Assembly (NCBI GenBank): GCA_019915135.1
Contig: JAHLMK010000013.1
Coordinates: 1,426,001-1,490,000 of the forward strand
Length of the DNA stretch: 64,000 nt
Direction: 5' to 3'
Source: Strobilurus pachycystidiatus
Lineage: Eukaryota; Basidiomycota; Agaricomycetes; Agaricales; Physalacriaceae
The translations under genes were made by a program, and so were the position numbers. The notes beneath the pieces were generated by a model that worked only from the letters and a program-made list of their open reading frames with translations, was not told the DNA's origin and made no database searches. Shown piece after piece: positions 1 to 64,000 of the stretch (position 1 is its first letter; each line of letters opens with the position of its first letter).

Positions 1-298
1 AACCTTACCTGATGAACATATTGTTTGTGTGACTGGTGAGGAGGTGGTGTTGGTGGTGAGAGGTGAAAGTAAAAAAACAAGAATGAGATCGCTTACACCA
101 TTGCCATCGCTTACACAATTGCCATCGCTGACGCAGCGGCCCGCAACGACGAGCTCACGTCCGCCCGCACTCATGCACATCCCACATTCGTCGCATCCAC
201 ATCTCTGATGCCCTCCGCCGGGCCTGCCACGCGAACACGACGCGCACGCCACGTCATCCTCTCTGACAGCCAGTCTACTCGATTGAGGACCGTGGCAG
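1..298. other. No gene recognised; window edge
   Basis: GC-rich sequence with short CA/GT-rich stretches and no reading frame I can support. It may be the distal part of the degenerated SPT5-like locus to its right. Confidence 0.4.
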
Positions 299-521
299 TC
301 AAAGTAAGTGCCAAAGCAAAAAGTACGCGTCGCACGCCGGTCTTTCGAGTGCAGCGTCCGTTGCCGACATGGTGAGAAATTTCGCCCCCGCCCCGAGCCC
401 CGAGAACACAGGAGGTGGGTGCGAGAGCGACGGGAGGGGCTGGGGGAGGGGAATGAGGGCGCGCGGGTGGGGAAGGTGAGGGCGCGGGAGAGAGTTGAAG
501 CGAGGACGGTGAGGGTGGGAG

Positions 522-612
522 CGGGACGACGGGGACGGGAGCGGGGACGACGGGGACGGGAGCGGGGACGACGGGGACGGGAGCGGGGACGACGGGGACG
601 GGAGCGGGGACG
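522..612. repeat. 21-bp GA/GC-rich tandem repeat
   Basis: About four copies of a 21-bp unit built on GGGGACGACGGGGACGGGAG. The unit length is a multiple of three, so frames on both strands stay open artificially through it. Confidence 0.8.
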
Positions 613-779
613 AGGGGATCAGGAGTGGGGAAGCTTGGAAGGTGGGGCAGGGACGAAGGGTGGGTGAGAGAGAGAGGGTGGGGGGCGAGAGCATGAGAGG
701 GGGCTGGCGGGAGTGAGAGCGAGGGACTCTCCGTGGGTTAGGACGGTGTGCGTGGGCCATGAGTATAGAGAAGAGTGAG

Positions 780-1135
<356 letters not shown>

Positions 1136-1141
1136 TAATGC

Positions 1142-1619
1142 ATAGATAAGGGGTTGATGCGAGGTAGGTATAGTGGGAGGTGATGTATGAGAACGTAAGG
1201 CGATGTTGAGAAGTATATAGAGGACGCGCTTGAGAGGACTGAGACGAGTCTTAATGATATACAGGTAATCGAGACGCACCATTTTGAAGAAGTTACACAT
1301 GCACGTAGATGCAGCAATGCACCATCCTGACGCCCAATGATCTTTCTCGCTAGTCTTAGGCTCCGTTCGGATCTTCGGGTAGAGATAGTGTACTGGCAAC
1401 GTCGAGGGCTGTGGGCGGTGTTTCGGAGGAGGATGGGGATGGTACGCGTGCAGCTTCTGCTCTGTCTCGGTGGCATCGTCTATGCTGTCTAGCAGTAGAT
1501 AAGCCAATGTGCTACGTTAAAAGCATATACACACCGCCTGACCCGTCGGGGCCCTCTTCTTCTTCACCGTCTATGGTCTCTTCTGCTTCGATATCGCAGA
1601 GCCCGCTGATAAGGTCCAT
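1142..1619 (-). pseudogene. SPT5-like gene, 5' remnant (inverted copy)
   Basis: Exon 1 (1619-1535) begins MDLISGLCDIEAEETIDG and matches the start of the intact SPT5-like gene at 14436. It has the same phase-1 intron (1534-1489, GTGTGT donor, CTAG acceptor) and the same exon-2 start (SIDDATETEQ against FIDDAAETEH). A few codons later a 4-nt difference shifts the frame relative to the intact copy. No NGN or KOW domain follows, and the sequence passes into microsatellite. It is transcribed away from module M1, in mirror image to the intact copy on M2. I read it as a decayed inverted duplicate. Confidence 0.7.
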
Positions 1620-1970
1620 CTAGAAATTGGCATTAACGACCTGGACTCTCCCTAAGAATTTAAGCTGCCATGCAGCGCGAGAGTCTCACTTTCTCTCAAC
1701 ATTCACATATCATTCATTTGTACATAAAATCTATTGTACGTGGGGCGGGAGGGCGCTTACCTGTGCATCCCCGCTTGCTGCTTTACTTCGTCGTGGTAGG
1801 GACCTAAGTGGGAAAAGATCACGTGTATACCAAGCAACTGCCTAAGCAGTGCCCAGAAGACGAAATCCGAGAAAACCGAGGCTTTCGGATTTCGTCTTCT
1901 GGGCTGCATTTGGTTATGCCCCTGGCATCCACGTGGCTTTTTTCCTCTTGTCCTCGCACTACCAACCGGG
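1445..1970. repeat. Left arm of ~0.53-kb inverted repeat
   Basis: Reverse-complement match to about 14083-14640. It covers the first exons of the SPT5-like gene, the intergenic segment and the hairpin. Similarity is patchy but long exact stretches are visible, for example the hairpin and the GGGCGGGAGGGCGCTTACCT segment. The arms are separated by about 12.1 kb that holds paralogous genes and a Plavaka transposase. Confidence 0.8.
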
Positions 1971-2123
1971 GTGTGAGGCTGTTATAGTATAGTGCCTCGG
2001 CCGCGTCAATGAGCCATGTTTGAAACGTTGAGGACAATGGAAACATGTGGGTAGAGTAAGTCAACAACCCCAACGACATGAAATCAGAGAAACTGATAAA
2101 TTTACAGGGAGAGTCCATGTCGG
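1637..2123. promoter_or_regulatory. Module M1: divergent intergenic region with inverted end motifs
   Basis: A 487-bp segment between the SPT5-like remnant (minus) and gene L (plus). The left end is CGACCTGGACTCTCCCT (1637-1653). The right end is AGGGAGAGTCCATGTCGG (2106-2123), its near-exact inverted copy. A hairpin lies almost exactly at the centre. M2 (13932-14418) has the same layout and length. It could be a bidirectional promoter shared by two outward genes, or a small TIR element fixed between them. The sequence does not decide. Confidence 0.6.
1851..1904. repeat. 20-bp-arm perfect hairpin at centre of M1
   Basis: GCCCAGAAGACGAAATCCGA (1851-1870) pairs perfectly with 1885-1904 across a 14-nt loop. 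The same hairpin, with the loop in the opposite orientation, is in M2 at 14151-14204. Confidence 0.9.
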
Positions 2124-2322
2124 TTGCTTCGTTTAGGAACGGGCGTTGCTCCTGTGGCGGGTCCTGGACAAATCATGCTCAGTGTCGCAACCTCGAATGA
2201 GCGGCCTTGCGCGACGTGCCCTGCGGTCTTACCGGATTACCGACGCGTGGTTGAACGCATGTTCGACCCTCAAATCTCTTTCATCCCGTTCTTTCAGCAC
2301 CTTTCTCATTCTGTACGACACC

Positions 2323-5300
2323 ATGCCCGCTTCCGAGTTCAGTTTCGCGTCCGAGAGCAGTTTCGCGTCCGACGTCACTATGTCTGCAAGCGAGAGTACT
2401 CCTCATCAGCCCACATTCCGGATAATCAAACGCAAACGGCGCAAGGACGACGAGTCTGGCAGAGAGGACGACGTCCCCGGGACTACAACACTTGCGTCGA
2501 GTAGACCTCAATCCAAACCACCTCCCAAGGCGAAAAGGGCCAAGAAGAATATAGCTGTACGCCGTCTCGTGGTTTCATGTTCACTGGTCATGTCTCATGC
2601 TTGTTACAGCCGGCCGTCGAGACCTCTACCAGAGTTGTACGTGCTATCGGAAACCTCTCAGTCGTTGATGATTGACGCATCTGTTGTAGACTCGTTCACG
2701 AGCACGAGCACAGGACTCTAGGGCAAGCTCCATGGCACCGGAAGTCGCACAAGGTCTCCACTCTCTGGTCCAAGTACATATTCTTATTCTACATTCTTCC
2801 CTTCACAAGATACTCACGAATAAGATCCAGGGCAAGGGCAAGGCCAAGGCCAAAGAGACTGTTGCTGTTCGAGGTATAGCTCCGTCGTCCAGTCACTTCT
2901 CATTCCAGTCGAAAGTCTCGATGAGTAAACGGACACCTGCTGTCATCACGGACGACCAGGACAATCAGCTCGTCAGTGACGCCCGACATGTTCTTAATCT
3001 TCGAACTAAGTCGCTTCTGCTCCACAGCCTACTCCAGGACCCAGCAACCACGCAGGTCTACGAACTTTCGTCGAGGATGAGTTGCCAGCTTGTGATGAAG
3101 GAATGGTGCGTTATTTCTACTCTTTCGAGATCCTTGCTAACTCCCACCTTCGTTCCAAAGCCTTCCCCTACGCACTTCGAGACACTCACGAAAGACACCC
3201 CCCGACATCAGGACAATGCCACTGATCGTCAAACTAACGTGCCGAGCATATCTGTTGAAGACATGGAACTAGATCAATCAGAGGCTGCGCAGCCTTCGCG
3301 AGGGGATACAAACCTCAATCCTGTGGTGGTAATACAGAATCCTTGTTATTGCTTGCTGTTCAGTCATGGCTGATGTGATTGGTTGACATAGAACACCGTG
3401 ACACGAACGGCGGCATCTAGTACTATGGACGTAGACCCTCTTGAGTCTGCTCCACCTCTTGCATCCGAGGTACGTCTCAAACTTACTCACGAATCGGTCG
3501 TCATGAGGTTCTGTTAATCAGATTGGTACCGGGCAAGCCAGCCAACCGCCGGCAAATGCTGAGCGAAGGAGCAGTATGGACATGCCCCCATTCGAATCTA
3601 CTCAACGTCCCACAACCCAAGTACGTCTCCATCTCACTCGCAGCATGCTCGAATGACGTTCTTTCGTCCAGGTTGACACCGAACAAGCCAGTCAACACCA
3701 TGCCAACGCTGGGCGAAGAAGTACGATGGACGTGGACCCTTCCGAATCTGCTCAACTTCCGACATCCCAAGTCCGTCTCCATCTACTCACAACATGCTCG
3801 TGATGACGATCTATCATTCAGGATGATACCGAACAAGTCAGTCAACACCAGGCAAACGCTGGGCTAAGTATGGACGTGGACCCTCCCGATTCTTCTCAAC
3901 ATCCGGCATCCCAGGTACGTCTCCATCTACTCGCAACATGCTCGTACTGACGATCTTTTATTCAGGGTGGTACTACACAAGCCAGTCAACCCCAGACGAA
4001 CGCTGGGTCAAGTAAGGTCTGCTCTTGACATTTTCAGGTTGAGACCGTAATTTCTCACTCCAATCACGCAGCCTTCTTCTCGCTCGAAGGGAGGGAAGCC
4101 ATCCATTCTCGAGGCTCCGAAACGGGAGATCACTGCCCAACACAAAGGTACCAAGGTACGTACTATTGCCTGTGCAACTGTGCCAACTTTTCGAGCTCAA
4201 TAATCTGGCAGAGAGCCCTCGAATTACACCTTCGAGTGCTTTGGGGTCTCGTCAAGCAGACTGCCATTCCCTTGCCCACCACTCCATCGGAAAAACATGC
4301 TCTGCACGGTCGGCCCTCAGAAGATCGGGCTACAGTGGACACACGCATCCAGGGCTTTTTGGAGAGAACGTCTCTGGACCAATCGAGCGCCAACCACCAA
4401 TCACCGGCTGCCAGGCAAGTTGCCGCGTTGAAAACCGAAGCCTCAGCTGCACATAGTACGATTGGCCGTGATATGTGTCGCGTCAAGGACGTCTACCTCG
4501 TCAATGTATTCCTGACTGTAGGCAACTTTGGCCTCACCCGCTGGGCGCCAGATGTCTACGAACCACCGAGGACATCGTATAACCTCCTCCACGAACACAT
4601 TGCCATCTTGACCTTCCAACAGTTATCCCTCGGTTATGCGTACCGTTTCCTGAACATCGACAAGACTCACTGCGCGGATTATCAACTGCTTCAGCAAATC
4701 TATCGGGTTTTCATCTTCGAGTACATGAAAAAGATAATCACAAGAGAAACCAATACCCCAGGGGCAGCCGAAGAAGGGGCATCCTTGGATGCAATGCGCA
4801 AACGACGTGCACAGGTCAGATCTATGCATGTTATCTTCACCTTCTGCATGCTGATTACTCGCGACTAGCTCTGTAAGAGCCGCAGATCAGTGTTTCCCAG
4901 AGGATACGCTCCAAGGGATGTACTATTCACGGACGAGGGAGCCCATTCCGATGATCAACTCGAGACTGATGGCTACATCGTCAATGCCAAGGTCGGCCGG
5001 TCCGCAGTGGTGACCGAGATATTTGACCTTGCGGACTCGCAAGTCATCAACAAGCCAAAGCGTGCCGGAGCACGGTGCGTATGCTTCCCCGTCAGCCTTC
5101 AGTCGTCGATGAACCATGTCTTCTGTAGCGAAAAGAGAACGCGCAGTAGACCAGAGATACCACGAGAAGCAATTCTCAGCGGACCCAAGCTACACACGAT
5201 GCCGGTCGATTATTTTAGTCCCGATTACTTCGACAATGAACTCACTCCTTTTGAACGCGCGCAATCGATGAAGGTGGGGATCGCTCTCCCTCACATCGAG

Positions 5301-5495
5301 CACTGCCAGACGTGGGAGGATATCACGAAGTGGGCCTCACTTCCCGCAGCAGAATTCATGGATCAGTATGGTAACGATGTCAAGACGCGATATATGCGTT
5401 TGACCGCGGGGGAAGTTGAGGCATTGCAGAACGGGAAGCAACTGACTGCAGAGGATGTGCTCGTCTTGAAGAACAATAATTGGGTATCGGTGTAG
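2323..5495 (+). CDS. Gene L: unknown multi-exon protein, paralogue of genes A and B
   Basis: I do not recognise the function. The start MPASEFSFASES at 2323 has a good context (ACACCATGC) and gives a basic, Ser-rich N-terminus like those of genes A and B. Small exons follow. One at 2609 is preceded by a clean intron, and between 3522 and 3965 three tandemly duplicated exons occur. The core at 4236-4820 carries FGLTRWAPDVY...YNLLHEHIAILTF, which matches LTRFAPD...YNMVHERIALSTF of gene B. Downstream is an AHSDDQLETDGYIV motif, and near the C-terminus a PDYFDNELTPFERAQ motif followed by FMDQYGND. The last exon ends at 5495. It sits 200 bp downstream of M1 and converges on the Plavaka element. 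The full exon chain between 2700 and 4200 was not resolved. Confidence 0.6.
3522..3965 (+). repeat. Tandem exon-plus-intron duplications inside gene L
   Basis: Three consecutive units of 150, 150 and 144 bp. Each is an exon of 99, 99 or 93 bp (3522-3620, 3672-3770, 3822-3914) plus an intron of about 51 bp that starts GTACGTCTCC or GTCCGTCTCC and ends CAG. All exons are phase 0 on both sides. They encode a repeated peptide with cores EQASQHHANAG and MDVDPSESAQ. A diverged unit precedes them near 3418-3475 and a partial unit follows at 3966. Confidence 0.85.
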
Positions 5496-6215
5496 CATAC
5501 TTGTAGGCAGTACAATCTAATTTCGCAACCTTTACTTTCCGGCCGGACCTTGAGCTTGTATAATTAAGGCACAATTCAATCCGCGGATTTAACCTCCGTT
5601 GAGGGTGATTGTGACGCCCGACCCTCTTCTTATCTTTCCCTCTTACCACGACGACTGGGCTACACTGCACTATCCCTGGCCTACATCTGCCTGTTAACGG
5701 TCTGTTGGGCTTTGATTCTTCCAGAGAAACCTCTCCTCTCCCTGTCCTGTGCCTCAGTATCAGTGTGCTTGTGTTGCAGTGCGACCTTATCACTGATTTC
5801 GGACTGATCAATATTGAGATTGTTGTAGGGCTGTACACTAAAAATTTCTTCCGCTTCGCCTCACTCAAGTTTTGTCTGTCTGCGTGTGCTGATATCCTGT
5901 GAGTTTCCGCATTCACCTTTACACTATTCAGGCTCAGTGAAGTTCGTAGTTATACGTCTCTATTCTATCACTTTTTTTGTCTGAATCTGCTTGTTATTCT
6001 CATTTCATCATTTCACCTTTTTTTCTTTACTTTCACAATTTATATTCTTGCTTCATCATTCTCTTGAGTTCTACGATCTATATTCTTGCTTCATCATTCT
6101 CTTAAGTTCTACGATCAGTCCTTGATATATTCATCTCTCTTTCAAATCACAACTATTCTCATTGCTTACATACATCCTTTTACTTGACATCTGCTACTTG
6201 CCTCTTACGTAGATT
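5496..6215. other. Intergenic; AT/CT-rich Plavaka leader
   Basis: From about 5900 the sequence becomes T-rich, unlike the GC-rich flanks, which marks entry into the Plavaka element. A 38-bp direct repeat is present twice (6041-6078 and 6079-6116). No gene is seen. I could not find convincing terminal inverted repeats here. Confidence 0.5.
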
Positions 6216-9200
6216 ATGTCAGTTTGGTGTGTATGTAGCGAGTGCGTGCAGAGGTACGGTGAACAAGGGCAGCAGGTTTCTATCAAGACTCGTCAAAGGC
6301 ACGAGGATGCAGACCTGGAGCAGGATACCGTGGCAATGATGCCAAAGGCACCCCCAATCAAAAACACAGTCATCAATAATGGTATGATAATTGCATAAAA
6401 ATTGAAATATATACTAATTTATTCATTTTAGAATTGACAGTGGATCTCAGTCTACACATGGAGCTCATTTCAAGATTGGTCATGTGGCTGGTGTTGAAGG
6501 CTGGAAATAGTCGACATGCAGCTCAAAAAACTCTGAAGGCTCTTGACCTCATCATTACTGCACTTCTGAGCTGTATTTCATCAGCAATCAAGTTGCATAA
6601 TGGTCTTGAATTGTCTTTCACAGGCAATACTCTGCCAAAAGATCTTCGTACACTCCATTCTCGATTACATCTTGATTCTGAAATTATTGCAACTTCCATC
6701 TGTCCTGAATGCTTCTATCCAGTTGAGGAATCTGAAGAGAGATGTCCTTGGAAACAATCTCGTGACTCTGATCCTTGCGGAGCTTTACTTTGGCGGGTGA
6801 AAAAGAGTCAAACGGGTACTATAAAGAAAATTCCGCACCGCTTTTATGCAACACAGTGCTTTGATTCTTGGCTGCAATTTTTTCTTTCACGTCCAGAAAT
6901 TGAAGTAGCTTTAGAAGAGACATTCAACCGTCCCGCAGCAGACAATCATGATAATGTGCATAATTTCCATGAAAGTCGTGCATGGAATGATCTTCGTGAT
7001 TTTCTACAATCTCGCTATCATCTCGTATTTGGCATATATATGGATGGCTTCAATCCTTTCACAAACAAACAAGCAGGACGAAAGCATTCAACTGGAGCTA
7101 TCATTCTTTACTGTATGAATCTTCCCATCGACATTTGTTTTCTTCCAGAAAATTGTTTTTTTGTTGGTTTAACTCCTGGACCAAAAGAGCCAAAGGTTGA
7201 AACTGTTAATAATGTCTTGAAGCCATTTATAGCTTCAATTGCAGACTATCAAGAGCTTGGAAGAACTGTACCTACTCATCGAGAACCAGATGGCGTCTTA
7301 GTCAAGACACGCGTAGCTATTCCTGTTATTGCAGATCTTTTAGCATTATTCAAGCTTATAGGTCATACAAGTCATAGTTCTAAAAACTTCTGTGCCTTTT
7401 GTGACTTATTCCGTGAAGACATTGAAAGTCTGAACTTTGATGACTGGCAAAATCGAGATGGAGCTACTGTTCGTAAACATGCAAGAGATTGGCGGGTACT
7501 GGAAGAGAAAGCAAAAATCACTCATACAAAAAATTTTGGTATCCGTTACACTGAGTTACATAGCTTGAAATCCGAACACTGGGATCCCGTGAAACATTGT
7601 GTCCTTGGGTATATGCATAATTGGCTTGAAGGAGTATTAGAAGAACAACTTCGTACATGTTGGGGAATTGGAAGAGTACAAGCAAAGGATAAAGTGCTTG
7701 CCGAAAATCGTAAAGACGAGAATTTCACCAATACCGATATTTCGGAATCTGAAAGTGAAATAGAAGAGTTGCAGAGAGAAGCAAAAGATGCTGAATCTAG
7801 TGAAGCGAGTAAAGAGGGTAGTAGCGAAGAAGATTCTGATAGCTCTATCACTCCACAGCCTGTAGAACATAAACTACGGCGTAGACGTACACCACAACAT
7901 TTTGAGGATGAGGATGAGGATGAAGAGGACATTGATTATTTGGGTGGAACGGAAATGGTTGATCGAGCTTTTGATACAGAGGAAATGGCCAAAATACATG
8001 AATGTTTAGCTGAAATTTCACTGCCTACTTGGTGTAGTCGGCCACCAACAAATTTGGGTGATGCTAGTCATGGCAAGCTGACAGCAATGGACTATTTGAT
8101 CCTATTCAGCTTTATTTTTCCTCTTGTCGTTCCTGAGATTTGGTCCGATGCCAGGAATCATACTCATAATGCACTTTTGAAGAGTTTCTATAATCTAGTG
8201 GCGGCAACAAATATTGTTAGCTCCTACAAAACATCAGATCAGGAAGCAGACAAGTTTGTAACCTTTTATCAACTCTATCGTGCTAGTCTTCCAGACTTAT
8301 ATGAAAGTTTTCATTCTCTTCCCAATCACCACTATGCAATGCATCTAGGAGAACAGATGAAGTACTGGGGCCCCCTTGCTCGATTAAATGAATTTCCTGG
8401 AGAGCGTATGAATGGCATGTTACAGCGACTCAAGACAAATCAAAAGAATGGTATGTGTTTCAAACTTTATACATATTTCAGCATAAACTGACTACACTCA
8501 TAGGCGAGTTAGAACTCACAATGTTACGTCAAATTACACGTCGACAACGGCTTCAAGTGCTGTTTCGATATGACGACAATGACACCAGTCTTTCTGCTCA
8601 GCTATCAAAGCTTTTAGAGCCTGTTGAGACGGACCTGTCCTCTCAGGTGTTTGATTCAGCATCAGAAGGACTTTTTCTGGCGTCTGTACCAGATATGGAG
8701 ACTGTGGAGTATGATCTTCTTCTAGAGTACTTGAATACGCATGAGGATTCATACCAGCACTGTGAAAACCTTCCCTTTTCACAAGATACACTTGTTCTAC
8801 CTCCAGCTGCAAAGCGTCCTACATCTATACAGGAGCATGGATGTACTTTTAGTTGTCAAAATTCACATAGAGGCAATAGCGCAATTCAGTTCTATAGTCC
8901 TGATTCAAGTATCAAGAAGACTGGTTTCATCACAAGTATATTACAAGTTCCCTTGAGAAATATTCTACGTACTTTCTTGATAATAAGTCCTCATCAACAG
9001 TTGATGCCCAATGAGTTGGATCGAACACCATATTCAACTCGTCCACATTTACAAACTACTGTAGTCGAGGTTCAACCATCATTTCAACGAGTTTTGATTG
9101 AGCCCAAACATATCATAACTCATCTTTCTACATATGAGCGTCCAGTTGGTACTTTTCGTCTGCAAAAAAAAACTTTAGTTATCTGCTGGGCATTGAATAG

Positions 9201-9350
9201 AGGACGTAGATAGGTGGTTTTGTTTATATTTGCACCACATGTAAAAATGTCAATGTTCAACACAACGACATTCTCGGTATTCAGTCTTACCGTTGTACAG
9301 TACTTGGCCTGAGTGCTAATAGACATCGACTCATCACAATGCATGTTCAT
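5900..9350 (+). mobile_element. Plavaka-type (CACTA-like) DNA transposon, boundaries unresolved
   Basis: An AT-richer island holds one transposase gene. It lies in the space between the 3' ends of gene L (+) and gene B (-). The outer limits are estimates from base composition. I did not find matching TIRs or a target duplication by eye. Confidence 0.55.
6216..9213 (+). CDS. Plavaka-family transposase (Tnp2-like)
   Basis: Predicted to catalyse cut-and-paste transposition with an RNase H-like core. The exons are 6216-6381, 6432-8450 and 8504-9213 with canonical introns. Together they give 965 in-frame codons including the stop, so the gene looks intact. Recognition rests on several blocks: a CPECFYPVEE...CPW zinc-like cysteine region, YMDGFNPFTNKQAGRKHSTG followed by NLPIDICFLPENCF (typical of Tnp2/Plavaka), a C-x2-C pair in NFCAFCDLF, an acidic linker of about 80 residues, and the HYAMHLGEQMKYWGPLARLN...ERMNG block conserved in Plavaka. 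The D in MDGF is a candidate catalytic residue. Codon use is AT-richer than in its neighbours, consistent with a separate history from the flanking genes. Confidence 0.88.
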
Positions 9351-9491
9351 ACAACATAAGGCATAGTATTCATGGCATACACATATAAGACATACAAAGA
9401 GTGAAGCATGGGCATATAAAGAGGTAAGTCAGGTCAAGAAGTTACAGAAAACAAACACACGACGACGAGAAAAACATATGAGACAATAAAC

Positions 9492-11613
9492 CTAGGCCTG
9501 TGTATCCATCGCAACCTGGTCGCTGACAGCTCCCGCGCCACTGCCCTCAGCTCCAGCGCCACCGCCCTCAGCTCCAGCGCCACCGCCCTCAGCTCCAGCG
9601 CCACCGCCCTCAGCCCCCGCGCCACCGCCCCCAGTCTCGGTTGGCGCACTGCCGCCCGCTCCTCCCGTGCCACCAGCCTGACCCTGGAGTTCAGTTATGT
9701 CTTCCGGTTCCTCCCTAGGCTCCTGCAGCCGCCTGCGCTTGCGAGAATTGGATGGCCGACCACCTTCCGAAGCCCATGGGGGTGGTGAATGCATCTCTGT
9801 GCGGAGATCCGCGACTTCGTCCGCCAAAGGCAGCTCGCGATCTTCAACCATAGAGTCGTCGGACGAGCCCGACGACTCATCGTCGGAACCCGAGTCAGTA
9901 GTATATTCACTACCCGAACTCTCGTCACTTTCCTCGTCGGATGCATCATTCTCCGCCATGGCTGCCAGTTCATCCGAGGTCAGCTCCTTGTATCGCTCCC
10001 TTGACGCCTTCCCGAATGCTGCGAAGAAATCGTCATCGGAGAGTTTGCAGATCCTCTTGATTTCGGCATCGGGCAAGCTGGTGGTGGTGGTGGTGGTGGC
10101 AGGAACGGGCAATCTGTCGTTGCTCCCGCTGGCGGCGGGAGGAGTGGGGATTGTGGTCTTGGTCACGATGATGGGCAGAGCAACGGGTCGCTTCAAATAC
10201 AGGGCGCGCTCGGCCGGCGTGAGATCATCATTGAAGAAGTCGGGCTTGAAGACATCGAGACTGGTGTCCTCTGCGTCTGGTATGCGTGGAAAGCGGGATT
10301 CTTGAGCATTTTCCGGCCTGAGCCGCTGAGGTTGCTTCTTTTTCCTACTGGTCCTAACGAGTCATGAGCCAAGGGAATGGAAATAGAGATCAACGACAAA
10401 CCCCTTTGCACCACCACGTTTCAAAAGCTCAAGGCGCTCCCTGTCGAGAAGTTGGAAAAGGACTGTAAAGTCGTCCGAACGCCAAGGCTTCCTCCGGACG
10501 ATGATATCCTTGCCGTCGGCGTCGTCATCAGAGTGCACTTCCACAGCTGCAATGGCGTCGATGAGGCGAGGTCTGAATCCTAACAACCGGCCGATAGAAA
10601 CTCGCCCATCGCAAAGCTAAATCGCTTTAAGTCAGTTATTAGATACGAAGAAAGAAGGGTACGCACACTTTTGCGGTTAGTGCGAGCTTTTCCTGTCGCC
10701 ACAGTTTCCTCGTGAGACTCTGCCTCCCCCCTCGCCTGAGCGCTTGCCATGGGGCCGATGTACTCGAAAACGTACTGCCTATAGAGCTTCTGAAGGAGTC
10801 TCTTGTCCTGGAAACAGGGCTGAAACCGAACTTTTTCCGGCGGATACGCACCCGAGTAAGCCATGGTATTGAACGTGCTGAGGGCGATACGCTCGTGGAC
10901 CATGTTGTAATCGGAGTTGCGGTCGTTGGAGGAGAAATCAGGCGCAAAGCGGGTAAGACCAAGGCGACCGATGCTTTCGAGAAGACTGCCAAAGGCGTTG
11001 TCGTCAACCCGAGCGATGGCCTTCTCGATTAGACTCTTCCCGAGCACGGCTCGCGCCTTGATTTTCGCGACGTCCTCGAGGGTTGTCTGGCTCGCCGTCG
11101 TGTGTGCCTTCACCTCGCCATCCACGAAGGCCTTCATCGCTTTCTGGGCGGCTTTCTTGTTGTGAGGATCAGCAACGACTAATTGCTTCTTGGACCAGGC
11201 AGTGATCTCGGCGGCCTCGACAGGTTTGGGGAGGTCAAGGGCACCGAAGAGACCCCAAAGCAACCGAACGTTGAGGCGAAAGTAAAACTTGAGGACAAAA
11301 TTTAGATCAAGGAAAGAAGAGCGATAGCGATACATACCTTAAACTGTTTCATGGCCGTTGTTTCCTCCTCTTTCACGTCCTCCTCTTCCTCCTCTTCGTC
11401 AGAGGTAGACAATACCCTCTTCCCCTTACCCTTGCGCCGCGTGGTGTTACGTCCCATAGCAGCCCTTAGCTTCTCCTCCTTCTCTTGGACCTTCTGTTTC
11501 TCTTTCTTCCTTTCGAGTCTCCTGGCAGCCCGACGTTTCTCAGAAGGAGATGATTCCGATTCCGAGGACGACGACATGACCACGTCCTGAGGTTGCTCAA
11601 CAGAAGCCGACAT
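9492..11613 (-). CDS. Gene B: unknown protein, paralogue of genes L and A
   Basis: The start MSASVEQPQDVVMSSSSES at 11613 opens a Ser-rich then Lys/Glu-rich N-terminus. Later exons (11335-10580 and 10583-9492 with short introns) carry LTRFAPDFSSND...YNMVHERIALSTF and LYRQYVFEYIGP, then EVHSDDDADGKDIIVRRK, then DVFKPDFFNDDLTPAERALY and FFAAFGKA. The C-terminus is an acidic DE/S tract followed by Gly/Ala repeats (GGGAGAE). The order of blocks is that of gene L. No catalytic motif is recognised. The 3' end faces the Plavaka element. It lies immediately downstream of gene A on the same strand, and both could be read from M2. Confidence 0.6.
9527..9632. repeat. 21-bp tandem repeat in the 3' coding end of gene B
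   Basis: About five copies of a CTCCAGCGCCACCGCCCTCAG-type 21-bp unit. They encode GGGAGAE heptapeptides on the minus strand. Confidence 0.85.
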
Positions 11614-12049
11614 AGGATGGACAGGAAGTGGAGGGAGCAGCTGGTCGGAGATGATAGTCGAATGAAAGAACGATGAAAGAAACCACGGGTTAAATAACGC
11701 GAACGTTTGCCATGTGTTGAAGATACGATATCTCCTTTGAACGAGTGTACTGCTGGTAGTTGATCAGTGCTGGGCGGCCTATATTTCGCAAGAAAAGCAC
11801 CTGAGGGTCCGAGTACGACGACGCTGCTTGCTATCCTTTCAAGCAAATCAGTATTGCAGACGAATCAAGGTAGTGTTGCACTCACCCTGGACCGACAACA
11901 CGGTCACAAGCAACAGTCGGCGGCACAACTCTTGATTCAGAGTTTACTTCGAAGACCCTATCATCAATAGCATGGTGCATACACATGGGGCATAGCATAG
12001 GTAGGTAGGCATACAGGACATAGAGTACGTGAACATTCATATATAAAAT
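11614..12049. other. Spacer between genes A and B
   Basis: No gene seen. It holds the 3' region of gene A, with CATAC-rich sequence resembling that beyond gene B near 9360-9420, and the presumed promoter of gene B. Confidence 0.4.
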
Positions 12050-13828
12050 CTACTGAGCAACCTCTCGCATGACGATATCACCCCCTTCTCGAGCCGGGGC
12101 ATCCTGGACTGCTCCTTCTGCTCGGGCACCCTCCTCAGCTGCGGCACCCTCCTCAGCTGCGGCACCCTCCTCAGCTGCGGCACCGAGGAGCCCGCGCGCC
12201 ATGAGGGCGTTGATTTGCCTATCATCGGGGAGGGTGTAGAGAGAGCGAGTTTCGTTGCCATATTGCTCCATAAAACTCGCGTCGTCAATCCTCAGGATGT
12301 GCCAGAGGTTCTCGATGTTGTCAACGATGTCGGCGTGATAGCGGTGGGGCATCATGACACTTTGATGTCGGAAAGACGCCTGTTCGGCGAGCGTCAGCCG
12401 CGTGTTGAAATAGTCGGGATCCAGGGCATCCAGTGCGACAGCCGTGGGCATGGTGGTGAGGGTTGGTGGCCGAAGAATCGTAGGATAGAAGCGCCCCGAA
12501 GCGGGCTGTGGTTCACCGGTACTGGAAGAAAAGCATCATCAGAAGATCATGAAAGATAATCGCATATAGCTCTGTACGTACCGTTCCCAGAAGTCCATAG
12601 CACGCCGATCGAGGTGATGAAGGACGCTGCTCAGGAGCGTATTCCGTCCCTTCTTAGCCTTCACTTCGAGATGGCCTTTCGGCGTGGGTTCCACCTCCTC
12701 GTCCTCCGAATGAACGTCCGGATTCTGCAGTGTATCGATCAAACGGAATAAACCCTCATGCGCCGCTGTAGAGGCACGATTCTCGCAAAGCTGCAAATGA
12801 GTTAGCAAGCAGGTAGCCACATTCGGGAGGAATTGGATACCACTTGGCGCCGAGCCAGCTTGCGCTAAGAAACATTGTCAGGAGATATACAGACATAGGG
12901 AAGAACGGACTGACTTGTTCCGCAGTATCACCCCCCTCGGGGGCTTGAAGAGGAGGAGAACCAATGGGTAAGTCTTCGTTCGGGCCAAATTCTCCCTGTT
13001 TGCTATCAGCAAGATAGTGCAGCAAAGGTGCAACACTCACCGCATCTTCAGAAGCCTCTCGATCCGTGCCGTCCAAATTGCGTTGCTGGTCAGGAGGAGG
13101 AGCATCAGCACCGCCAACACCAGGACCCTCGCCATCCCCAGAAGCTCCGTCCGCGCCTTGCTGGCCAGCAGGAGGAGGAGCAGCACCGCCAGCACCGGGA
13201 CCGTCGCTATCCCCAGGAGTTTCGGCCGCGCCTTGATGGCCAGCAGGAGCAGCACCGCCAGCACCGGGACCCTCGCCATCCCCAGGAGTTTCGGCGTCGT
13301 TCGCGTGGGAAGGAAGAGCCTTCTCGGCGGAGAGAGATTCGTCGGTGGGTTCAGCTGGCAAGACAGCAGGTCCTGGCGTGGGGGAGGAAGATTCGCGGGC
13401 TGCGGGTCCTGGCGTGGGAGAGGAAGATTCGCGGTCACCTTGGGCGGCGTAATTCTGCATGGAGGGTCCAATGAAAGAAAAGTTCTATGTGGAGGGGGCT
13501 GATCAATGGTGTGGCGACCGAGAGGTTATATCTCACTCACGGCGTTGGATGGACTTGGCAGAGGTAGAGGAGACCTCTGGTTGTGTGGAGAATCCTGCGG
13601 AGGGTTGGTTAGATAAACACGGTATATATTCGCGCAATCAAAACGCACCTGCGATTCCAGAGCGCGCCGACGAGTCCTAGTCACCATTGGACTCTGATCC
13701 GGTTTTGGTCTCTTCTCGTAGCGCCCACCATCTTCCCCTCCTGGGAGGGAACGTTTACGATCGCGAACTCTATCCGCCACACTTTCGTGAAGTTTGGCCA
13801 GGTCAACTTTAGGAAAAGAATCGGACAT
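12050..13828 (-). CDS. Gene A: unknown protein, paralogue of genes L and B
   Basis: The start MSDSFPKVDLAKLHES at 13828 lies about 105 bp from the inward motif of M2. At least six exons with short introns can be followed: an R/K-rich N-terminal exon; a low-complexity exon with GDGEGPGAGGAA-type repeats (13300-13090); GEFGPNEDLPIGSPP; then LCENRASTAAHEGLFRLID; then the C-terminal exon with LDPDYFNTRLTLAEQASF and FMEQYGNETRSLY, which matches the C-terminus of gene L. It ends in an AAAEEG hexapeptide repeat. The LTRFAPD core of L and B is not evident, so A may be a shortened paralogue. Function unknown. Confidence 0.55.
12129..12183. repeat. 18-bp tandem repeat in gene A
   Basis: Three copies of CCTCCTCAGCTGCGGCAC. 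They encode AAAEEG units near the C-terminus of gene A on the minus strand. Confidence 0.9.
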
Positions 13829-13931
13829 TGAGGATGGGAGTAGAAAGATGAAAGAGATACCTATGAAAGAGACACGCCTTTAAACCGTGTCTGTGGGCAT
13901 GCGGCGTGGCCATGTTGTATGATTACATATA

Positions 13932-14418
13932 CCGACATGGACTCTCCCTATAATCTTTTAGTTCCGGTGGCTTGAACTTGGATCTTACGAGCAAACATAC
14001 CTGTGTATTCATTCGATGACTTATTGTCCGCATACAGGCGGTATTCAGACGTTATTTCAGACGTTGTTCAGACGTCCCTCACATTGATGTTGGTGGTGCA
14101 AGGACAAGGGAAAAGAAGCCACGTGGATGCCAGGGGCATAACCAAATGCAGCCCAGAAGACGAAATCCGAAAGCCTCGGTTTTCTCGGATTTCGTCTTCT
14201 GGGCACTGCTTAGGCAGTTGCTCGACATACACGTGATCTTTTCCCACTTAGGTCCCTACCACGACGAAGTAAAGCAGCAAGCGGGGATGCACAGGTAAGC
14301 GCCCTCCCGCCCCACGTAGAATAGATTTTCTGTCAAAATGAATGATTTGTCAATGTTGAGACAACCTGAGAGCTCTGCGCTGCATGGCAGCTTAAAATTA
14401 TAGGGAGAGTCCAGGTCG
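13932..14418. promoter_or_regulatory. Module M2: divergent intergenic region with inverted end motifs
   Basis: Inverted counterpart of M1 with the same length (487 bp). The ends are CCGACATGGACTCTCCCT (13932-13949) facing gene A and AGGGAGAGTCCAGGTCG (14402-14418) facing the SPT5-like gene, whose ATG is 18 bp further on. The hairpin is central. The position directly before two divergent start codons favours a bidirectional promoter role, which is inferred. Confidence 0.6.
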
Positions 14419-14640
14419 CTAACGCCAATTTCTAGATGGACCTTATCAGCGGGCTCTTCGATATTGAAGCAGAAGAGACCATAGATGAGGAATGGGATGA
14501 GGAAGAAGAGGGTTCCGGCGAGCTGGGAGGTGCGTATATTGCAGTCCACGTAGTACATTGGCTCATCTGCTGCTAGACTTCATAGACGATGCCGCCGAGA
14601 CAGAGCACTTAGAAGCTGCACGCGTACCATCCTCATCCTC
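14083..14640. repeat. Right arm of ~0.55-kb inverted repeat
   Basis: Reverse complement of about 1445-1970. It includes the hairpin, most of the outward half of M2 and the first two exons of the SPT5-like gene. Confidence 0.8.
14151..14204. repeat. 20-bp-arm perfect hairpin at centre of M2
   Basis: Arms 14151-14170 and 14185-14204 are identical to those of the M1 hairpin. The 14-nt loop is the reverse complement of the M1 loop. Confidence 0.9.
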
Positions 14641-17600
14641 ATCCGACGTACCGCCCACAGCCCTCGACGGTGCTAGAACGCCTAGTCTCCCTTCTCTATC
14701 CGATGACTTGGACGCCGCTCATGACAGACACAGCTGGGTAGACCACTTGGCATCGCGTTATTCGTCTGGACAGGGCCCCAGCTCGCAGCATCCTGCTCCA
14801 CAAGCTCTGCCCGAGCATTCTCCCCTCGATCCCCTCATTCTCCAGCGGGTGTATACAGACCCTTTTCTTTCCATTGTCCTTCTGTATTGCAAGGTTAGCA
14901 CTTTTCTACTCGCTGCATAGTCATTCTAATGTCAAGGCTAGACTGGCTGCAAACCCGCTGTCCTCTCCCGTTTGCTCGCCGTGCAGTCATCCCGACCCAG
15001 CTTAAACATCCTCGCTGTCGTGCCTCATCCTCGAATGGATGGTATCTTCCTCCTAGTGGAACGCGATTTCAACCCCCAGATCGGCTACGCGCTCCAGGCG
15101 ATTCCTGCCTGCCTCAGATCGAACTTCTTTCCCCAAGTCTGGCACTCCATTGGCAAACCCCCTATCAACCCTCTTCCTTGGAGACGCTTCAATGTCTATA
15201 TTTCTCAAGTCGTCAATCATCCCTGCTTCGTCAAGACCATTCAACTTCCCTCTATCCCTTCCCTCGTGAACTACTGGGTTACGATTCCATCTGGATTGTA
15301 CAAGGGAGATGTCGGCCTGATAGCTGCACAGTTCATCCCCGACCAGGATGTGGCGAAGACAGAGGACGTGAAGAAGAAGTTCGATAGAGCGGACCACTTG
15401 GCGGCCGAGAAGAGGGAGGAGATCGCCGAACTGAGACGGCAGCAAGAAACGGAGCTGGCGGCTGCCCGGGAGAGAACCTTACGGGAGGTGGACGCGAAGA
15501 AGCAAGAAGCAGGGAAGGTACCCCAAAGAGCGGATGCGCGGCGTGCTTGGGTTGCGAAGAAGGCGATGTTGGATGAAGAGGTGAAAAAACTAGGGGATGC
15601 GTATGATGCACTAGCAGCGGAGGCGGCTCGCACGTTGGAAGAGAAACAAGCCCAGCTCCGCCAGGTCGAAAGCGATTGCGATGCCATGCGTAACCAGGCC
15701 GAAACTGAGAATCCCATGTGCACCATCCTCGTCGTTCCTCGCCCTCCCATGTCAGATCTCGATGACATGCCCGAGCAGGGAGTCGGGGAAGCTGTTGGGC
15801 ACATTCAGCCTACACAGACGGAGAAGAGAAACAAGAGGAAGAGGAAGGGTCTCGTCCATCGTCCATCACCTCGTCTCACCCCTCCAGGTAGTATTCCCCG
15901 AGCCGTCACCCAACAAATAGGGGAACACCGCCGGTACGAAGGTATCTCACATCGCATCTTCGACCACGATCTAGAGTTGGTTCATCTTCGTTTCTCCGTC
16001 ACACAACACCACCTCACAAACTGCATCGATCCCTCCCTTCTTAATCTCTTCCTCGCTTCGCAACACCCCACTCTCTGCTCTTTGCGCGCACATCCTGACG
16101 CATCCCTTCCCCGTCCCTCTAATTGGATCATGGGGTTTGGAGATCTCTTCGAGGACACGGAGACGAAGCAGGTGGGACGCCACACCTTGTCAAGTCGTTC
16201 TTTCATCGCAGGCGTAGAGCTTTACACCGACAATGGTGATTGCATCTGTGTTCCCAAACATCGTCTCATGAAGGTCGTAACAGTCGGTGATCTGGTCAGG
16301 TGTAGGTTGCCGAACGGGAGAGAAGCCGGTCCTGGGTTTGTGGTTGATATCTCGGAGAAGGGAGGACAGCGTCACGCTACGGTGGTTCTTCATCTTCACA
16401 ATGATAATAGGATAGAAGTCCAGGTTAGTACCATTTGCTCATCTACCCACCACGATTCCTCACACTCTCCAGTCTCTCCTTGTACACGTCAATTCTCTTC
16501 GCATAGTGGATCAGGCTTGGTACGGTGGGTCCGAGCCCGCCGAGACCCGTCGCCAACCCGTCTTCTTGGGGTTTACTGGTCCGACGCCGTGGCTAGGCCG
16601 CAAAGTCATGGTCAATCTGGAAGGTGACCCTCACAACAAAGAACAAGCCGTCGTCAAGGATGTACTTTTGGACAAGCCGGGCCAAGGACTCCTCTTGCGT
16701 CGTTTCAACCAGGATACGCATAAAGTCATCGAACGTACATACACGAACGGTTTACGGATCCAGGTCCAGTTCACCATGGTTCGGCCTCAGTTCCCCCCCA
16801 TCGAAGTGTATCATTATGAAGACATTCGGGATTGGGAGTACGTATATTAGCTCAGCTGTTGTGCCCTGAACTCTAAACAATCTCCTTTTCTCTAGTACTA
16901 TGTGGCCCCTTCGAATCGCATGCCCTCTTCTCCCCAGCCAGACTGCTTTTGCGGGTCCTTTGGAAGAACGAGTGAAAGAATGGAATCACGCTTGGACTTG
17001 GGAGCCTGAAGACATCGCATATCGTTCTCCGTGGTATAGCAAGAAAGATGCTCTCAAAGGCCCCGCCGCATTTGCACAAAAACTGCGCGACAACGATCCC
17101 ACCCTCCTCTCCCGACGTCCCCGCTTTCCGCCTCCCCCTGTACCCCTCGTGAGGGCAGTCTTTGACAAAGATCACTGGCTAAAGGATCCTACTCTGCGGG
17201 ACTTCCGCTTCGAGGTTTTATATAAAGCTCTTGAAAAGGACACAAGGCAGGAAGCAGGCGGCTTCAAGAAGAGGAAGACGGAAGATGAGAAAGACGGTGT
17301 TCGACTCTTTGCCGTGCTCACAGACAATCCCGGCGGTTCACATCTTCCTCTTGCACTTTTACGTTGTGCCGTTCGAACCCTCAATCCACAGAAAAATGGT
17401 GTTCTTACCCCCGAGCTCTGTGAGCCCATACACCCTGGTGGGCGATACGGCCGTAATTATCGGATATACGCATTTCGGGGTCCTAACAAAGGACAGTTCA
17501 TGCGTCCCTACGACTATCTACAACTTCCTGACGGTGCACATCATCATGTCGGTGTATGGATCGGAGCTGTCGCGGGTGGACGCGACATTGCCCACGAGGA

Positions 17601-17739
17601 GGAGGAGCAGGATGACGGGCAGCACGCCCACATTTCTATCTCTTTCCGCGACGAAGACTCGGTCCTCGTGAAGGATACAAGGGAAGAGATCTTGGCGAAT
17701 GTAGATTGGGACCGTGTACGAACCAAACGAGGACACTAG
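14436..17739 (+). CDS. SPT5-like (NGN/KOW) protein, intact copy
   Basis: Related by motif to SPT5/NusG transcription elongation factors, which bind RNA polymerase II as a clamp. Exons 14436-14529, 14577-14893, 14942-16423, 16515-16837 and 16896-17739 join in frame to 1019 residues. Residues 1-40 are acidic, as in SPT5. An NGN-like segment follows from about residue 138 (TGCKPAVLSRLLAV). A KOW-like YWVTIPSGLYKGDVG is near residue 248, then a coiled coil at about 285-390, a second KOW-like VGDLVRCRLPNG, and a third (WLGRKVMVNLEG) in exon 4. The C-terminal exon has YAFRGPNKGQFMRP near residue 930, a block shared with the SPT5-like gene at 30495-33635. No SPT5 C-terminal heptad repeat is seen. 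It is likely not the housekeeping SPT5. It diverges from gene A across M2. Confidence 0.65.
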
Positions 17740-18233
17740 AGCGAAATAGAATAGATTGTTGTGTACGTCAGTGTACCATTCATACTGAATACGGACCATT
17801 AATACCGCACTTTATATTGTATCGATACGAGCAATGGCATCTTATTCGTTGTAGCCCCCGCGGGACGGCCAAGAATAACGTTTCGGGCGAAACCCAAGGC
17901 AGCTACCTCAGTTGTAGCATTGGGGTAACCATGGTACGGACATCGATTATGTACTTGATTTACCGCTACTGACAGTTCCATTCTCAAGAAGGCCCGATAC
18001 GATTTACGGTTGCACAAGATACAGTAACTGATGATACAAGTAGACGAGAGTCACAAGGTGTGTACAGTTGTTAAATACAGAATGTGGGTTGACTAGATAC
18101 AGATAAGATGCAACAAACAAAGCATTCTACAACAAGAGACGAAGAGATCAAGAAAGGGATGTGATTGATGGTCATGTCAGTCGAGTGTACTGAAGACATT
18201 CAGTCAGAGTAACAGGGTCAAGAATTGCACATA
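17740..18233. other. Intergenic, no gene seen
   Basis: 3' flank of the SPT5-like gene. Short stems such as CGTTTCGGGCGAAACC (17878-17893) occur. No supported coding region. Confidence 0.4.
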
Positions 18234-19700
18234 CTACGAGCCAAGGAAGGTCGGAAGCTCCAAACTTGAGATGTTTATGGGATCCTGAGGATATTGAAAG
18301 ACTCCGCCGACATCGTCCCAAAACATTTCACCAAGGTACGCCATGCTGTTTGGTTCATAGATTGCAGCGTGGGCAGGTAGACGGTATTCGGGGGAGAGAC
18401 GGCTGCTTAACAGTCAACGGCTGGTGCAAGGAAGGAAAGAAACATCACTGACTAGAAAACAAGCAGTGCCCGGCGGTCTCCTTCGTCATTGCTACGCACT
18501 ACTCGTCGAAGTGCGCGTCCCCAACGGCCAACGGTGGTGAGAAGTTGTATGGCGTGCGTAGCAAGCCGTCGTGCTTCCGCGATAGTGCGTCCGTTCGTCT
18601 CACCGTAACATGATAGGATGACACAACCTTGGTTGTTAGCTACTGCTTGTGGTACTCGATGGGCCCCCGGGATGTCAATGGGGGCAGACATAGTCTTCAA
18701 AGGACTGCGATCAAAGGGAAGATGAACGAAGTTGAATCTACAGCACTGTGGGTACAAGACTGCATCAAAAAGGTCGAAATGCACTGACTGGAGTTCAGAA
18801 CGAGAAAATGTCGGCAGTCACTTAGGATTGTAACCGTGACCTTCAAGCCCAAATTTCAGGTGAGTACGACAGCTGTTCAGAAGGATCGAAAACACTGACG
18901 GAAATCCAGATCTAACGATCCCCGACGGTAGATCAACTAAACGAGAAAGGCAGAGGGATAGGCCACCCACGTCGAAAACTAGCTCAGCAACAGGTCTATG
19001 AACAACGGTCAGTGTTATCGTTATGACAATTTAAAGCACTGACACGATGACGGGAGTAGAGTTTTTCGGGTAGGCGAAAATGAATTGTGCGCTCAAGTCT
19101 CGACAGCGTACGTAAAACGAGCAGATGGGATACACGCGTGGATTGCGCTGGGGAACGATGGACCGCGAAGGGCGATCTTGGAGGCGGGAAGGGTTCAGAG
19201 GTAGGTTGATGGGGAGGAAATGGGCTGTGAGGCGTCTTTGGGAGTGCAGATGGGATAGGGTGCGCTGCGTGGTGGCGATTGTTGAGCAGACGACCCCAGA
19301 ATCAAATCGTTACGCACCTCCCTGTGTCTCGTCAATGCGTCGAACTGCCGGACTAGATTCCGGGCGCCTGGGGCAATGGGCGGTCTTGCGCGCCTGTAGG
19401 AGCTACCACGGGGGCGCTGTGGGCAGACGTCGTCCGTATGGTCGTCCTTATGGTCGTCCGTATGTCGGGGCGGCCACGGTCGACGATGCTGGACGAATAT
19501 GGTGGGAAGAGATGATATGGCAAGGAGTGGCCGGCTTGGACAACGAGTACAAACACGGTTCGCAGCCACGGCTGTGGCTATCCCGGCGGCAGACAGCGCA
19601 CGACGACGTTCTCAAATTTCTCGAGTTCGAAATCAACGGGATGGACGGGCGCGCGTCGGTGGGGCGGCACATCGATGGCGGCGTCTATAGCCGGCTGGCC
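18234..19700 (-). CDS. Unknown multi-exon minus-strand gene or remnant
   Basis: Several coding-like segments lie in order on the minus strand, separated by plausible splice sites. They are LNSRNLRTSS/VLVVQAGHSLPYHLF around 19670-19490, MSAPIDIPGAHRVPQAVANN (about 18690), and a last exon LAYLGEMFWDDVGGVFQYP ending LPTFLGS with a stop at 18234. An acceptor TTTTCTAG precedes 18450. I do not recognise a family, and the exon chain is incomplete. Plus-strand frames over the same DNA look like shadows. Confidence 0.3.
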
Positions 19701-19719
19701 ATCAAGTATCAATAGATAT

Positions 19720-20569
19720 TAAAATCAATTACAAAATCAATTATCATTCATATTTATCTACGAGCTGGTTCGTTTGTGTATCATACGGCCCGTTATGACG
19801 CTGCCAAGCTGACTTTGAAGTGCCGGATACATCCGACAACCGGCTGAAACGTCAGGTCGCGTCCAGGTGAGTGCAGGACGAGTCTGACTCGTTCCTTTCG
19901 GAACGAGGTGGCGAATGCCCCCGGTGGAAGGAGGATCATGAAATATTGCAGGTCATGGAGGAGTGAGATAAGTGAGCGGCGGTGCTAGTGACAGAGACGG
20001 ACTCAAGCAGGCGATGCGACGCGTAGTCAATGAGTGTGGCAAGGCAGCGATAGAACGCTGACAATCGGCACAGAGGAGGACGAGCAGTAGATTGAATGGA
20101 TCAAAGGAGTGTGTAGCAGCGGCTTGATTCGCGGGCAACCAAAACAGGACAAGCGTATCACTTTCAGCCGATGGCCGCGTCGTCCACGATTCCATCGATT
20201 CATCCCTGCGTTGTCTTGAAGACCAAAACTTTGCTCGTTCGCGATCCTCCTTGACCGCCTGAAGTGACTTAGCGGTGCCGCGCTGCTGGTATTCGATATG
20301 AGATTAGAGGATATTAACCAGGTCCCAAGGATATGCACACAATAAAAGGAGAAGAAGGTGACAGGTATCTAGGTCATGGTCATGGTCGTTTTCAAAACAG
20401 GCTGAGACTGAGACTCTGCGGGGCCGGGACGCCGGTCCGACCCATCACGCACGTGCCGTTAAGTTTCCAAGTCACTTACGTACTCACGGCGACCAAGGTC
20501 AAGATCCCGCCACCGTTTGCGCATCCCGCCACCATTTACGCATCCCGTCACATAGCGCATCCGTCTTAT
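19720..20569. other. Intergenic, no gene seen
   Basis: AT-rich start, then mixed sequence; no supported coding region. It probably contains the promoter of the kinase-like gene that follows. Confidence 0.4.
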
Positions 20570-22784
20570 ATGTCAGCTTCCTCGGACGACGAGCTGGGAT
20601 TCATTATTGGGGCTCATTTCGCGTCTCTTGCAGCTGGCGGGACTTCTCCTGACCCCAGGTATGACTCGCGAGCACCACCACCGCCGACATCGCCGCGGGT
20701 ACTCTTTGAAAAAATCTTGTCTTTCACACAGGACTATATGGGGCCTGATCCGGAGGCGGAGCAGCCACACCCCGAGTCGCCAATGTCGCTTCTGGACCGA
20801 CATATACAGGAGACACTTGTCTTGAAGCGTATCGAGTATCTACCGTCCCTCGTCGATTCCCTCCTTCGATACTCTGACGGAATCCTTCATTCTTTCTGGG
20901 CAAATAAGTATTATGTATCAACCGCGAAACTGGGCGAGCCGTGTCATCGGCATCACCGCGTCTCGTCGGCGTCCTCGGTCGCAGCTGCTCGTTCCAGTAT
21001 GGCACTCCGGGCTTTACAGTTGGCATCCATAATCTCACTACACCCCAATGACGCCGAAATACTTCCCCTGGTGACCTTGATGTCTGATGACCGTGTCGTT
21101 GATCCGACGCCATTTTTCTCCCAATGTCTCTCTCTCGAAATCAGTCAACGTACAGAAGATGACCTTCGCAGTCGGTCGCTGGTGTCCTTGCTCAGACATC
21201 ACACACCGCTTCTGTCTGTCTGGGATACATTCAGTCTTCCAGGGGTTGGAGTTCTACAGGACATGGAAAAGCTCTTTAAAATGCCATTCCCTTGGAAACT
21301 TTGCTCTACGGTCGGTCACCGTCCGGCAATAACTTCCAAACGTTCCTCTCAAGATGCGCCTGAGACGATTTGGACCCTACCTCAGGTCCAATGGACACCG
21401 TTACGATCCTTCATGTATTCATATGATCTGACGGGCGGGAAGCGCCGCCTCGCAAAGCAAGGACGGAGTGACAAAATCACCCGCGGCGACGTGCTTTGGC
21501 CTCCGGCGTCGAAGGATGACGATGATGTCGGTCCTGCCGATTTCTTGACTCGGGTGAGTAGCTATGACTTCAGTAGTTTTCTGGTGTTTGAACGCGACAT
21601 CAATTAGTCGTGGATTCGTGCTGTCGAGTCAGACTGTTCCATCCTTGTATTGGATGCAGGGAATTCTCTTCGGATTGGCATACGGCACAGAGCGCGGCAA
21701 ACGTTGTTCTTGTCTGATGTTGTTGATCTCGGAGGCCATTCTGGGCAGGGCACCCATCATCCTCCCATGAAGATCATCTTTGCTATCATTCTGGCAGCGA
21801 TCCACGATGCGCACATGCGCTTACCGTCACTCAAGGATCCTCCGAATGCTCGGCTCTCGCGCAAACGAGCTCTCAGCGATGTGGTCAAGCAGCCGGCACT
21901 GCAACGGTCGAAACAGCGTTTGTCCGATAATCGTGGCATGACGAAGGACGTATACATTGGATCTGAGTCGTTTGGGGTGAGCCATTTCATCGATCGAGCC
22001 GTGTCATTGTAAGCAGTCCTCCTTAGACGATTCTGGAAATGGCATCTATGCGAGATGCCTTGCTTCTCTATTTCGAGTACGGCATCTATGCTTCCCCCGC
22101 GCCGTTATACTTGACGAGAGAGTCTGCATCATCTCATGTCGGCGATACGCTCCGTCACGACCAGTCCATCGTCCTCCGCATTCTTGAAAAAGTCGGGAAA
22201 GGTGCGGTCGGTGATGTATATCGCGGGAGGTTGTGACTCCCTATCTCGTCCTCGCGGACTCAGATCTCGGAGCGTCTTGTGGTTGTCAAGCTGGCCAGAA
22301 ACGCAAAGGGAGAGGATGCATTGCGGCACGAATACTCCATCTATCAGTTGCTGTCACACTCGGCGGAACTGGCTCGTGGCATCGCACCGTGTCTTGGCCT
22401 TTTCGAGAGTTGCGAGTCTCAACACACCGTCCTGATGCTTGGCGACTGTGGACAAACGTTGGCGCTTCGGACCGGCAAATACGAGCCGGCGGTGACAGTA
22501 TCAGCTGAAGAGAGGTACGTACGCGTGAATTAGGGATTGGCGGATCCTTCTGACGCTTGTTCAGGAAAGAATACAAACGCATCCTCAGGGAAATCCATGA
22601 AACAGATGTCCTTCACGGGGACATTCGTACATGGAATATGGTCACTGCTCAAGACGGCGAGGTTGCTTTGATTGACTTTGATCGCGCGCGCTTGAGTCCT
22701 ACCAGGGAGGAATTCGAGAGTGAGAGGGCACGTCTGAACACACTGTTGAATGGAGAATCAGTAGACCACGACTCTCCCATATAG
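20570..22784 (+). CDS. Atypical protein kinase-like gene with unknown N-terminal domain
   Basis: The start MSASSDDELGFIIGAHFAS lies at 20570. Exons 20570-21553, 21608-about 21976 and 22028 onward join in phase 0. The first ~450 residues are of unknown family. The C-terminal part has a glycine-loop-like VGKGAVGDVYRG, a VVVKLARNAKGE lysine strand, a catalytic VLHGDIRTWNMV (HGD...N) and ALIDFDRARL, with DFD in place of DFG. Such small atypical kinases are abundant in basidiomycetes; their substrates are unknown. Around 22230 the frame hits TGA straight after VYRGR. Either a 48-bp intron with a GTATAT donor removes it at some cost to the glycine-loop region, or this copy carries a frameshift. Confidence 0.6.
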
Positions 22785-23350
22785 ATATAAGCTGGACCGT
22801 ATCATGCCACCTGTAGGCCTATTCAACATCATCGTCTGTCACTACCGTGAACTTCTCAAATGAGTCCGAGCATGTCAAGTGCAGTGGGAAACGGTCATCT
22901 GCCGCTTATGTATGATCTTCTCCCTCTCCTTGCCAGTCTGGAAGACGATCATTGGAGATTGGATGGTGAGAAGAATGTGCGTACCTTTGCTGTTGAAGAC
23001 GTCTAGACCAGCTCGTCAGCCCTAGGCTGTAGGTCGACCTGCCAGTTACCAATGCTAATTTGCCGGCGTTATGCATAGAGGCATATCCGAAATGTTTGAA
23101 AGAGATACGATGCTACTGATTTCGACCAGCCAAGAGGGCCAAGGCACCAAATTGCTCCTTTTCTCCCCGTAGATCGCCTTGTTTTGACTGCGATAGCAGG
23201 CCGCTCCGAGACGTACGCAGGACGACGATCTTCAATATGCTGTGGAAGGGGTCGTCATGCCATCTGCGCTGATCCGTCTACAGGACCATCCGGTGTAACG
23301 ACGATCCATCACCACTTATTCATTTGGGATGAGGATCAGAGGCCGACACC
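22785..23350. other. Intergenic, no gene seen
   Basis: Unsupported short frames only. The region leads into the promoter of the small gene at 23489. Confidence 0.4.
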
Positions 23351-23357
23351 TATAAAG
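23351..23357 (+). promoter_or_regulatory. TATA box of the small gene at 23489
   Basis: TATAAAG, followed by a CT/CA-rich leader and an ATG about 130 bp downstream. This is typical of strongly expressed basidiomycete genes. Confidence 0.55.
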
Positions 23358-23488
23358 CTGGGGCGACCTGGGGCTGTAGTCTTCACAATATCTCACAACA
23401 TCCCACATTTTTCAACATCCCTCTCACCACCTAGTACGTCACACAGATTATCTCGCCTTCAGTTTTTCACTCCCGATATCCAGTCAAC

Positions 23489-23874
23489 ATGAGCACTGCG
23501 TGCAGCATCTACGACCTTCAGAAATACCTCCAGGACTACAAGCGTACCCTGACCGCCAGCTATCATCATCCCGAGACCTTACGGATGGTCGATAGGTGCG
23601 TCCTGATTCGGTACGCTGATGTGTTGCCTAACGTGTAAATGTAAAGACTCCTTGAGAGAGCGAACCAGTTCTGCTACGACCACCCGGACGAAGCCGCGAT
23701 CACGAACTCGCGCGATCGTGTGGCCATACTCATGACATTTAAAGATGAATGGAGGCTGAGGGTCCAGCTTTGGCTTGTCATGGACACCATTCAGGTGAGT
23801 AACTTTAATCGATCTGCAGAACGTGTCTGACAATCATTGACTCGGCGCCTTGATAGTGTCAGCCTTACTGGTGA
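23489..23874 (+). CDS. Small unknown protein (~90 aa), three exons
   Basis: Exons 23489-23595, 23647-23794 and 23857-23874 have GT-AG introns of 51 and 62 bp and join in frame. The product starts MSTACSIYDLQKYLQDYKRT, contains ERANQFCYDHPDEA and ends in TIQCQPYW. It looks helical and soluble, with no signal peptide. A later acceptor (before 23885) would give a different ~22-residue tail. The clear TATA box, leader and intron signals support a real gene. Family not recognised. Confidence 0.5.
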
Positions 23875-23884
23875 ACTCAATAGC

Positions 23885-24944
23885 TCCGCCGCCACGTTTC
23901 TTCTGTGTCGCTGTCATGTGTATCTAATTGTTCTCCGTTGTACTATCAATGATATCTGCTTCACTGTCAATGTTAGACGGATCGCAAGTGGTGGTGAAGC
24001 CACAGATTCGTACTGGCAATAACCCGCAAGATCATGTTCGTTAGGGTTGGTCGCGATGTGGATGCGCAGGGCGCAGGTCGAACTCGCCTTTTCTGATACA
24101 AGGGTATCATGACACCGACAGCGCAGTCCCCGCATTTCAGTGCGTGCCATGCACGTGCAGCCCAAGTTCACCGAGTCGGAGAGCGGAAGTATCAGCCACG
24201 AAGATCTCTCTCGGGAATGCCATGGCCCATTTGATAGAACCTCAACAACTCGCTTCAACTGGTTTCGCGATAACAGTGTTTCCCTTTACCAGCAACGCAA
24301 CTACGCTATATCTCAGCGCCAAAGCCACTGGAGGAGAAGCATAGAACATGGCGTATCAATTGCGCCACATCAATGAGACACTAGGCATGACTGAGAAGGC
24401 CCAAGAGCGATATACTATTCATATCCTAGGAAGTAGGTGAATCTATAGGCGAGCAGTAGTCGTTTGACACTAGAGCAGCGCTTGAGATGGATTTGATATA
24501 AACTGACCCGAACGTCATCCTTTCGCATCCAGCCCAAACTGTCGTCGCTTTCACTGAAACTTGCAAGACCGATGCCTCTTCGCATATTGAAGCTGCCGTG
24601 AAAAGAATCTCTCCAGATAAGAACAAGCATAGTACATGTCGTTGCAATCGAAGCCATAGTATTTGTGCCATATATCAGGGGACCGGAACCTGCGACTCTT
24701 CCTACGTTCAGCCCAAATCGAACGTGGAAACCAGAGGTCCGACAATTTCTATCGTCCTGGATACAACGCTGAGCCGTCGTCAATGCATGCTATTGTTCTC
24801 ATTCTGCCCTTGTTCTCATTCAAGTAGTCCTTATTATGTTTTGGGTCCCTCCTGGAAACCTCCACATCACTGGAAACAACGGCTGGGATTTATATTTGGG
24901 ATGTTCAAAAGAGTGAATCCTTCCGTCGCGCTCATACATCCATC
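23885..24944. other. Intergenic, no gene supported
   Basis: Many short overlapping frames on both strands without consistent splice sites or family resemblance. No gene is called. Confidence 0.4.
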
Positions 24945-25463
24945 ATGACGAGGACTCGGAAGCACGTCTCCTTCGCTCTCCCATCCCACACACCAGCAGA
25001 CTTTGCCGACAATGAAGCGTACCGCCGACGGACACACGCACTTCGCCTGAAGCAGCGAGCCGGTCTCGCGCACAACGTCGACTTCGATGCCCGTCATGAC
25101 CAGGGGCTCCAGAGATGCCACACCCTCTTTGCCCCACCCGTGCCGTTTTCGTCCTTTCTCCGCATAACAACGCGAGCCGGGTTCTTCTGCTGGACGTTCA
25201 GCCAGTGGGTGAAACCTTGCGCCACGGTCACAGTGTGGGATGTGCTACGACGATATTATCAGTTTTTATACACGCCCGTCTTGCCGGAGGAGCTGAGACT
25301 ATTGGGGTGGGATCAACAGCAAGAGGTTTACGAGGCGTATTGCAGGAGGGTTGGATATTCGGATACGGGTCTCAGACGTGTCGATTTCCTCCTGGAGAGG
25401 ACGCGACTTGTCAGATTTGAGCGCTGTTCCTCTGGTTGGGAAGCCATTCTTGAAGAGCGATGA
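24945..25463 (+). CDS. DUF6699-like protein
   Basis: A single-exon 172-residue frame starting MTRTRKHVSFALPSHTPADF. The second half has the pattern I associate with the basidiomycete DUF6699 domain: VTVWDVLRRYYQFLYTPV, a YEAYCRRVGY segment, then RRVDFLLERTRLVRFERC. Function of the family is unknown. It is convergent with the interrupted F-box gene, with about 125 bp between their stops. Confidence 0.6.
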   Translation: MTRTRKHVSFALPSHTPADFADNEAYRRRTHALRLKQRAGLAHNVDFDARHDQGLQRCHTLFAPPVPFSSFLRITTRAGFFCWTFSQWVKPCATVTVWDVLRRYYQFLYTPVLPEELRLLGWDQQQEVYEAYCRRVGYSDTGLRRVDFLLERTRLVRFERCSSGWEAILEER

Positions 25464-25589
25464 TACGAAACGTCAATATGCAATTGAGTAGTAAGTAAAT
25501 GGTAGCAACGCACGTACGTACGTCTAATATGAATAACACGACCGAGTCTTTTCCGAAAGACATCTTCATCTCGGGCCGGCAACATCGGC

Positions 25590-26387
25590 TCACACGACAG
25601 TGTGCCAGTCCCAACGCTCAAGCAACAGGTCCCTGAGAACTACCAGCGGTTCCCCATTCGACACCAGTTCCAGCCGCTTCAACTTCGGCGTCCACCGCAT
25701 GAGCTGTACCAACGCTGTTCTCGTCTCAGCCTCGTCTCCGACCAACGCCCTCAACGTGAGTACCTCCAGCGAAGGTGCGGTGTGCTGGCCAAAGGAGTCA
25801 GGCAAGCGATCAACCGTCAGCGATACGAGGGACGGGAACTCGTAGCTCTCGAAGATGTGCGAGACGTAGTAGGACGGTACGCCGTCCAACATCAACTCGC
25901 GGACAGAGGGCGATACTAGGGCGTGCGGGGCACCAGAAAGACGCGCGTGCAGTGACGCTGACGAGCCGCGGAAAGTTATGCGTATGAGACGGCGGGCGCC
26001 TAAAGCCGGTGAGAGATACAATGCGCCATCTTTGTCTGTCGTCAGATCCTCGACTTGGTCCCAAGGGAGGGCGACGCTGTCCATGAGTGGGGAGGACAAG
26101 CGAAGCTGGACACCTCGGCAAGGAGGACGGTCGGAGTGCGTGATGTTGATAGCGCGTAGACGGGGACAGGCGGAAAAGCAGGTGATGGGAGCAACGGTGT
26201 CGGTGATGGGGACGGGGAGCATGTTGATGCTGAACGTCTCGAGCAGAGGGAGCGAGAGTGTAGGAATGGTGCGGAATAGCCCGATAGGGCAATCCAAGGT
26301 GAGTGTGCGCCACCTAGACGATGTATCCAGCACCGCGTCCATAAGCGCCTGGGATATGTGCGCCGTACCAAAAGAGTGGATGCACAT
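25590..26387 (-). pseudogene. F-box gene, 3' part (split by the 18.5-kb element)
   Basis: The open frame from the element boundary reads MCIHSFGTAHISQALMDAVL and continues SSRWRTLTLDCP, the usual layout after the F-box in basidiomycete F-box/LRR-like proteins. It continues to a stop at 25590 with no internal stop. Joining it to 45435-44867 and counting the 11-bp duplication once gives exons 45435-45394, 45339-44867 plus 26376-25590. That is 1302 nt, or 433 residues in frame. F-box proteins recruit targets to SCF ubiquitin ligases; the target is unknown. The insertion disrupts the gene, but both halves are undamaged. Confidence 0.85.
26377..26387. repeat. Target-site duplication, left copy
   Basis: TGGATGCACAT, identical to 44867-44877. 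Flanking bases differ, so the duplication is at most 11 bp. Confidence 0.85.
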
Positions 26388-26464
26388 GAAAGGAGACCGA
26401 CAATTCTTAAGAATTGTCGGTGAACACCGGGACAAGATTAGATGACGGCTTATCTTATGTTTTC
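26388..26464. repeat. Left TIR of the 18.5-kb element
   Basis: 77 bp, about 66 of 77 matching the right TIR by eye with no gap. It contains the palindrome GACAATTCTTAAGAATTGTC (26399-26418) and then GGTGAACACCGGGACAAGAT. Confidence 0.9.
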
Positions 26465-26499
26465 CTACCTACGGATGTACCCGTACACAACAGGTCTCC

Positions 26500-26705
26500 T
26501 GAACTCAAGTTCGAACTTGAGTCCCAACTTGAGTCTGTCTGATCTTATGACTGGATATCATGAGCCCAACTCAAGACCACTACGTCAGATGAGATTTCAC
26601 ATCAAGCCCAGCTTAAGCCGGCCGACTGAGAACTTGAGTTTGACTGAAGTTGTATGCAACATGAGTTGTATCATAAGTAGCTCGAGTTTCGATTAGATAA
26701 CTTAA
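26500..26705. repeat. Left subterminal ACTCAAG/CTTAAG array
   Basis: About eight irregularly spaced copies of ACTCAAG, ACTTGAG or CTTAAG in both orientations, including the palindromic AACTCAAGTTCGAACTTGAG. Likely transposase-binding sites, by analogy with other DNA transposons. Confidence 0.7.
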
Positions 26706-26709
26706 GGGA

Positions 26710-29285
26710 TTACGGGGGGGGTGTATCGTCGAGTTTGAGCACATCTTTGCAACTCATTTCCGCATCCGCTTGGCGCGTCCCAAACTCTGGTCGATAGGCG
26801 CATCGAGAAGCGGGACTGGAAGCTCTCTGGGATCGACATACGCATATGTCGTGCGCTTGGGCCTGTTGATCGCCGTCAGTCACAATGATAGAGATCAGGC
26901 TGGTGAGAAGTTTTGAGAACCTTCTTCGGCTCTCCGTCTCCGGGACCTCAAGAGGGGCGGAAGTAGGCATAGTTGCCTGAAGGGACGATTCCGCGAGGCT
27001 GTCAGCTGACCTCTTCCTTCTGGAGCATTTTTGGTCAATGACGCGAGTGTGGCGCAGTAAACTTACTTGACTGGTCCTTTCGTCCCACTTGCTTTTCCCT
27101 TCGTCTTGGCCTTTCCCTTTCCCTGCCGCTCCTTTGTAAACAGTGTTTTCCTGATGGACAATGAGTAAACGAGGGTCATACATGCAGGCGATACTCACTC
27201 TGTTTGACCTTTCTTCTTCTTCGCTTCAGGCAATTGACCACTGTTCAACTTCAGCAAAGCATGAGGGCAACTTGACGAGAATGTTCACCTGTTTTCGGCG
27301 GATCCTGGTACCTCACCCGGATCGTCCGCGATCTGATCGTCCGACATGTCTGAGCCGGCTGCCATTGCTACCAATATCATCGCCGCTTCAGTGGAGGCAC
27401 TATCTAGAGCGTTAGCTAAGCTCAATATTCGTACGAACAGACTTCCACCCACCGAGAGTCAGTCATCGCCACATCATCGCTTCTGATGATCGTCTCGCTT
27501 TTGCGACCACCTCTCCCCCCTCGCTCTGACCTCTTGGCGGGCGAGTTGGGCCCGACCTTTGGCGATACAGGCTGCGATACATGCACCCTTTCCATCGTCA
27601 CGTTGACCAGGTCAACTTGAGGTATATCGTTCCGATCGTCCATGATGATGTCGGCCGAAGCCTCCGGACCTGTTGGAGGTGAAGGGGGCGCATCCTCAGC
27701 CAGTGCCATTGGAGGTTCTTGCGGCGACTTCACCGACTTTCCCTGTATCTTATCGTCTGGCAACAGGAAGCGGAAAGGGGAAGTCGACTCCTCGTTAGAG
27801 CGTTCCATTAGCGCCGTAAATGCCGACAAGCGAGCCTGTGCCCGCGACACACTTCCGCTGATGGTGCTAACATAGCGCGCCACTTCGGGCCAGTCATCAG
27901 CATTGAAAAATTCGCCTGGCTTTGCCGCCAATTCACCGCGATTGAAAGTGACTGGGCCGAACGCTGACGCTACAAAGTCGTTAGTCAACGAGGAACTAAT
28001 ACCGATTGTGCGAATGATATACCCCATACGGCTCGCAAGTACTCCTCCAAGATGGTGTCTTGTTGTGCCCCGGTTTGATTATCGAGGTCCACCGTAGGAA
28101 AACGGGGCAGGCCAATGACATCCGCTGCAAACAGTAGAGTCTGCTTCTTCGGCACTATGAGGGACCAGTCAATACATCAGACACGGTGGTCCGTAAAGTC
28201 GAAAGCTTACAAGGAAACTTAGATTCGAACCACTCTGTCAATGTGGCGAACAAGTCCGATCCGAGACTCTCCGACATGCCGCCCACTTCAGTTCCGCAAG
28301 CAGAGGAATCAGCCCTTCAGACGTATGAGCCAATGACCGTAGTAGAGGACATCGGATGGACTTACACTGATCCGTCTACATGTCCTGTCTCGCGATCACG
28401 AAACAAGTACATTACACTGACTGCTGCGGGGCCAGCGATTGCTTCGATCTCATTCGCCAGCTTGTCAGATAAGAGCTGAACAGCCAAAGGCAATCTCAAA
28501 AGTTTGCTTCGAAATGCGAGTGAGCGTCACGCAAAGTTCGAACTTATAAGAGACACGCACCTATCTCGCGTATTCACCTTTGCCGCCTCCTTGTCCCATT
28601 GCTCTCGCTCTGTATCCGACAAGTCTCGCCAAAGTTCGGAGGATGCCTTGCTGAACGCAGCGCCATTGTTACCACCTTTGACTTTGTCTCTGAGCTCCAG
28701 AGCACGTTGCTGGACATCGTTGCGGTTCTTTTCTTGGAACAGTAGCTGGCCGTTCAGGTTTGTCGAAAAGCGGAGGAGCCCTCTCCTGCTTATCACGTTG
28801 TCGTCTCGTTTACCGTCGCCGTTCGTGTCCGCCGCCACATCTTCTTCCACTTCGTCGTCGGCACCGTTATCATCGAAGACAGGCAGATCCTGGTATGTCT
28901 TCCCAGAGTCGAGGTACGACTTCCTGTTCGAGAACCATTTGATCACCTTCTGCCATAATCGCATTAGACACTCGAAGCTTTCGCCGTTGTAATTCACACT
29001 CACCTGTCGTGAGATATCAACATCCCGGAACACGGCATGCTTGAGGGCAGCAGTAGCCGCCTTCTCTTTCCAGCCTGCGACCTTCTTTTTGTCGGTCTTG
29101 CGTGTGCAAATGCGCACCCATTCCGGCAGCATCGTCCATAGAACGGTGAGTTGATGAGCCGTCATGCGGTCGTCTTCGCCCCCGCGTTTGTAGGGGTGCT
29201 GAAGCTTGCTGTCGGGCAGAGTACTCGGGTCGTACCCGCTAGCGAGCCAAGGATCGTCCGCCTCCAGATCGTAAGGTTTCTTCAT
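26710..29285 (-). CDS. HMG-box-like accessory protein of the KDZ element
   Basis: The start MKKPYDLEADDPWLASGYDP is at 29285. Exons can be followed through AALKHAVFRDVDISRQ, KVIKWFSNRKSYLDSGKTYQ, an acidic stretch, then GAAFSKASSELWRDLSDTER, whose AF-x-S-x3-W-x-LS-x2-E-x2-W spacing resembles an HMG box. Next come EIEAIAGPAAVSVMYLFRDR, LLFAADVIGLPRFPTVDLDN and GEFFNADDWPEVARYVST. A basic tail with GGRGGRKSE follows, and further small exons lead to a stop at 26710. Proteins with this block order are frequent in Agaricomycete genomes; I do not know a demonstrated function. The last exons (27400-26710) are less sure. Confidence 0.55.
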
Positions 29286-30494
29286 GGTGGGTGGAATGAA
29301 AGTCAGCAAGAAAGGATTGCCCGAGAGATATTGGGCTAACCTACTTCTCAGTATCACCCTACGGGATCCTTTCTGCCGAGATCTATTGTTCGTCTCAATA
29401 GTGTGCTGGTTACCATTGTCTGCCAAACATACATTGGAGCAGGTCGATCCTGACGCCTTGCAGGAGCCACGATGCACAGCGATCCTGCATCTGCGGGTGC
29501 CACGAAGCACGTCGATCCTGACGCCACGATCTCTAATCACACCGAGTTCAGGTTCAATATATGCATATCAAATTAAGGTCCCACTAACGCCCAGAGCAAT
29601 ATCACGCCTTCCTGTCCTGGATCTAGAGCGTCAGTGACCAAATAGTGTATGCGCCACGATATTAACTCACAGTCAGAGGGCAGGAAGGAATCTCCCCACA
29701 TCGAGAGCCCAATCAGCAGGAAGTGGTTCCTCTGTTGCTTTGAAGAACATTGGGGTGACTGGATCCGCGATGTCGAAGAACGTCCTCCACCCGATTGTGA
29801 CCCATTCGCAGGAGCTGCCATCCACAGCTAGTCGCTTGAAATATGGCTGTTCATTGACGCCTATTGTCGCCAGATCAATTACATGATCTGCAAGTCGAGT
29901 GCGAGTGCTATCCAGCTGGACAATAGTTCCCACTTTTCGGCCTCCCTAAGGACAAACATGAGACCAACGCGAAGGAATGACTGCGCTGCTAACATACAGG
30001 ACGATAGAAGATGAAAATGGCATGGCGCGTCCCCCGTTTCGGGCGCTTAACCCTACGTTTGCGATGGAGGTGAAAGTGTTGAGGGATCTTCGTCTGGAAG
30101 CGCTCGGTCTATGGCAGGTTAACGTGTGTGAAGGTCTCGAGTGGCACACTCACCCAAATCATCGTGAACGAAGAAGGGAAGGAGACGGTCGACCTATACG
30201 AAACTGTCGTCAGAACTCTCCGTCTCTAGGCACCAGTAGCCAAAACAAGGGAAACCAACTTGCTTTGTGTTCCCATTGTTCTCCTTACGCGGGTAGGACT
30301 GCGAGCACAAGGCTCGCGCCATTGTCCTAAGATCCCTGGATGAGTAGACCGAAATTGATAATCCGTAAGACGGGGAACTCACCTCGCAAACTCCCGATGC
30401 TCCATCGGTTCACTTGCCGGCACACAAGTGGGGGCGAATGGTGAAAAGCGGTATGATTTAAAGTCCAAAGTTGATACATGCGAAGAATATGCGA
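29286..30494 (-). other. Spacer with a coding-like minus fragment (29673-29933)
   Basis: A minus-strand frame at 29933-29673 (GTIVQLDSTRTRLADHVIDL, then CEWVTIGWRTFFDIADP) reads like protein but has no clear start or partner exons. The rest shows nothing I can support. It may be a remnant or part of an unannotated gene. Confidence 0.3.
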
Positions 30495-33400
30495 TCATAT
30501 GGCATCTATTACCATCTTAGCACTACCCTTTCGGCTCTTTTCCCGTAGCGCCATGACTTCCTTGTCTGTCTCCTTCCAATTCGAGGCACGCTCTAAGATG
30601 ATGAGGTTCTCGTTGAGGACGGTGATGCGTATGTCGGTGATCTTGTCGGGCTTTCCGGGTCCTTGACGCTCGACAACGGCAACTGTCCAAGCCGGCTTCT
30701 TCACCCCAGAGACCATCATGTCAACCCAGCGAATGGGTCGAACATATCTCCCAATGTTATCACCTCGAAAGACGAACCAACAGTGACCGTCACCGGGCTT
30801 TGGTCCAGGATGCTTCAGCTGGACTTGACTGGGAACTAGCGCTTGCGCTGATCGCTTGCCCTTCACTATCCGATATACGCCGACTGTCCCGCTGTCAAAG
30901 CGTATTTGCTGGATCGTCGTGAGATGCTCTTTCAGCTTGTCCCCCTTTCCTGAAGAACCATTACTATTTCTTACTTCGATCCCCTGGGTGGGGACGACAA
31001 TCTTCAAGTTCTCGAGGTGGCGCTGCAGACACCACGCGACCTCGTCGTTGTAGGAGAGGGAAGAGGTGACGATAACGCCCAGTTCTGAGCGATCTTGTAA
31101 AGTGATGCTCCAAGGTCCTTCCCCGGGAGGGACGTAGGGTTGAAACAACCTGCCAGTGTCCGATTCCTTTGGCTGGCCAAGTGCGCTACGATACACAACA
31201 TGATTCCTGGAGAGCTCCGCCTCGTAATAAGCCTGGTTGCCGCGGAATCCACTTTTGTGGTGAAGCGGACTGAGAGGAGCAACAATCCGAAGAGGCCAGA
31301 GTGTCCTGTGCGAGTGTCAGTCTACGTGAGTCTGGCTAAAGAAGAAGTAGTCCTCACTCGGGATCAGAAACTGCCCCGTAGGCGTACCACTTCTCCAGAA
31401 GTCCTTCCTGAGCTCGCAGCATATCGAAGCGAACGAGGATCTTCAGACCACTAGCGATCTTGTCGTCTTTGATGACATCCTCAACCGTCCCGGTGCGCCC
31501 TTTGTATTCGCCCGTCGTAACGATCACCGGGCGGCGAAACCAAGGAACGTTGCCAGTATACATCATCTCTGGACGAAAGGTGACCCGATTGGTAAACATG
31601 TCCTTGTCTGTGTCGTACTGGAGGTTGTCATGGATAGAGTTGACGGGGGGACGGCGTGGCTCTGGGTCGGCAGGGGGCGGTGGCGCGAGAGTGTACAAAG
31701 GCCGCCCAGTGAGACGCTCTGGCGGTTGAGTGTTACTGGTGATGTGAATGCAGTTGTTCTTGTGAACTTGAACGACCTATCGTAACATGAATTGAGTTGG
31801 AAAGACGGACGAGTGTTGGGTACATACCTGGGGAGAAATCTCATTGGGATCTTCGCCGGTCCAGTAGATAAGGACCGTGATGTGTCGTTCTTGCCTACCC
31901 CGCCTTACTTGATGTTCTCCTTGAGAGGGCTCATCCCCCGCACAACTCGTCGCTATCACCCATCCATGAGACATCCTCGTACTGCCGTTCCATATACCCA
32001 CCTCCTGCCCCACCTCAAACACGCGGACTAGATGCCTCCTTTCGATCTCCACGGCCTTCAACCCATCGTCAAGCGGCCGCACCGTCACGGATTGGGATAA
32101 AATGGTACGCCCACCCGCTTCGTGCAACGCATCCTGAGCTGACAGGACCTCTCCCTTGAATCCGTTTCGGGCATCCTCTACTATCTCGCCAGTCTCAAAG
32201 TTCCCACTTTCCGCTGGAGGTATCAAGGAAAGAGCAGACCTCACTTCGGAATCTTCGCATTGCATGAGTTGATTGTGGATGTGGGGAGGTGTGGATAGGG
32301 CTATGGAGATGTGCGAACGGCGGACCTGGATCAAGGCGAGATCGGCTACGAAAGCAGTACTGCCCGTCTCCTCGTAACGAACTATGGAATGCTTGTTTTC
32401 GCTGACTGACAGCTTTGAGCGGATATCTGTAGTGAGAAGGTGGGGCGGATGTCGAGTACCAGGTGCAGGCGGTATACGGCAAGGTGTAGATGTCCAATTT
32501 CGGTCGGTCGGGCGTTTACCAGACTGAGCATCGCGCCGTTCTTCCTCTGTAGCATCGCCATCGCCAACGAAAGTTCGCTGCCATCTGAAGGAGATACGCG
32601 GCACGACTTTAATCGTGCACCAAGTGCTCTTGTAGTCCTTCTGTACCCAACCGATATCACCGTCGTATTTTCCTCCTCGGATAGTGACCCAACATCTAGT
32701 AAACTTCTCCCGTACACCTCGACTGCTGCGCCATGCGCGTAAACGCTCAGCGGGAGATTGAAGAGGCTGCATCGATCGGAGGGAAAGACCGTACTTCGCA
32801 TGGCCAAGGTCGTCGACAAGGAGTTGAATGAGCGAGTTGAACGTACCCCTAGAGGCAATGTAGATGGACGGCTGCGAAGGAGTTTTGGGGCTGGGCCAGA
32901 TGTCGATTATGCCGTCTTCGGGACGAGCATCGTGTTGGAGGCGGCCGGCGATTGTCTGGGAGAGCTTGCTCCGCTGCTCTTGCCCGACGTCTAAGAAATC
33001 ATTGCCTGTCCCGATAGGAACTTCGTCGCGTTGGTACGCCAGACGCGCGGTATGCTGCCAATCGCGATCTTGTCGTCGGGGAGGTGGGGTACTGGGTTTG
33101 AATCCAATGTTATCCTTGATCAATTTTGAGACCTCGGCGGAGGTTCGATACTGTTGACAAAGTCAATGGTGCTGTTCCCAAATAGTATTATAGCAACCTA
33201 CGCGACATTTGATCCGCCAAATGGTTATATCCTCGTCGGCCGCATCGTACACACGCGAATGGAGTACGTCCTCGTCCTCGTCCTCGTCCTCAGCTTCTTC
33301 ATCATCATGCCCATGGCTTATAGTAGGGCGTGCAGAATCGTCGCGTGTGGTAGAAGTTGGGGCAAGAGACTCGAGCCACGAATGAAATTGCCTTTCCGAC

Positions 33401-33635
33401 GTCCGTTCCAAAGCAGCGATTTCCTTCGGAGTGAGCCTGTGCGAGCTGGGAGAGTCGCTGTGAATATCATGGTCTGAGCATTGAGTAGAATTAGATCTCG
33501 GAGCAAGGTGTCAGTCGAGAGTTGCTACGCACCTTCGAGCGTCGGATCTTCTTCTTCTTCATCCAGAATTTCGTCGTCCTCGGCGTCCTCGGCCTCTAGG
33601 GAAAGGAACTGCTCTATCGCCGCCGCGTCGGGCAT
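30495..33635 (-). CDS. SPT5-like (NGN/KOW) protein carried by the 18.5-kb element
   Basis: The start MPDAAAIEQFLSLEAEDAED is at 33635, followed by an acidic N-terminus. Several short introns interrupt the gene. An NGN-like strand ITIWRIKCR precedes a segment with SIYIASRGTFNSLIQLL. The next block, TRCWVTIRGGKYDGDIGWVQ, is a KOW-type motif. Further KOW-like blocks are GNFETGEIVEDARNGFKGEV and VPWFRRPVIVTTGEYKGRTG. The last exon (31196-30495) has HCWFVFRGDNIGRYVRPIRW, which matches FRGPNKGQFMRP in the gene at 14436-17739. It lacks the long coiled coil of that paralogue. It diverges from the gene at 34708 across a hairpin-containing intergenic region. Likely role in transcription elongation or its interference is inference only. 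Confidence 0.6.
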
Positions 33636-33844
33636 GACCTATCCTACTAATTTACTAATCAGCGCGTCGTGTCTTAGATTACAATGATTTTTTTGGAGAA
33701 AATTTGGAAGACTCGCGAGCGGGATTGCATTGACCGCTTCTTCTATCGTATTCTAGATCCTATTCTACGGCACTTACATTGGTAGGGCGGGGGACCAGCA
33801 GCGCCTGCGACGGGACCTTCTTGGTATGAAGCAAGGTGAAAAGG

Positions 33845-33991
33845 CTTACGTAAGTGCAAAGCTCGGCAGGATACGGCCTGCCGTTTGGCGTCCAAAGTGC
33901 ATCGGACATTTGCGAAATGGAGCAGCACAGCCCATGCACTTTGGACGCCAAACGGCAGGCCGTATCCTGCCGAGCTTTGCACTTATGTAAG
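33845..33991. repeat. 58-bp-arm near-perfect hairpin
   Basis: Arms 33845-33902 and 33934-33991 match in all but one position around a 31-nt loop. It lies between two divergent genes, as in M1 and M2 but with a different sequence. Confidence 0.95.
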
Positions 33992-34166
33992 CTTTCCCAT
34001 CTTGCCAGCGCACCACAATGTAGGCACCCATTAGGATTGGGGGCGGAGCAGTGCGCCGCTCATGCCCACGCGGGCGGGCCCATTCATCAGAGTGTAATGC
34101 TAAGTCATGTCCCGTAAGTTTCAAAGCCACGAACAGGCAAAATGGCGCCACTAAAATCAAATTTGC

Positions 34167-34184
34167 AGGGAGAGTCCATGTCGG
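34167..34184 (+). promoter_or_regulatory. AGGGAGAGTCCATGTCGG motif (third locus)
   Basis: Identical to the right end of M1 (2106-2123), including the upstream AAATTTRC. No inverted partner is seen on the SPT5-like side here. It lies about 540 bp upstream of the next called start at 34708. Confidence 0.7.
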
Positions 34185-34707
34185 GACGTTCAATTCCAAT
34201 CAACACATACGGGCTGAGTGGGTCTCCAATGCGATTTCCCGCCCAGTGTTTACTTAGTTTCATTGCAGCCCTTGAGTTTGGCCAGGGATCCGAGGGGGCG
34301 TGGTCGTATGTGTCGCGTTGCTGTGGCGCATGCCAGGTACGCTCGAAACCTTCCTTTGTCTTTCGGAGTTCATCTGACCCATTACACTTCCAGATCATTC
34401 CTATCTATCGCACTCTCAGGCCCACCTAACGATCCCTCGCGATCGAATATGTCCCGACTTGATTCTGCTACCACTCTCTCCCCTTAAAATGGAGATTTCC
34501 GCGTTCACGATGCAAGTCTATCCCTGCAGCGCCTCCCGACGGGCTGGAATTGCCGTACAGGACAATGGGCGCGAAAAAATTGTACATTTGTATGTTCTCC
34601 TTTGGTAAATATTCGCATTATTTACTGATTATGGCTATCGGTAGTCGTTCTCCGTCTCGCACGCAGTGAGCGGCCATGGTGACTAGGCATACCGCATTGG
34701 TCGAACA

Positions 34708-35783
34708 ATGGCCCCCGCCGTCTTAAAAATCACTCAGTTGTCGAATCCTTCTACACACATTCCTTCCATGAAACACTACTCCAGTAAACACAAGCGCAAG
34801 CTCGCCTCCGCATCCTCTCGGGTATCATCGCCCCCTTCACCTCCGTCCACACCTAGGAAGGTGCGCCACCCCAAACCGCCTACCACCCCCAAGAAAACCC
34901 GCGCAGACCTGGCTGCGGAATACAGAGCACTGGTCTTTCGTGGCGCTAACGAGATCGCCGACAAAAGGCCGACAAAGCCCAAATGTCCTCACGGCTTTAG
35001 GTGCTACGTCAAAGGTAGCGTCTACATCGGTAGAGGCACCGGTTACTTGGACGATGTTACCTTCAAAAACCACCCCGAACGGGTTAGAGATCTTGGGCGA
35101 CATCAGGCTCATGCAAGTTACATCTCACCTATTATTTCGCGCCCTTCTCACGCTTTCAGCAGTGTTCCCGGCACCTTTGGTATCAGTTCTATACGAAGGA
35201 GCGCACTTTTGCGGCTATCCGAGGAAACCAAGATCTCATGGCGGGTCTCAACGGGCACGACTTCCTCCGCGCCACAGCGAATCGCCGGACGACCACACCC
35301 CAAACCCCAACCCCCAAGTCCCAATCGAATCGCAAGGAGGATACACTTCCTCCTTCATCGCCGATCCCGGCTGGGGCATCCGACGAGCCTCCCTACCTCA
35401 GGCGGAAGCTCCACAACGACAAATTTAGGTCTGTGGAGGTTCTGCTATGGCTAGACGTACGTACTCTTGGCTTTTCAGCAAACGAATATCGTCGCTGAGT
35501 GCACATGTTCCAGTCCTCGAATGATCCTGCCGAATTGGTTTTCGACATCAACGCTCGTAACGAGATCGTTCTTCAAGACAATCGTATCGTCCTCGGCGAG
35601 GTTGGCTACGACGGAGGAATGCTGTCCCGCTTCAACCCGGATGGTTTCCTTTGGGAGCCGACGAGATTTGACGCGCCCTTCGTCGTCAATCCGAAGGTCA
35701 CTCTCGGTATCAAGTTGGACAGAATCCGACGCTTGACTGGCATCAAGGAGCGCATGAGCGATCTGTGCGATGAAAATGTCTAG
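34708..35783 (+). CDS. P1: unknown protein, tandem paralogue of P2
   Basis: The first exon starts at 34708 (or MKHYSSKHKRKL at 34768) with a basic Ser/Pro-rich N-terminus, then KCPHGFRCYVKGSVYIGRGT. A middle exon has GLNGHDFLRATANRR...PYLRRKLHNDKF and ends SVEVLLWLD at an intron (35457-35513). The last exon reads LVFDINARNEIVLQDNRIVL, GEVGYDGGMLSRFNPDGF, and ends IKERMSDLCDENV at 35783. Intron position and C-terminal pattern (LWL, intron, then VLGEVG and NP near the C-terminus) match P2. Function unknown. Internal joins are approximate. Confidence 0.5.
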
Positions 35784-35805
35784 AGGTGTCAACTGTTAAT
35801 CCCAA

Positions 35806-35955
35806 TCTCGAATCGTTTATAAGTTTGTTATCGTTACTGTTACCTCGAATCGCTTAGAAGTTTGTTATCGTCACTGTTACCTCAAATCGTTTACCATTTT
35901 GTTATCGTTACTGTTATCTGGAGTCGTTTAGCACCTTGTTATTGTTACTCTTACA
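35806..35955. repeat. ~40-bp tandem repeat, about four copies
   Basis: A unit built on CTCGAATCGTTTATAAGTTT plus GTTATCGTTACTGTTAC, diverging towards the right. It lies in the 3' flank of P1. Confidence 0.8.
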
Positions 35956-36237
35956 CCGTAATTGTTTTGATTCTATACCTATCATCTACCTCGTTGCCTC
36001 CCTCATGCACTTACCGCTACTTCCTTTCTGCTCGAACTGTAAATGTAACCCCTGCGGAAATACACATCGGTACCAAAGCCTTTTGTCAGCGACCTATCGC
36101 CTTGACAGGGCGGCCTCCAGGAAACAAACATTCCTTGTGCGTAATTCCTTCCGTCTTTGTGTGTTCCAGGACGTTAACAGATCTGTCCTCAGGCTCGGTC
36201 TTCTACATAAAGCTGGTCTCACGCATCCAACCTCTTC

Positions 36238-37062
36238 ATGTCTACATCGAACTCCTCGGTCATCGAGGACCGCGCGGTCTCCAAAGAAGACATCGACCTT
36301 CTCATTCGCGCGGGAGCCGCTGCTCTTGCTGGACCCAAACCCGCAGCGCAGCCATGTAGTGGAAACACGGAACCTTGCATCGGTGTCGGCGTCAGAGTAT
36401 ACTGGGGTATCAAGGGGGACAGTGCGCCAGTGAGTCTGGAAGACGCCGGTTCTGCGGACATAGCCCGGTTCTACCAGAAGGTAGGCATTTCATCCTGCTA
36501 CCGAACCAAGTTAATTCTTGCACAGTGTATCCTTGACGAAGAGTATCAATGGCTCACGCCACGTCTTCCCAAGGAGAGGTTGTCAGAATCCAGCCTCATC
36601 TTAGACGGTCTCCGCCTACGCAAGCAAGCCAGGGATCGTGCTCAAGAAGAGCGCAGCAAGTCCCTAACTCTAGAGAAACAGAAATTATCGGACCCTACAA
36701 CAATGGCTGCGCTCCTGTGGTTGAAAGTACGTCCCGTCCCCTACACGAAAGCTGTACGCTTTTTCACATATCGCGTTTGCTTACAGAATAAGCAACCTCC
36801 GGTCCGTCTTTCGTTGAAAGTCTCAAACAAGACGGAGATTGACTTGTGTTCGCCATCCAATCTCGTGGTGCTCGGCGAAGTGGGAGCAACGAAGCAATGG
36901 CTCCACTACTTTGACGCGCGCATGGCTAGCTGGCTTTCGCCACAGAAAGATACCGCTTACATCACGAATCCAGACGGTATTTTGGCTCTCAAGGGCTGTG
37001 AGGTTGACAGATTGTACGGCTGGGAAGATTATATCGAGCAGATCTATCCTTCCAGACATTAG
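36238..37062 (+). CDS. P2: unknown protein, tandem paralogue of P1
   Basis: The start MSTSNSSVIEDRAVSKEDID is at 36238, and the uninterrupted frame spans the whole region. A GTACGT...CAG segment at 36727-36786, in the same place as the P1 intron, suggests that segment is spliced out in frame. Blocks are CIGVGVRVYWGIKG, a Lys/Arg-rich helix (RKQARDRAQEERSKSLTLEK), MAALLWLK, then NLVVLGEVGATKQWLHYFDA and YITNPDGILALKGCEVDRLY. No known domain recognised. It lies between P1 and the KDZ region on the same strand. Confidence 0.55.
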   Translation: MSTSNSSVIEDRAVSKEDIDLLIRAGAAALAGPKPAAQPCSGNTEPCIGVGVRVYWGIKGDSAPVSLEDAGSADIARFYQKVGISSCYRTKLILAQCILDEEYQWLTPRLPKERLSESSLILDGLRLRKQARDRAQEERSKSLTLEKQKLSDPTTMAALLWLKVRPVPYTKAVRFFTYRVCLQNKQPPVRLSLKVSNKTEIDLCSPSNLVVLGEVGATKQWLHYFDARMASWLSPQKDTAYITNPDGILALKGCEVDRLYGWEDYIEQIYPSRH

Positions 37063-37122
37063 GGCGTGTCCTATGTACCGACGTTGCCTTCGGTGACACC
37101 AAATAATCATGTGTTTTACTGT

Positions 37123-37970
37123 AGGCCCGTGTGCCCAAGTCGGGAAAGTGGCTTGCTTTGTGACGAATAGGGCTAAAAGGGCCACCTGTTTCGTCTGTGT
37201 ACGTCCGTCTTTCCCTTGTGTATTGACCTTCTCCCCGTCTCGCCGGTAATTATTACTCCTCCCACTGTCTTTCATCCTCTAACCAAACCTCGCAGTGTCG
37301 ATTTGGGCCAGATGATGAACGCTGTCGCCCATCAAGATACATGTCTCTTTGCAGATGCGATGTATCTCCAGAATCTCGAGGGGAACGACCGGATCCTCGG
37401 GGAAAGGAGCGAAAATTTCTGGCCAGAGAGACGTACGGTACGGTAGTCATTTCGCCTCTGTAGACCTTTGCGGCTAATAGCGCGTTGTAGATGGAGAGCC
37501 GTACCGAAATGTCGGAGATCGTCTCTGTCAAGGACGACCACGACACCGACTCACTTTGCTCCTGTGGCAGTAACTTGGCTCGCCGCGTTCGGTGTGTTGA
37601 CTGCTCACCTGCGGTCGGCCCCCGTTGCGCAGAGTGTTTCGTCGCTAGACACAGTGATGGCCTTTGGCTGCATCGGGCGATGGTTAGAAACGAGGAAGGC
37701 TTCTTCGACAGACGCGATATCAGCCATTTTGAGTTCCAACCCCAACTCGGTCACGCTGGTGGCGACTGTCCAGCTCCGCTTCCCCCAATGCAACTGCGAG
37801 TCCTTGATGTAAACGGTATACACAACATAACTTTGAAATTATGCGGTTGTCACGGCGAGAGGGAAGATAGACAGCTGGAGCGCGCTGGTCTAGTTTGTAC
37901 GGACATTGAATCAGGTGCGGCGGTTACGAAGAGGGTGTTTCTGCATATGTCTACTTTACGTTTGTGAACT
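37123..37970 (+). repeat. Duplicated 5' segment of the KDZ gene (first copy)
   Basis: Begins TAGGCCCGTGTGCCC and has TTGCTTTGTG 21-24 bp later, as does 38030-38070. Each copy is followed by a CxC2-coding region. Confidence 0.6.
37491..37967 (+). pseudogene. Truncated CxC2 cysteine-cluster copy
   Basis: A 158-residue frame starting MESRTEMSEIVSVKDDHDTD. It has the KDZ-associated CxC2 cluster: SLCSCGSNLARRVRCVDC, PRCAECFVARH, QPQLGHAGGDCPAPLPPMQL, then DVNGIHNITLKLCGCHGE. It stops without any transposase core. The full-length gene follows 160 bp later with the same cluster, so this is a partial tandem duplicate. It might still make a DNA-binding fragment. Upstream frames near 37216-37446 may include an exon of it. 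Confidence 0.7.
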
Positions 37971-38125
37971 AGTATGATGATACATGTGTCTCCGTATCGT
38001 ACCCGGAATGACTAAGTCTTTGTTGCGTAGGCCCGTGTGCCCCCATAAGGAGAGCGCCGTTGCTTTGTGCTAGTAGGATATATGACCGGGATAACGAAAG
38101 GTTCGTCATCCCCTTTCTTTTCAAC

Positions 38126-41100
38126 ATGACCAAGCCTGACACTCGAACCTGGGAGCAGAAGCAAGCCGATGAACAAGCAGAATTCACTCGACGTCAGGCC
38201 TCGGGCACCATTCGAACAATGCAGTCCGCTCGAGCTCAACCTATCACCAATCGATTTCGCCGCACGAACACGCAAGGTATCGCCTCTGTCGAGGAGTCTG
38301 TCGTTCGACCAGTGGCGATCCCAGTACTTCTTCCTGCGGCGCATTCTCGGAAGACAGGTGCAGGTGAAGCTCCACCCCAAGAGGCTGATCCCGATGAAGA
38401 GGACGACGAAGAGGAGGAAGTCGAGACAGGTAGTAAGACGCAGGTCGGTGTCCAGTTTTGCTGTATGTGATCTTGTCCTCAGCACACTTCCACAGACGCG
38501 CATATGCTTAGAAGCTTTCGTCGAGATCAAATCCCAACTACACGACTACCTCATGGAAACAGAGGTGGAAACGAATACGGGAGCTACGTGTCCTTGCGGT
38601 AGAAATAACCGACGCAATGTGCGGTGTAGAGACTGCATCGAGTACGGTGTACGGTGCTCGCAGTGCTTCACCGACAAACACCGCAACATGTGGACTCATT
38701 GGGCGGGGGTACTGCAGGACGAGGATTGCTTCGCTGCCCGCGACATCAGCGCGTTGGGTTTTGCCCCTCAACTAGGTCACGGCGGCCAAGACTGTCCATC
38801 CCCACATCCACCTGTCCAATTCATTGTGGTGGCCGAAAATGGCATACACGACACGAAGCTACGATTCTGTGGATGCCAGCCGGAGGGTGTTGACCGGCTT
38901 GCACAGCTCATGCGTGCGCACATGTTCCCGGCTACCGTTGCTCGGCCTGAAGTCGCGTTCAGCTTTGGCTTACTCCGACAGCTCGAACTTCTACATCTCG
39001 AATGTACGGCGAACATTTACGACCTCACAGCTTACCTTCAACGGCTTACGGACAATCAATATCCGTGGTCGGTCGCTGTGAGTCTTTGATGGCTCTTCGT
39101 TGTATAGCGAGAGGCTGATTCCATTGTCAGCAACTGGCTAAGCAGCTGCGCAGGGTGATGCGCATCTGGAAGCTTCTTCTCGCCGAACGAAGAAGCGGCT
39201 CTATCTACAACAAGCATCAAGTTGGCTTTTCGAATCGCCAAGCCGATTCGCTGCTCGTCTATTGTCCCTTGTGCCCAGAGAGAGGTGCCAACATGGAAGA
39301 GAAATGGTCCTTGACGCCCGAAGAGTTCTAGTGAGTTTGTTCTCTGGTGATTGTCTCCCTATGAAACTAATGATTGTTCAGTCATCTCATAGCGCCCTTT
39401 TTCACTCTTGACGGAAACTTCAAGATTTGTCAAGGAAGTATGAACTGGAAGTTCAAGGATCCCAACCTCATTGCCGGTCGTGGACTCCAGCCACTGCTCG
39501 AGGAATTCGAGGGCTACAGAAAGACGGCTATTCCATCCCCATCGAACCGACGCGAGGTGAGTCGAACTTTCGTACAGGAGTGTATTTCACCGCCGACTGA
39601 CAGTCCGAATGTAGAAGATTCCCTGTAACAACCTTAAGTCGACCCAGCAACACGTCCGCAACGCGGATTGCGTCTACAACGGCATTGGACAGGGACAGTG
39701 CTCTCACGTCTTCGTGAAATCCACCGCTGATTTCCCGAAAGGAGAAGAGTAAGTCAAACCTCGAATCACTGGCTCATTGCTCAAAAGATGATGGCGTTCT
39801 CATAGCCAAATAACCATGGACTTGGTAACGAAGCTCCTCTATCTGCGGTCTGGCTTCCCGGAGAATCCCAATGCCGACGACCCCCAGCAACCCAGCTCCC
39901 TCAGTTATGATTCCAACTGTCAATACGGTGTTCATATCATGACGCGCTTTAGCCACGAGTATCTGAAATCTATGGCCCCCCACATAGAGAAGGCTACGCG
40001 ACTAATCAACGCCGCACATGTCTACACACATGCGAACGGTTGTATATACATGTTCGGCTCCTTTTATGTCGAATGTCAGTGCCACTTTCATGGCGAGACT
40101 TGCGAGCATTTCTGGCCCAAGTCCAACGCCTACGCGCCGATGATATTCCACATGAACCGGCACTATGGGCACGAGATCTATTTCGGAGTGGCCATGGATT
40201 GGAACTGGAAGAAGACGATGAACGCAGGTGAGTGTATGATTCTCTTGACTGCCCAACACGACGGCTCACAGTTATTGGTCAGTTAACGAGGTGTATAAGA
40301 ACACTGTCTACGCGCGACTGATGTATACCCGCTACAAATACGAGTTCGCATTGGTCAAGCAACAGAATATGGAATGGATACCCGAGTGGGAGCGGGCTTT
40401 TCCGAACCGACACAAACACGGGAAACACTTTGAGGTGTCAGGCAGCGGCAAGAACAGGGAAATCTTGAGCCCGTATAAGGAGCGCGAGATGAAAGGTATC
40501 TTATGTTCCTCCCTTGCCATGTTGGCAATGCTCATCTGTTTTACAGTTCCGTGCATGGACAAGGTCCTCGAGACATTGCTGGAAAATCCATACAGCCTAT
40601 CGTTTGTCGGGGACGTGGAGTCCGACGTTCTGGCCAAATGGATGCACGATGGCCTTGTAATTGAAGCTAGACAGTAAGCGTTCCTCCTTTCGAAACGGAA
40701 CACTCACTGACCTGATGTATGTAGGCGCCATGTTCGTGCTCTCTGTCTCCGCCTCACCAAGTACGAGTCCGCCACAGACGATGAACGGGTCAAGCGTGAA
40801 CGAGCGACTCTCCACGAAGAGCTTGAGCCCTGGTTGGTCTTGCGAAAGAAGTTTTTCGGAGAGCCGGAGCCGTACGAGCAACGGGGTGTGCGCACCCGCA
40901 TGAACCAGGAGCGACGATACAAGAAGACAGGCAAAGTAGAGGAGTGGACACTGTGTTTGCCCTCGCAGTTGTCGCCCGGACTCCAGGAATCCTTACGAGC
41001 GGCGACTGACCAGGAGAAGGCAATGCGTATCGCATCAGCTTTCCAAGCCATTCGGCTGGTCATACTCATAGCGCGAGAGCTACTTGCTCTGGGATACGAC

Positions 41101-42202
41101 AAGCGACAGTTGAAGTATCAGGGCGTGATTACCAAGAGCCGCGCGCGGATATCCCGTGCGAAGTTTCGACGGGATGAAGCCATCATCACCTTCAATGATC
41201 ACTTTGTCGCATTGCGGAACCTCCGCGGCCTGGAGGGATCACAACTGGAGGGCGTAGAGAATGAGATGACAATCCAGGATACCTACGTCGCCAAGTCGAT
41301 GGATGGCTTGCGCCAGCCGTTGGACTCCAGTCGACAAGATGGCCAGGCTCATTTGTTTCTTCACCAGCATCAGACGGCGATGATGGGCGAAGGCTTCACG
41401 GAGCGAGGAAACAAGCGAGTATCTGACGGGCAAGCTCCTGGTACTCCTTCTTTGCATACTTGCTTGAACACTGTGATACTTACTCAGTGTACAGGTCCTT
41501 CTCAACCCATCAAACGAACGAAGAGTCGGACCGTAAACGCACAGAGTGAGTCTGAATGCATGGAGTTCAAAACGACATTGACGGTTTCCAAAGAAAAAAA
41601 GCCGGCCAGAGGAGATGGTTGGCCATATAGGATAATGGAACGCGGTAGACTGGAGGATGAGGAGGTTGATGCATGGGAGACGGACGGTACGCTCGGTTCG
41701 CTACCAGTCTATAGTTCCTGACAATCGTTGCGTCTCTCTCCAGGCGAACGTGTACGATACTTCCGGACGGAAGCCGAGATGCGTAGGTGGAGAGAGCAGC
41801 ACGAACGCATGCAAGCAGAATTCTTGAACGCCATTCGGATGTTCGAAAGGGAACGAGACACCTGGGCTAAGTGTGCAGAAGCTCATGCCAGCATGAAGCC
41901 CCCGAAACTCGGCTATGCTGCTTATGCCCGCGAGCATGCATTGATGTTCAGTCGCATGGCAGAACGAGGCCGCTTACGCGTACGGGCTTGTGGGTATAGT
42001 CACATTCTGGAGTTATCTAAGGACGAGCCCTTTTACCAGCACTGTGAACGAGTACGCGCCGGCAAAGCGCCACTGTACTTAGAGTCCAACGGGGATGTTG
42101 TGTAAGTGCTTGTCTGTACTTGACGAACACTATACTCATCATCACAGACTCGACTTGGACCTTCCGCAGATGGCGCTTGAGGACGCAGAGGATGGTGTAT
42201 AG
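38126..42202 (+). CDS. KDZ-type transposase (Kyakuja-Dileera-Zisupton)
   Basis: Likely transposase of the enclosing element. Exon 1 is 38126-38443 (MTKPDTRTWEQKQADEQAEF, then an acidic tract). Exon 2 starts at 38496 and carries the CxC2 cluster (CPCGRNNRRNVRCRDC, GHGGQDCPSPHPPVQF, RFCGCQPE). Several short introns follow (for example 39078-39129). RNase H-like core motifs are FFTLDGNFKICQ, SYDSNCQYGVHIMTRF (aspartates), HVYTHANGC, FHGETCEHFW (glutamates) and VAMDWNWKKTM. A helical C-terminal region with RKKFFGEPEPYEQRG and DLDLPQMALEDAEDGV ends at 42202. No stop is forced within the frames I followed, so it may be functional. Confidence 0.85.
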
Positions 42203-44450
42203 ATAACATAGCCAAGTCTGAATCAAAAGTGATCATATATCATTCCCAGAATCGGTTACTCGTCTGACGAGTATCCGCGCGCCCCCTTGTCGTGGGTTCT
42301 GGGCTTAGCCTTCGGGCGACTAAGCAGCGCGTAAAACGGGTCGTCCAGATCAACAGGCAACAAGCACCGTATTCTCATGCCTGCGTCTCGCAAGGTGCGT
42401 CTCAAACCTCTCACTTTTTCTCCATTTCCACCCCCTCACCACATCATCCTCAAACTCTTACATCGACGCCTTCCCCCGACCCCTTCACTAACCCCTTCAC
42501 CGAGCGTGGCAAATCCCCCGTTCATACAACCCCCCCCCTCACCCCCCCCTTTCACCCCCTCCCCCCTCCCCCCTCCCCCCTCAATCTCTCCACCTCAACA
42601 AAGCAAAGCCTCACTCCACACGTCCCCGTTCACCACGTCTTCGTCCACCTCCTTCGTCAACCCCTTCACTAACCCCTTCACCAGCTGCGACCAATTCCCC
42701 GCCCCCCACATCCCGCTCAATCACATAACAGGACCTCCGCGTCTATAGGTAAGCTTTCGATCAATCATTGACCGTCTTCATCTTGCTCACCATAAATGAT
42801 AAAGGCCGCTCATCGTCGCTACTTTCTACGTTCCTCTGGCGTCGGGGAAATCATGGTACGTACAAGCAAGACATTTTTTTGTTTTCACACTGTTCTCAAT
42901 CTGATGCTATCGGCAGAACTAGTGGTAATTGATAGATATGTGCAAGAGGATACGGTAAGTAAGCGGATCAAGATAAGTGCAAGATAGAGTAAGGACTTAT
43001 ACAATTACAATTACAGCAGGGGTGGTAGATACGGCGGTAGGAATCAGTGGGATTAGGAGGGCTGGAAGGGAATCTGTGAAGGTGACGACGAGTAAGAGAC
43101 TTACCAAGGCAGGGAAGCAGACGACTTACCGGGATGTGGTCGCGGCGCTGGAACCAGTATCTGAACCGCCGTTGAGATGGGCGAACTTTCGTCTGGCGCC
43201 GGATCATGCGCTCCACGGTGCCAGGATTGCGTTCGTCGTGAACGAAAGCTTCGGAGTCGCTGGGGCTGACCCAATGAATTGCCCCAATACACCAATGATG
43301 CGAATCAAAGACGCGAATGGTTACATGGCCGATGGGTCGATGAGGCGGCTCGGGTTTGTGATACGAAGTGGGTCTAACAACACTCTTAGCCTTTGAGATG
43401 TGAACGGAGGGCGAGAGAACCTACGCGAGGGCGAAGACTCGAACATTTGGACCGAATACGCGACGATACCGATTGGCGGAGTCGTTGAGGGCAAGGTCGC
43501 CGAGGATGGGGGTGGGACCGCGCCGGAAACGCTCCAAAAAGCAGTGCGGGCCACGCCGAGGGCGATATAATTCGACATCGATGGCGTGAGCGACGGTGTG
43601 GCGGCGGCGATTGCGGCGGCGCGCCATGGCGACGTTGGGAGGGTCGGGTTGGATGTGGATGAGCGTGATCACTGTGCGGTGATGCTCGGCATCCGGTCCG
43701 GTGCCCAGCCGGCGGCCTGGGATGCGCTAGCGACTTGGGAGGACGACGTACGACGCGATGAATGGCCATGTCGCGCGCGCTTGTCTGGAAATGACGAGGC
43801 GTTGTTCTTAGATACAAACAGGAACGAGATATCTGTGTTCCTGGCGGAAGTATTTACATAGGCTAGGTACCCTGCAATGTTGCCGTTTGGTGCCTGTGCA
43901 CTTTGGACGTTAATCAGACCTGGGTACGTTGCCGTGGTTGACGGATGACTAAGCATTTGCTCTTTTTTCCCAACCACCACCACCGCGACGACAACCACAG
44001 CGCCGGCGCACCCCACGACACCTGCTCTGCAGCGACGACGCCCAACGACCAACCTCACTTGTAGTCCCGCCGGCTACGCGTTACGAACCCATTGGAGACG
44101 GGAGACGACTATTGCATGGACTGCTGGCAGGGCACCATGACAGTTTGGGTGCGTCGCCTTTTTTTTTTTCTCGTTTTCGCGCTGACAGTGTTGACGACAG
44201 CGGTCGCTTCGTACGGACGGCGAGGGACTCAGGTGCGGCCTACCAACAGAACAACGACGCTGCTCGCCCGCCGTGGCGGCTCGGCTGAACGCGGGAGCGC
44301 GACGAGCGTCGAAACAGGTAAGCCTCGTTCTCTAAATCCATTCTCTTCGTTTTGGGTGCTGCGCGTCGACTGCTGCCCTTAACGCCCTACCATACCATGC
44401 TGACCAGATTACAGGTCTAGACCCGTCTGGCCGGGGCATGGTCGGTCCGC
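42203..44450. other. Element interior, ambiguous coding on both strands
   Basis: A polypyrimidine C/T tract (about 42410-42600) creates spurious frames. At 42377-43861 plus-strand fragments with neat GT-AG sites occur (GVVDTAVGISGIRRAGRE; LRWANFRLAPDHALHGARIA). On the minus strand, 44058-43421 also reads protein-like (NGNIAGYLAYVNTSARNTD; AHAIDVELYRPRRGPHCFLE). I cannot decide the strand; it is probably a degraded gene inside the element. Confidence 0.3.
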
Positions 44451-44454
44451 TCGC

Positions 44455-44735
44455 CCAACTTGAGCTCATGACGTCAATCTGGGATCTCAAGCCCGACTCA
44501 CGGCATTCCGCCTTGACTCAAGTTCAGCTCAAGTTGGCTGCTTAAGTGCAGCTTAAGTGCAGCTTAAGTAAGTCTTATTATAAGTCTGACTCAAGTCTCT
44601 CGAGGCGCTAAAGATCTCGACAGATTCAAGTCCGAACTTAAGTTAGGCTCAAGCTGGTGTCTCGAGTTCTTGGACTTGAGCATGGCCTGACTTGAACTCG
44701 AGCTGTGATCAAGATTAGGTTAACTCAAGTAGTGT
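44455..44735. repeat. Right subterminal ACTCAAG/CTTAAG array
   Basis: About fifteen copies of ACTCAAG, ACTTGAG, CTTAAG or CTCGAG variants in both orientations, including three in a row at about 44540-44570. Confidence 0.7.
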
Positions 44736-44789
44736 GTGTAGTAGGTACAATGGAATATATACTGTTTTCCCGCCAAATTCAACCAGACT

Positions 44790-44866
44790 GAAAACATAAG
44801 ATAAGACATGATCTAATCTTGTCCCGGTGTTCACCGACTTTTCTTAAGAAAAGTCTGTCATCTTTT
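44790..44866. repeat. Right TIR of the 18.5-kb element
   Basis: Reverse complement of 26388-26464, 77 bp. Its palindrome is GACTTTTCTTAAGAAAAGTC (44836-44855). Relative to the left TIR both arms changed together (AA...TT to TT...AA). Confidence 0.9.
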
Positions 44867-44877
44867 TGGATGCACAT
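44867..44877. repeat. Target-site duplication, right copy
   Basis: TGGATGCACAT, as at 26377-26387. Confidence 0.85.
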
Positions 44878-45435
44878 ATCCAATGAGAAGCCTCCCACCC
44901 TCCTGCAATACACTTCGAACTTCTCCGCATGATCCTCCCTCTCCAGGTCGATGAACACGCTCCTCCAAACTGCTGGGTAGTCCAACGCTGTCTGCCGCCA
45001 GAACCGTGAGACGTGCGACAGCACCCACGGGGCCGTGTGTCGATCCAAATGCGAGCCTTGGTACTTTTGCCGTGCCCATGGGTTGCGCGACAGCGGCTCG
45101 ATGAGAGCACACCAGTCAAATATCTCGCCTAAGACGTCAGCAGGCACGCGACGAAGGGGGTTGACTGCTGTCTTCTGGGGGCGAGGGATATTTTGAGGAA
45201 GGGTGTTAGGTCTGGCGAGGCGACAGGGACGCTGGTGTTGGAATTGGAGGATATCATGGAGGGAGAGTTTGGCGGTCTCGGATGCGAGGTCTTTTTGCGA
45301 GAGGGGGGCGGTGGTATGGGTGATTGCCATGGGCGAGAGCTGTGAAGACGCGTGAGCAAATGGGTCCACAAAGATGCTGCGAATTATGCTCACCTGGGCG
45401 GGTGGTGTGAAGCCTGGAGCTGGAGTTGGACCCAC
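44867..45435 (-). pseudogene. F-box gene, 5' part (split by the 18.5-kb element)
   Basis: Exon 1 is 45435-45394 (MGPTPAPGFTPPAQ), with an intron ending at 45340. Exon 2 carries the F-box RRVPADVLGEIFDWCALIEP, then WVLSHVSRFWRQTALDYPAV and WRSVFIDLERE, the standard basidiomycete F-box layout. The frame runs GGFSLDMCI into the duplication and then into the element TIR, where it terminates at 44779 after reading element sequence. The rest of the gene is at 26376-25590. Confidence 0.85.
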
Positions 45436-45694
45436 TTTTCCAAACGTCTTATATGCGTTTAAGCGATATGAGGAAGGGGCGTGACGACCCTACGAGCCAG
45501 TTGCAGCTCTTGCGTCGCTGGGTTGACATTCCCTCTCACCAGGGGCAGTAACGACACGGATGGGAAGGACGGCGATCACGGGCAAGTAGGACAAATGTGG
45601 ACGCACGCTTTCCTACCGTGTGTTTTACGTTGCCTGCAAATTGAATGAATGAGCTCGTGCGAAAATTCGATGATGATGTCGCACCTGCTGCAGC

Positions 45695-45705
45695 AGTGAC
45701 TACTC
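45695..45705. repeat. Target-site duplication of the DUF6589/RecQ element, left
   Basis: AGTGACTACTC, identical to 51626-51636; flanking bases differ on both sides. Confidence 0.85.
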
Positions 45706-45715
45706 TAGGTTCGAT

Positions 45716-45748
45716 CAAACCCCTCTCGGTAAACGTGAGAGGGGTTTG
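45716..45748. repeat. Left terminal hairpin
   Basis: 12-bp perfect arms (45716-45727 and 45737-45748) around a 9-nt loop. Confidence 0.9.
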
Positions 45749-46036
45749 GATCAAAGTACTGGATTTGGCAGGCAACTGCGAAGTGAACTCGAATAGCTTC
45801 GTCAAGCACGTCTCGGTATATATTTCACTATAAACTCATAGACAAAAAGTTTTATACATAGAAACTGCAAATTGTAATGCTATCACAATCCGGATGCGAC
45901 GCCTCACTCGTCTAAAATGAAGGATTTGCCAGCGTGACTCAAATCTGAACCGATTTGAACACTTTTGAAGGCCCGACTAAGTGACCGCTTGTGACCGATC
46001 GGCGCTTGCTCTGCGCTCTCACTCTGCTCGCTCGCG

Positions 46037-48780
46037 ATGCCATCTGGCCAGGAAATCCGCCGCCAAAAAATCGATGCCGTGGCAGCTGCTGCCTCAGAGG
46101 CTGGATGGCGCTCTACACAAGAGTTCATCGCAGCCTTCTATCAATCTAAGGACCATGCTGATACCGCACTCAAGTATTTCGGAGGCCGCACAACTTATGG
46201 ACCAGCCAAAATACTCGACAGCTGGGTGGACAATGTTCCCGACGGTGCCTCTCGGACAGAGCTCAACGAAACCATCACGCGCCAGGCCGCCAAAATCATG
46301 ATTGCGGAGTCGACCAAAGCCATCAAGGAGAGCAGCCTCCATCTTCCATCGACCGGTCTCAACATCCCATATCTCACCTCTGGGACGGATTTCGGCCTCA
46401 AGAAGATATACAACATCTACGCGACCGTCCTACCATGTCTCTGTCTCTTTCTTCGCCTACTTATCACGGCGCCGAGCAACTATGAGCACATACACAAAGT
46501 TGAGAAGGAGGACAAGGATGGAAATGCGAACAAGGTGTGTCGTCCTCCACTCGCCTCAATTGCCTACTCATTGCCATCCAGCTACTGCTTGTTATCATCA
46601 GCATCCTTCTTTTTGGACGGAATCGCGGGACAAACGCATTTCAGATGGTCATGGGGGTGTTCCTGTCGAGCGCAGGTGCCAGTCGGCGGATTGTAGACAC
46701 ATTCAATCGCATGGGAATATCTGTCAGCTATCCGTAGGTCGATGAATGTATCTTACCTCATTGTTCTCAACAACACGAGTAGTACCATCCAACGAAGTTT
46801 GCGTACCCTGTCAATAGATGCTCAAGAACGTGCACGCGCTTTCATTGCAGAAGGAATCCGACTCTGGGGCATTGTCTACGACAACATCAACTTTACGCTA
46901 CGGAAAGCCTCTCAACGCCTCGACTCGACAACAAATCAATTGAACGCAACAACTCTTGCGGTATTCTCCTTACCATCGAAATTCACGCGCGCGGCTTACG
47001 CTGCTGCACTATCTATTGCGGAACGGAACAAGCTACGCGGGCTTCGCAATCAGCTGAAGGCAGACATGCTCAAGCCAACCCCAGCACGCCAGGCTCAGGC
47101 AATCAGATCCTTCGAGCACCAGGTCCGCACTATTCTCATGGCACGCGTCCCTGGGAAAATGCAGAAGGCGAAGGTTAAGAAAGAGCTGCGAAAGGCGACG
47201 AAGCGATTGAAGCCCAAGATTCGTCGTTTGGGAAGTGAGAAGACAGAATTCTTCCCGCTTCCTGCCTTGGACCAGGAGGAGGCTTCCGTGGGGGGCACAA
47301 TACGTGTCGTAGAGAAGATATTTCTCAATCTTCTCGGGCTGGCAGAGGAAGCCATTGACGCTGAGCTACGGCTTCTTGTTGGAGACTGGTTGACTATTCG
47401 GAATCTTCGGCTCATGTGCGAGGAGCGTCGCGACGAGTTCACATCCTTTCGCCGTTTCTCTTGGGTTCAAGAGGCTTCTATGCCTTTTCATTTTCAGCTT
47501 AACGCGGTGTACATGATATGCCGCACTCATCTGGGCACCAACGTTAAGTCTGATCCTAGTTCTTTGGATCATCACCGCACACTGCTTCGTCGCGCAAAGC
47601 TTGATCCCAAGAAGCCGGAGTACAACAAGGCGAAGGAGCTAATCATGCACTCTCTTCACGCGCGGATCCTTGATTGCACACGGTAACTCTTGTCTTGCTT
47701 CGATTGCTAGCAGCTAGCTGATAACAATGCAGGTTGACTTTGAACATGAAGCACATGTCGGACCTCAAGACGTGGCAACCGTCATGGCAGGAATTCGACG
47801 ATGTAGTCGTCAAGATTGTCAGCAAATTTGCTACCACGGAGGCGGCTCATGATGCATTAGAGTCCGGAGACGAGGTTCTGGGTCATTCAATCCTCTTCAT
47901 CCGTGACGCTCTCTTCTTTGCCGAATTCTGTGATGCCATTCGTGATGCGGACGTTGGAAGAATGTGGCTTGTCTACGATTTCTGGATCTTCATGATGCGG
48001 GGTGCGGGGTGCCACAATTACGGAAACGAACTCCTCGAAATGAAGGCTCAGTTTGAGTTTGAGTTTCCACCTCTCCTCCGTGATATTGTGGAACGCTCCT
48101 GGCTTGTCAACAGATGGGGTTTGAAGGGTCGGTCTATTCCAACAGACCTCTATCTCGAACATAACAACGGATTCACAAAGGTTTGACACAATCCGCACGT
48201 GCATTATCTTTCACTCACCAAGTTATAGAACATGTTTGGCGCTATGGGTAGCGGTGCCTCGATGGATCATGTTCAGCACAAATCGTCAGCTTGTGTGGAG
48301 GTTCTACGGTCGTTGTCGCATGAAGTTTCGAACTGGTTTGGCCTCAAGGATTATCATCGCGGCCATTCAGAAGTCAGTGTCGAGGCTGACATTGAGGCTA
48401 TGTGTCTCGATCTTGATGTTCACAGTGTTCACTCTCACACCACTGGCCGAACAGTAAAATTGATTCCGACATCTCGAAAGCGAGCCAAGAAGCCGACGTC
48501 GGCGGTCAAGGACATTCTGTTCGATGGGATGTACATGCTCATTGAGCAGAATATGTTTGATCATTGGGTTAAACGGACGGGACTGGTAGGAACAGATATC
48601 TACGGGTCAGACGAAGAAGAACCGGTACCAATGGCACGGGAGGCAGACGAGATTGATGATGCAGTTGCGGGATCGGCGTTCGAGGATCCAGATGGAACGT
48701 TGGATGTAGACATAAGCTGTGATCCTGAATTTGAGTTGGTAGACGCTAGCGACGACTTAGATACTGGAATGGACGATTGA
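46037..48780 (+). CDS. DUF6589-like protein
   Basis: The start MPSGQEIRRQKIDAVAAAAS is at 46037. Introns are visible at about 46534-46580, 46736-46786, 47686-47732 and near 48186-48230, all short GT-AG. A hydrophobic stretch LLLVIISILLFGRN is followed by a helical basic region (KMQKAKVKKELRKATKRLKP). The diagnostic block is LLVGDWLTIRNLRLMCEERR followed by PFHFQLNAVYMICRTHLG. It resembles the GDQLT...R...FH..MN..Y pattern I associate with DUF6589 proteins. The acidic tail ends at 48780. It lies inside a TIR/TSD-bounded element, so it may be a transposase or transposition partner; this is inferred. Confidence 0.7.
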
Positions 48781-51430
48781 ATAGACATACCATTAGCTCG
48801 AGTAGCCTGTAGCTTGCTTGACAGTGGCTTTGGCTTTGGACGTGGACGTGGTTTGGGCAGAGGAAGGTCAATGAAGTCAGACCCAAAGGGATCATCGAGT
48901 GTCTCGTTATTGGACGCGTAAGATGCTGGAGTCATGATCTCCTGGAAGGTGAAAGATAGAGGAGGCAGGATATGAGGCGTTGAAGTTGTTGCCTCAGCTG
49001 CAGGCCTGTAAGGACTTTGGAACGTAATTGTGATCGGCTTGATGCGAGTCGGAGTTGATGATGAACCACCATGAGTATCGTTGTTCTCGTCGTTGACTCG
49101 CTGTCTTTGAGCAGCTGGGCGCTCCCTGGTACTCCTCTCTCTCTCCACATGGTGCGCATCCCGAAACTGGTCAATGACTTGAGTCACTGACTGGAGTATA
49201 GCATCCTCTGTGATCCATCGTGTTATAGCTCGCAACAGTGCAAAATCAATCTCCGGGGCACCCAGAAGAAAATGTGCCTTATCGACTAGGCGGCCAATAT
49301 TTGTATCACTGAGGACCCATTGTCGTGAAAGGAGTGGATTGTCGGTACGTGTCCTTGCCCAATACCCATTGCGCCACGACTTCAAAGCGTCTCGTAACTG
49401 CTCGCGTTCTGGCTTCGAGCACGAAATCGAAGGAACCATAATTCCGTTGCCAGCGTGTCCTTTTCGCAGCCGTCTGGATGGTGTGCCATGGCCTGATGGA
49501 GTATCTGGTACGGGTAGAGATGGATGCGACATTTGATGGAGTGTCTTCAAGTGACGTTGAATTCGGGTGTGGTCGTCTTCTGTGAGTGGTCCATTTGCAG
49601 TGTTTGGATCGATGCGGCAGATACGTGCACTACAGTTCATGCAAGCATTGGGACGAGGGAAGGCCCAGTCATCAGCCACCTTCCAAGTGATTGTCGGCGC
49701 TGAAGGATCATCGATGGGACACCCAGGAAAGCCAGGGATATCGGGTTTCGGATGGAAATATGAGCGAAGGAAAGGCCGCATACAGAAATCAGACTGGGCA
49801 CGGCGAAGGAATTGGACAGTGCCGTCATCCAACTTTTCGAACTGTTTCTTCTCCGCGATGGCCTTCTTCGTGAGGGGTATGTCACACGGCGTTGATGTGT
49901 ATGAAGGTGATGGTAGTGGGGTCGTTGCTTTTGACGTGCTAGCGAGCTCAACAAGGTCGGCATCTCCTTCTCTCTCGATAGGTTCATCAACTTCCATCTC
50001 GATAGGTTTGCTCGTCTCTCTGTCCGAAGCTGATGTCGCGTCCATTGCAGGTAGATGGCGGAATATCCAATCATCAACGATCCAGATGACTTGTGCTAAT
50101 AGGCCTCGCATCCGACCGGCACGTCCACCTTTCTGCAGAGCCGAATCGAGGGTATCCACACCGTAGATGATGGACCGGACGATGTCTGGTATGTCACATC
50201 CCATTCCTGCAGCGATGGTACAGAATAGCCATCTGACCTTGCCTGTCCGAAACAGCTCCATCACCTTTTCCTTGTACTCCTCCGAGTATATTGCCGTGAA
50301 TGCGTAGACCAACGTTCGATACTCAGGTGGGAGTAAGGCGCGTACAAGATCACAAGCTCGGCGAGCCTGACGACGACTTCCGAAGTAGAAGATTGTCTTC
50401 TCGAGGTCCGAAGGATTGGTTACATGGTCGGGCACGAAGCTGAGGATGGATGACAGACTGTTCAATGGATATGTCATCGGTCGGACCCATAGCTGTAGGT
50501 TTTGACGGTCGGTACCCAAATCTATTCCCCAGAATGGCCGAATGACACCCAGTCCCAGCTCCTTGAAGACCGTCTCGAATACTGGAGTCGACATTGTTGC
50601 AGATAAGGCCGCCCACGGCACCTCTGTCCCAGCAACAATCTTCAGTGTCTTCAGCTCGGCATAATCCTTGCGAAACTCCTTTCCCCACGAGGCTATAACA
50701 TGCGCCTCGTCGACAAACATCGCCGTGAGTTGACGTCGGAATTCTTCATCACGAAACATCTGCTTGAACTCCTCGTTTCGCAACAGACTCTCGGGTGCCG
50801 AATAGCAGAGACGCGTGAGACCAGCCTTGAGTTTACGAAACTCATTCGTCATATCACTGTCCTCGTTGATAGCAGTTGCGGTAATCTGGATCTTTCGCGT
50901 GTGGGAAATAATAGCAGTAGTCTCGTTCAGACGGCGGACCTGCACTTCGGTAAGAATTACATCTTCTCTTCACGGTGTCATATACATACCTGGTCTAATT
51001 GAAGTGCTTTCAAGGGACATATCACAATGACGGTGGCTTTGCTCCCCGTCAACTCAATGGCGATGGCTACTATTGCGTACACCAGCGACTTCCCGGACCC
51101 CGTGCCAGCAATTGCAACAACATCGTTGCTCTCGAGGATCTTCAGGGCGGCTTGAACCTGCCAGTCAAGGGGCTTGAAGCCAAAGATTTGCTCCGTGGTT
51201 TTATACAGCAGTTCAATAGGGACTGTCTTCTTCAACCGAGGCCATGGTGCTTGTCGAGGCACGGGCGTTGATGTCTCTTGACCAGGCTGCTTGCGTCGCC
51301 TAGGGGTCGAGAATTCGGATGTAGGGGTTGGATCAGGTGTGCTTGGGCGTGTAGGCGCTGCAGGGAGGGCCGGTGTGGAAAGATTCAGGTTTGCAAGCCC
51401 GAGGATAGCTCGGTCAGGCGTTGTGTCCAT
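48600..51430 (-). CDS. RecQ-like DEAD/DEAH helicase
   Basis: Exon 1 is 51430-50990 (MDTTPDRAILGLANLNLSTP; LDWQVQAALKILESNDVVAI; Walker A AGTGSGKS). Exon 2 starts at 50939. Motif II is MFVDEAHVIASWGKEFRKDY, motif III is ALSAT, and motif VI is QKGGRAGRMRG, giving two complete RecA-like lobes in RecQ arrangement. The cysteine-containing region CPIDDP...NACMNCSARICR follows. The C-terminus is long, Ser/Pro-rich and disordered. The open frame runs 180 bp into the antisense of the DUF6589-like C-terminus, so the true end is uncertain. Predicted to unwind DNA 3'-to-5'; as element cargo it may process intermediates of transposition. Confidence 0.82.
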
Positions 51431-51578
51431 AGTTTGGAATGTCACGCAGTCAAATTTTTAATGACAAGTTTTCGTTACACTTTGCTTAATAGATGTTACA
51501 GAACTCCAACTGATCGGTTGAAGCCTTCGGGTAAGCAATTTCACTTTGCAGTTACCCCTACGATCGGCTATATTGATA

Positions 51579-51615
51579 CAAGACCCTCCACGCGGAACGT
51601 GTCGGCAGGGTCTTG
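51579..51615. repeat. Right terminal hairpin
   Basis: 9-bp perfect arms (51579-51587 and 51607-51615) around a 19-nt loop. Sequence differs from the left hairpin but position and pairing are kept. Confidence 0.85.
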
Positions 51616-51625
51616 ATTTGAGACT

Positions 51626-51636
51626 AGTGACTACTC
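51626..51636. repeat. Target-site duplication of the DUF6589/RecQ element, right
   Basis: AGTGACTACTC, as at 45695-45705. Confidence 0.85.
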
Positions 51637-52426
51637 CACGCTAGCCAGTCCTGTTCCGTGTTGGCCTGACAGATCGGTTGGTACTAGTGGGCCAAGCAGG
51701 GACGATACGGGGGCAGAAAGAAGGCGATGAAGGAATGCGCCAGATGAAATATGCCACCCTGATCTGAGCTTCGTAGAATACGCACCCTCCTCGCCTGATT
51801 CACGGTCCGAGGCATGAAAAAAGGGTCCGGAATGGGAGCGGTGGCGAGGACAAGGAGCATTCGACCGACGGCGGTGGTGGTTTAGGGAGAAGCACTTGTC
51901 CGGCAGAGCGAAAATGGAAAGCACGGCACGCGCCAAGGCGGATCAATTCACCACGTGGCACCTGAAGTGGCCGGGCTTCCCTGCGGACTGCTACACTATG
52001 TACTTACTAGCACATTGACAAGTACCGTTGTGCTGCTGAGAGACGGCCGGACGTCTTTGGATACCGACGTCCAGAAACATTGTGGAGGACCGATACCGTT
52101 CCACTGTGCGTCAAAGAGACGCCATCAAGGACCGAGAGGTTGCCTGACGGTTCCCACGCCCCTTTCTCCTCAACCATCATCACTGGCGCCTAGTTCTCAT
52201 TTACAGACGCGGCCATACCTATATGACATTCAAGCTTTTATCTGTGAATCTTATCGTCCATCCTTGTGCGCGGTCAAGGCTCAGACTTGCCTCCCACTGG
52301 ACAAGTTCTACAGCTCTTCGCACTCGTCGCATGCATCAACAGGTCCGCCACGATTTGCGGAAGTAAATCAATCACTACAGATAGATTAATCTTTACTCAT
52401 TTTGTGTCAGCTTCAGTCCGGAGACA
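51637..52426. other. Intergenic, no gene supported
   Basis: Short frames only; contains the presumed promoter of the kinase-like gene at 52427. Confidence 0.4.
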
Positions 52427-53215
52427 ATGTATTGCCCGCAGGCGCGAGTAAGCCTGACCCTCGCAGAGGGTGGCGCAAAAGTCGAGGTTGGAGTCATAAA
52501 GGCTTTCACTCCTTTCACATTCTCCGCTTGTCTTCTTGTTGAAGTCATCAGCGGATCTCTCGAGCTTCCTCATAAGGTCATTCTTAAACTAGCGGACCAC
52601 CGGGTTGGCGAACGCGACTGGAGGCCTTGGGATGCTGAGCGGGCACAACACCTTGAACAGGGGATTACGCACATCGTCAATAACCCTGGGAGACACCCTC
52701 ATGCTGACACAGAAGATGAGGATGCCGAGGAGGAGCCTTGGAAGGGAGAACTTCGCTTCTATGAATGGAGACAGGGACTACTTGCAGCGGAGGAGACTGC
52801 GTACCGGAGACTGAAGCCTTTCTGGGGATCGCTCATTCTCAGTCTCTACGGAAGAGTGTCGATTGACATTCGCGAGAGCGACCGGCCTCCAATCCATCCC
52901 GCTCTCGATTACATATCGGGCGCCCTCATCGAGTACATCCCCGGTCCCTCCTTGGATGACCTGAAGGTTGGAGTCGACATATCCATTCCGGATGCCGAGA
53001 ACATCTCGCAGAAGGTGTTGGAGATGTGCCGTGACTTGAGGCGTACCGGAGTCCTTCACGGAGACGTCCATCTTGGCAACATCATATTACGCCAGGCCAC
53101 GCATGATCCCGTGTTCATCGATTGGGGTCACTCAATGACGATCGCAAGGATGTGGTATTATCGCGCTATCCCTGGAGGTGCTGAGATCTGCGGTCTTCGT
53201 GCACATCGATGGTAA
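52427..53215 (+). CDS. Small atypical kinase/phosphotransferase-like protein
   Basis: A single-exon 262-residue frame starting MYCPQARVSLTLAEGGAKVE. It has a KVILKLADHR strand with the presumed ATP-binding lysine, an AEETAYRRLKP helix, GALIEYIPGPSLDDL as hinge, the catalytic loop GVLHGDVHLGNIIL, and PVFIDWGHS in the place of DFG. The arrangement is that of the aminoglycoside-phosphotransferase/atypical kinase fold common in basidiomycetes. No signal peptide. Substrate unknown. Confidence 0.65.
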   Translation: MYCPQARVSLTLAEGGAKVEVGVIKAFTPFTFSACLLVEVISGSLELPHKVILKLADHRVGERDWRPWDAERAQHLEQGITHIVNNPGRHPHADTEDEDAEEEPWKGELRFYEWRQGLLAAEETAYRRLKPFWGSLILSLYGRVSIDIRESDRPPIHPALDYISGALIEYIPGPSLDDLKVGVDISIPDAENISQKVLEMCRDLRRTGVLHGDVHLGNIILRQATHDPVFIDWGHSMTIARMWYYRAIPGGAEICGLRAHRW

Positions 53216-53801
53216 TGCAACGATGATTGTGGAGAATTAATCCACCTGAAATTCTGCTTCTCTTGACAACAATCAAGTCATAATCTAAGAAACTCTGGGC
53301 AATCGTTTACGAACTGCCGTTCGAGGTGACCTTCTCGTGGTGGTTGCGTTCTTCATCCCGCAAGGACTCAGTTGCACACTGTTTACGTTCGACCAGCCCG
53401 GAAGTTTGACTGGCATATGACTGGAGATCGATTTCTTTCCCAGATTGTGGCGGACCTGTTGATGCGTGCGACGACTCCGCACTCAGCGCCGACGAGAGCG
53501 GTCACTGCGGTGAGCTGTAGAAGGCTGGAACTTGAAGGAAGCTCTGAGCCTTGACTGCGGTGAGCACAAAAGTCGTACGTAGAGATATGGCCGCGTCGAT
53601 GACTGGGCGTCAGTGAGGAGACCTTAGAGATTGGCGTGGCAACAGTCGGTATCCTTTCAGATAAACTTGACTGTGTCTCTTCAACGCATCAGGTCGCTGC
53701 AACTAGCCCTACGGACGAGCTCGATAGAATTCAATCGCGTACTGTTACATTATATAATCCACGGATAATATAAGACAAACTCCAGTCAAGTACACGCTTA
53801 T
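53216..53801. other. Intergenic, no gene seen
   Basis: Short unsupported frames only, between the kinase-like gene and the 3' end of the F-box/LRR-like gene. Confidence 0.4.
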
Positions 53802-55176
53802 TTACTGGACCCAGTGAAAAAACTTGACATCAAAATCCACGTCGTGAACATGCATCGGCTCGTCGTTGTCTTTCGACGCTGCACCAGCCAGTATCAGCTC
53901 CCCAGATTGCGGAAGGCAAGCGTTCACAATCCACGTATGGTAGTCGCTCGTCCTGAACTTGACGTCCTCGTCCGGGAGCCCCGTGGCATTATCGACGTGA
54001 AGACGCAGCTTCAGCGACGGGATGTCCGACGAGAAGATCATCCTGTCGAGTCTTTGCCAAAGCTCCTGCTCCTCCTCATTTATGAACGCACCCCCGCGGA
54101 CCGCCTCCGAGTCGGTAAAATGTAAACAGATGTCGTAGGTGACGCGACGCAACATGTGTGGGTCGATGGCGAGCATGGAGAACGTGGCGATGTACCATTC
54201 GATTTGAGCCTTCTTGAGACCCCAGTCCGCGATCCAGATGGGGAGCCATAAACGTCGTAGCGGAATGGTGTAGAGGCCCTGAAGACCATCAGGGACTACA
54301 AAAGGTCAGCTTGAGCCCAAGATCCGACTTTAGACACGTACTGGTTGCAGCCAGCGAAGACAAATCCACCACTTCGACGCCCCGCATCTGAATCAGCAGC
54401 TTCACAGAATCCATGTCTGCATACTCCACCGACTCAATCGAGAGGCGCACCACCCCCTCGAGCGGTGGATCGATCTCCCGCGCCAACGCATTGCACAGAA
54501 TTCGATCCCCCTCGTTCCGGAAATCCAACGCCAACTCATCCAGGCACAGGCCCTTCAAGATCGCCATATCGATCCCGTACTCCTTCTGCCAATCGAACTT
54601 CGGCCGGATTGGTATGGCGCGATTGCCCGACATGCGCAGATTCTTGAGGGTCAGGGCGGTGGAATAGAGGAGCGTGTAGAGGTGCAGGATGGTTAGGGAG
54701 CAGTTCCGGATCGTGAGGGAGGAGAGGGAGATGCGCTTGATGGCGTGGTAAAAGGTCTTCTTCGGTGGTATGAGGTCAAACGAAATGCCGGACAGGTCGA
54801 GGTGCTGGAGGCGGCTGAAGTTGTAAAGGAAGGAGGCGTGAGAGCGGGCAATTGCCTGTGTGAGGGAGTGAAGAGGCTTTGTCTCGGCAGCGTCATCCTC
54901 TTGCTGGTCCTCAAGAACGATGTTGGTCACCACCGAGATAAGTTCCCGTCCGCGTGGAGTGCGCATGGCCTCCTGAAGATTACCGAGAGAGCGTATTGGA
55001 TCATACGAAGATGAGATGGTGAGCGTACGCCATAAGTGTTCCTGTATGGTCGTGCTGGTCTCCCTCCATACGCGACACAAGGCGACGAGAGCCTGCGTTG
55101 CATCCCGGGTGCCATCTCGCTGCAGGTAGCCCACGATCTTCAACTTCAGCTCGACGGGAAGAAGAGCAGCAGCCAT
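53802..55176 (-). CDS. F-box/LRR-like protein
   Basis: Exons 55176-54342 and 54295-53802 are joined through a 46-bp GT-AG intron and give 442 residues in frame. The start MAAALLPVELKLKIVGYLQR begins directly with an F-box-like helix (LPVELKLKIVGYL). Leucine-rich repeat-like strands follow (SRLQHLDLSGISFDL; ISLSSLTIRNCSLTILHLY; LTLKNLRMSGNRAI). The upstream in-frame Met at 55290 would add 38 residues ahead of the F-box and is less likely. Probably a substrate-recognition subunit of an SCF ubiquitin ligase. Confidence 0.7.
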
Positions 55177-56245
55177 GGCCGGCGACGCGGGGGACAAACG
55201 TCGATGGGAGGTCGTCGAAACGCGCTGCGTATTTAAGACAAAGGGAGTCGCGTCCCTGACTTCAAAAAGACCACGCGAGAGGGTTCCCAAGGCGCCCTAA
55301 ATTACCATACTTATGCACAATGGGAGACATATCTGAAGCTGAGTAAGCGAAAGACAATGGGACAATGGGACCAGTGTCTTACTTTGTGTCGACGTCGATG
55401 GAGGCTGGTGGCGTGACGGCGCTCTTTGAGATGTGGACGGGAGTAAAAAGAGAAGAAGATTTTCCAAGAAAAGAGATTGGTGGTGACGAGGGATAGCAAA
55501 TTTCCCTGCCAGTAACACACGAAGTTGTTGCAGCAGTGCTGGCGCTATATTGTGGGGAATACCAAGACACTAGTTCGTCCAGCGCCGTCGCGCTATAGTT
55601 TTGAAGCAGACCTCTCAAAATCGACCCAATCGTCCAGGAATATTTGATGACCGCGTACGCGCGTATGGAGCAGAGAAGCGCCGCGTCGTTTTTTTGGCCA
55701 TGAGCGTAGGGAGGAAGCAGGAAACGGCAATGCCCGACGTAGCTGAGTGATGATGTCATATTCGTTCTCTGTCCCTACCACATCTCCGGAGACCTGTCGA
55801 GCCACAGAGTGATGGCAAATGCTTCTTGCTGACACAATCCAGGAGAGAGGATTGCCGCATTATTTTCTTGTCCAGAGAACACATCTCGTACGTCGTGGTA
55901 CGACCGGTCTTACGAAAGGCAATATTTTCACCGCCTACACTGACTTACCTGTTCATTCTCTTCGCTCCAAAAATGCGTTTGATAGGAACGAAACTGACGG
56001 ACTCCGTTGATAAATCCAAAAAGCTATAATCGTTATCCTGGAACAGTCGCTGCTTCCCCGTGAAGCGACATACATACACCGCACCTTGCTTTCGGTGGTA
56101 TGTTGTCGAGTCTGCCACAGCGCCTCCCCGTCCTTTATGCATCTCACCTCTTCTCCAGCGCCAAGTATTTTGGGTCGTCGATATTTCAGGAATTTTGGCT
56201 TCGCCTGAAGTGATATGATGTCCAGTGACCCACCCGATACTGGGG
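55177..56245. other. Intergenic, no gene supported
   Basis: Overlapping frames on both strands (for example minus 55379-55759) lack family features. Confidence 0.35.
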
Positions 56246-56324
56246 GGGTCATGCATGACCCGTTGCTATAGCATGACACGCCGTCATACATGCAGCCTTG
56301 CTATAGCAAGGCAGGCCATGCATG
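56246..56324. repeat. Cluster of three perfect palindromes
   Basis: GGGTCATGCATGACCC (56246-56261), GCCTTGCTATAGCAAGGC (56295-56312) and CCATGCATGG (56315-56324) lie within 80 bp. TTGCTATAGCA occurs twice. Confidence 0.9.
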
Positions 56325-57599
56325 GGCTAAGGACTCCTAGTAGTTAGCCACGTGGCTGCTCGGCATCCATTGGCGCTGCCTGAGCGTGGGTGAGGCGCAC
56401 TGGAGGCGCATGTATCGGTGCGGCTCATCGGCCATGCCAATTCCTGGCCGGATGGGATCAATCTGTACCCTGTCTGTACGACACTGTATGGGTACGGGCG
56501 ATTGGGAGGAGGACCCTGGTGGATTGGTCCTGTTTGCTTTGGAGGATTCAATCAAGCCGGGCTGATGATGATCACGGCAACTGCTGACATCGCTTGCCAC
56601 GTGTTGCATGATGGCATTCAAGGCTTTACCATGGACGACCTCGTATCTCTACTATACATCCTAGGCACCAGAAATCTCAACTGGTACATGAGTATGCCAT
56701 ATAATTAATGATAATGTGCTGTACAAGGGTCCACATACTCCGCGGACAACCACTGTTCCAATACAATTGAACCTCTTCCTTCCAAGCTAGGTTCAAGCCG
56801 TTGCGTGAGACTTCTCGTCACCGGAGTGGCTCGAAAACCTGTCTTTTGTGTTTGCGCATCGAGCCCTGGAAGCCGATTTCCAAGATCAGCTTTCACTTTC
56901 TTGCCAGCGCTATGGCCTATAATCTGGTAGACAATTCATTTTTGAAGGTAGTAGAAATCAAAAATCCGCTTCCGGGGCTCAATTCAGAATTCAATTTAGC
57001 ATTGTTTACATGCTTAAAACATACAAAACGGTAGTGTATATACCCCAATACCTACGATTTAAGCTTGAGGACAAGTTCTGGCTCGGCACGCCATGATCTT
57101 TGATGAGCGAACTGATCGCAACATTTGAGACAGTTGCCGTTGTGATGCCGAAGGGTCGCATCTCTGCCAGGGTCTTCCCCCAGAACGCCCGTACCCACAC
57201 TGTAGTTGTAGCTCACAAATTGCACGCACAGCAGGCCGAAAACACACTGCAATCACAATGATGGGAAGAACAAGATACGGTTACATTGCAGCGCTACAGG
57301 TTATACAAGCAACCTATGATACATAAAACAAAAGTACTACGCGATGAGAATATGAAGCGGTAGAAGGGACAATGTCAAGCATGAATGGCTGCCGTCAGTA
57401 CCGTGTCGTGTTGGTATTGCGATGAAGGCTCGCAATGCCACTGTATTCAGTATTGCTTGTTACCAGGCTTGGGGTATTAATGTCGGAGAGGAGCGTCGGC
57501 AACCGTGCCATGACCTCGAGGTGGCAATAGAGAATTCTCTCGAGTCCCTCGTTTGGGTCAATATCGCCGTTGTCGTCGTGCTCTGAGTCGCGGTGATGG
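56325..57599. other. Fragments only; short inverted similarity
   Basis: A plus-strand segment around 56490-56620 (GGGTACGGGCG...ACCCTGG) resembles the reverse complement of about 57080-57200. This suggests inverted fragments of one sequence. The frames (for example 56418-56708, ending NLNWYMSMPYN) are too short to name. Confidence 0.3.
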
Positions 57600-58640
57600 A
57601 TCAGCTCAAGGTCCTTCGGTTGGTAGAGGCAGGTAGGCGCTGACGGAGAGGAGGGCACCGGCGCGGATAGCGGCTTCGATAGGGCGCTTGTCGACCTTGG
57701 TGATCATTCCGACGAGGCCGTACTTTCCCTGTCGAGGAAGTCGGCGGTGAAGACACCAGAATGATGGGCCTAGCCCATGTTCCGAGAGCTTCGAGAGCAG
57801 CAACAAGCTTCAAGTTTTCTTCGAGGAAGACACGTCGAGCAATTAAGGGGACCTTGGTGTTTGTGCCATGTCGGTTCAGTGTATTGGCTGAGCGAAGCAC
57901 TTGCCTGCAACCCGAATCCCATCACTGTACTCAGTGTAACGCCAGACTGCTCAATGTTATCGTTGAGGTGGGGCCCGCCTCCGTGTAGAACGACTGGGTG
58001 AAGACCGACGCGGTAGAGGAAGTTCAGGCTGGTGGCGAGCTCGTCGAGCTGGTCGAGGACGGCGCCGCCGCCGACCTTGACTGAAAACTTGGCTAGTTGC
58101 GATGGGTGGGACGACGACGAAAAGATGGGAAGATGGCCTTCAACCTCGTGCTTGCTGCCGAGCGAGATGAGAGGGCGGGTCATGGTTTCCTATTGCTGGG
58201 TGATGAGTCGAGTTTCAAAGCATTTGCAGCGCTTCGCATACCCGGTCAGACTGAGCAGCCGACTGAGTTCCCCGAGCAAAAGGCCGTCTGGCAACCTGGA
58301 GAGCTCCTTGGTGCTGTCCGGCGATGACGAGGGCGCGGCGGGCGACGCCTGACGACAATCTTATAGTCGCGGTTGGGTATTGTCGTGTCGCGGACGTGGC
58401 CACTCGAAGTGACAAGCGTTGGCTGAGGTCTGGTGGAGTCAGCTGTCCGAGTCGCAAGCGTTGATATGTTTCGCGAAGGTTTTGGCGCCATCGCGGTCTT
58501 GAGGTGCTTGTGAGGTGCATGCAGCGGGGAAGCGGCCGGCAATGTCGAGAAGGGGTCGGTGGCATCGAGAAGAGGGCGTAGCAGACGCGTAGTCAAGGAG
58601 AGGGAGGGCTCGGCAAAATCGCCGTCGACGGGGGAAAGGA
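57600..58640 (-). pseudogene. ARG5,6 fragment (acetylglutamate kinase N-terminal part)
   Basis: Intact ARG5,6 makes mitochondrial acetylglutamate kinase and N-acetyl-gamma-glutamyl-phosphate reductase for arginine synthesis. A presequence-like region (about 58596-58440, RNISTLATRTADSTRPQPTL) precedes the kinase: FSSSSHPSQLAKFSVKVGGG, LDELATSLNFLYRVGLHPVV, LHGGGPHLNDNIEQSGV, then RRVFLEENLKLVAALEALGT, then KYGLVGMITKVDKRPIEAAI and RAGAL. These blocks lie in different frames, so at least two frameshifts are present. The sequence ends after RAGAL; the rest of the kinase and the whole reductase are missing. A dead partial copy; the functional gene must be elsewhere. Confidence 0.85.
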
Positions 58641-58833
58641 AGAGTGAGATGCAGAGATTCAGAAGCGGAGTTCATTTTTCTTCTATTACATGCACGTGGT
58701 CCGGACTCGGCCCCTTTCTTGGTCTCGCACTCTCGAGTCTACGCTCGACACCGCACACTGCTGTCTTCACCTGCCGTCTGGCGTAAACAACACTGGTACG
58801 TAGACCTCGTTAGATACTAATGGCATATCAAGA

Positions 58834-58892
58834 CAACGATCGTGTTTCCATATGACGATTGCGTTTCCATACAACGATCGCATTTCGATATG
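58834..58892. repeat. ~20-bp tandem repeat, three copies
   Basis: A unit like ACGATCGTGTTTCCATAT, with small changes between copies. Confidence 0.7.
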
Positions 58893-59308
58893 ACAAAACT
58901 CATATTAAGTACAACGCGAACACAACAGGTGTGTACCATCTAGTGCTCTTCCCAGTCACAGAAGCCATCGTGATGCTGATCTTCAACGCTAGATAATGCC
59001 CTTGACAGCGGAACGGGCTCAGCAAGCTTTGATCCTTCGTAGGAGATTTAATCATATGTTGTTTCTTCCGTCGAAACTCGATAATACCCAAGATGTGCTG
59101 CCCGATAATACAAGCATACACGACAGATACGCTCTTGCTACCTATTTTCAGAGCTGCCTATCCTTCACAAAGACACACAGTAACTGTCCAGAGGTCCTTT
59201 CGTCAGATAGAAAATTTCTTCGTCATATTGAAACTAACAAAATATACTTTGGTGAATGATACACGCCTCCACAAGCCGTGAAAGTCATATAGCCATACAT
59301 AGGAGCAT

Positions 59309-59863
59309 TCAGTGAGTGAGCCCCGCCCACTCGGAGCCCTGAGAAAGATGGGAAAAGTGCAGGTAGTCTCTCAAAAGATCGCACCTCGAGTGGTTCCATG
59401 TATGTGGTACTGAACCCAGGATTGCGATAATTGGTGTCCTCCCGGGTAAATTTCGGAGGCTATCAAGATACTTCCTAGATGCATCTTGAATTGTTCTCGC
59501 CTGGTTAGAGGCTGCACCTTGTATCTTGTGAGTGTACAGGTCAATGTCTTCCGCCGGAAACATATGCTCGGCGGTCGGACCGAACACTCCGTTCGCAGAA
59601 TATGGCAGCAATCTGCGCTCCAGGCTTCCATAATCGTCCGCAGTGCACTTCAAACCTCTGAGGGCTAGTCGACCTCTCTCCGAGCTAACTCTTGGGCTCA
59701 GGATGTCTCCGCTAGCCCCTTGTGTACGCTCAATGATCACTGAGCATGAACCCGTCCATGTGCCCTTATCTCTGCATACTTGCTGCACTCTCGAGACCAG
59801 GAACCATGCTTCTTGGCTTGAAACCCTCGAGTGAGTACTGCTAGACATCCCCAAACATTGCAA
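59309..59863 (-). CDS. Unknown protein, single-exon frame
   Basis: A 184-residue open frame (start MQCLGMSSSTHSRVSSQEAW, or the second Met) containing SVIIERTQGASGDIL, LRGLKCTADDYGSLERRLLP and ILGSVPHTWNHSRCDLLRDY. No family recognised, no signal peptide or membrane span. Length and lack of low complexity make it more credible than nearby frames, but it may be a remnant. Confidence 0.35.
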   Translation of the reverse strand: MQCLGMSSSTHSRVSSQEAWFLVSRVQQVCRDKGTWTGSCSVIIERTQGASGDILSPRVSSERGRLALRGLKCTADDYGSLERRLLPYSANGVFGPTAEHMFPAEDIDLYTHKIQGAASNQARTIQDASRKYLDSLRNLPGRTPIIAILGSVPHTWNHSRCDLLRDYLHFSHLSQGSEWAGLTH

Positions 59864-61456
59864 AATTGGAACTGCACATTGTTTGACCTAGTTTCTTTGT
59901 TGACCGCCAGCATTCACCCGTACCGTCTCTCTTCTCATGCTGCTTGTTGACAGGCCAAAGTCATACATCCTATCATACAGAAGGCAACTTGATTGCTATC
60001 TTCATGAGCTCACACGTCCGGTAAGTTGTACTATCCATGGCTCAAGAATTTCCGCTCTAACTCAGGGCGACCGGCGAGGACAGTAATAAGGACCATTGCC
60101 AGGACTCGCCGGATGATTGTTACATATCGTTCCCTCTCGCTCTTTGACAGCCAAGACAGGCAACCGTTAAAAAACAATATGTGCGTGATGTATGCACTGC
60201 ACCACGTCAACAGACGGTGACGTCATATCTGGGACCGCGCTGCAAGGTGCAAGCCCATTCAACAAGGTGCCACATCGTAGCAGCGTACAACGTCGACGCT
60301 GCAACAGACTGTTCGTGGTATTAATATGAAGTGTATGCAGCCTCGTCGCTCAGGCAGCACGCTTGCGGCAACATCCTGTGTACGGCATTAGATGAGCCGG
60401 GTCGCCGTCTCGGCGCTGCATTTCTCCCCTCCGTGGTGCTCAATCCCGCTAATGAATCGAGAACACGAGGCGCCTCATGCTGCAGAGGAAGCCCGTTTAA
60501 AGTGCAGATCTGAAATTATCAGAAAAGATTCTATCCGGGGCGCGTTTCCTGCCTTCCGAAGACAGCCTGAAGGGCGGGATCTACAACTGACGACATCTGA
60601 ATTCGCTCCTCGGACGGCGGATATGCGCACAATATGCGGGTTTAGTGCATGCATCCCTAGCAGCAAGCGGCTCAAAGCGGATTTAACGTCATGCATGGTT
60701 GTATTGGAATTTGATGCATGAACGTCAACAAGCCAATTACAGAGCTTGATGTATGACCTCGTCTATTGCAACAGCAAGCATTTCATGTATGAAAACTACG
60801 GTATGCCCTGAGTGACCTTGAGTTCATGCCCACTGGCACTCGAATGACTGACAATCGCCTGAAGACCACAGACAGGAAGCAAGCGACGAAAAAGACCTGC
60901 GTCATGAACTCGTTGAGCAAATCATAGACAATCTAGAGTTGGATTGTACAGAGAGTCGGACCGAAATTACCTCATTTGATGGTCAGTCTTCGGCGCGTAG
61001 GTCCTTGGACAGGTACCAGCTTAGCTAACTATTCTACTGAGACAGGAACGCTCTGAGGCTCTTGATTCTGATTTGGAATGAGCCTCCCTCAGTGTTGGAA
61101 ATGAAATTTGCTATAGATAGTACTGACAGTAGGCGAATTGAGGCGTACGACAGACCTTGGTGCGTTCTAGTCCACAGTCATGGTGTTCCACTCAGCTTGC
61201 AGAATCACTGGCAGCCTGTACCTAGCTGAGCCACTGGTGGCAGATCGTCTTGACAACTGACGAGATCCGGAGTTCAGATTCAGGCAAGGTCGCTCAAACG
61301 AGAACTGAATAGCACAGGGATCGTACTCGGGAAAGGTGCACGCGCATCACGGAATTGCAGGTACTTCGGAGCATTTAGACACCTCCGCAGACGCATCACG
61401 GAACGCGAACGGGTGCTCGCGTTCTTCAATTGCTTTCCAAGTTCATGAGGGAACAC
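59864..61456. other. No gene supported
   Basis: Short frames without convincing splicing. About 60890-60990 reads HELVEQIIDNLELD in the plus direction, faintly F-box-like, and may be a decayed F-box fragment. Confidence 0.3.
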
Positions 61457-61463
61457 TATAAAA
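61457..61463 (+). promoter_or_regulatory. TATA box of the small gene at 61568
   Basis: TATAAAA in GAACACTATAAAAGGCC, with a CT-rich initiator stretch about 30-50 bp downstream and the ATG about 110 bp downstream. Confidence 0.6.
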
Positions 61464-61567
61464 GGCCTGGAAGTACGCTCATTTCTCTACCACTCTTTCA
61501 TCCCACTCGCGCAACATCCTGCCACCACCAGACGATACATCCCATCCACACACAATCCACCATCACC

Positions 61568-61843
61568 ATGTGCACAACTCTTTTCGTTTGCCATAGCGGA
61601 TGTCGTGTCAGACCTTCGCACCACTATACTATCCCCGTCCCCTGCCGAGCAGCTCAAGTGTTTGGCCCGGGAGCCATGTGGCCCCCAAATCCAGCGCTCC
61701 CCAGTGGCTACCCCGCTTCGATTTACAGCGATGAATTTGCCGCGAGAGTCCGACGCACATGCTCCATCTGTAACCCTACCCGCGCTTTGCGCCACGCATC
61801 CAGACCCACTGTGCGGATGTTCAACAGCGGAATGTTCCACTAA
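61568..61843 (+). CDS. Small Cys/Arg-containing protein (91 aa)
   Basis: The start MCTTLFVCHSGCRVRPSHHY at 61568 has an ACCATG context right after a TATA-driven leader. Cysteines are at C2, C8 and C12, one in VPCRAAQ, and a pair in RTCSICNPTRA. No clear secretion signal, so probably intracellular; the Cys spacing hints at metal binding. Small proteins of this MC-x3-C type are frequent in Agaricomycetes; function unknown. The next upstream frame start (61430) lies before the TATA box and is rejected. Confidence 0.6.
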   Translation: MCTTLFVCHSGCRVRPSHHYTIPVPCRAAQVFGPGAMWPPNPALPSGYPASIYSDEFAARVRRTCSICNPTRALRHASRPTVRMFNSGMFH

Positions 61844-61875
61844 TCGTCCGGCTTTCTCTATTTTTCCTTCTCCTT

Positions 61876-63593
61876 CATCAGGAAAACCCGACTTTGGTAA
61901 ATTAGCGCTTGGTTAGCAAAATTTTGCGAAACATAGCGCTTTTTTCGCCTCATTATGCCTATTTGACCGCTTTCTGCTATTTTAGGCCAGTTAGACAAGT
62001 CCCTTGCACATGTGCGCTATTTAAGCATAAATTATCGATCTTGCAGCATAAATTTTCGTTCAATATTGCTCAGTTTTCTTCGGGTTGGCATCATGTTCGG
62101 GCTCATATGACATTGAAGAAGCAAACGTGTCATTGAAGTATGGAAGTACATGACATACAAATACACTAGTTCAGGGCCCCTTCCATCGGATACGCAACCA
62201 TCGCCACAGGAGCACTCCTGGAGCACTCTTACTTGCTCTCAATCCCCTTGATCTGAGCATGGGATTGGGTTGTCAGTAAGAGGATGCAAGAAATGGTAGG
62301 ACAGACAGACTGCATGAACCAGTGAGAGAGGGGTCTGTTGCAGCCGTCCTGAGCTTCGTCGAAGGCTGATCGCACGGGCTTGCGCGTCTTGATCCTGCTA
62401 CCGTTGTTCCAGGGTCATTCGCCGTTGACGCGGGTCGTCTGAACGGCCGTCAGCGTATCCCCGCAGTCAAGTGTTGCGTGTCAGATCATCTGCGGGTCTT
62501 CAGGATAGATAAGAAATGGGAGATGGGAGGGGACTCACACACAAGAGTCTCGCTGCTAACCGTGACCGTGCCTTCTAAGTGAACCGTCTCATTTGTTAGT
62601 CTGCGTACCTGTGGCCAGGAGTCTAGTTGGCCTGAGAAGACGGTCAATAGAATCCAGCATGGGTGACATTACTCACTGGTGTTACAAAAAGGCGACGAGG
62701 ACTGCTGTGACCCTGGTTGCCTATGAAAGATGGCAGGAGAAAGACGTCGCACGGGCCACAGTGGCTGATGATAGTCCTGACGGTGTTCTGGCAGATAGGC
62801 TGGAAGAGCAGATTAGGTGTTTCACGCCTCGCGACGGGCGCAAAAAAAAGACGCACCAAGCGGGGTAGCTATAGGGCAGTCCTGTAGCCTACGGCGTGTC
62901 GGGTGACGGTGAAAAAGGCAGAGGGAGAAAACCAACGACATGGGTAGGGGCTGGGAAGAGGTGAGGATGGTGGACCGACGGGGTGGTAGTGGTTAAGAGC
63001 AAGTTCGGTTGTTTGCACACGTGCACCCTGGTAACCAACATGCACGTGAAGAATGGCCGCCGGCAAACGGACTTGGAGCCGAAACGAATTTTGATGAACA
63101 AGTCCCGCCTGGCCCCCGCATCAAGTCCCGCCTGGCCCCCGCATCGGCATGTGTCGTGCGCACCAAAATGCCTTCTGCGGGACTGTTGCTCTAGGCTACC
63201 GTCTTGCTAAGAGTCGGCACTGAGCTTATTGAACAAATCTTAATGACTCTTGTTAACCATAAAAATGAGATGAATTCAGCCAATAAGGCCAATGGAGGCG
63301 GGATGTGGCAGGCAACAAGCGGCGGGCAAGCGGCTATTGCCCGAACAGGGGCGGGACAAGCGCTGAAGTCTCCCAAATGATTGTTTCGTCAGCCATCAGT
63401 GCATCAGCATCGTTACATGCTCCGGGTACGCTCCCAGATAGAGTTTCGTACATTCTTCCTACCTGGAGGGCACATTGACCGCACACGGAGGGCAGAGGGA
63501 GCGCATCATGAGTGCTAATTTTGCGCTTAGAAACGAAAAAGCAGTGATTAGGCCTAATTAGCGCTAATTTACCAAAAGGGGGTTTTCCTGATG
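61876..63593. mobile_element. ~1.7-kb TIR element, no coding capacity recognised
   Basis: 34-bp terminal inverted repeats: CATCAGGAAAACCC...TTTGGTAAATTAGCGCT (61876-61909) and its complement (63560-63593), with four mismatches by eye. Similarity of GCGC-containing AT-rich sequence continues inward. No transposase is recognised between them, so it is probably non-autonomous. A target duplication was not resolved. It lies only 33 bp downstream of the stop of the small Cys protein. Confidence 0.6.
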
Positions 63594-63868
63594 TTACGAT
63601 CTATACCTATCTCAGTTCCTTCTTCAAGCCACATGTACTATGAAAAGTCCCTTTCCTTAACTACAAAGAGCAGCCGTTGATATTGCTGGCGGCGCGAAAT
63701 TCTCTCTGGTCGCGAAACACGAACGTCTTGGAAGTATCACTAGCCATCTGTCGCGAACGAAAGAAGGAAAAGGATTGATCACGTAATCACGAGTCAGGGA
63801 ATAAAGCGCCCCTGATTTCAGGCACCGAGTCTTTTAAACCACCACCACCACTTTCGATTCAAAGCACC
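63594..63868. promoter_or_regulatory. Probable promoter of the SUMO-like gene
   Basis: Non-coding. TTTTAAA near 63831 and a CCACCACCACC leader precede the ATG at 63869. Confidence 0.4.
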
Positions 63869-63946
63869 ATGTCCGACACCGAAAACCCACCAGACGTTAA
63901 GCCCGGCGCCGGAGGCGACGATGCGCATGCTCCGATAAGCGTCAAG
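63869..63946 (+). CDS. SMT3: Probable SUMO (SMT3), first exon, runs off the window
   Basis: SUMO is the small ubiquitin-like modifier conjugated to lysines of nuclear proteins. The first exon encodes MSDTENPPDVKPGAGGDDAH followed by APISVK, then a GTGCGCC donor at 63947. The acidic MSDTE-type start and the entry into an ISVKV strand directly before an intron fit the N-terminus of fungal SUMO (consensus INIKV). The beta-grasp domain and C-terminal GG lie outside the window, so the call rests on the N-terminus alone. Confidence 0.5.
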
Positions 63947-64000
63947 GTGCGCCGTCGCCGCGTCTTTTCCTCTATGGCCGTCGGTCGCTAATGCTGTAGA

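Follow-up and report, generated by a model that had tools for sequence, protein, structure and literature searches.

The window, a stretch of 64,000 nt from contig JAHLMK010000013.1 of Strobilurus pachycystidiatus, carries a large KDZ element flanked by a target-site duplication (TSD) and lying inside an F-box-type gene. The features are given below in window coordinates.

25590-26385, minus strand: C-terminal (3′) portion of the split F-box-type gene, from the joined frame and genome matches
26379-26385: left TSD copy, 7 bp, GATGCAC
26386-44868, plus strand: whole KDZ element, 18,483 bp, termini 5′-ATGAAAGGAGACC...GTCATCTTTTTG-3′
26386-26464, plus strand: left terminal inverted repeat (TIR), containing a hairpin-forming palindrome
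27422-28078, minus strand: ORF
28527-29567, minus strand: HMG-box-like gene
30495-33510, minus strand: gene for an Spt5-like protein of about 950 aa, with four or more exons (33510-33202, 33150-31828, 31776-31358, 31305-30495; 5′ end provisional)
34687-35783, plus strand: ORFs
36211-37062, plus strand: ORF
37491-37967, plus strand: stand-alone second CxC2 ORF, 158 aa
38126-42105, plus strand: KDZ transposase gene with CxC2 and KDZ domains, about 10 exons (38126-38443, 38496-39077, 39131-39330, 39382-39556, 39615-39748, 39806-40227, 40283-40673, 40725-about 41690, about 41730-42105; last joins approximate)
43880-44868, plus strand: right subterminal region, about 1 kb, found piecewise in smaller copies
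44790-44868, minus strand: right TIR
44869-44875: right TSD copy, 7 bp, GATGCAC
44869-45330, minus strand: 5′ (N-terminal) part of the F-box-type gene, from the first ATG, with an F-box-like match (PF12937)

The PF12937 match has an E-value of 0.0022, below the curated cut-off, and by Pfam the F-box label is weak, but two of the four proteins found carry the name F-box domain-containing protein and come from Mycena species. When the insert and one duplication were removed, a single open minus-strand frame ran through the junction, as the original prediction had it; the 433 codons given there were not reproduced, the joined frame comprising 469 codons from stop to stop and 416 aa from the first ATG. 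Of 97 further F-box-like matches scored genome-wide, 81 aligned across the junction, one of the 81 with an internal stop, and none of the matches scored in the assembly was an uninterrupted allele of this gene. A metagenomic relative (P0002, 73%) was uninformative on continuity because it starts at residue 166, beyond the junction. The two TIRs aligned without gaps, as had been claimed, with 66 of 78 columns matching at offset 0 and 19-25 at offsets 1-2; a repeat finder returned 26389-26464 and 44790-44865 (76 nt, 87%).

Related elements in the genome

The 51.8-Mb assembly was searched and found to hold five further full-length giants of 16.5-19.9 kb, each with paired termini, TIRs and a perfect 7-bp TSD:

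C1:6046349-6066287
C1:6385078-6403766
C3:107047-123527
C23:224601-242689
C27:209608-228509

The exact 13-mers of the two termini occurred 51 and 36 times in the genome, versus 1 and 2 times for the reversed-pattern controls, and 29 of the 36 left termini had a right terminus within 40 kb, where about 0.7 would be expected; one of these 29 pairs spans 51 bp and was left out as an element. The original prediction had named as one refutation TIR copies that never pair at comparable distances; it was not refuted in this way, other pairs being found at 16.5, 18.1, 18.7, 18.9 and 19.9 kb. The giants' ends are also shared by 27 smaller elements, the sequences of 17 of which were compared. The ends are family-wide with few changes among copies, the right end (...TTTTG) being present in 23 of 23 elements and the left end (ATGAA...) in 22, and 22 of the 23 elements compared are flanked by direct repeats exactly 7 bp long; the copy L012 shows no clean 7-bp TSD. 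Divergence among the giants varies by segment, and they are mosaics that exchange segments with one another.

Genes carried by the element

The spliced transposase model matched Pfam CxC2 (PF18803, E 2.7e-26), N-terminal to a nearly whole KDZ domain (PF18758, E 1.4e-21, profile positions 4-208 of 217). Residues D377, D505 and E567, which we take to be catalytic, were invariant in all five aligned proteins, and the transposase shared 52-55% identity with three Hymenopellis radicata proteins. The KDZ domain, the DDE triad and the CxC cysteine cluster together indicate membership of the KDZ superfamily. Six of the eight exon blocks tested (B-F and I) had no stop in any of the five other giants, and exon 40283-40673 probably holds one more small intron. 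The dN/dS was 0.06-0.35 where computable, several comparisons being saturated; in the same table, overlapping or out-of-frame ORF pieces gave about 0.85-1.3. The stand-alone CxC2 ORF is also present in the C1:6046k giant (83%).

The Spt5-like protein has one KOW motif (PF00467) above the Pfam cut-off, while none of the Spt5-specific Pfam models reached its cut-off. In a profile search of PDB six of the eight matches were Spt5, the other two being the nucleoporin Nsp1; the five best Spt5 matches had E-values of 8e-4 to 0.01, and in two of the alignments the matching stretches taken singly gave E about 2-5. A single-sequence PDB search returned no Spt5. The host genome has a separate Spt5 gene, with which the cargo protein aligned in hhalign at E 1.3e-5 (probability 81%); a genome search with KOW1_SPT5 found this host gene only and not the cargo genes. 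A PF23042 label precomputed for one relative (P0001) was not reproduced by Pfam search. The likeness to Spt5, the DSIF subunit, lies in an acidic N-terminus, an NGN-like segment recognised by eye and KOW segments in like order, whereas the cargo protein is strongly diverged, transposon-borne and extra to the host Spt5.

The HMG-box-like gene was named from a PF09011 match just below cut-off (E 2e-4). All 13 HMG-like matches in the genome lie in the six giants or in the C5 copy; in each of the other five giants the frames contain stops, from introns or damage, and one 49-codon piece had a dN/dS of 1.2. The ORF at 27422-28078 has counterparts of 36% identity in the C3 and C23 giants (dN/dS 0.22), in a comparison that included the left ends of the other giants only in part. 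For the ORF at 35499-35783 three relatives gave a dN/dS of 0.20-0.28 and a fourth gave 0.62, with no match in the C3 giant, and for that at 36211-37062 the dN/dS was 0.22-0.77. Three Rfam miRNA models matched at 33872-33964, on an inverted repeat, all below gathering scores, and were rejected.

These genes could be passengers that do nothing for the element, a reading that we consider improbable. It would fit with the exchange of segments between giants, with in-frame stops in the Spt5-like gene of one or two of the five others (two stops in the C1:6046k giant and one in the C1:6385k giant, where the stop may be an unmodelled intron), and with the 6 of 15 Spt5-like loci in the genome around which no KDZ match was listed within 10 kb. 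Against this, the order is the same in all six giants, HMG-box-like, Spt5-like and then the KDZ transposase divergent to both, and the Spt5-like frames have low dN/dS (0.13-0.36). At the remaining 9 of the 15 loci a KDZ match lies within 10 kb and is divergent in every case, again among the matches listed. Moreover, a second KDZ lineage of three loci with a 28% identical core pairs with a 34-35% identical Spt5-like gene in the same divergent order, and the host Spt5 is a separate gene.

Borders and nature of the insertion

Could a KDZ core be nested in an unrelated TIR element, so that the 77-bp TIR and the transposase are parts of different elements? The likeness of the 17 smaller elements to the window element is confined to the end regions, three of them hold unrelated inserts of about 5.5-8 kb, and the likeness to the C1:6049k and C5 copies begins abruptly at 29117. 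Near 29117 and 42337, where inner borders were suspected, there are also two 7-bp repeats, no more than about 50 bp away; they are not placed as a TSD would be and their number is near chance (about 0.6 expected, by hand). However, in every one of the six giants near-identical termini enclose the KDZ core, with a TIR pair and a 7-bp TSD, the C3 and C27 giants also hold the subterminal sequence 43888-43995, and 29117 falls within the HMG-like ORF, across which the protein similarity continues. The DNA-match edges were rejected as inner element ends, and a nested core is very unlikely, being largely refuted by the five other giants.

The original prediction had fixed the borders to the base by an 11-bp duplication, TGGATGCACAT, which does occur exactly twice on the plus strand of the window (26377-26387 and 44867-44877) and not at all on its minus strand. 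An 11-bp TSD around an element of 18,479 bp has nevertheless a negligible probability and is refuted, since in 22 of the 23 elements the duplication next to these ends is exactly 7 bp long. Comparison across the family shifts each border by 2 bp and gives a corrected length of 18,483 bp. The longer reading is possible for the window copy alone, of the 23, because the 7 bp in its target happened to be preceded by TG and followed by AT; the extra TG and AT are element end on one side and a chance match of the target on the other. An 11-bp TSD would suggest a Mutator-like placement, which was rejected on the 7-bp TSDs across the family.

That a giant KDZ element inserted once into an F-box-type gene, as had been proposed, is well supported by the domains of the spliced transposase model and by the five further giants. 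The perfect TSD and the two open gene halves make a recent event plausible. The interior matches its best DNA relative at only 86% identity, therefore no near-identical source copy was found; with neither such a second copy nor an empty allele at the insertion site, the case for transposition itself is indirect.

We consider, with a probability of about 0.9, that 26386-44868 is an intact-looking, autonomous-type, cut-and-paste KDZ transposon of a family of six giants, with ends and cargo as proposed here. The observations behind this reading are the borders, the TSDs, the conserved core gene order, the low dN/dS and the segment-wise divergence. The CxC2-KDZ transposase, of the RNase-H-fold DDE type, would recognise the conserved outer ends and TIRs and insert the element with a 7-bp stagger, here into the F-box-type gene. 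The giants keep the HMG-like, Spt5-like and transposase genes in one order, along with several ORFs, and swap segments with each other; the smaller copies with similar ends are presumably mobilised in trans. The element may be active at present, and the Spt5-like and HMG-like proteins might aid its transcription in silenced chromatin.

Implications and comparison with known systems

Six full-length copies fix the ends, the TSD and the core set of genes for a giant KDZ lineage, and a concrete end pair with its transposase now defines a set that can be assayed. Segment exchange between elements suggests a route by which such cargo could spread. With more doubt than confidence, we propose that this basidiomycete lineage carries its own diverged Spt5 and HMG-box protein as a conserved, selected expression module. 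If so, the element would bring along an elongation factor of its own, with which RNA polymerase II would transcribe through silenced chromatin, as a counterpart to the TET/JBP dioxygenases of other KDZ elements. Such a cargo function is putative; were the Spt5-like cargo to affect transcription, TET/JBP would not be the sole anti-silencing strategy of fungal transposons. No Spt5 or elongation-factor cargo on KDZ elements appeared among the literature matches listed, although the 2014 PNAS paper naming KDZ may mention one, and the word Spt5 is absent from the main text of the Cryptococcus KDZ paper (PMC12810828). By the PF12851 model, which a diverged PE type may escape, none of the six giants has the TET/JBP dioxygenase gene inside the element that marks TET+ transposons; genome-wide this model gave 13 weak matches, none above cut-off.

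Zisupton and Dileera also belong to the KDZ superfamily, but Zisupton and the Dileera representative Zisupton-1_PGr are described with 8-bp TSDs (PMC12730594), compared to 7 bp here. The Cryptococcus elements KDZ1-KDZ3 are likewise large, their TIRs are long (139-241 bp), their transposase bears a cysteine cluster, and they were shown inserting into a gene; they differ in size (about 9-11 kb), in having CxC1 and not CxC2, and in TSDs of 8 bp (KDZ1) or 4-8 bp (KDZ2, KDZ3) (PMC12810828). Judged by TSD and described features, the closest known systems would be the Kyakuja-type elements, for which a 7-bp TSD is a criterion (PMC12730594, section 3.2.1) and which share with the window element a KDZ transposase and agaricomycete hosts. 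The minus-strand reading of the window element also opens with CA. As described in PMC12730594, however, Kyakuja-1_LB and -2_LB of Laccaria bicolor have CA..TG termini, no TIRs and a TET/JBP gene, whereas the window element has CA..AT termini, TIRs of about 77 bp and Spt5-like and HMG-like cargo with no TET/JBP match. Long TIRs, size and Spt5-like cargo appear to set the window family apart from Kyakuja as described.

Borders of the element and the interrupted host gene

A left-end search of the element's own genome (51.8 Mb, 61 contigs) gave 39 matches, from which we fetched 14 loci with pairing TIRs and three with one matched TIR, the second end of the latter being taken from the exact terminal motif. 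The original prediction removed 26377-44866 and claimed an 11-bp TSD. The two bases outside each border of its 18,479-bp element are identical (AT on the left and TG on the right) in 13 of the 14 TIR-paired loci, L012 being indel-shifted, and they are therefore part of the element, not of the target. With both borders moved by 2 bp, the direct repeat is exactly 7 bp in 22 of 23 elements (the window element, the 17 fetched smaller elements and five further giants; L012 is the exception), with no fixed base at any target position in this tally. The 11-bp duplication itself is present in the sequence, and the TIRs are gapless as claimed, although not perfect (66 of 78 columns match). The features of the element are as follows:

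26386-44868, KDZ element, 18,483 bp, TSD GATGCAC
28527-29567 (-), HMG-like gene
30495-33510 (-), Spt5-like gene
38126-42105 (+), transposase gene, exon blocks A-I

The joined F-box-type host frame is open, as predicted, and it measures 469 codons from stop to stop (416 aa from the first ATG); the predicted 433 codons were not reproduced. In a host-gene search of the genome, with 100 of 241 candidates scored, the two halves on this contig (C13) were the only near-identical matches of the joined protein. The match ranked next by E-value shares 30% identity with it, and no empty allele was found among these scored matches. Residues 145-163, across the junction, are covered in 81 of the 97 other scored matches, one of the 81 with an internal stop; related genes are therefore normally continuous there. 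The flanks at 6434-8491 and 46742-50945 are transposon-like, with a Transposase_21-like ORF just under the cut-off and a DUF6589 ORF adjoining a helicase ORF, respectively.

Giant and smaller elements in the genome

Exact 13-mers of the two termini, CAAAAAGATGACA and ATGAAAGGAGACC, occur 51 and 36 times in the genome (reversed-pattern controls: 1 and 2). The proposed search for further paired copies found a right terminus within 40 kb of 29 of 36 left termini, where about 0.7 would be expected; one pair, 51 bp long, was left out. Four exact-motif pairs are giants (18,689, 18,483, 18,089 and 16,481 bp, the second being the window element), and the remaining 24 span 1.4-9.9 kb (14 fetched, 10 not fetched). 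These 24, together with the fetched L012, L017 and L019, whose motifs are altered, make 27 smaller elements. Two further giants, C1:6046k and C27, carry the left motif with one base changed.

Giants other than the window element, and their TSDs
C1:6046349-6066287 (C1:6046k), 19,939 bp, CCAGCGC
C27:209608-228509, 18,902 bp, TTCTGTC
C1:6385078-6403766 (C1:6385k), GTTCCTC
C3:107047-123527, TGAGAGC
C23:224601-242689, CCTACGC

The inner TIR sequence matches within each giant and differs between several of them. The window element and the 17 fetched smaller elements have in common their end regions, about 75-170 bp on the left and pieces of about 1 kb on the right. L020 (C21, 9.9 kb), L018 (C20, 9.0 kb) and L024 (C6, 7.0 kb) appear to be short copies into which unrelated DNA of about 5.5-8 kb has been inserted; the L020 insert holds a 945-aa ORF matching Transposase_21. 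Genome-wide, there are at least 174 PF18758 (KDZ) matches in 51.8 Mb (150 of 249 candidates scored).

Transposase and cargo genes

The spliced transposase model matches CxC2 and KDZ of Pfam. It shares 52-55% identity with three proteins from Hymenopellis radicata, a member of Agaricales, and 32% with one from Flammula alnicola. Its exons gave dN/dS values of 0.06-0.35 where computable, several comparisons being saturated. The window's own gene models are open. A stop scan of blocks B-I in the five other giants found zero stops in blocks B-F and I, one in block G of C1:6046k at a suspected small intron, and stops in block H of C3 and C23. A 65-bp stretch shortly after the end of the transposase gene (42273-42337) recurs in many places genome-wide at 82-94%, often at least twice per locus and in several cases close to other KDZ or Spt5-like loci.

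The gene divergent to the transposase has at least four exons. A second-exon profile (10 sequences) searched against PDB with E up to 10 gave eight matches, six to Spt5 (the best five at E 8e-4 to 0.01, the sixth at 0.4) and two to nucleoporin Nsp1; in the third exon, a KOW motif exceeds its Pfam cut-off, and hhalign against the host's own Spt5 gave E 1.3e-5 and a probability of 81% over 255 columns. Against an Spt5 identity count the lack of any Spt5-specific Pfam model at cut-off, a KOW1_SPT5 search of the genome that found the host gene alone, the PF23042 label listed for the relative P0001, which was not reproduced, and a single-sequence PDB search with zero Spt5. We call the gene Spt5-like. 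Upstream of it lies an inverted repeat (33831-34005; 75-nt arms, 92%, 25-nt loop), and the C3, C23 and C1:6385k giants contain related copies.

The 18 Spt5-like matches in the genome group into 15 loci, nine of which lie within 10 kb of a KDZ match, divergent in 9/9 (11 typed KDZ places). Three of these nine belong to a second KDZ lineage (core 28% identical), with Spt5-like genes 34-35% identical. The six remaining loci have no KDZ within 10 kb among the matches listed, the nearest of those listed being at distances of about 12 kb (C5 locus) and about 18 kb (C1:4735k). Two diverged Spt5-like ORFs, C13:565046 and C23:654411 (37% identical), whose open frames span 466 and 543 codons, have no KDZ within 10 kb among the matches listed, and may be stand-alone or differently mobilised copies. 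The HMG-like, Spt5-like and KDZ genes keep the same order and orientation in all six giants, and all 13 HMG-like matches fall within these or the C5 copy. TET/JBP had no match inside the giants and 13 weak matches elsewhere in the genome.

Spt5-like exons gave dN/dS values of 0.13-0.36. They are free of stops in three of the other giants (C27, C3 and C23); C1:6046k has two stops and C1:6385k a single one. The HMG-like alignments gave 0.21-0.30 over 220-310 codons, 0.39-0.55 in smaller pieces and 1.2 in one 49-codon piece; its frames carry stops in all five other giants, which introns or damage alike could give. Overlapping or out-of-frame ORF pieces gave about 0.85-1.3, and the ORF at 36211-37062 a less clear 0.22-0.77.

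Segment-wise divergence and known KDZ elements

Identity between giants was compared in 1-kb bins, with unread gaps of 1.0-2.2 kb in C1:6046k, C27 and C1:6385k. Across most of the Spt5-like part, the window element and C1:6046k share 89-94% identity (last bin 80%), and across the transposase 74-80%; at the ends, DNA similarity is slight or undetectable. Their synonymous divergence shows the same split, 0.14-0.17 in Spt5-like exons and at least 0.7 in transposase exons. Between C1:6046k and C27, the Spt5-like part is 74-86% identical, the transposase 87-91% and most of the right end 97-99%; C3 and C23 are 94-100% identical, save about 85% across 2 kb. The simplest reading of this segment-wise divergence is segment exchange between giants.

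The literature searched showed no KDZ element with Spt5 or an elongation factor as cargo. Two Kyakuja families have 7-bp TSDs and CA..TG ends without TIRs, and Zisupton and a Dileera representative have 8-bp TSDs (PMC12730594); Cryptococcus KDZ elements measure 9-11 kb with TIRs of 139-241 bp (PMC12810828), and in Pleurotus ostreatus CxC2 precedes intact KDZ elements (PMC7641404).
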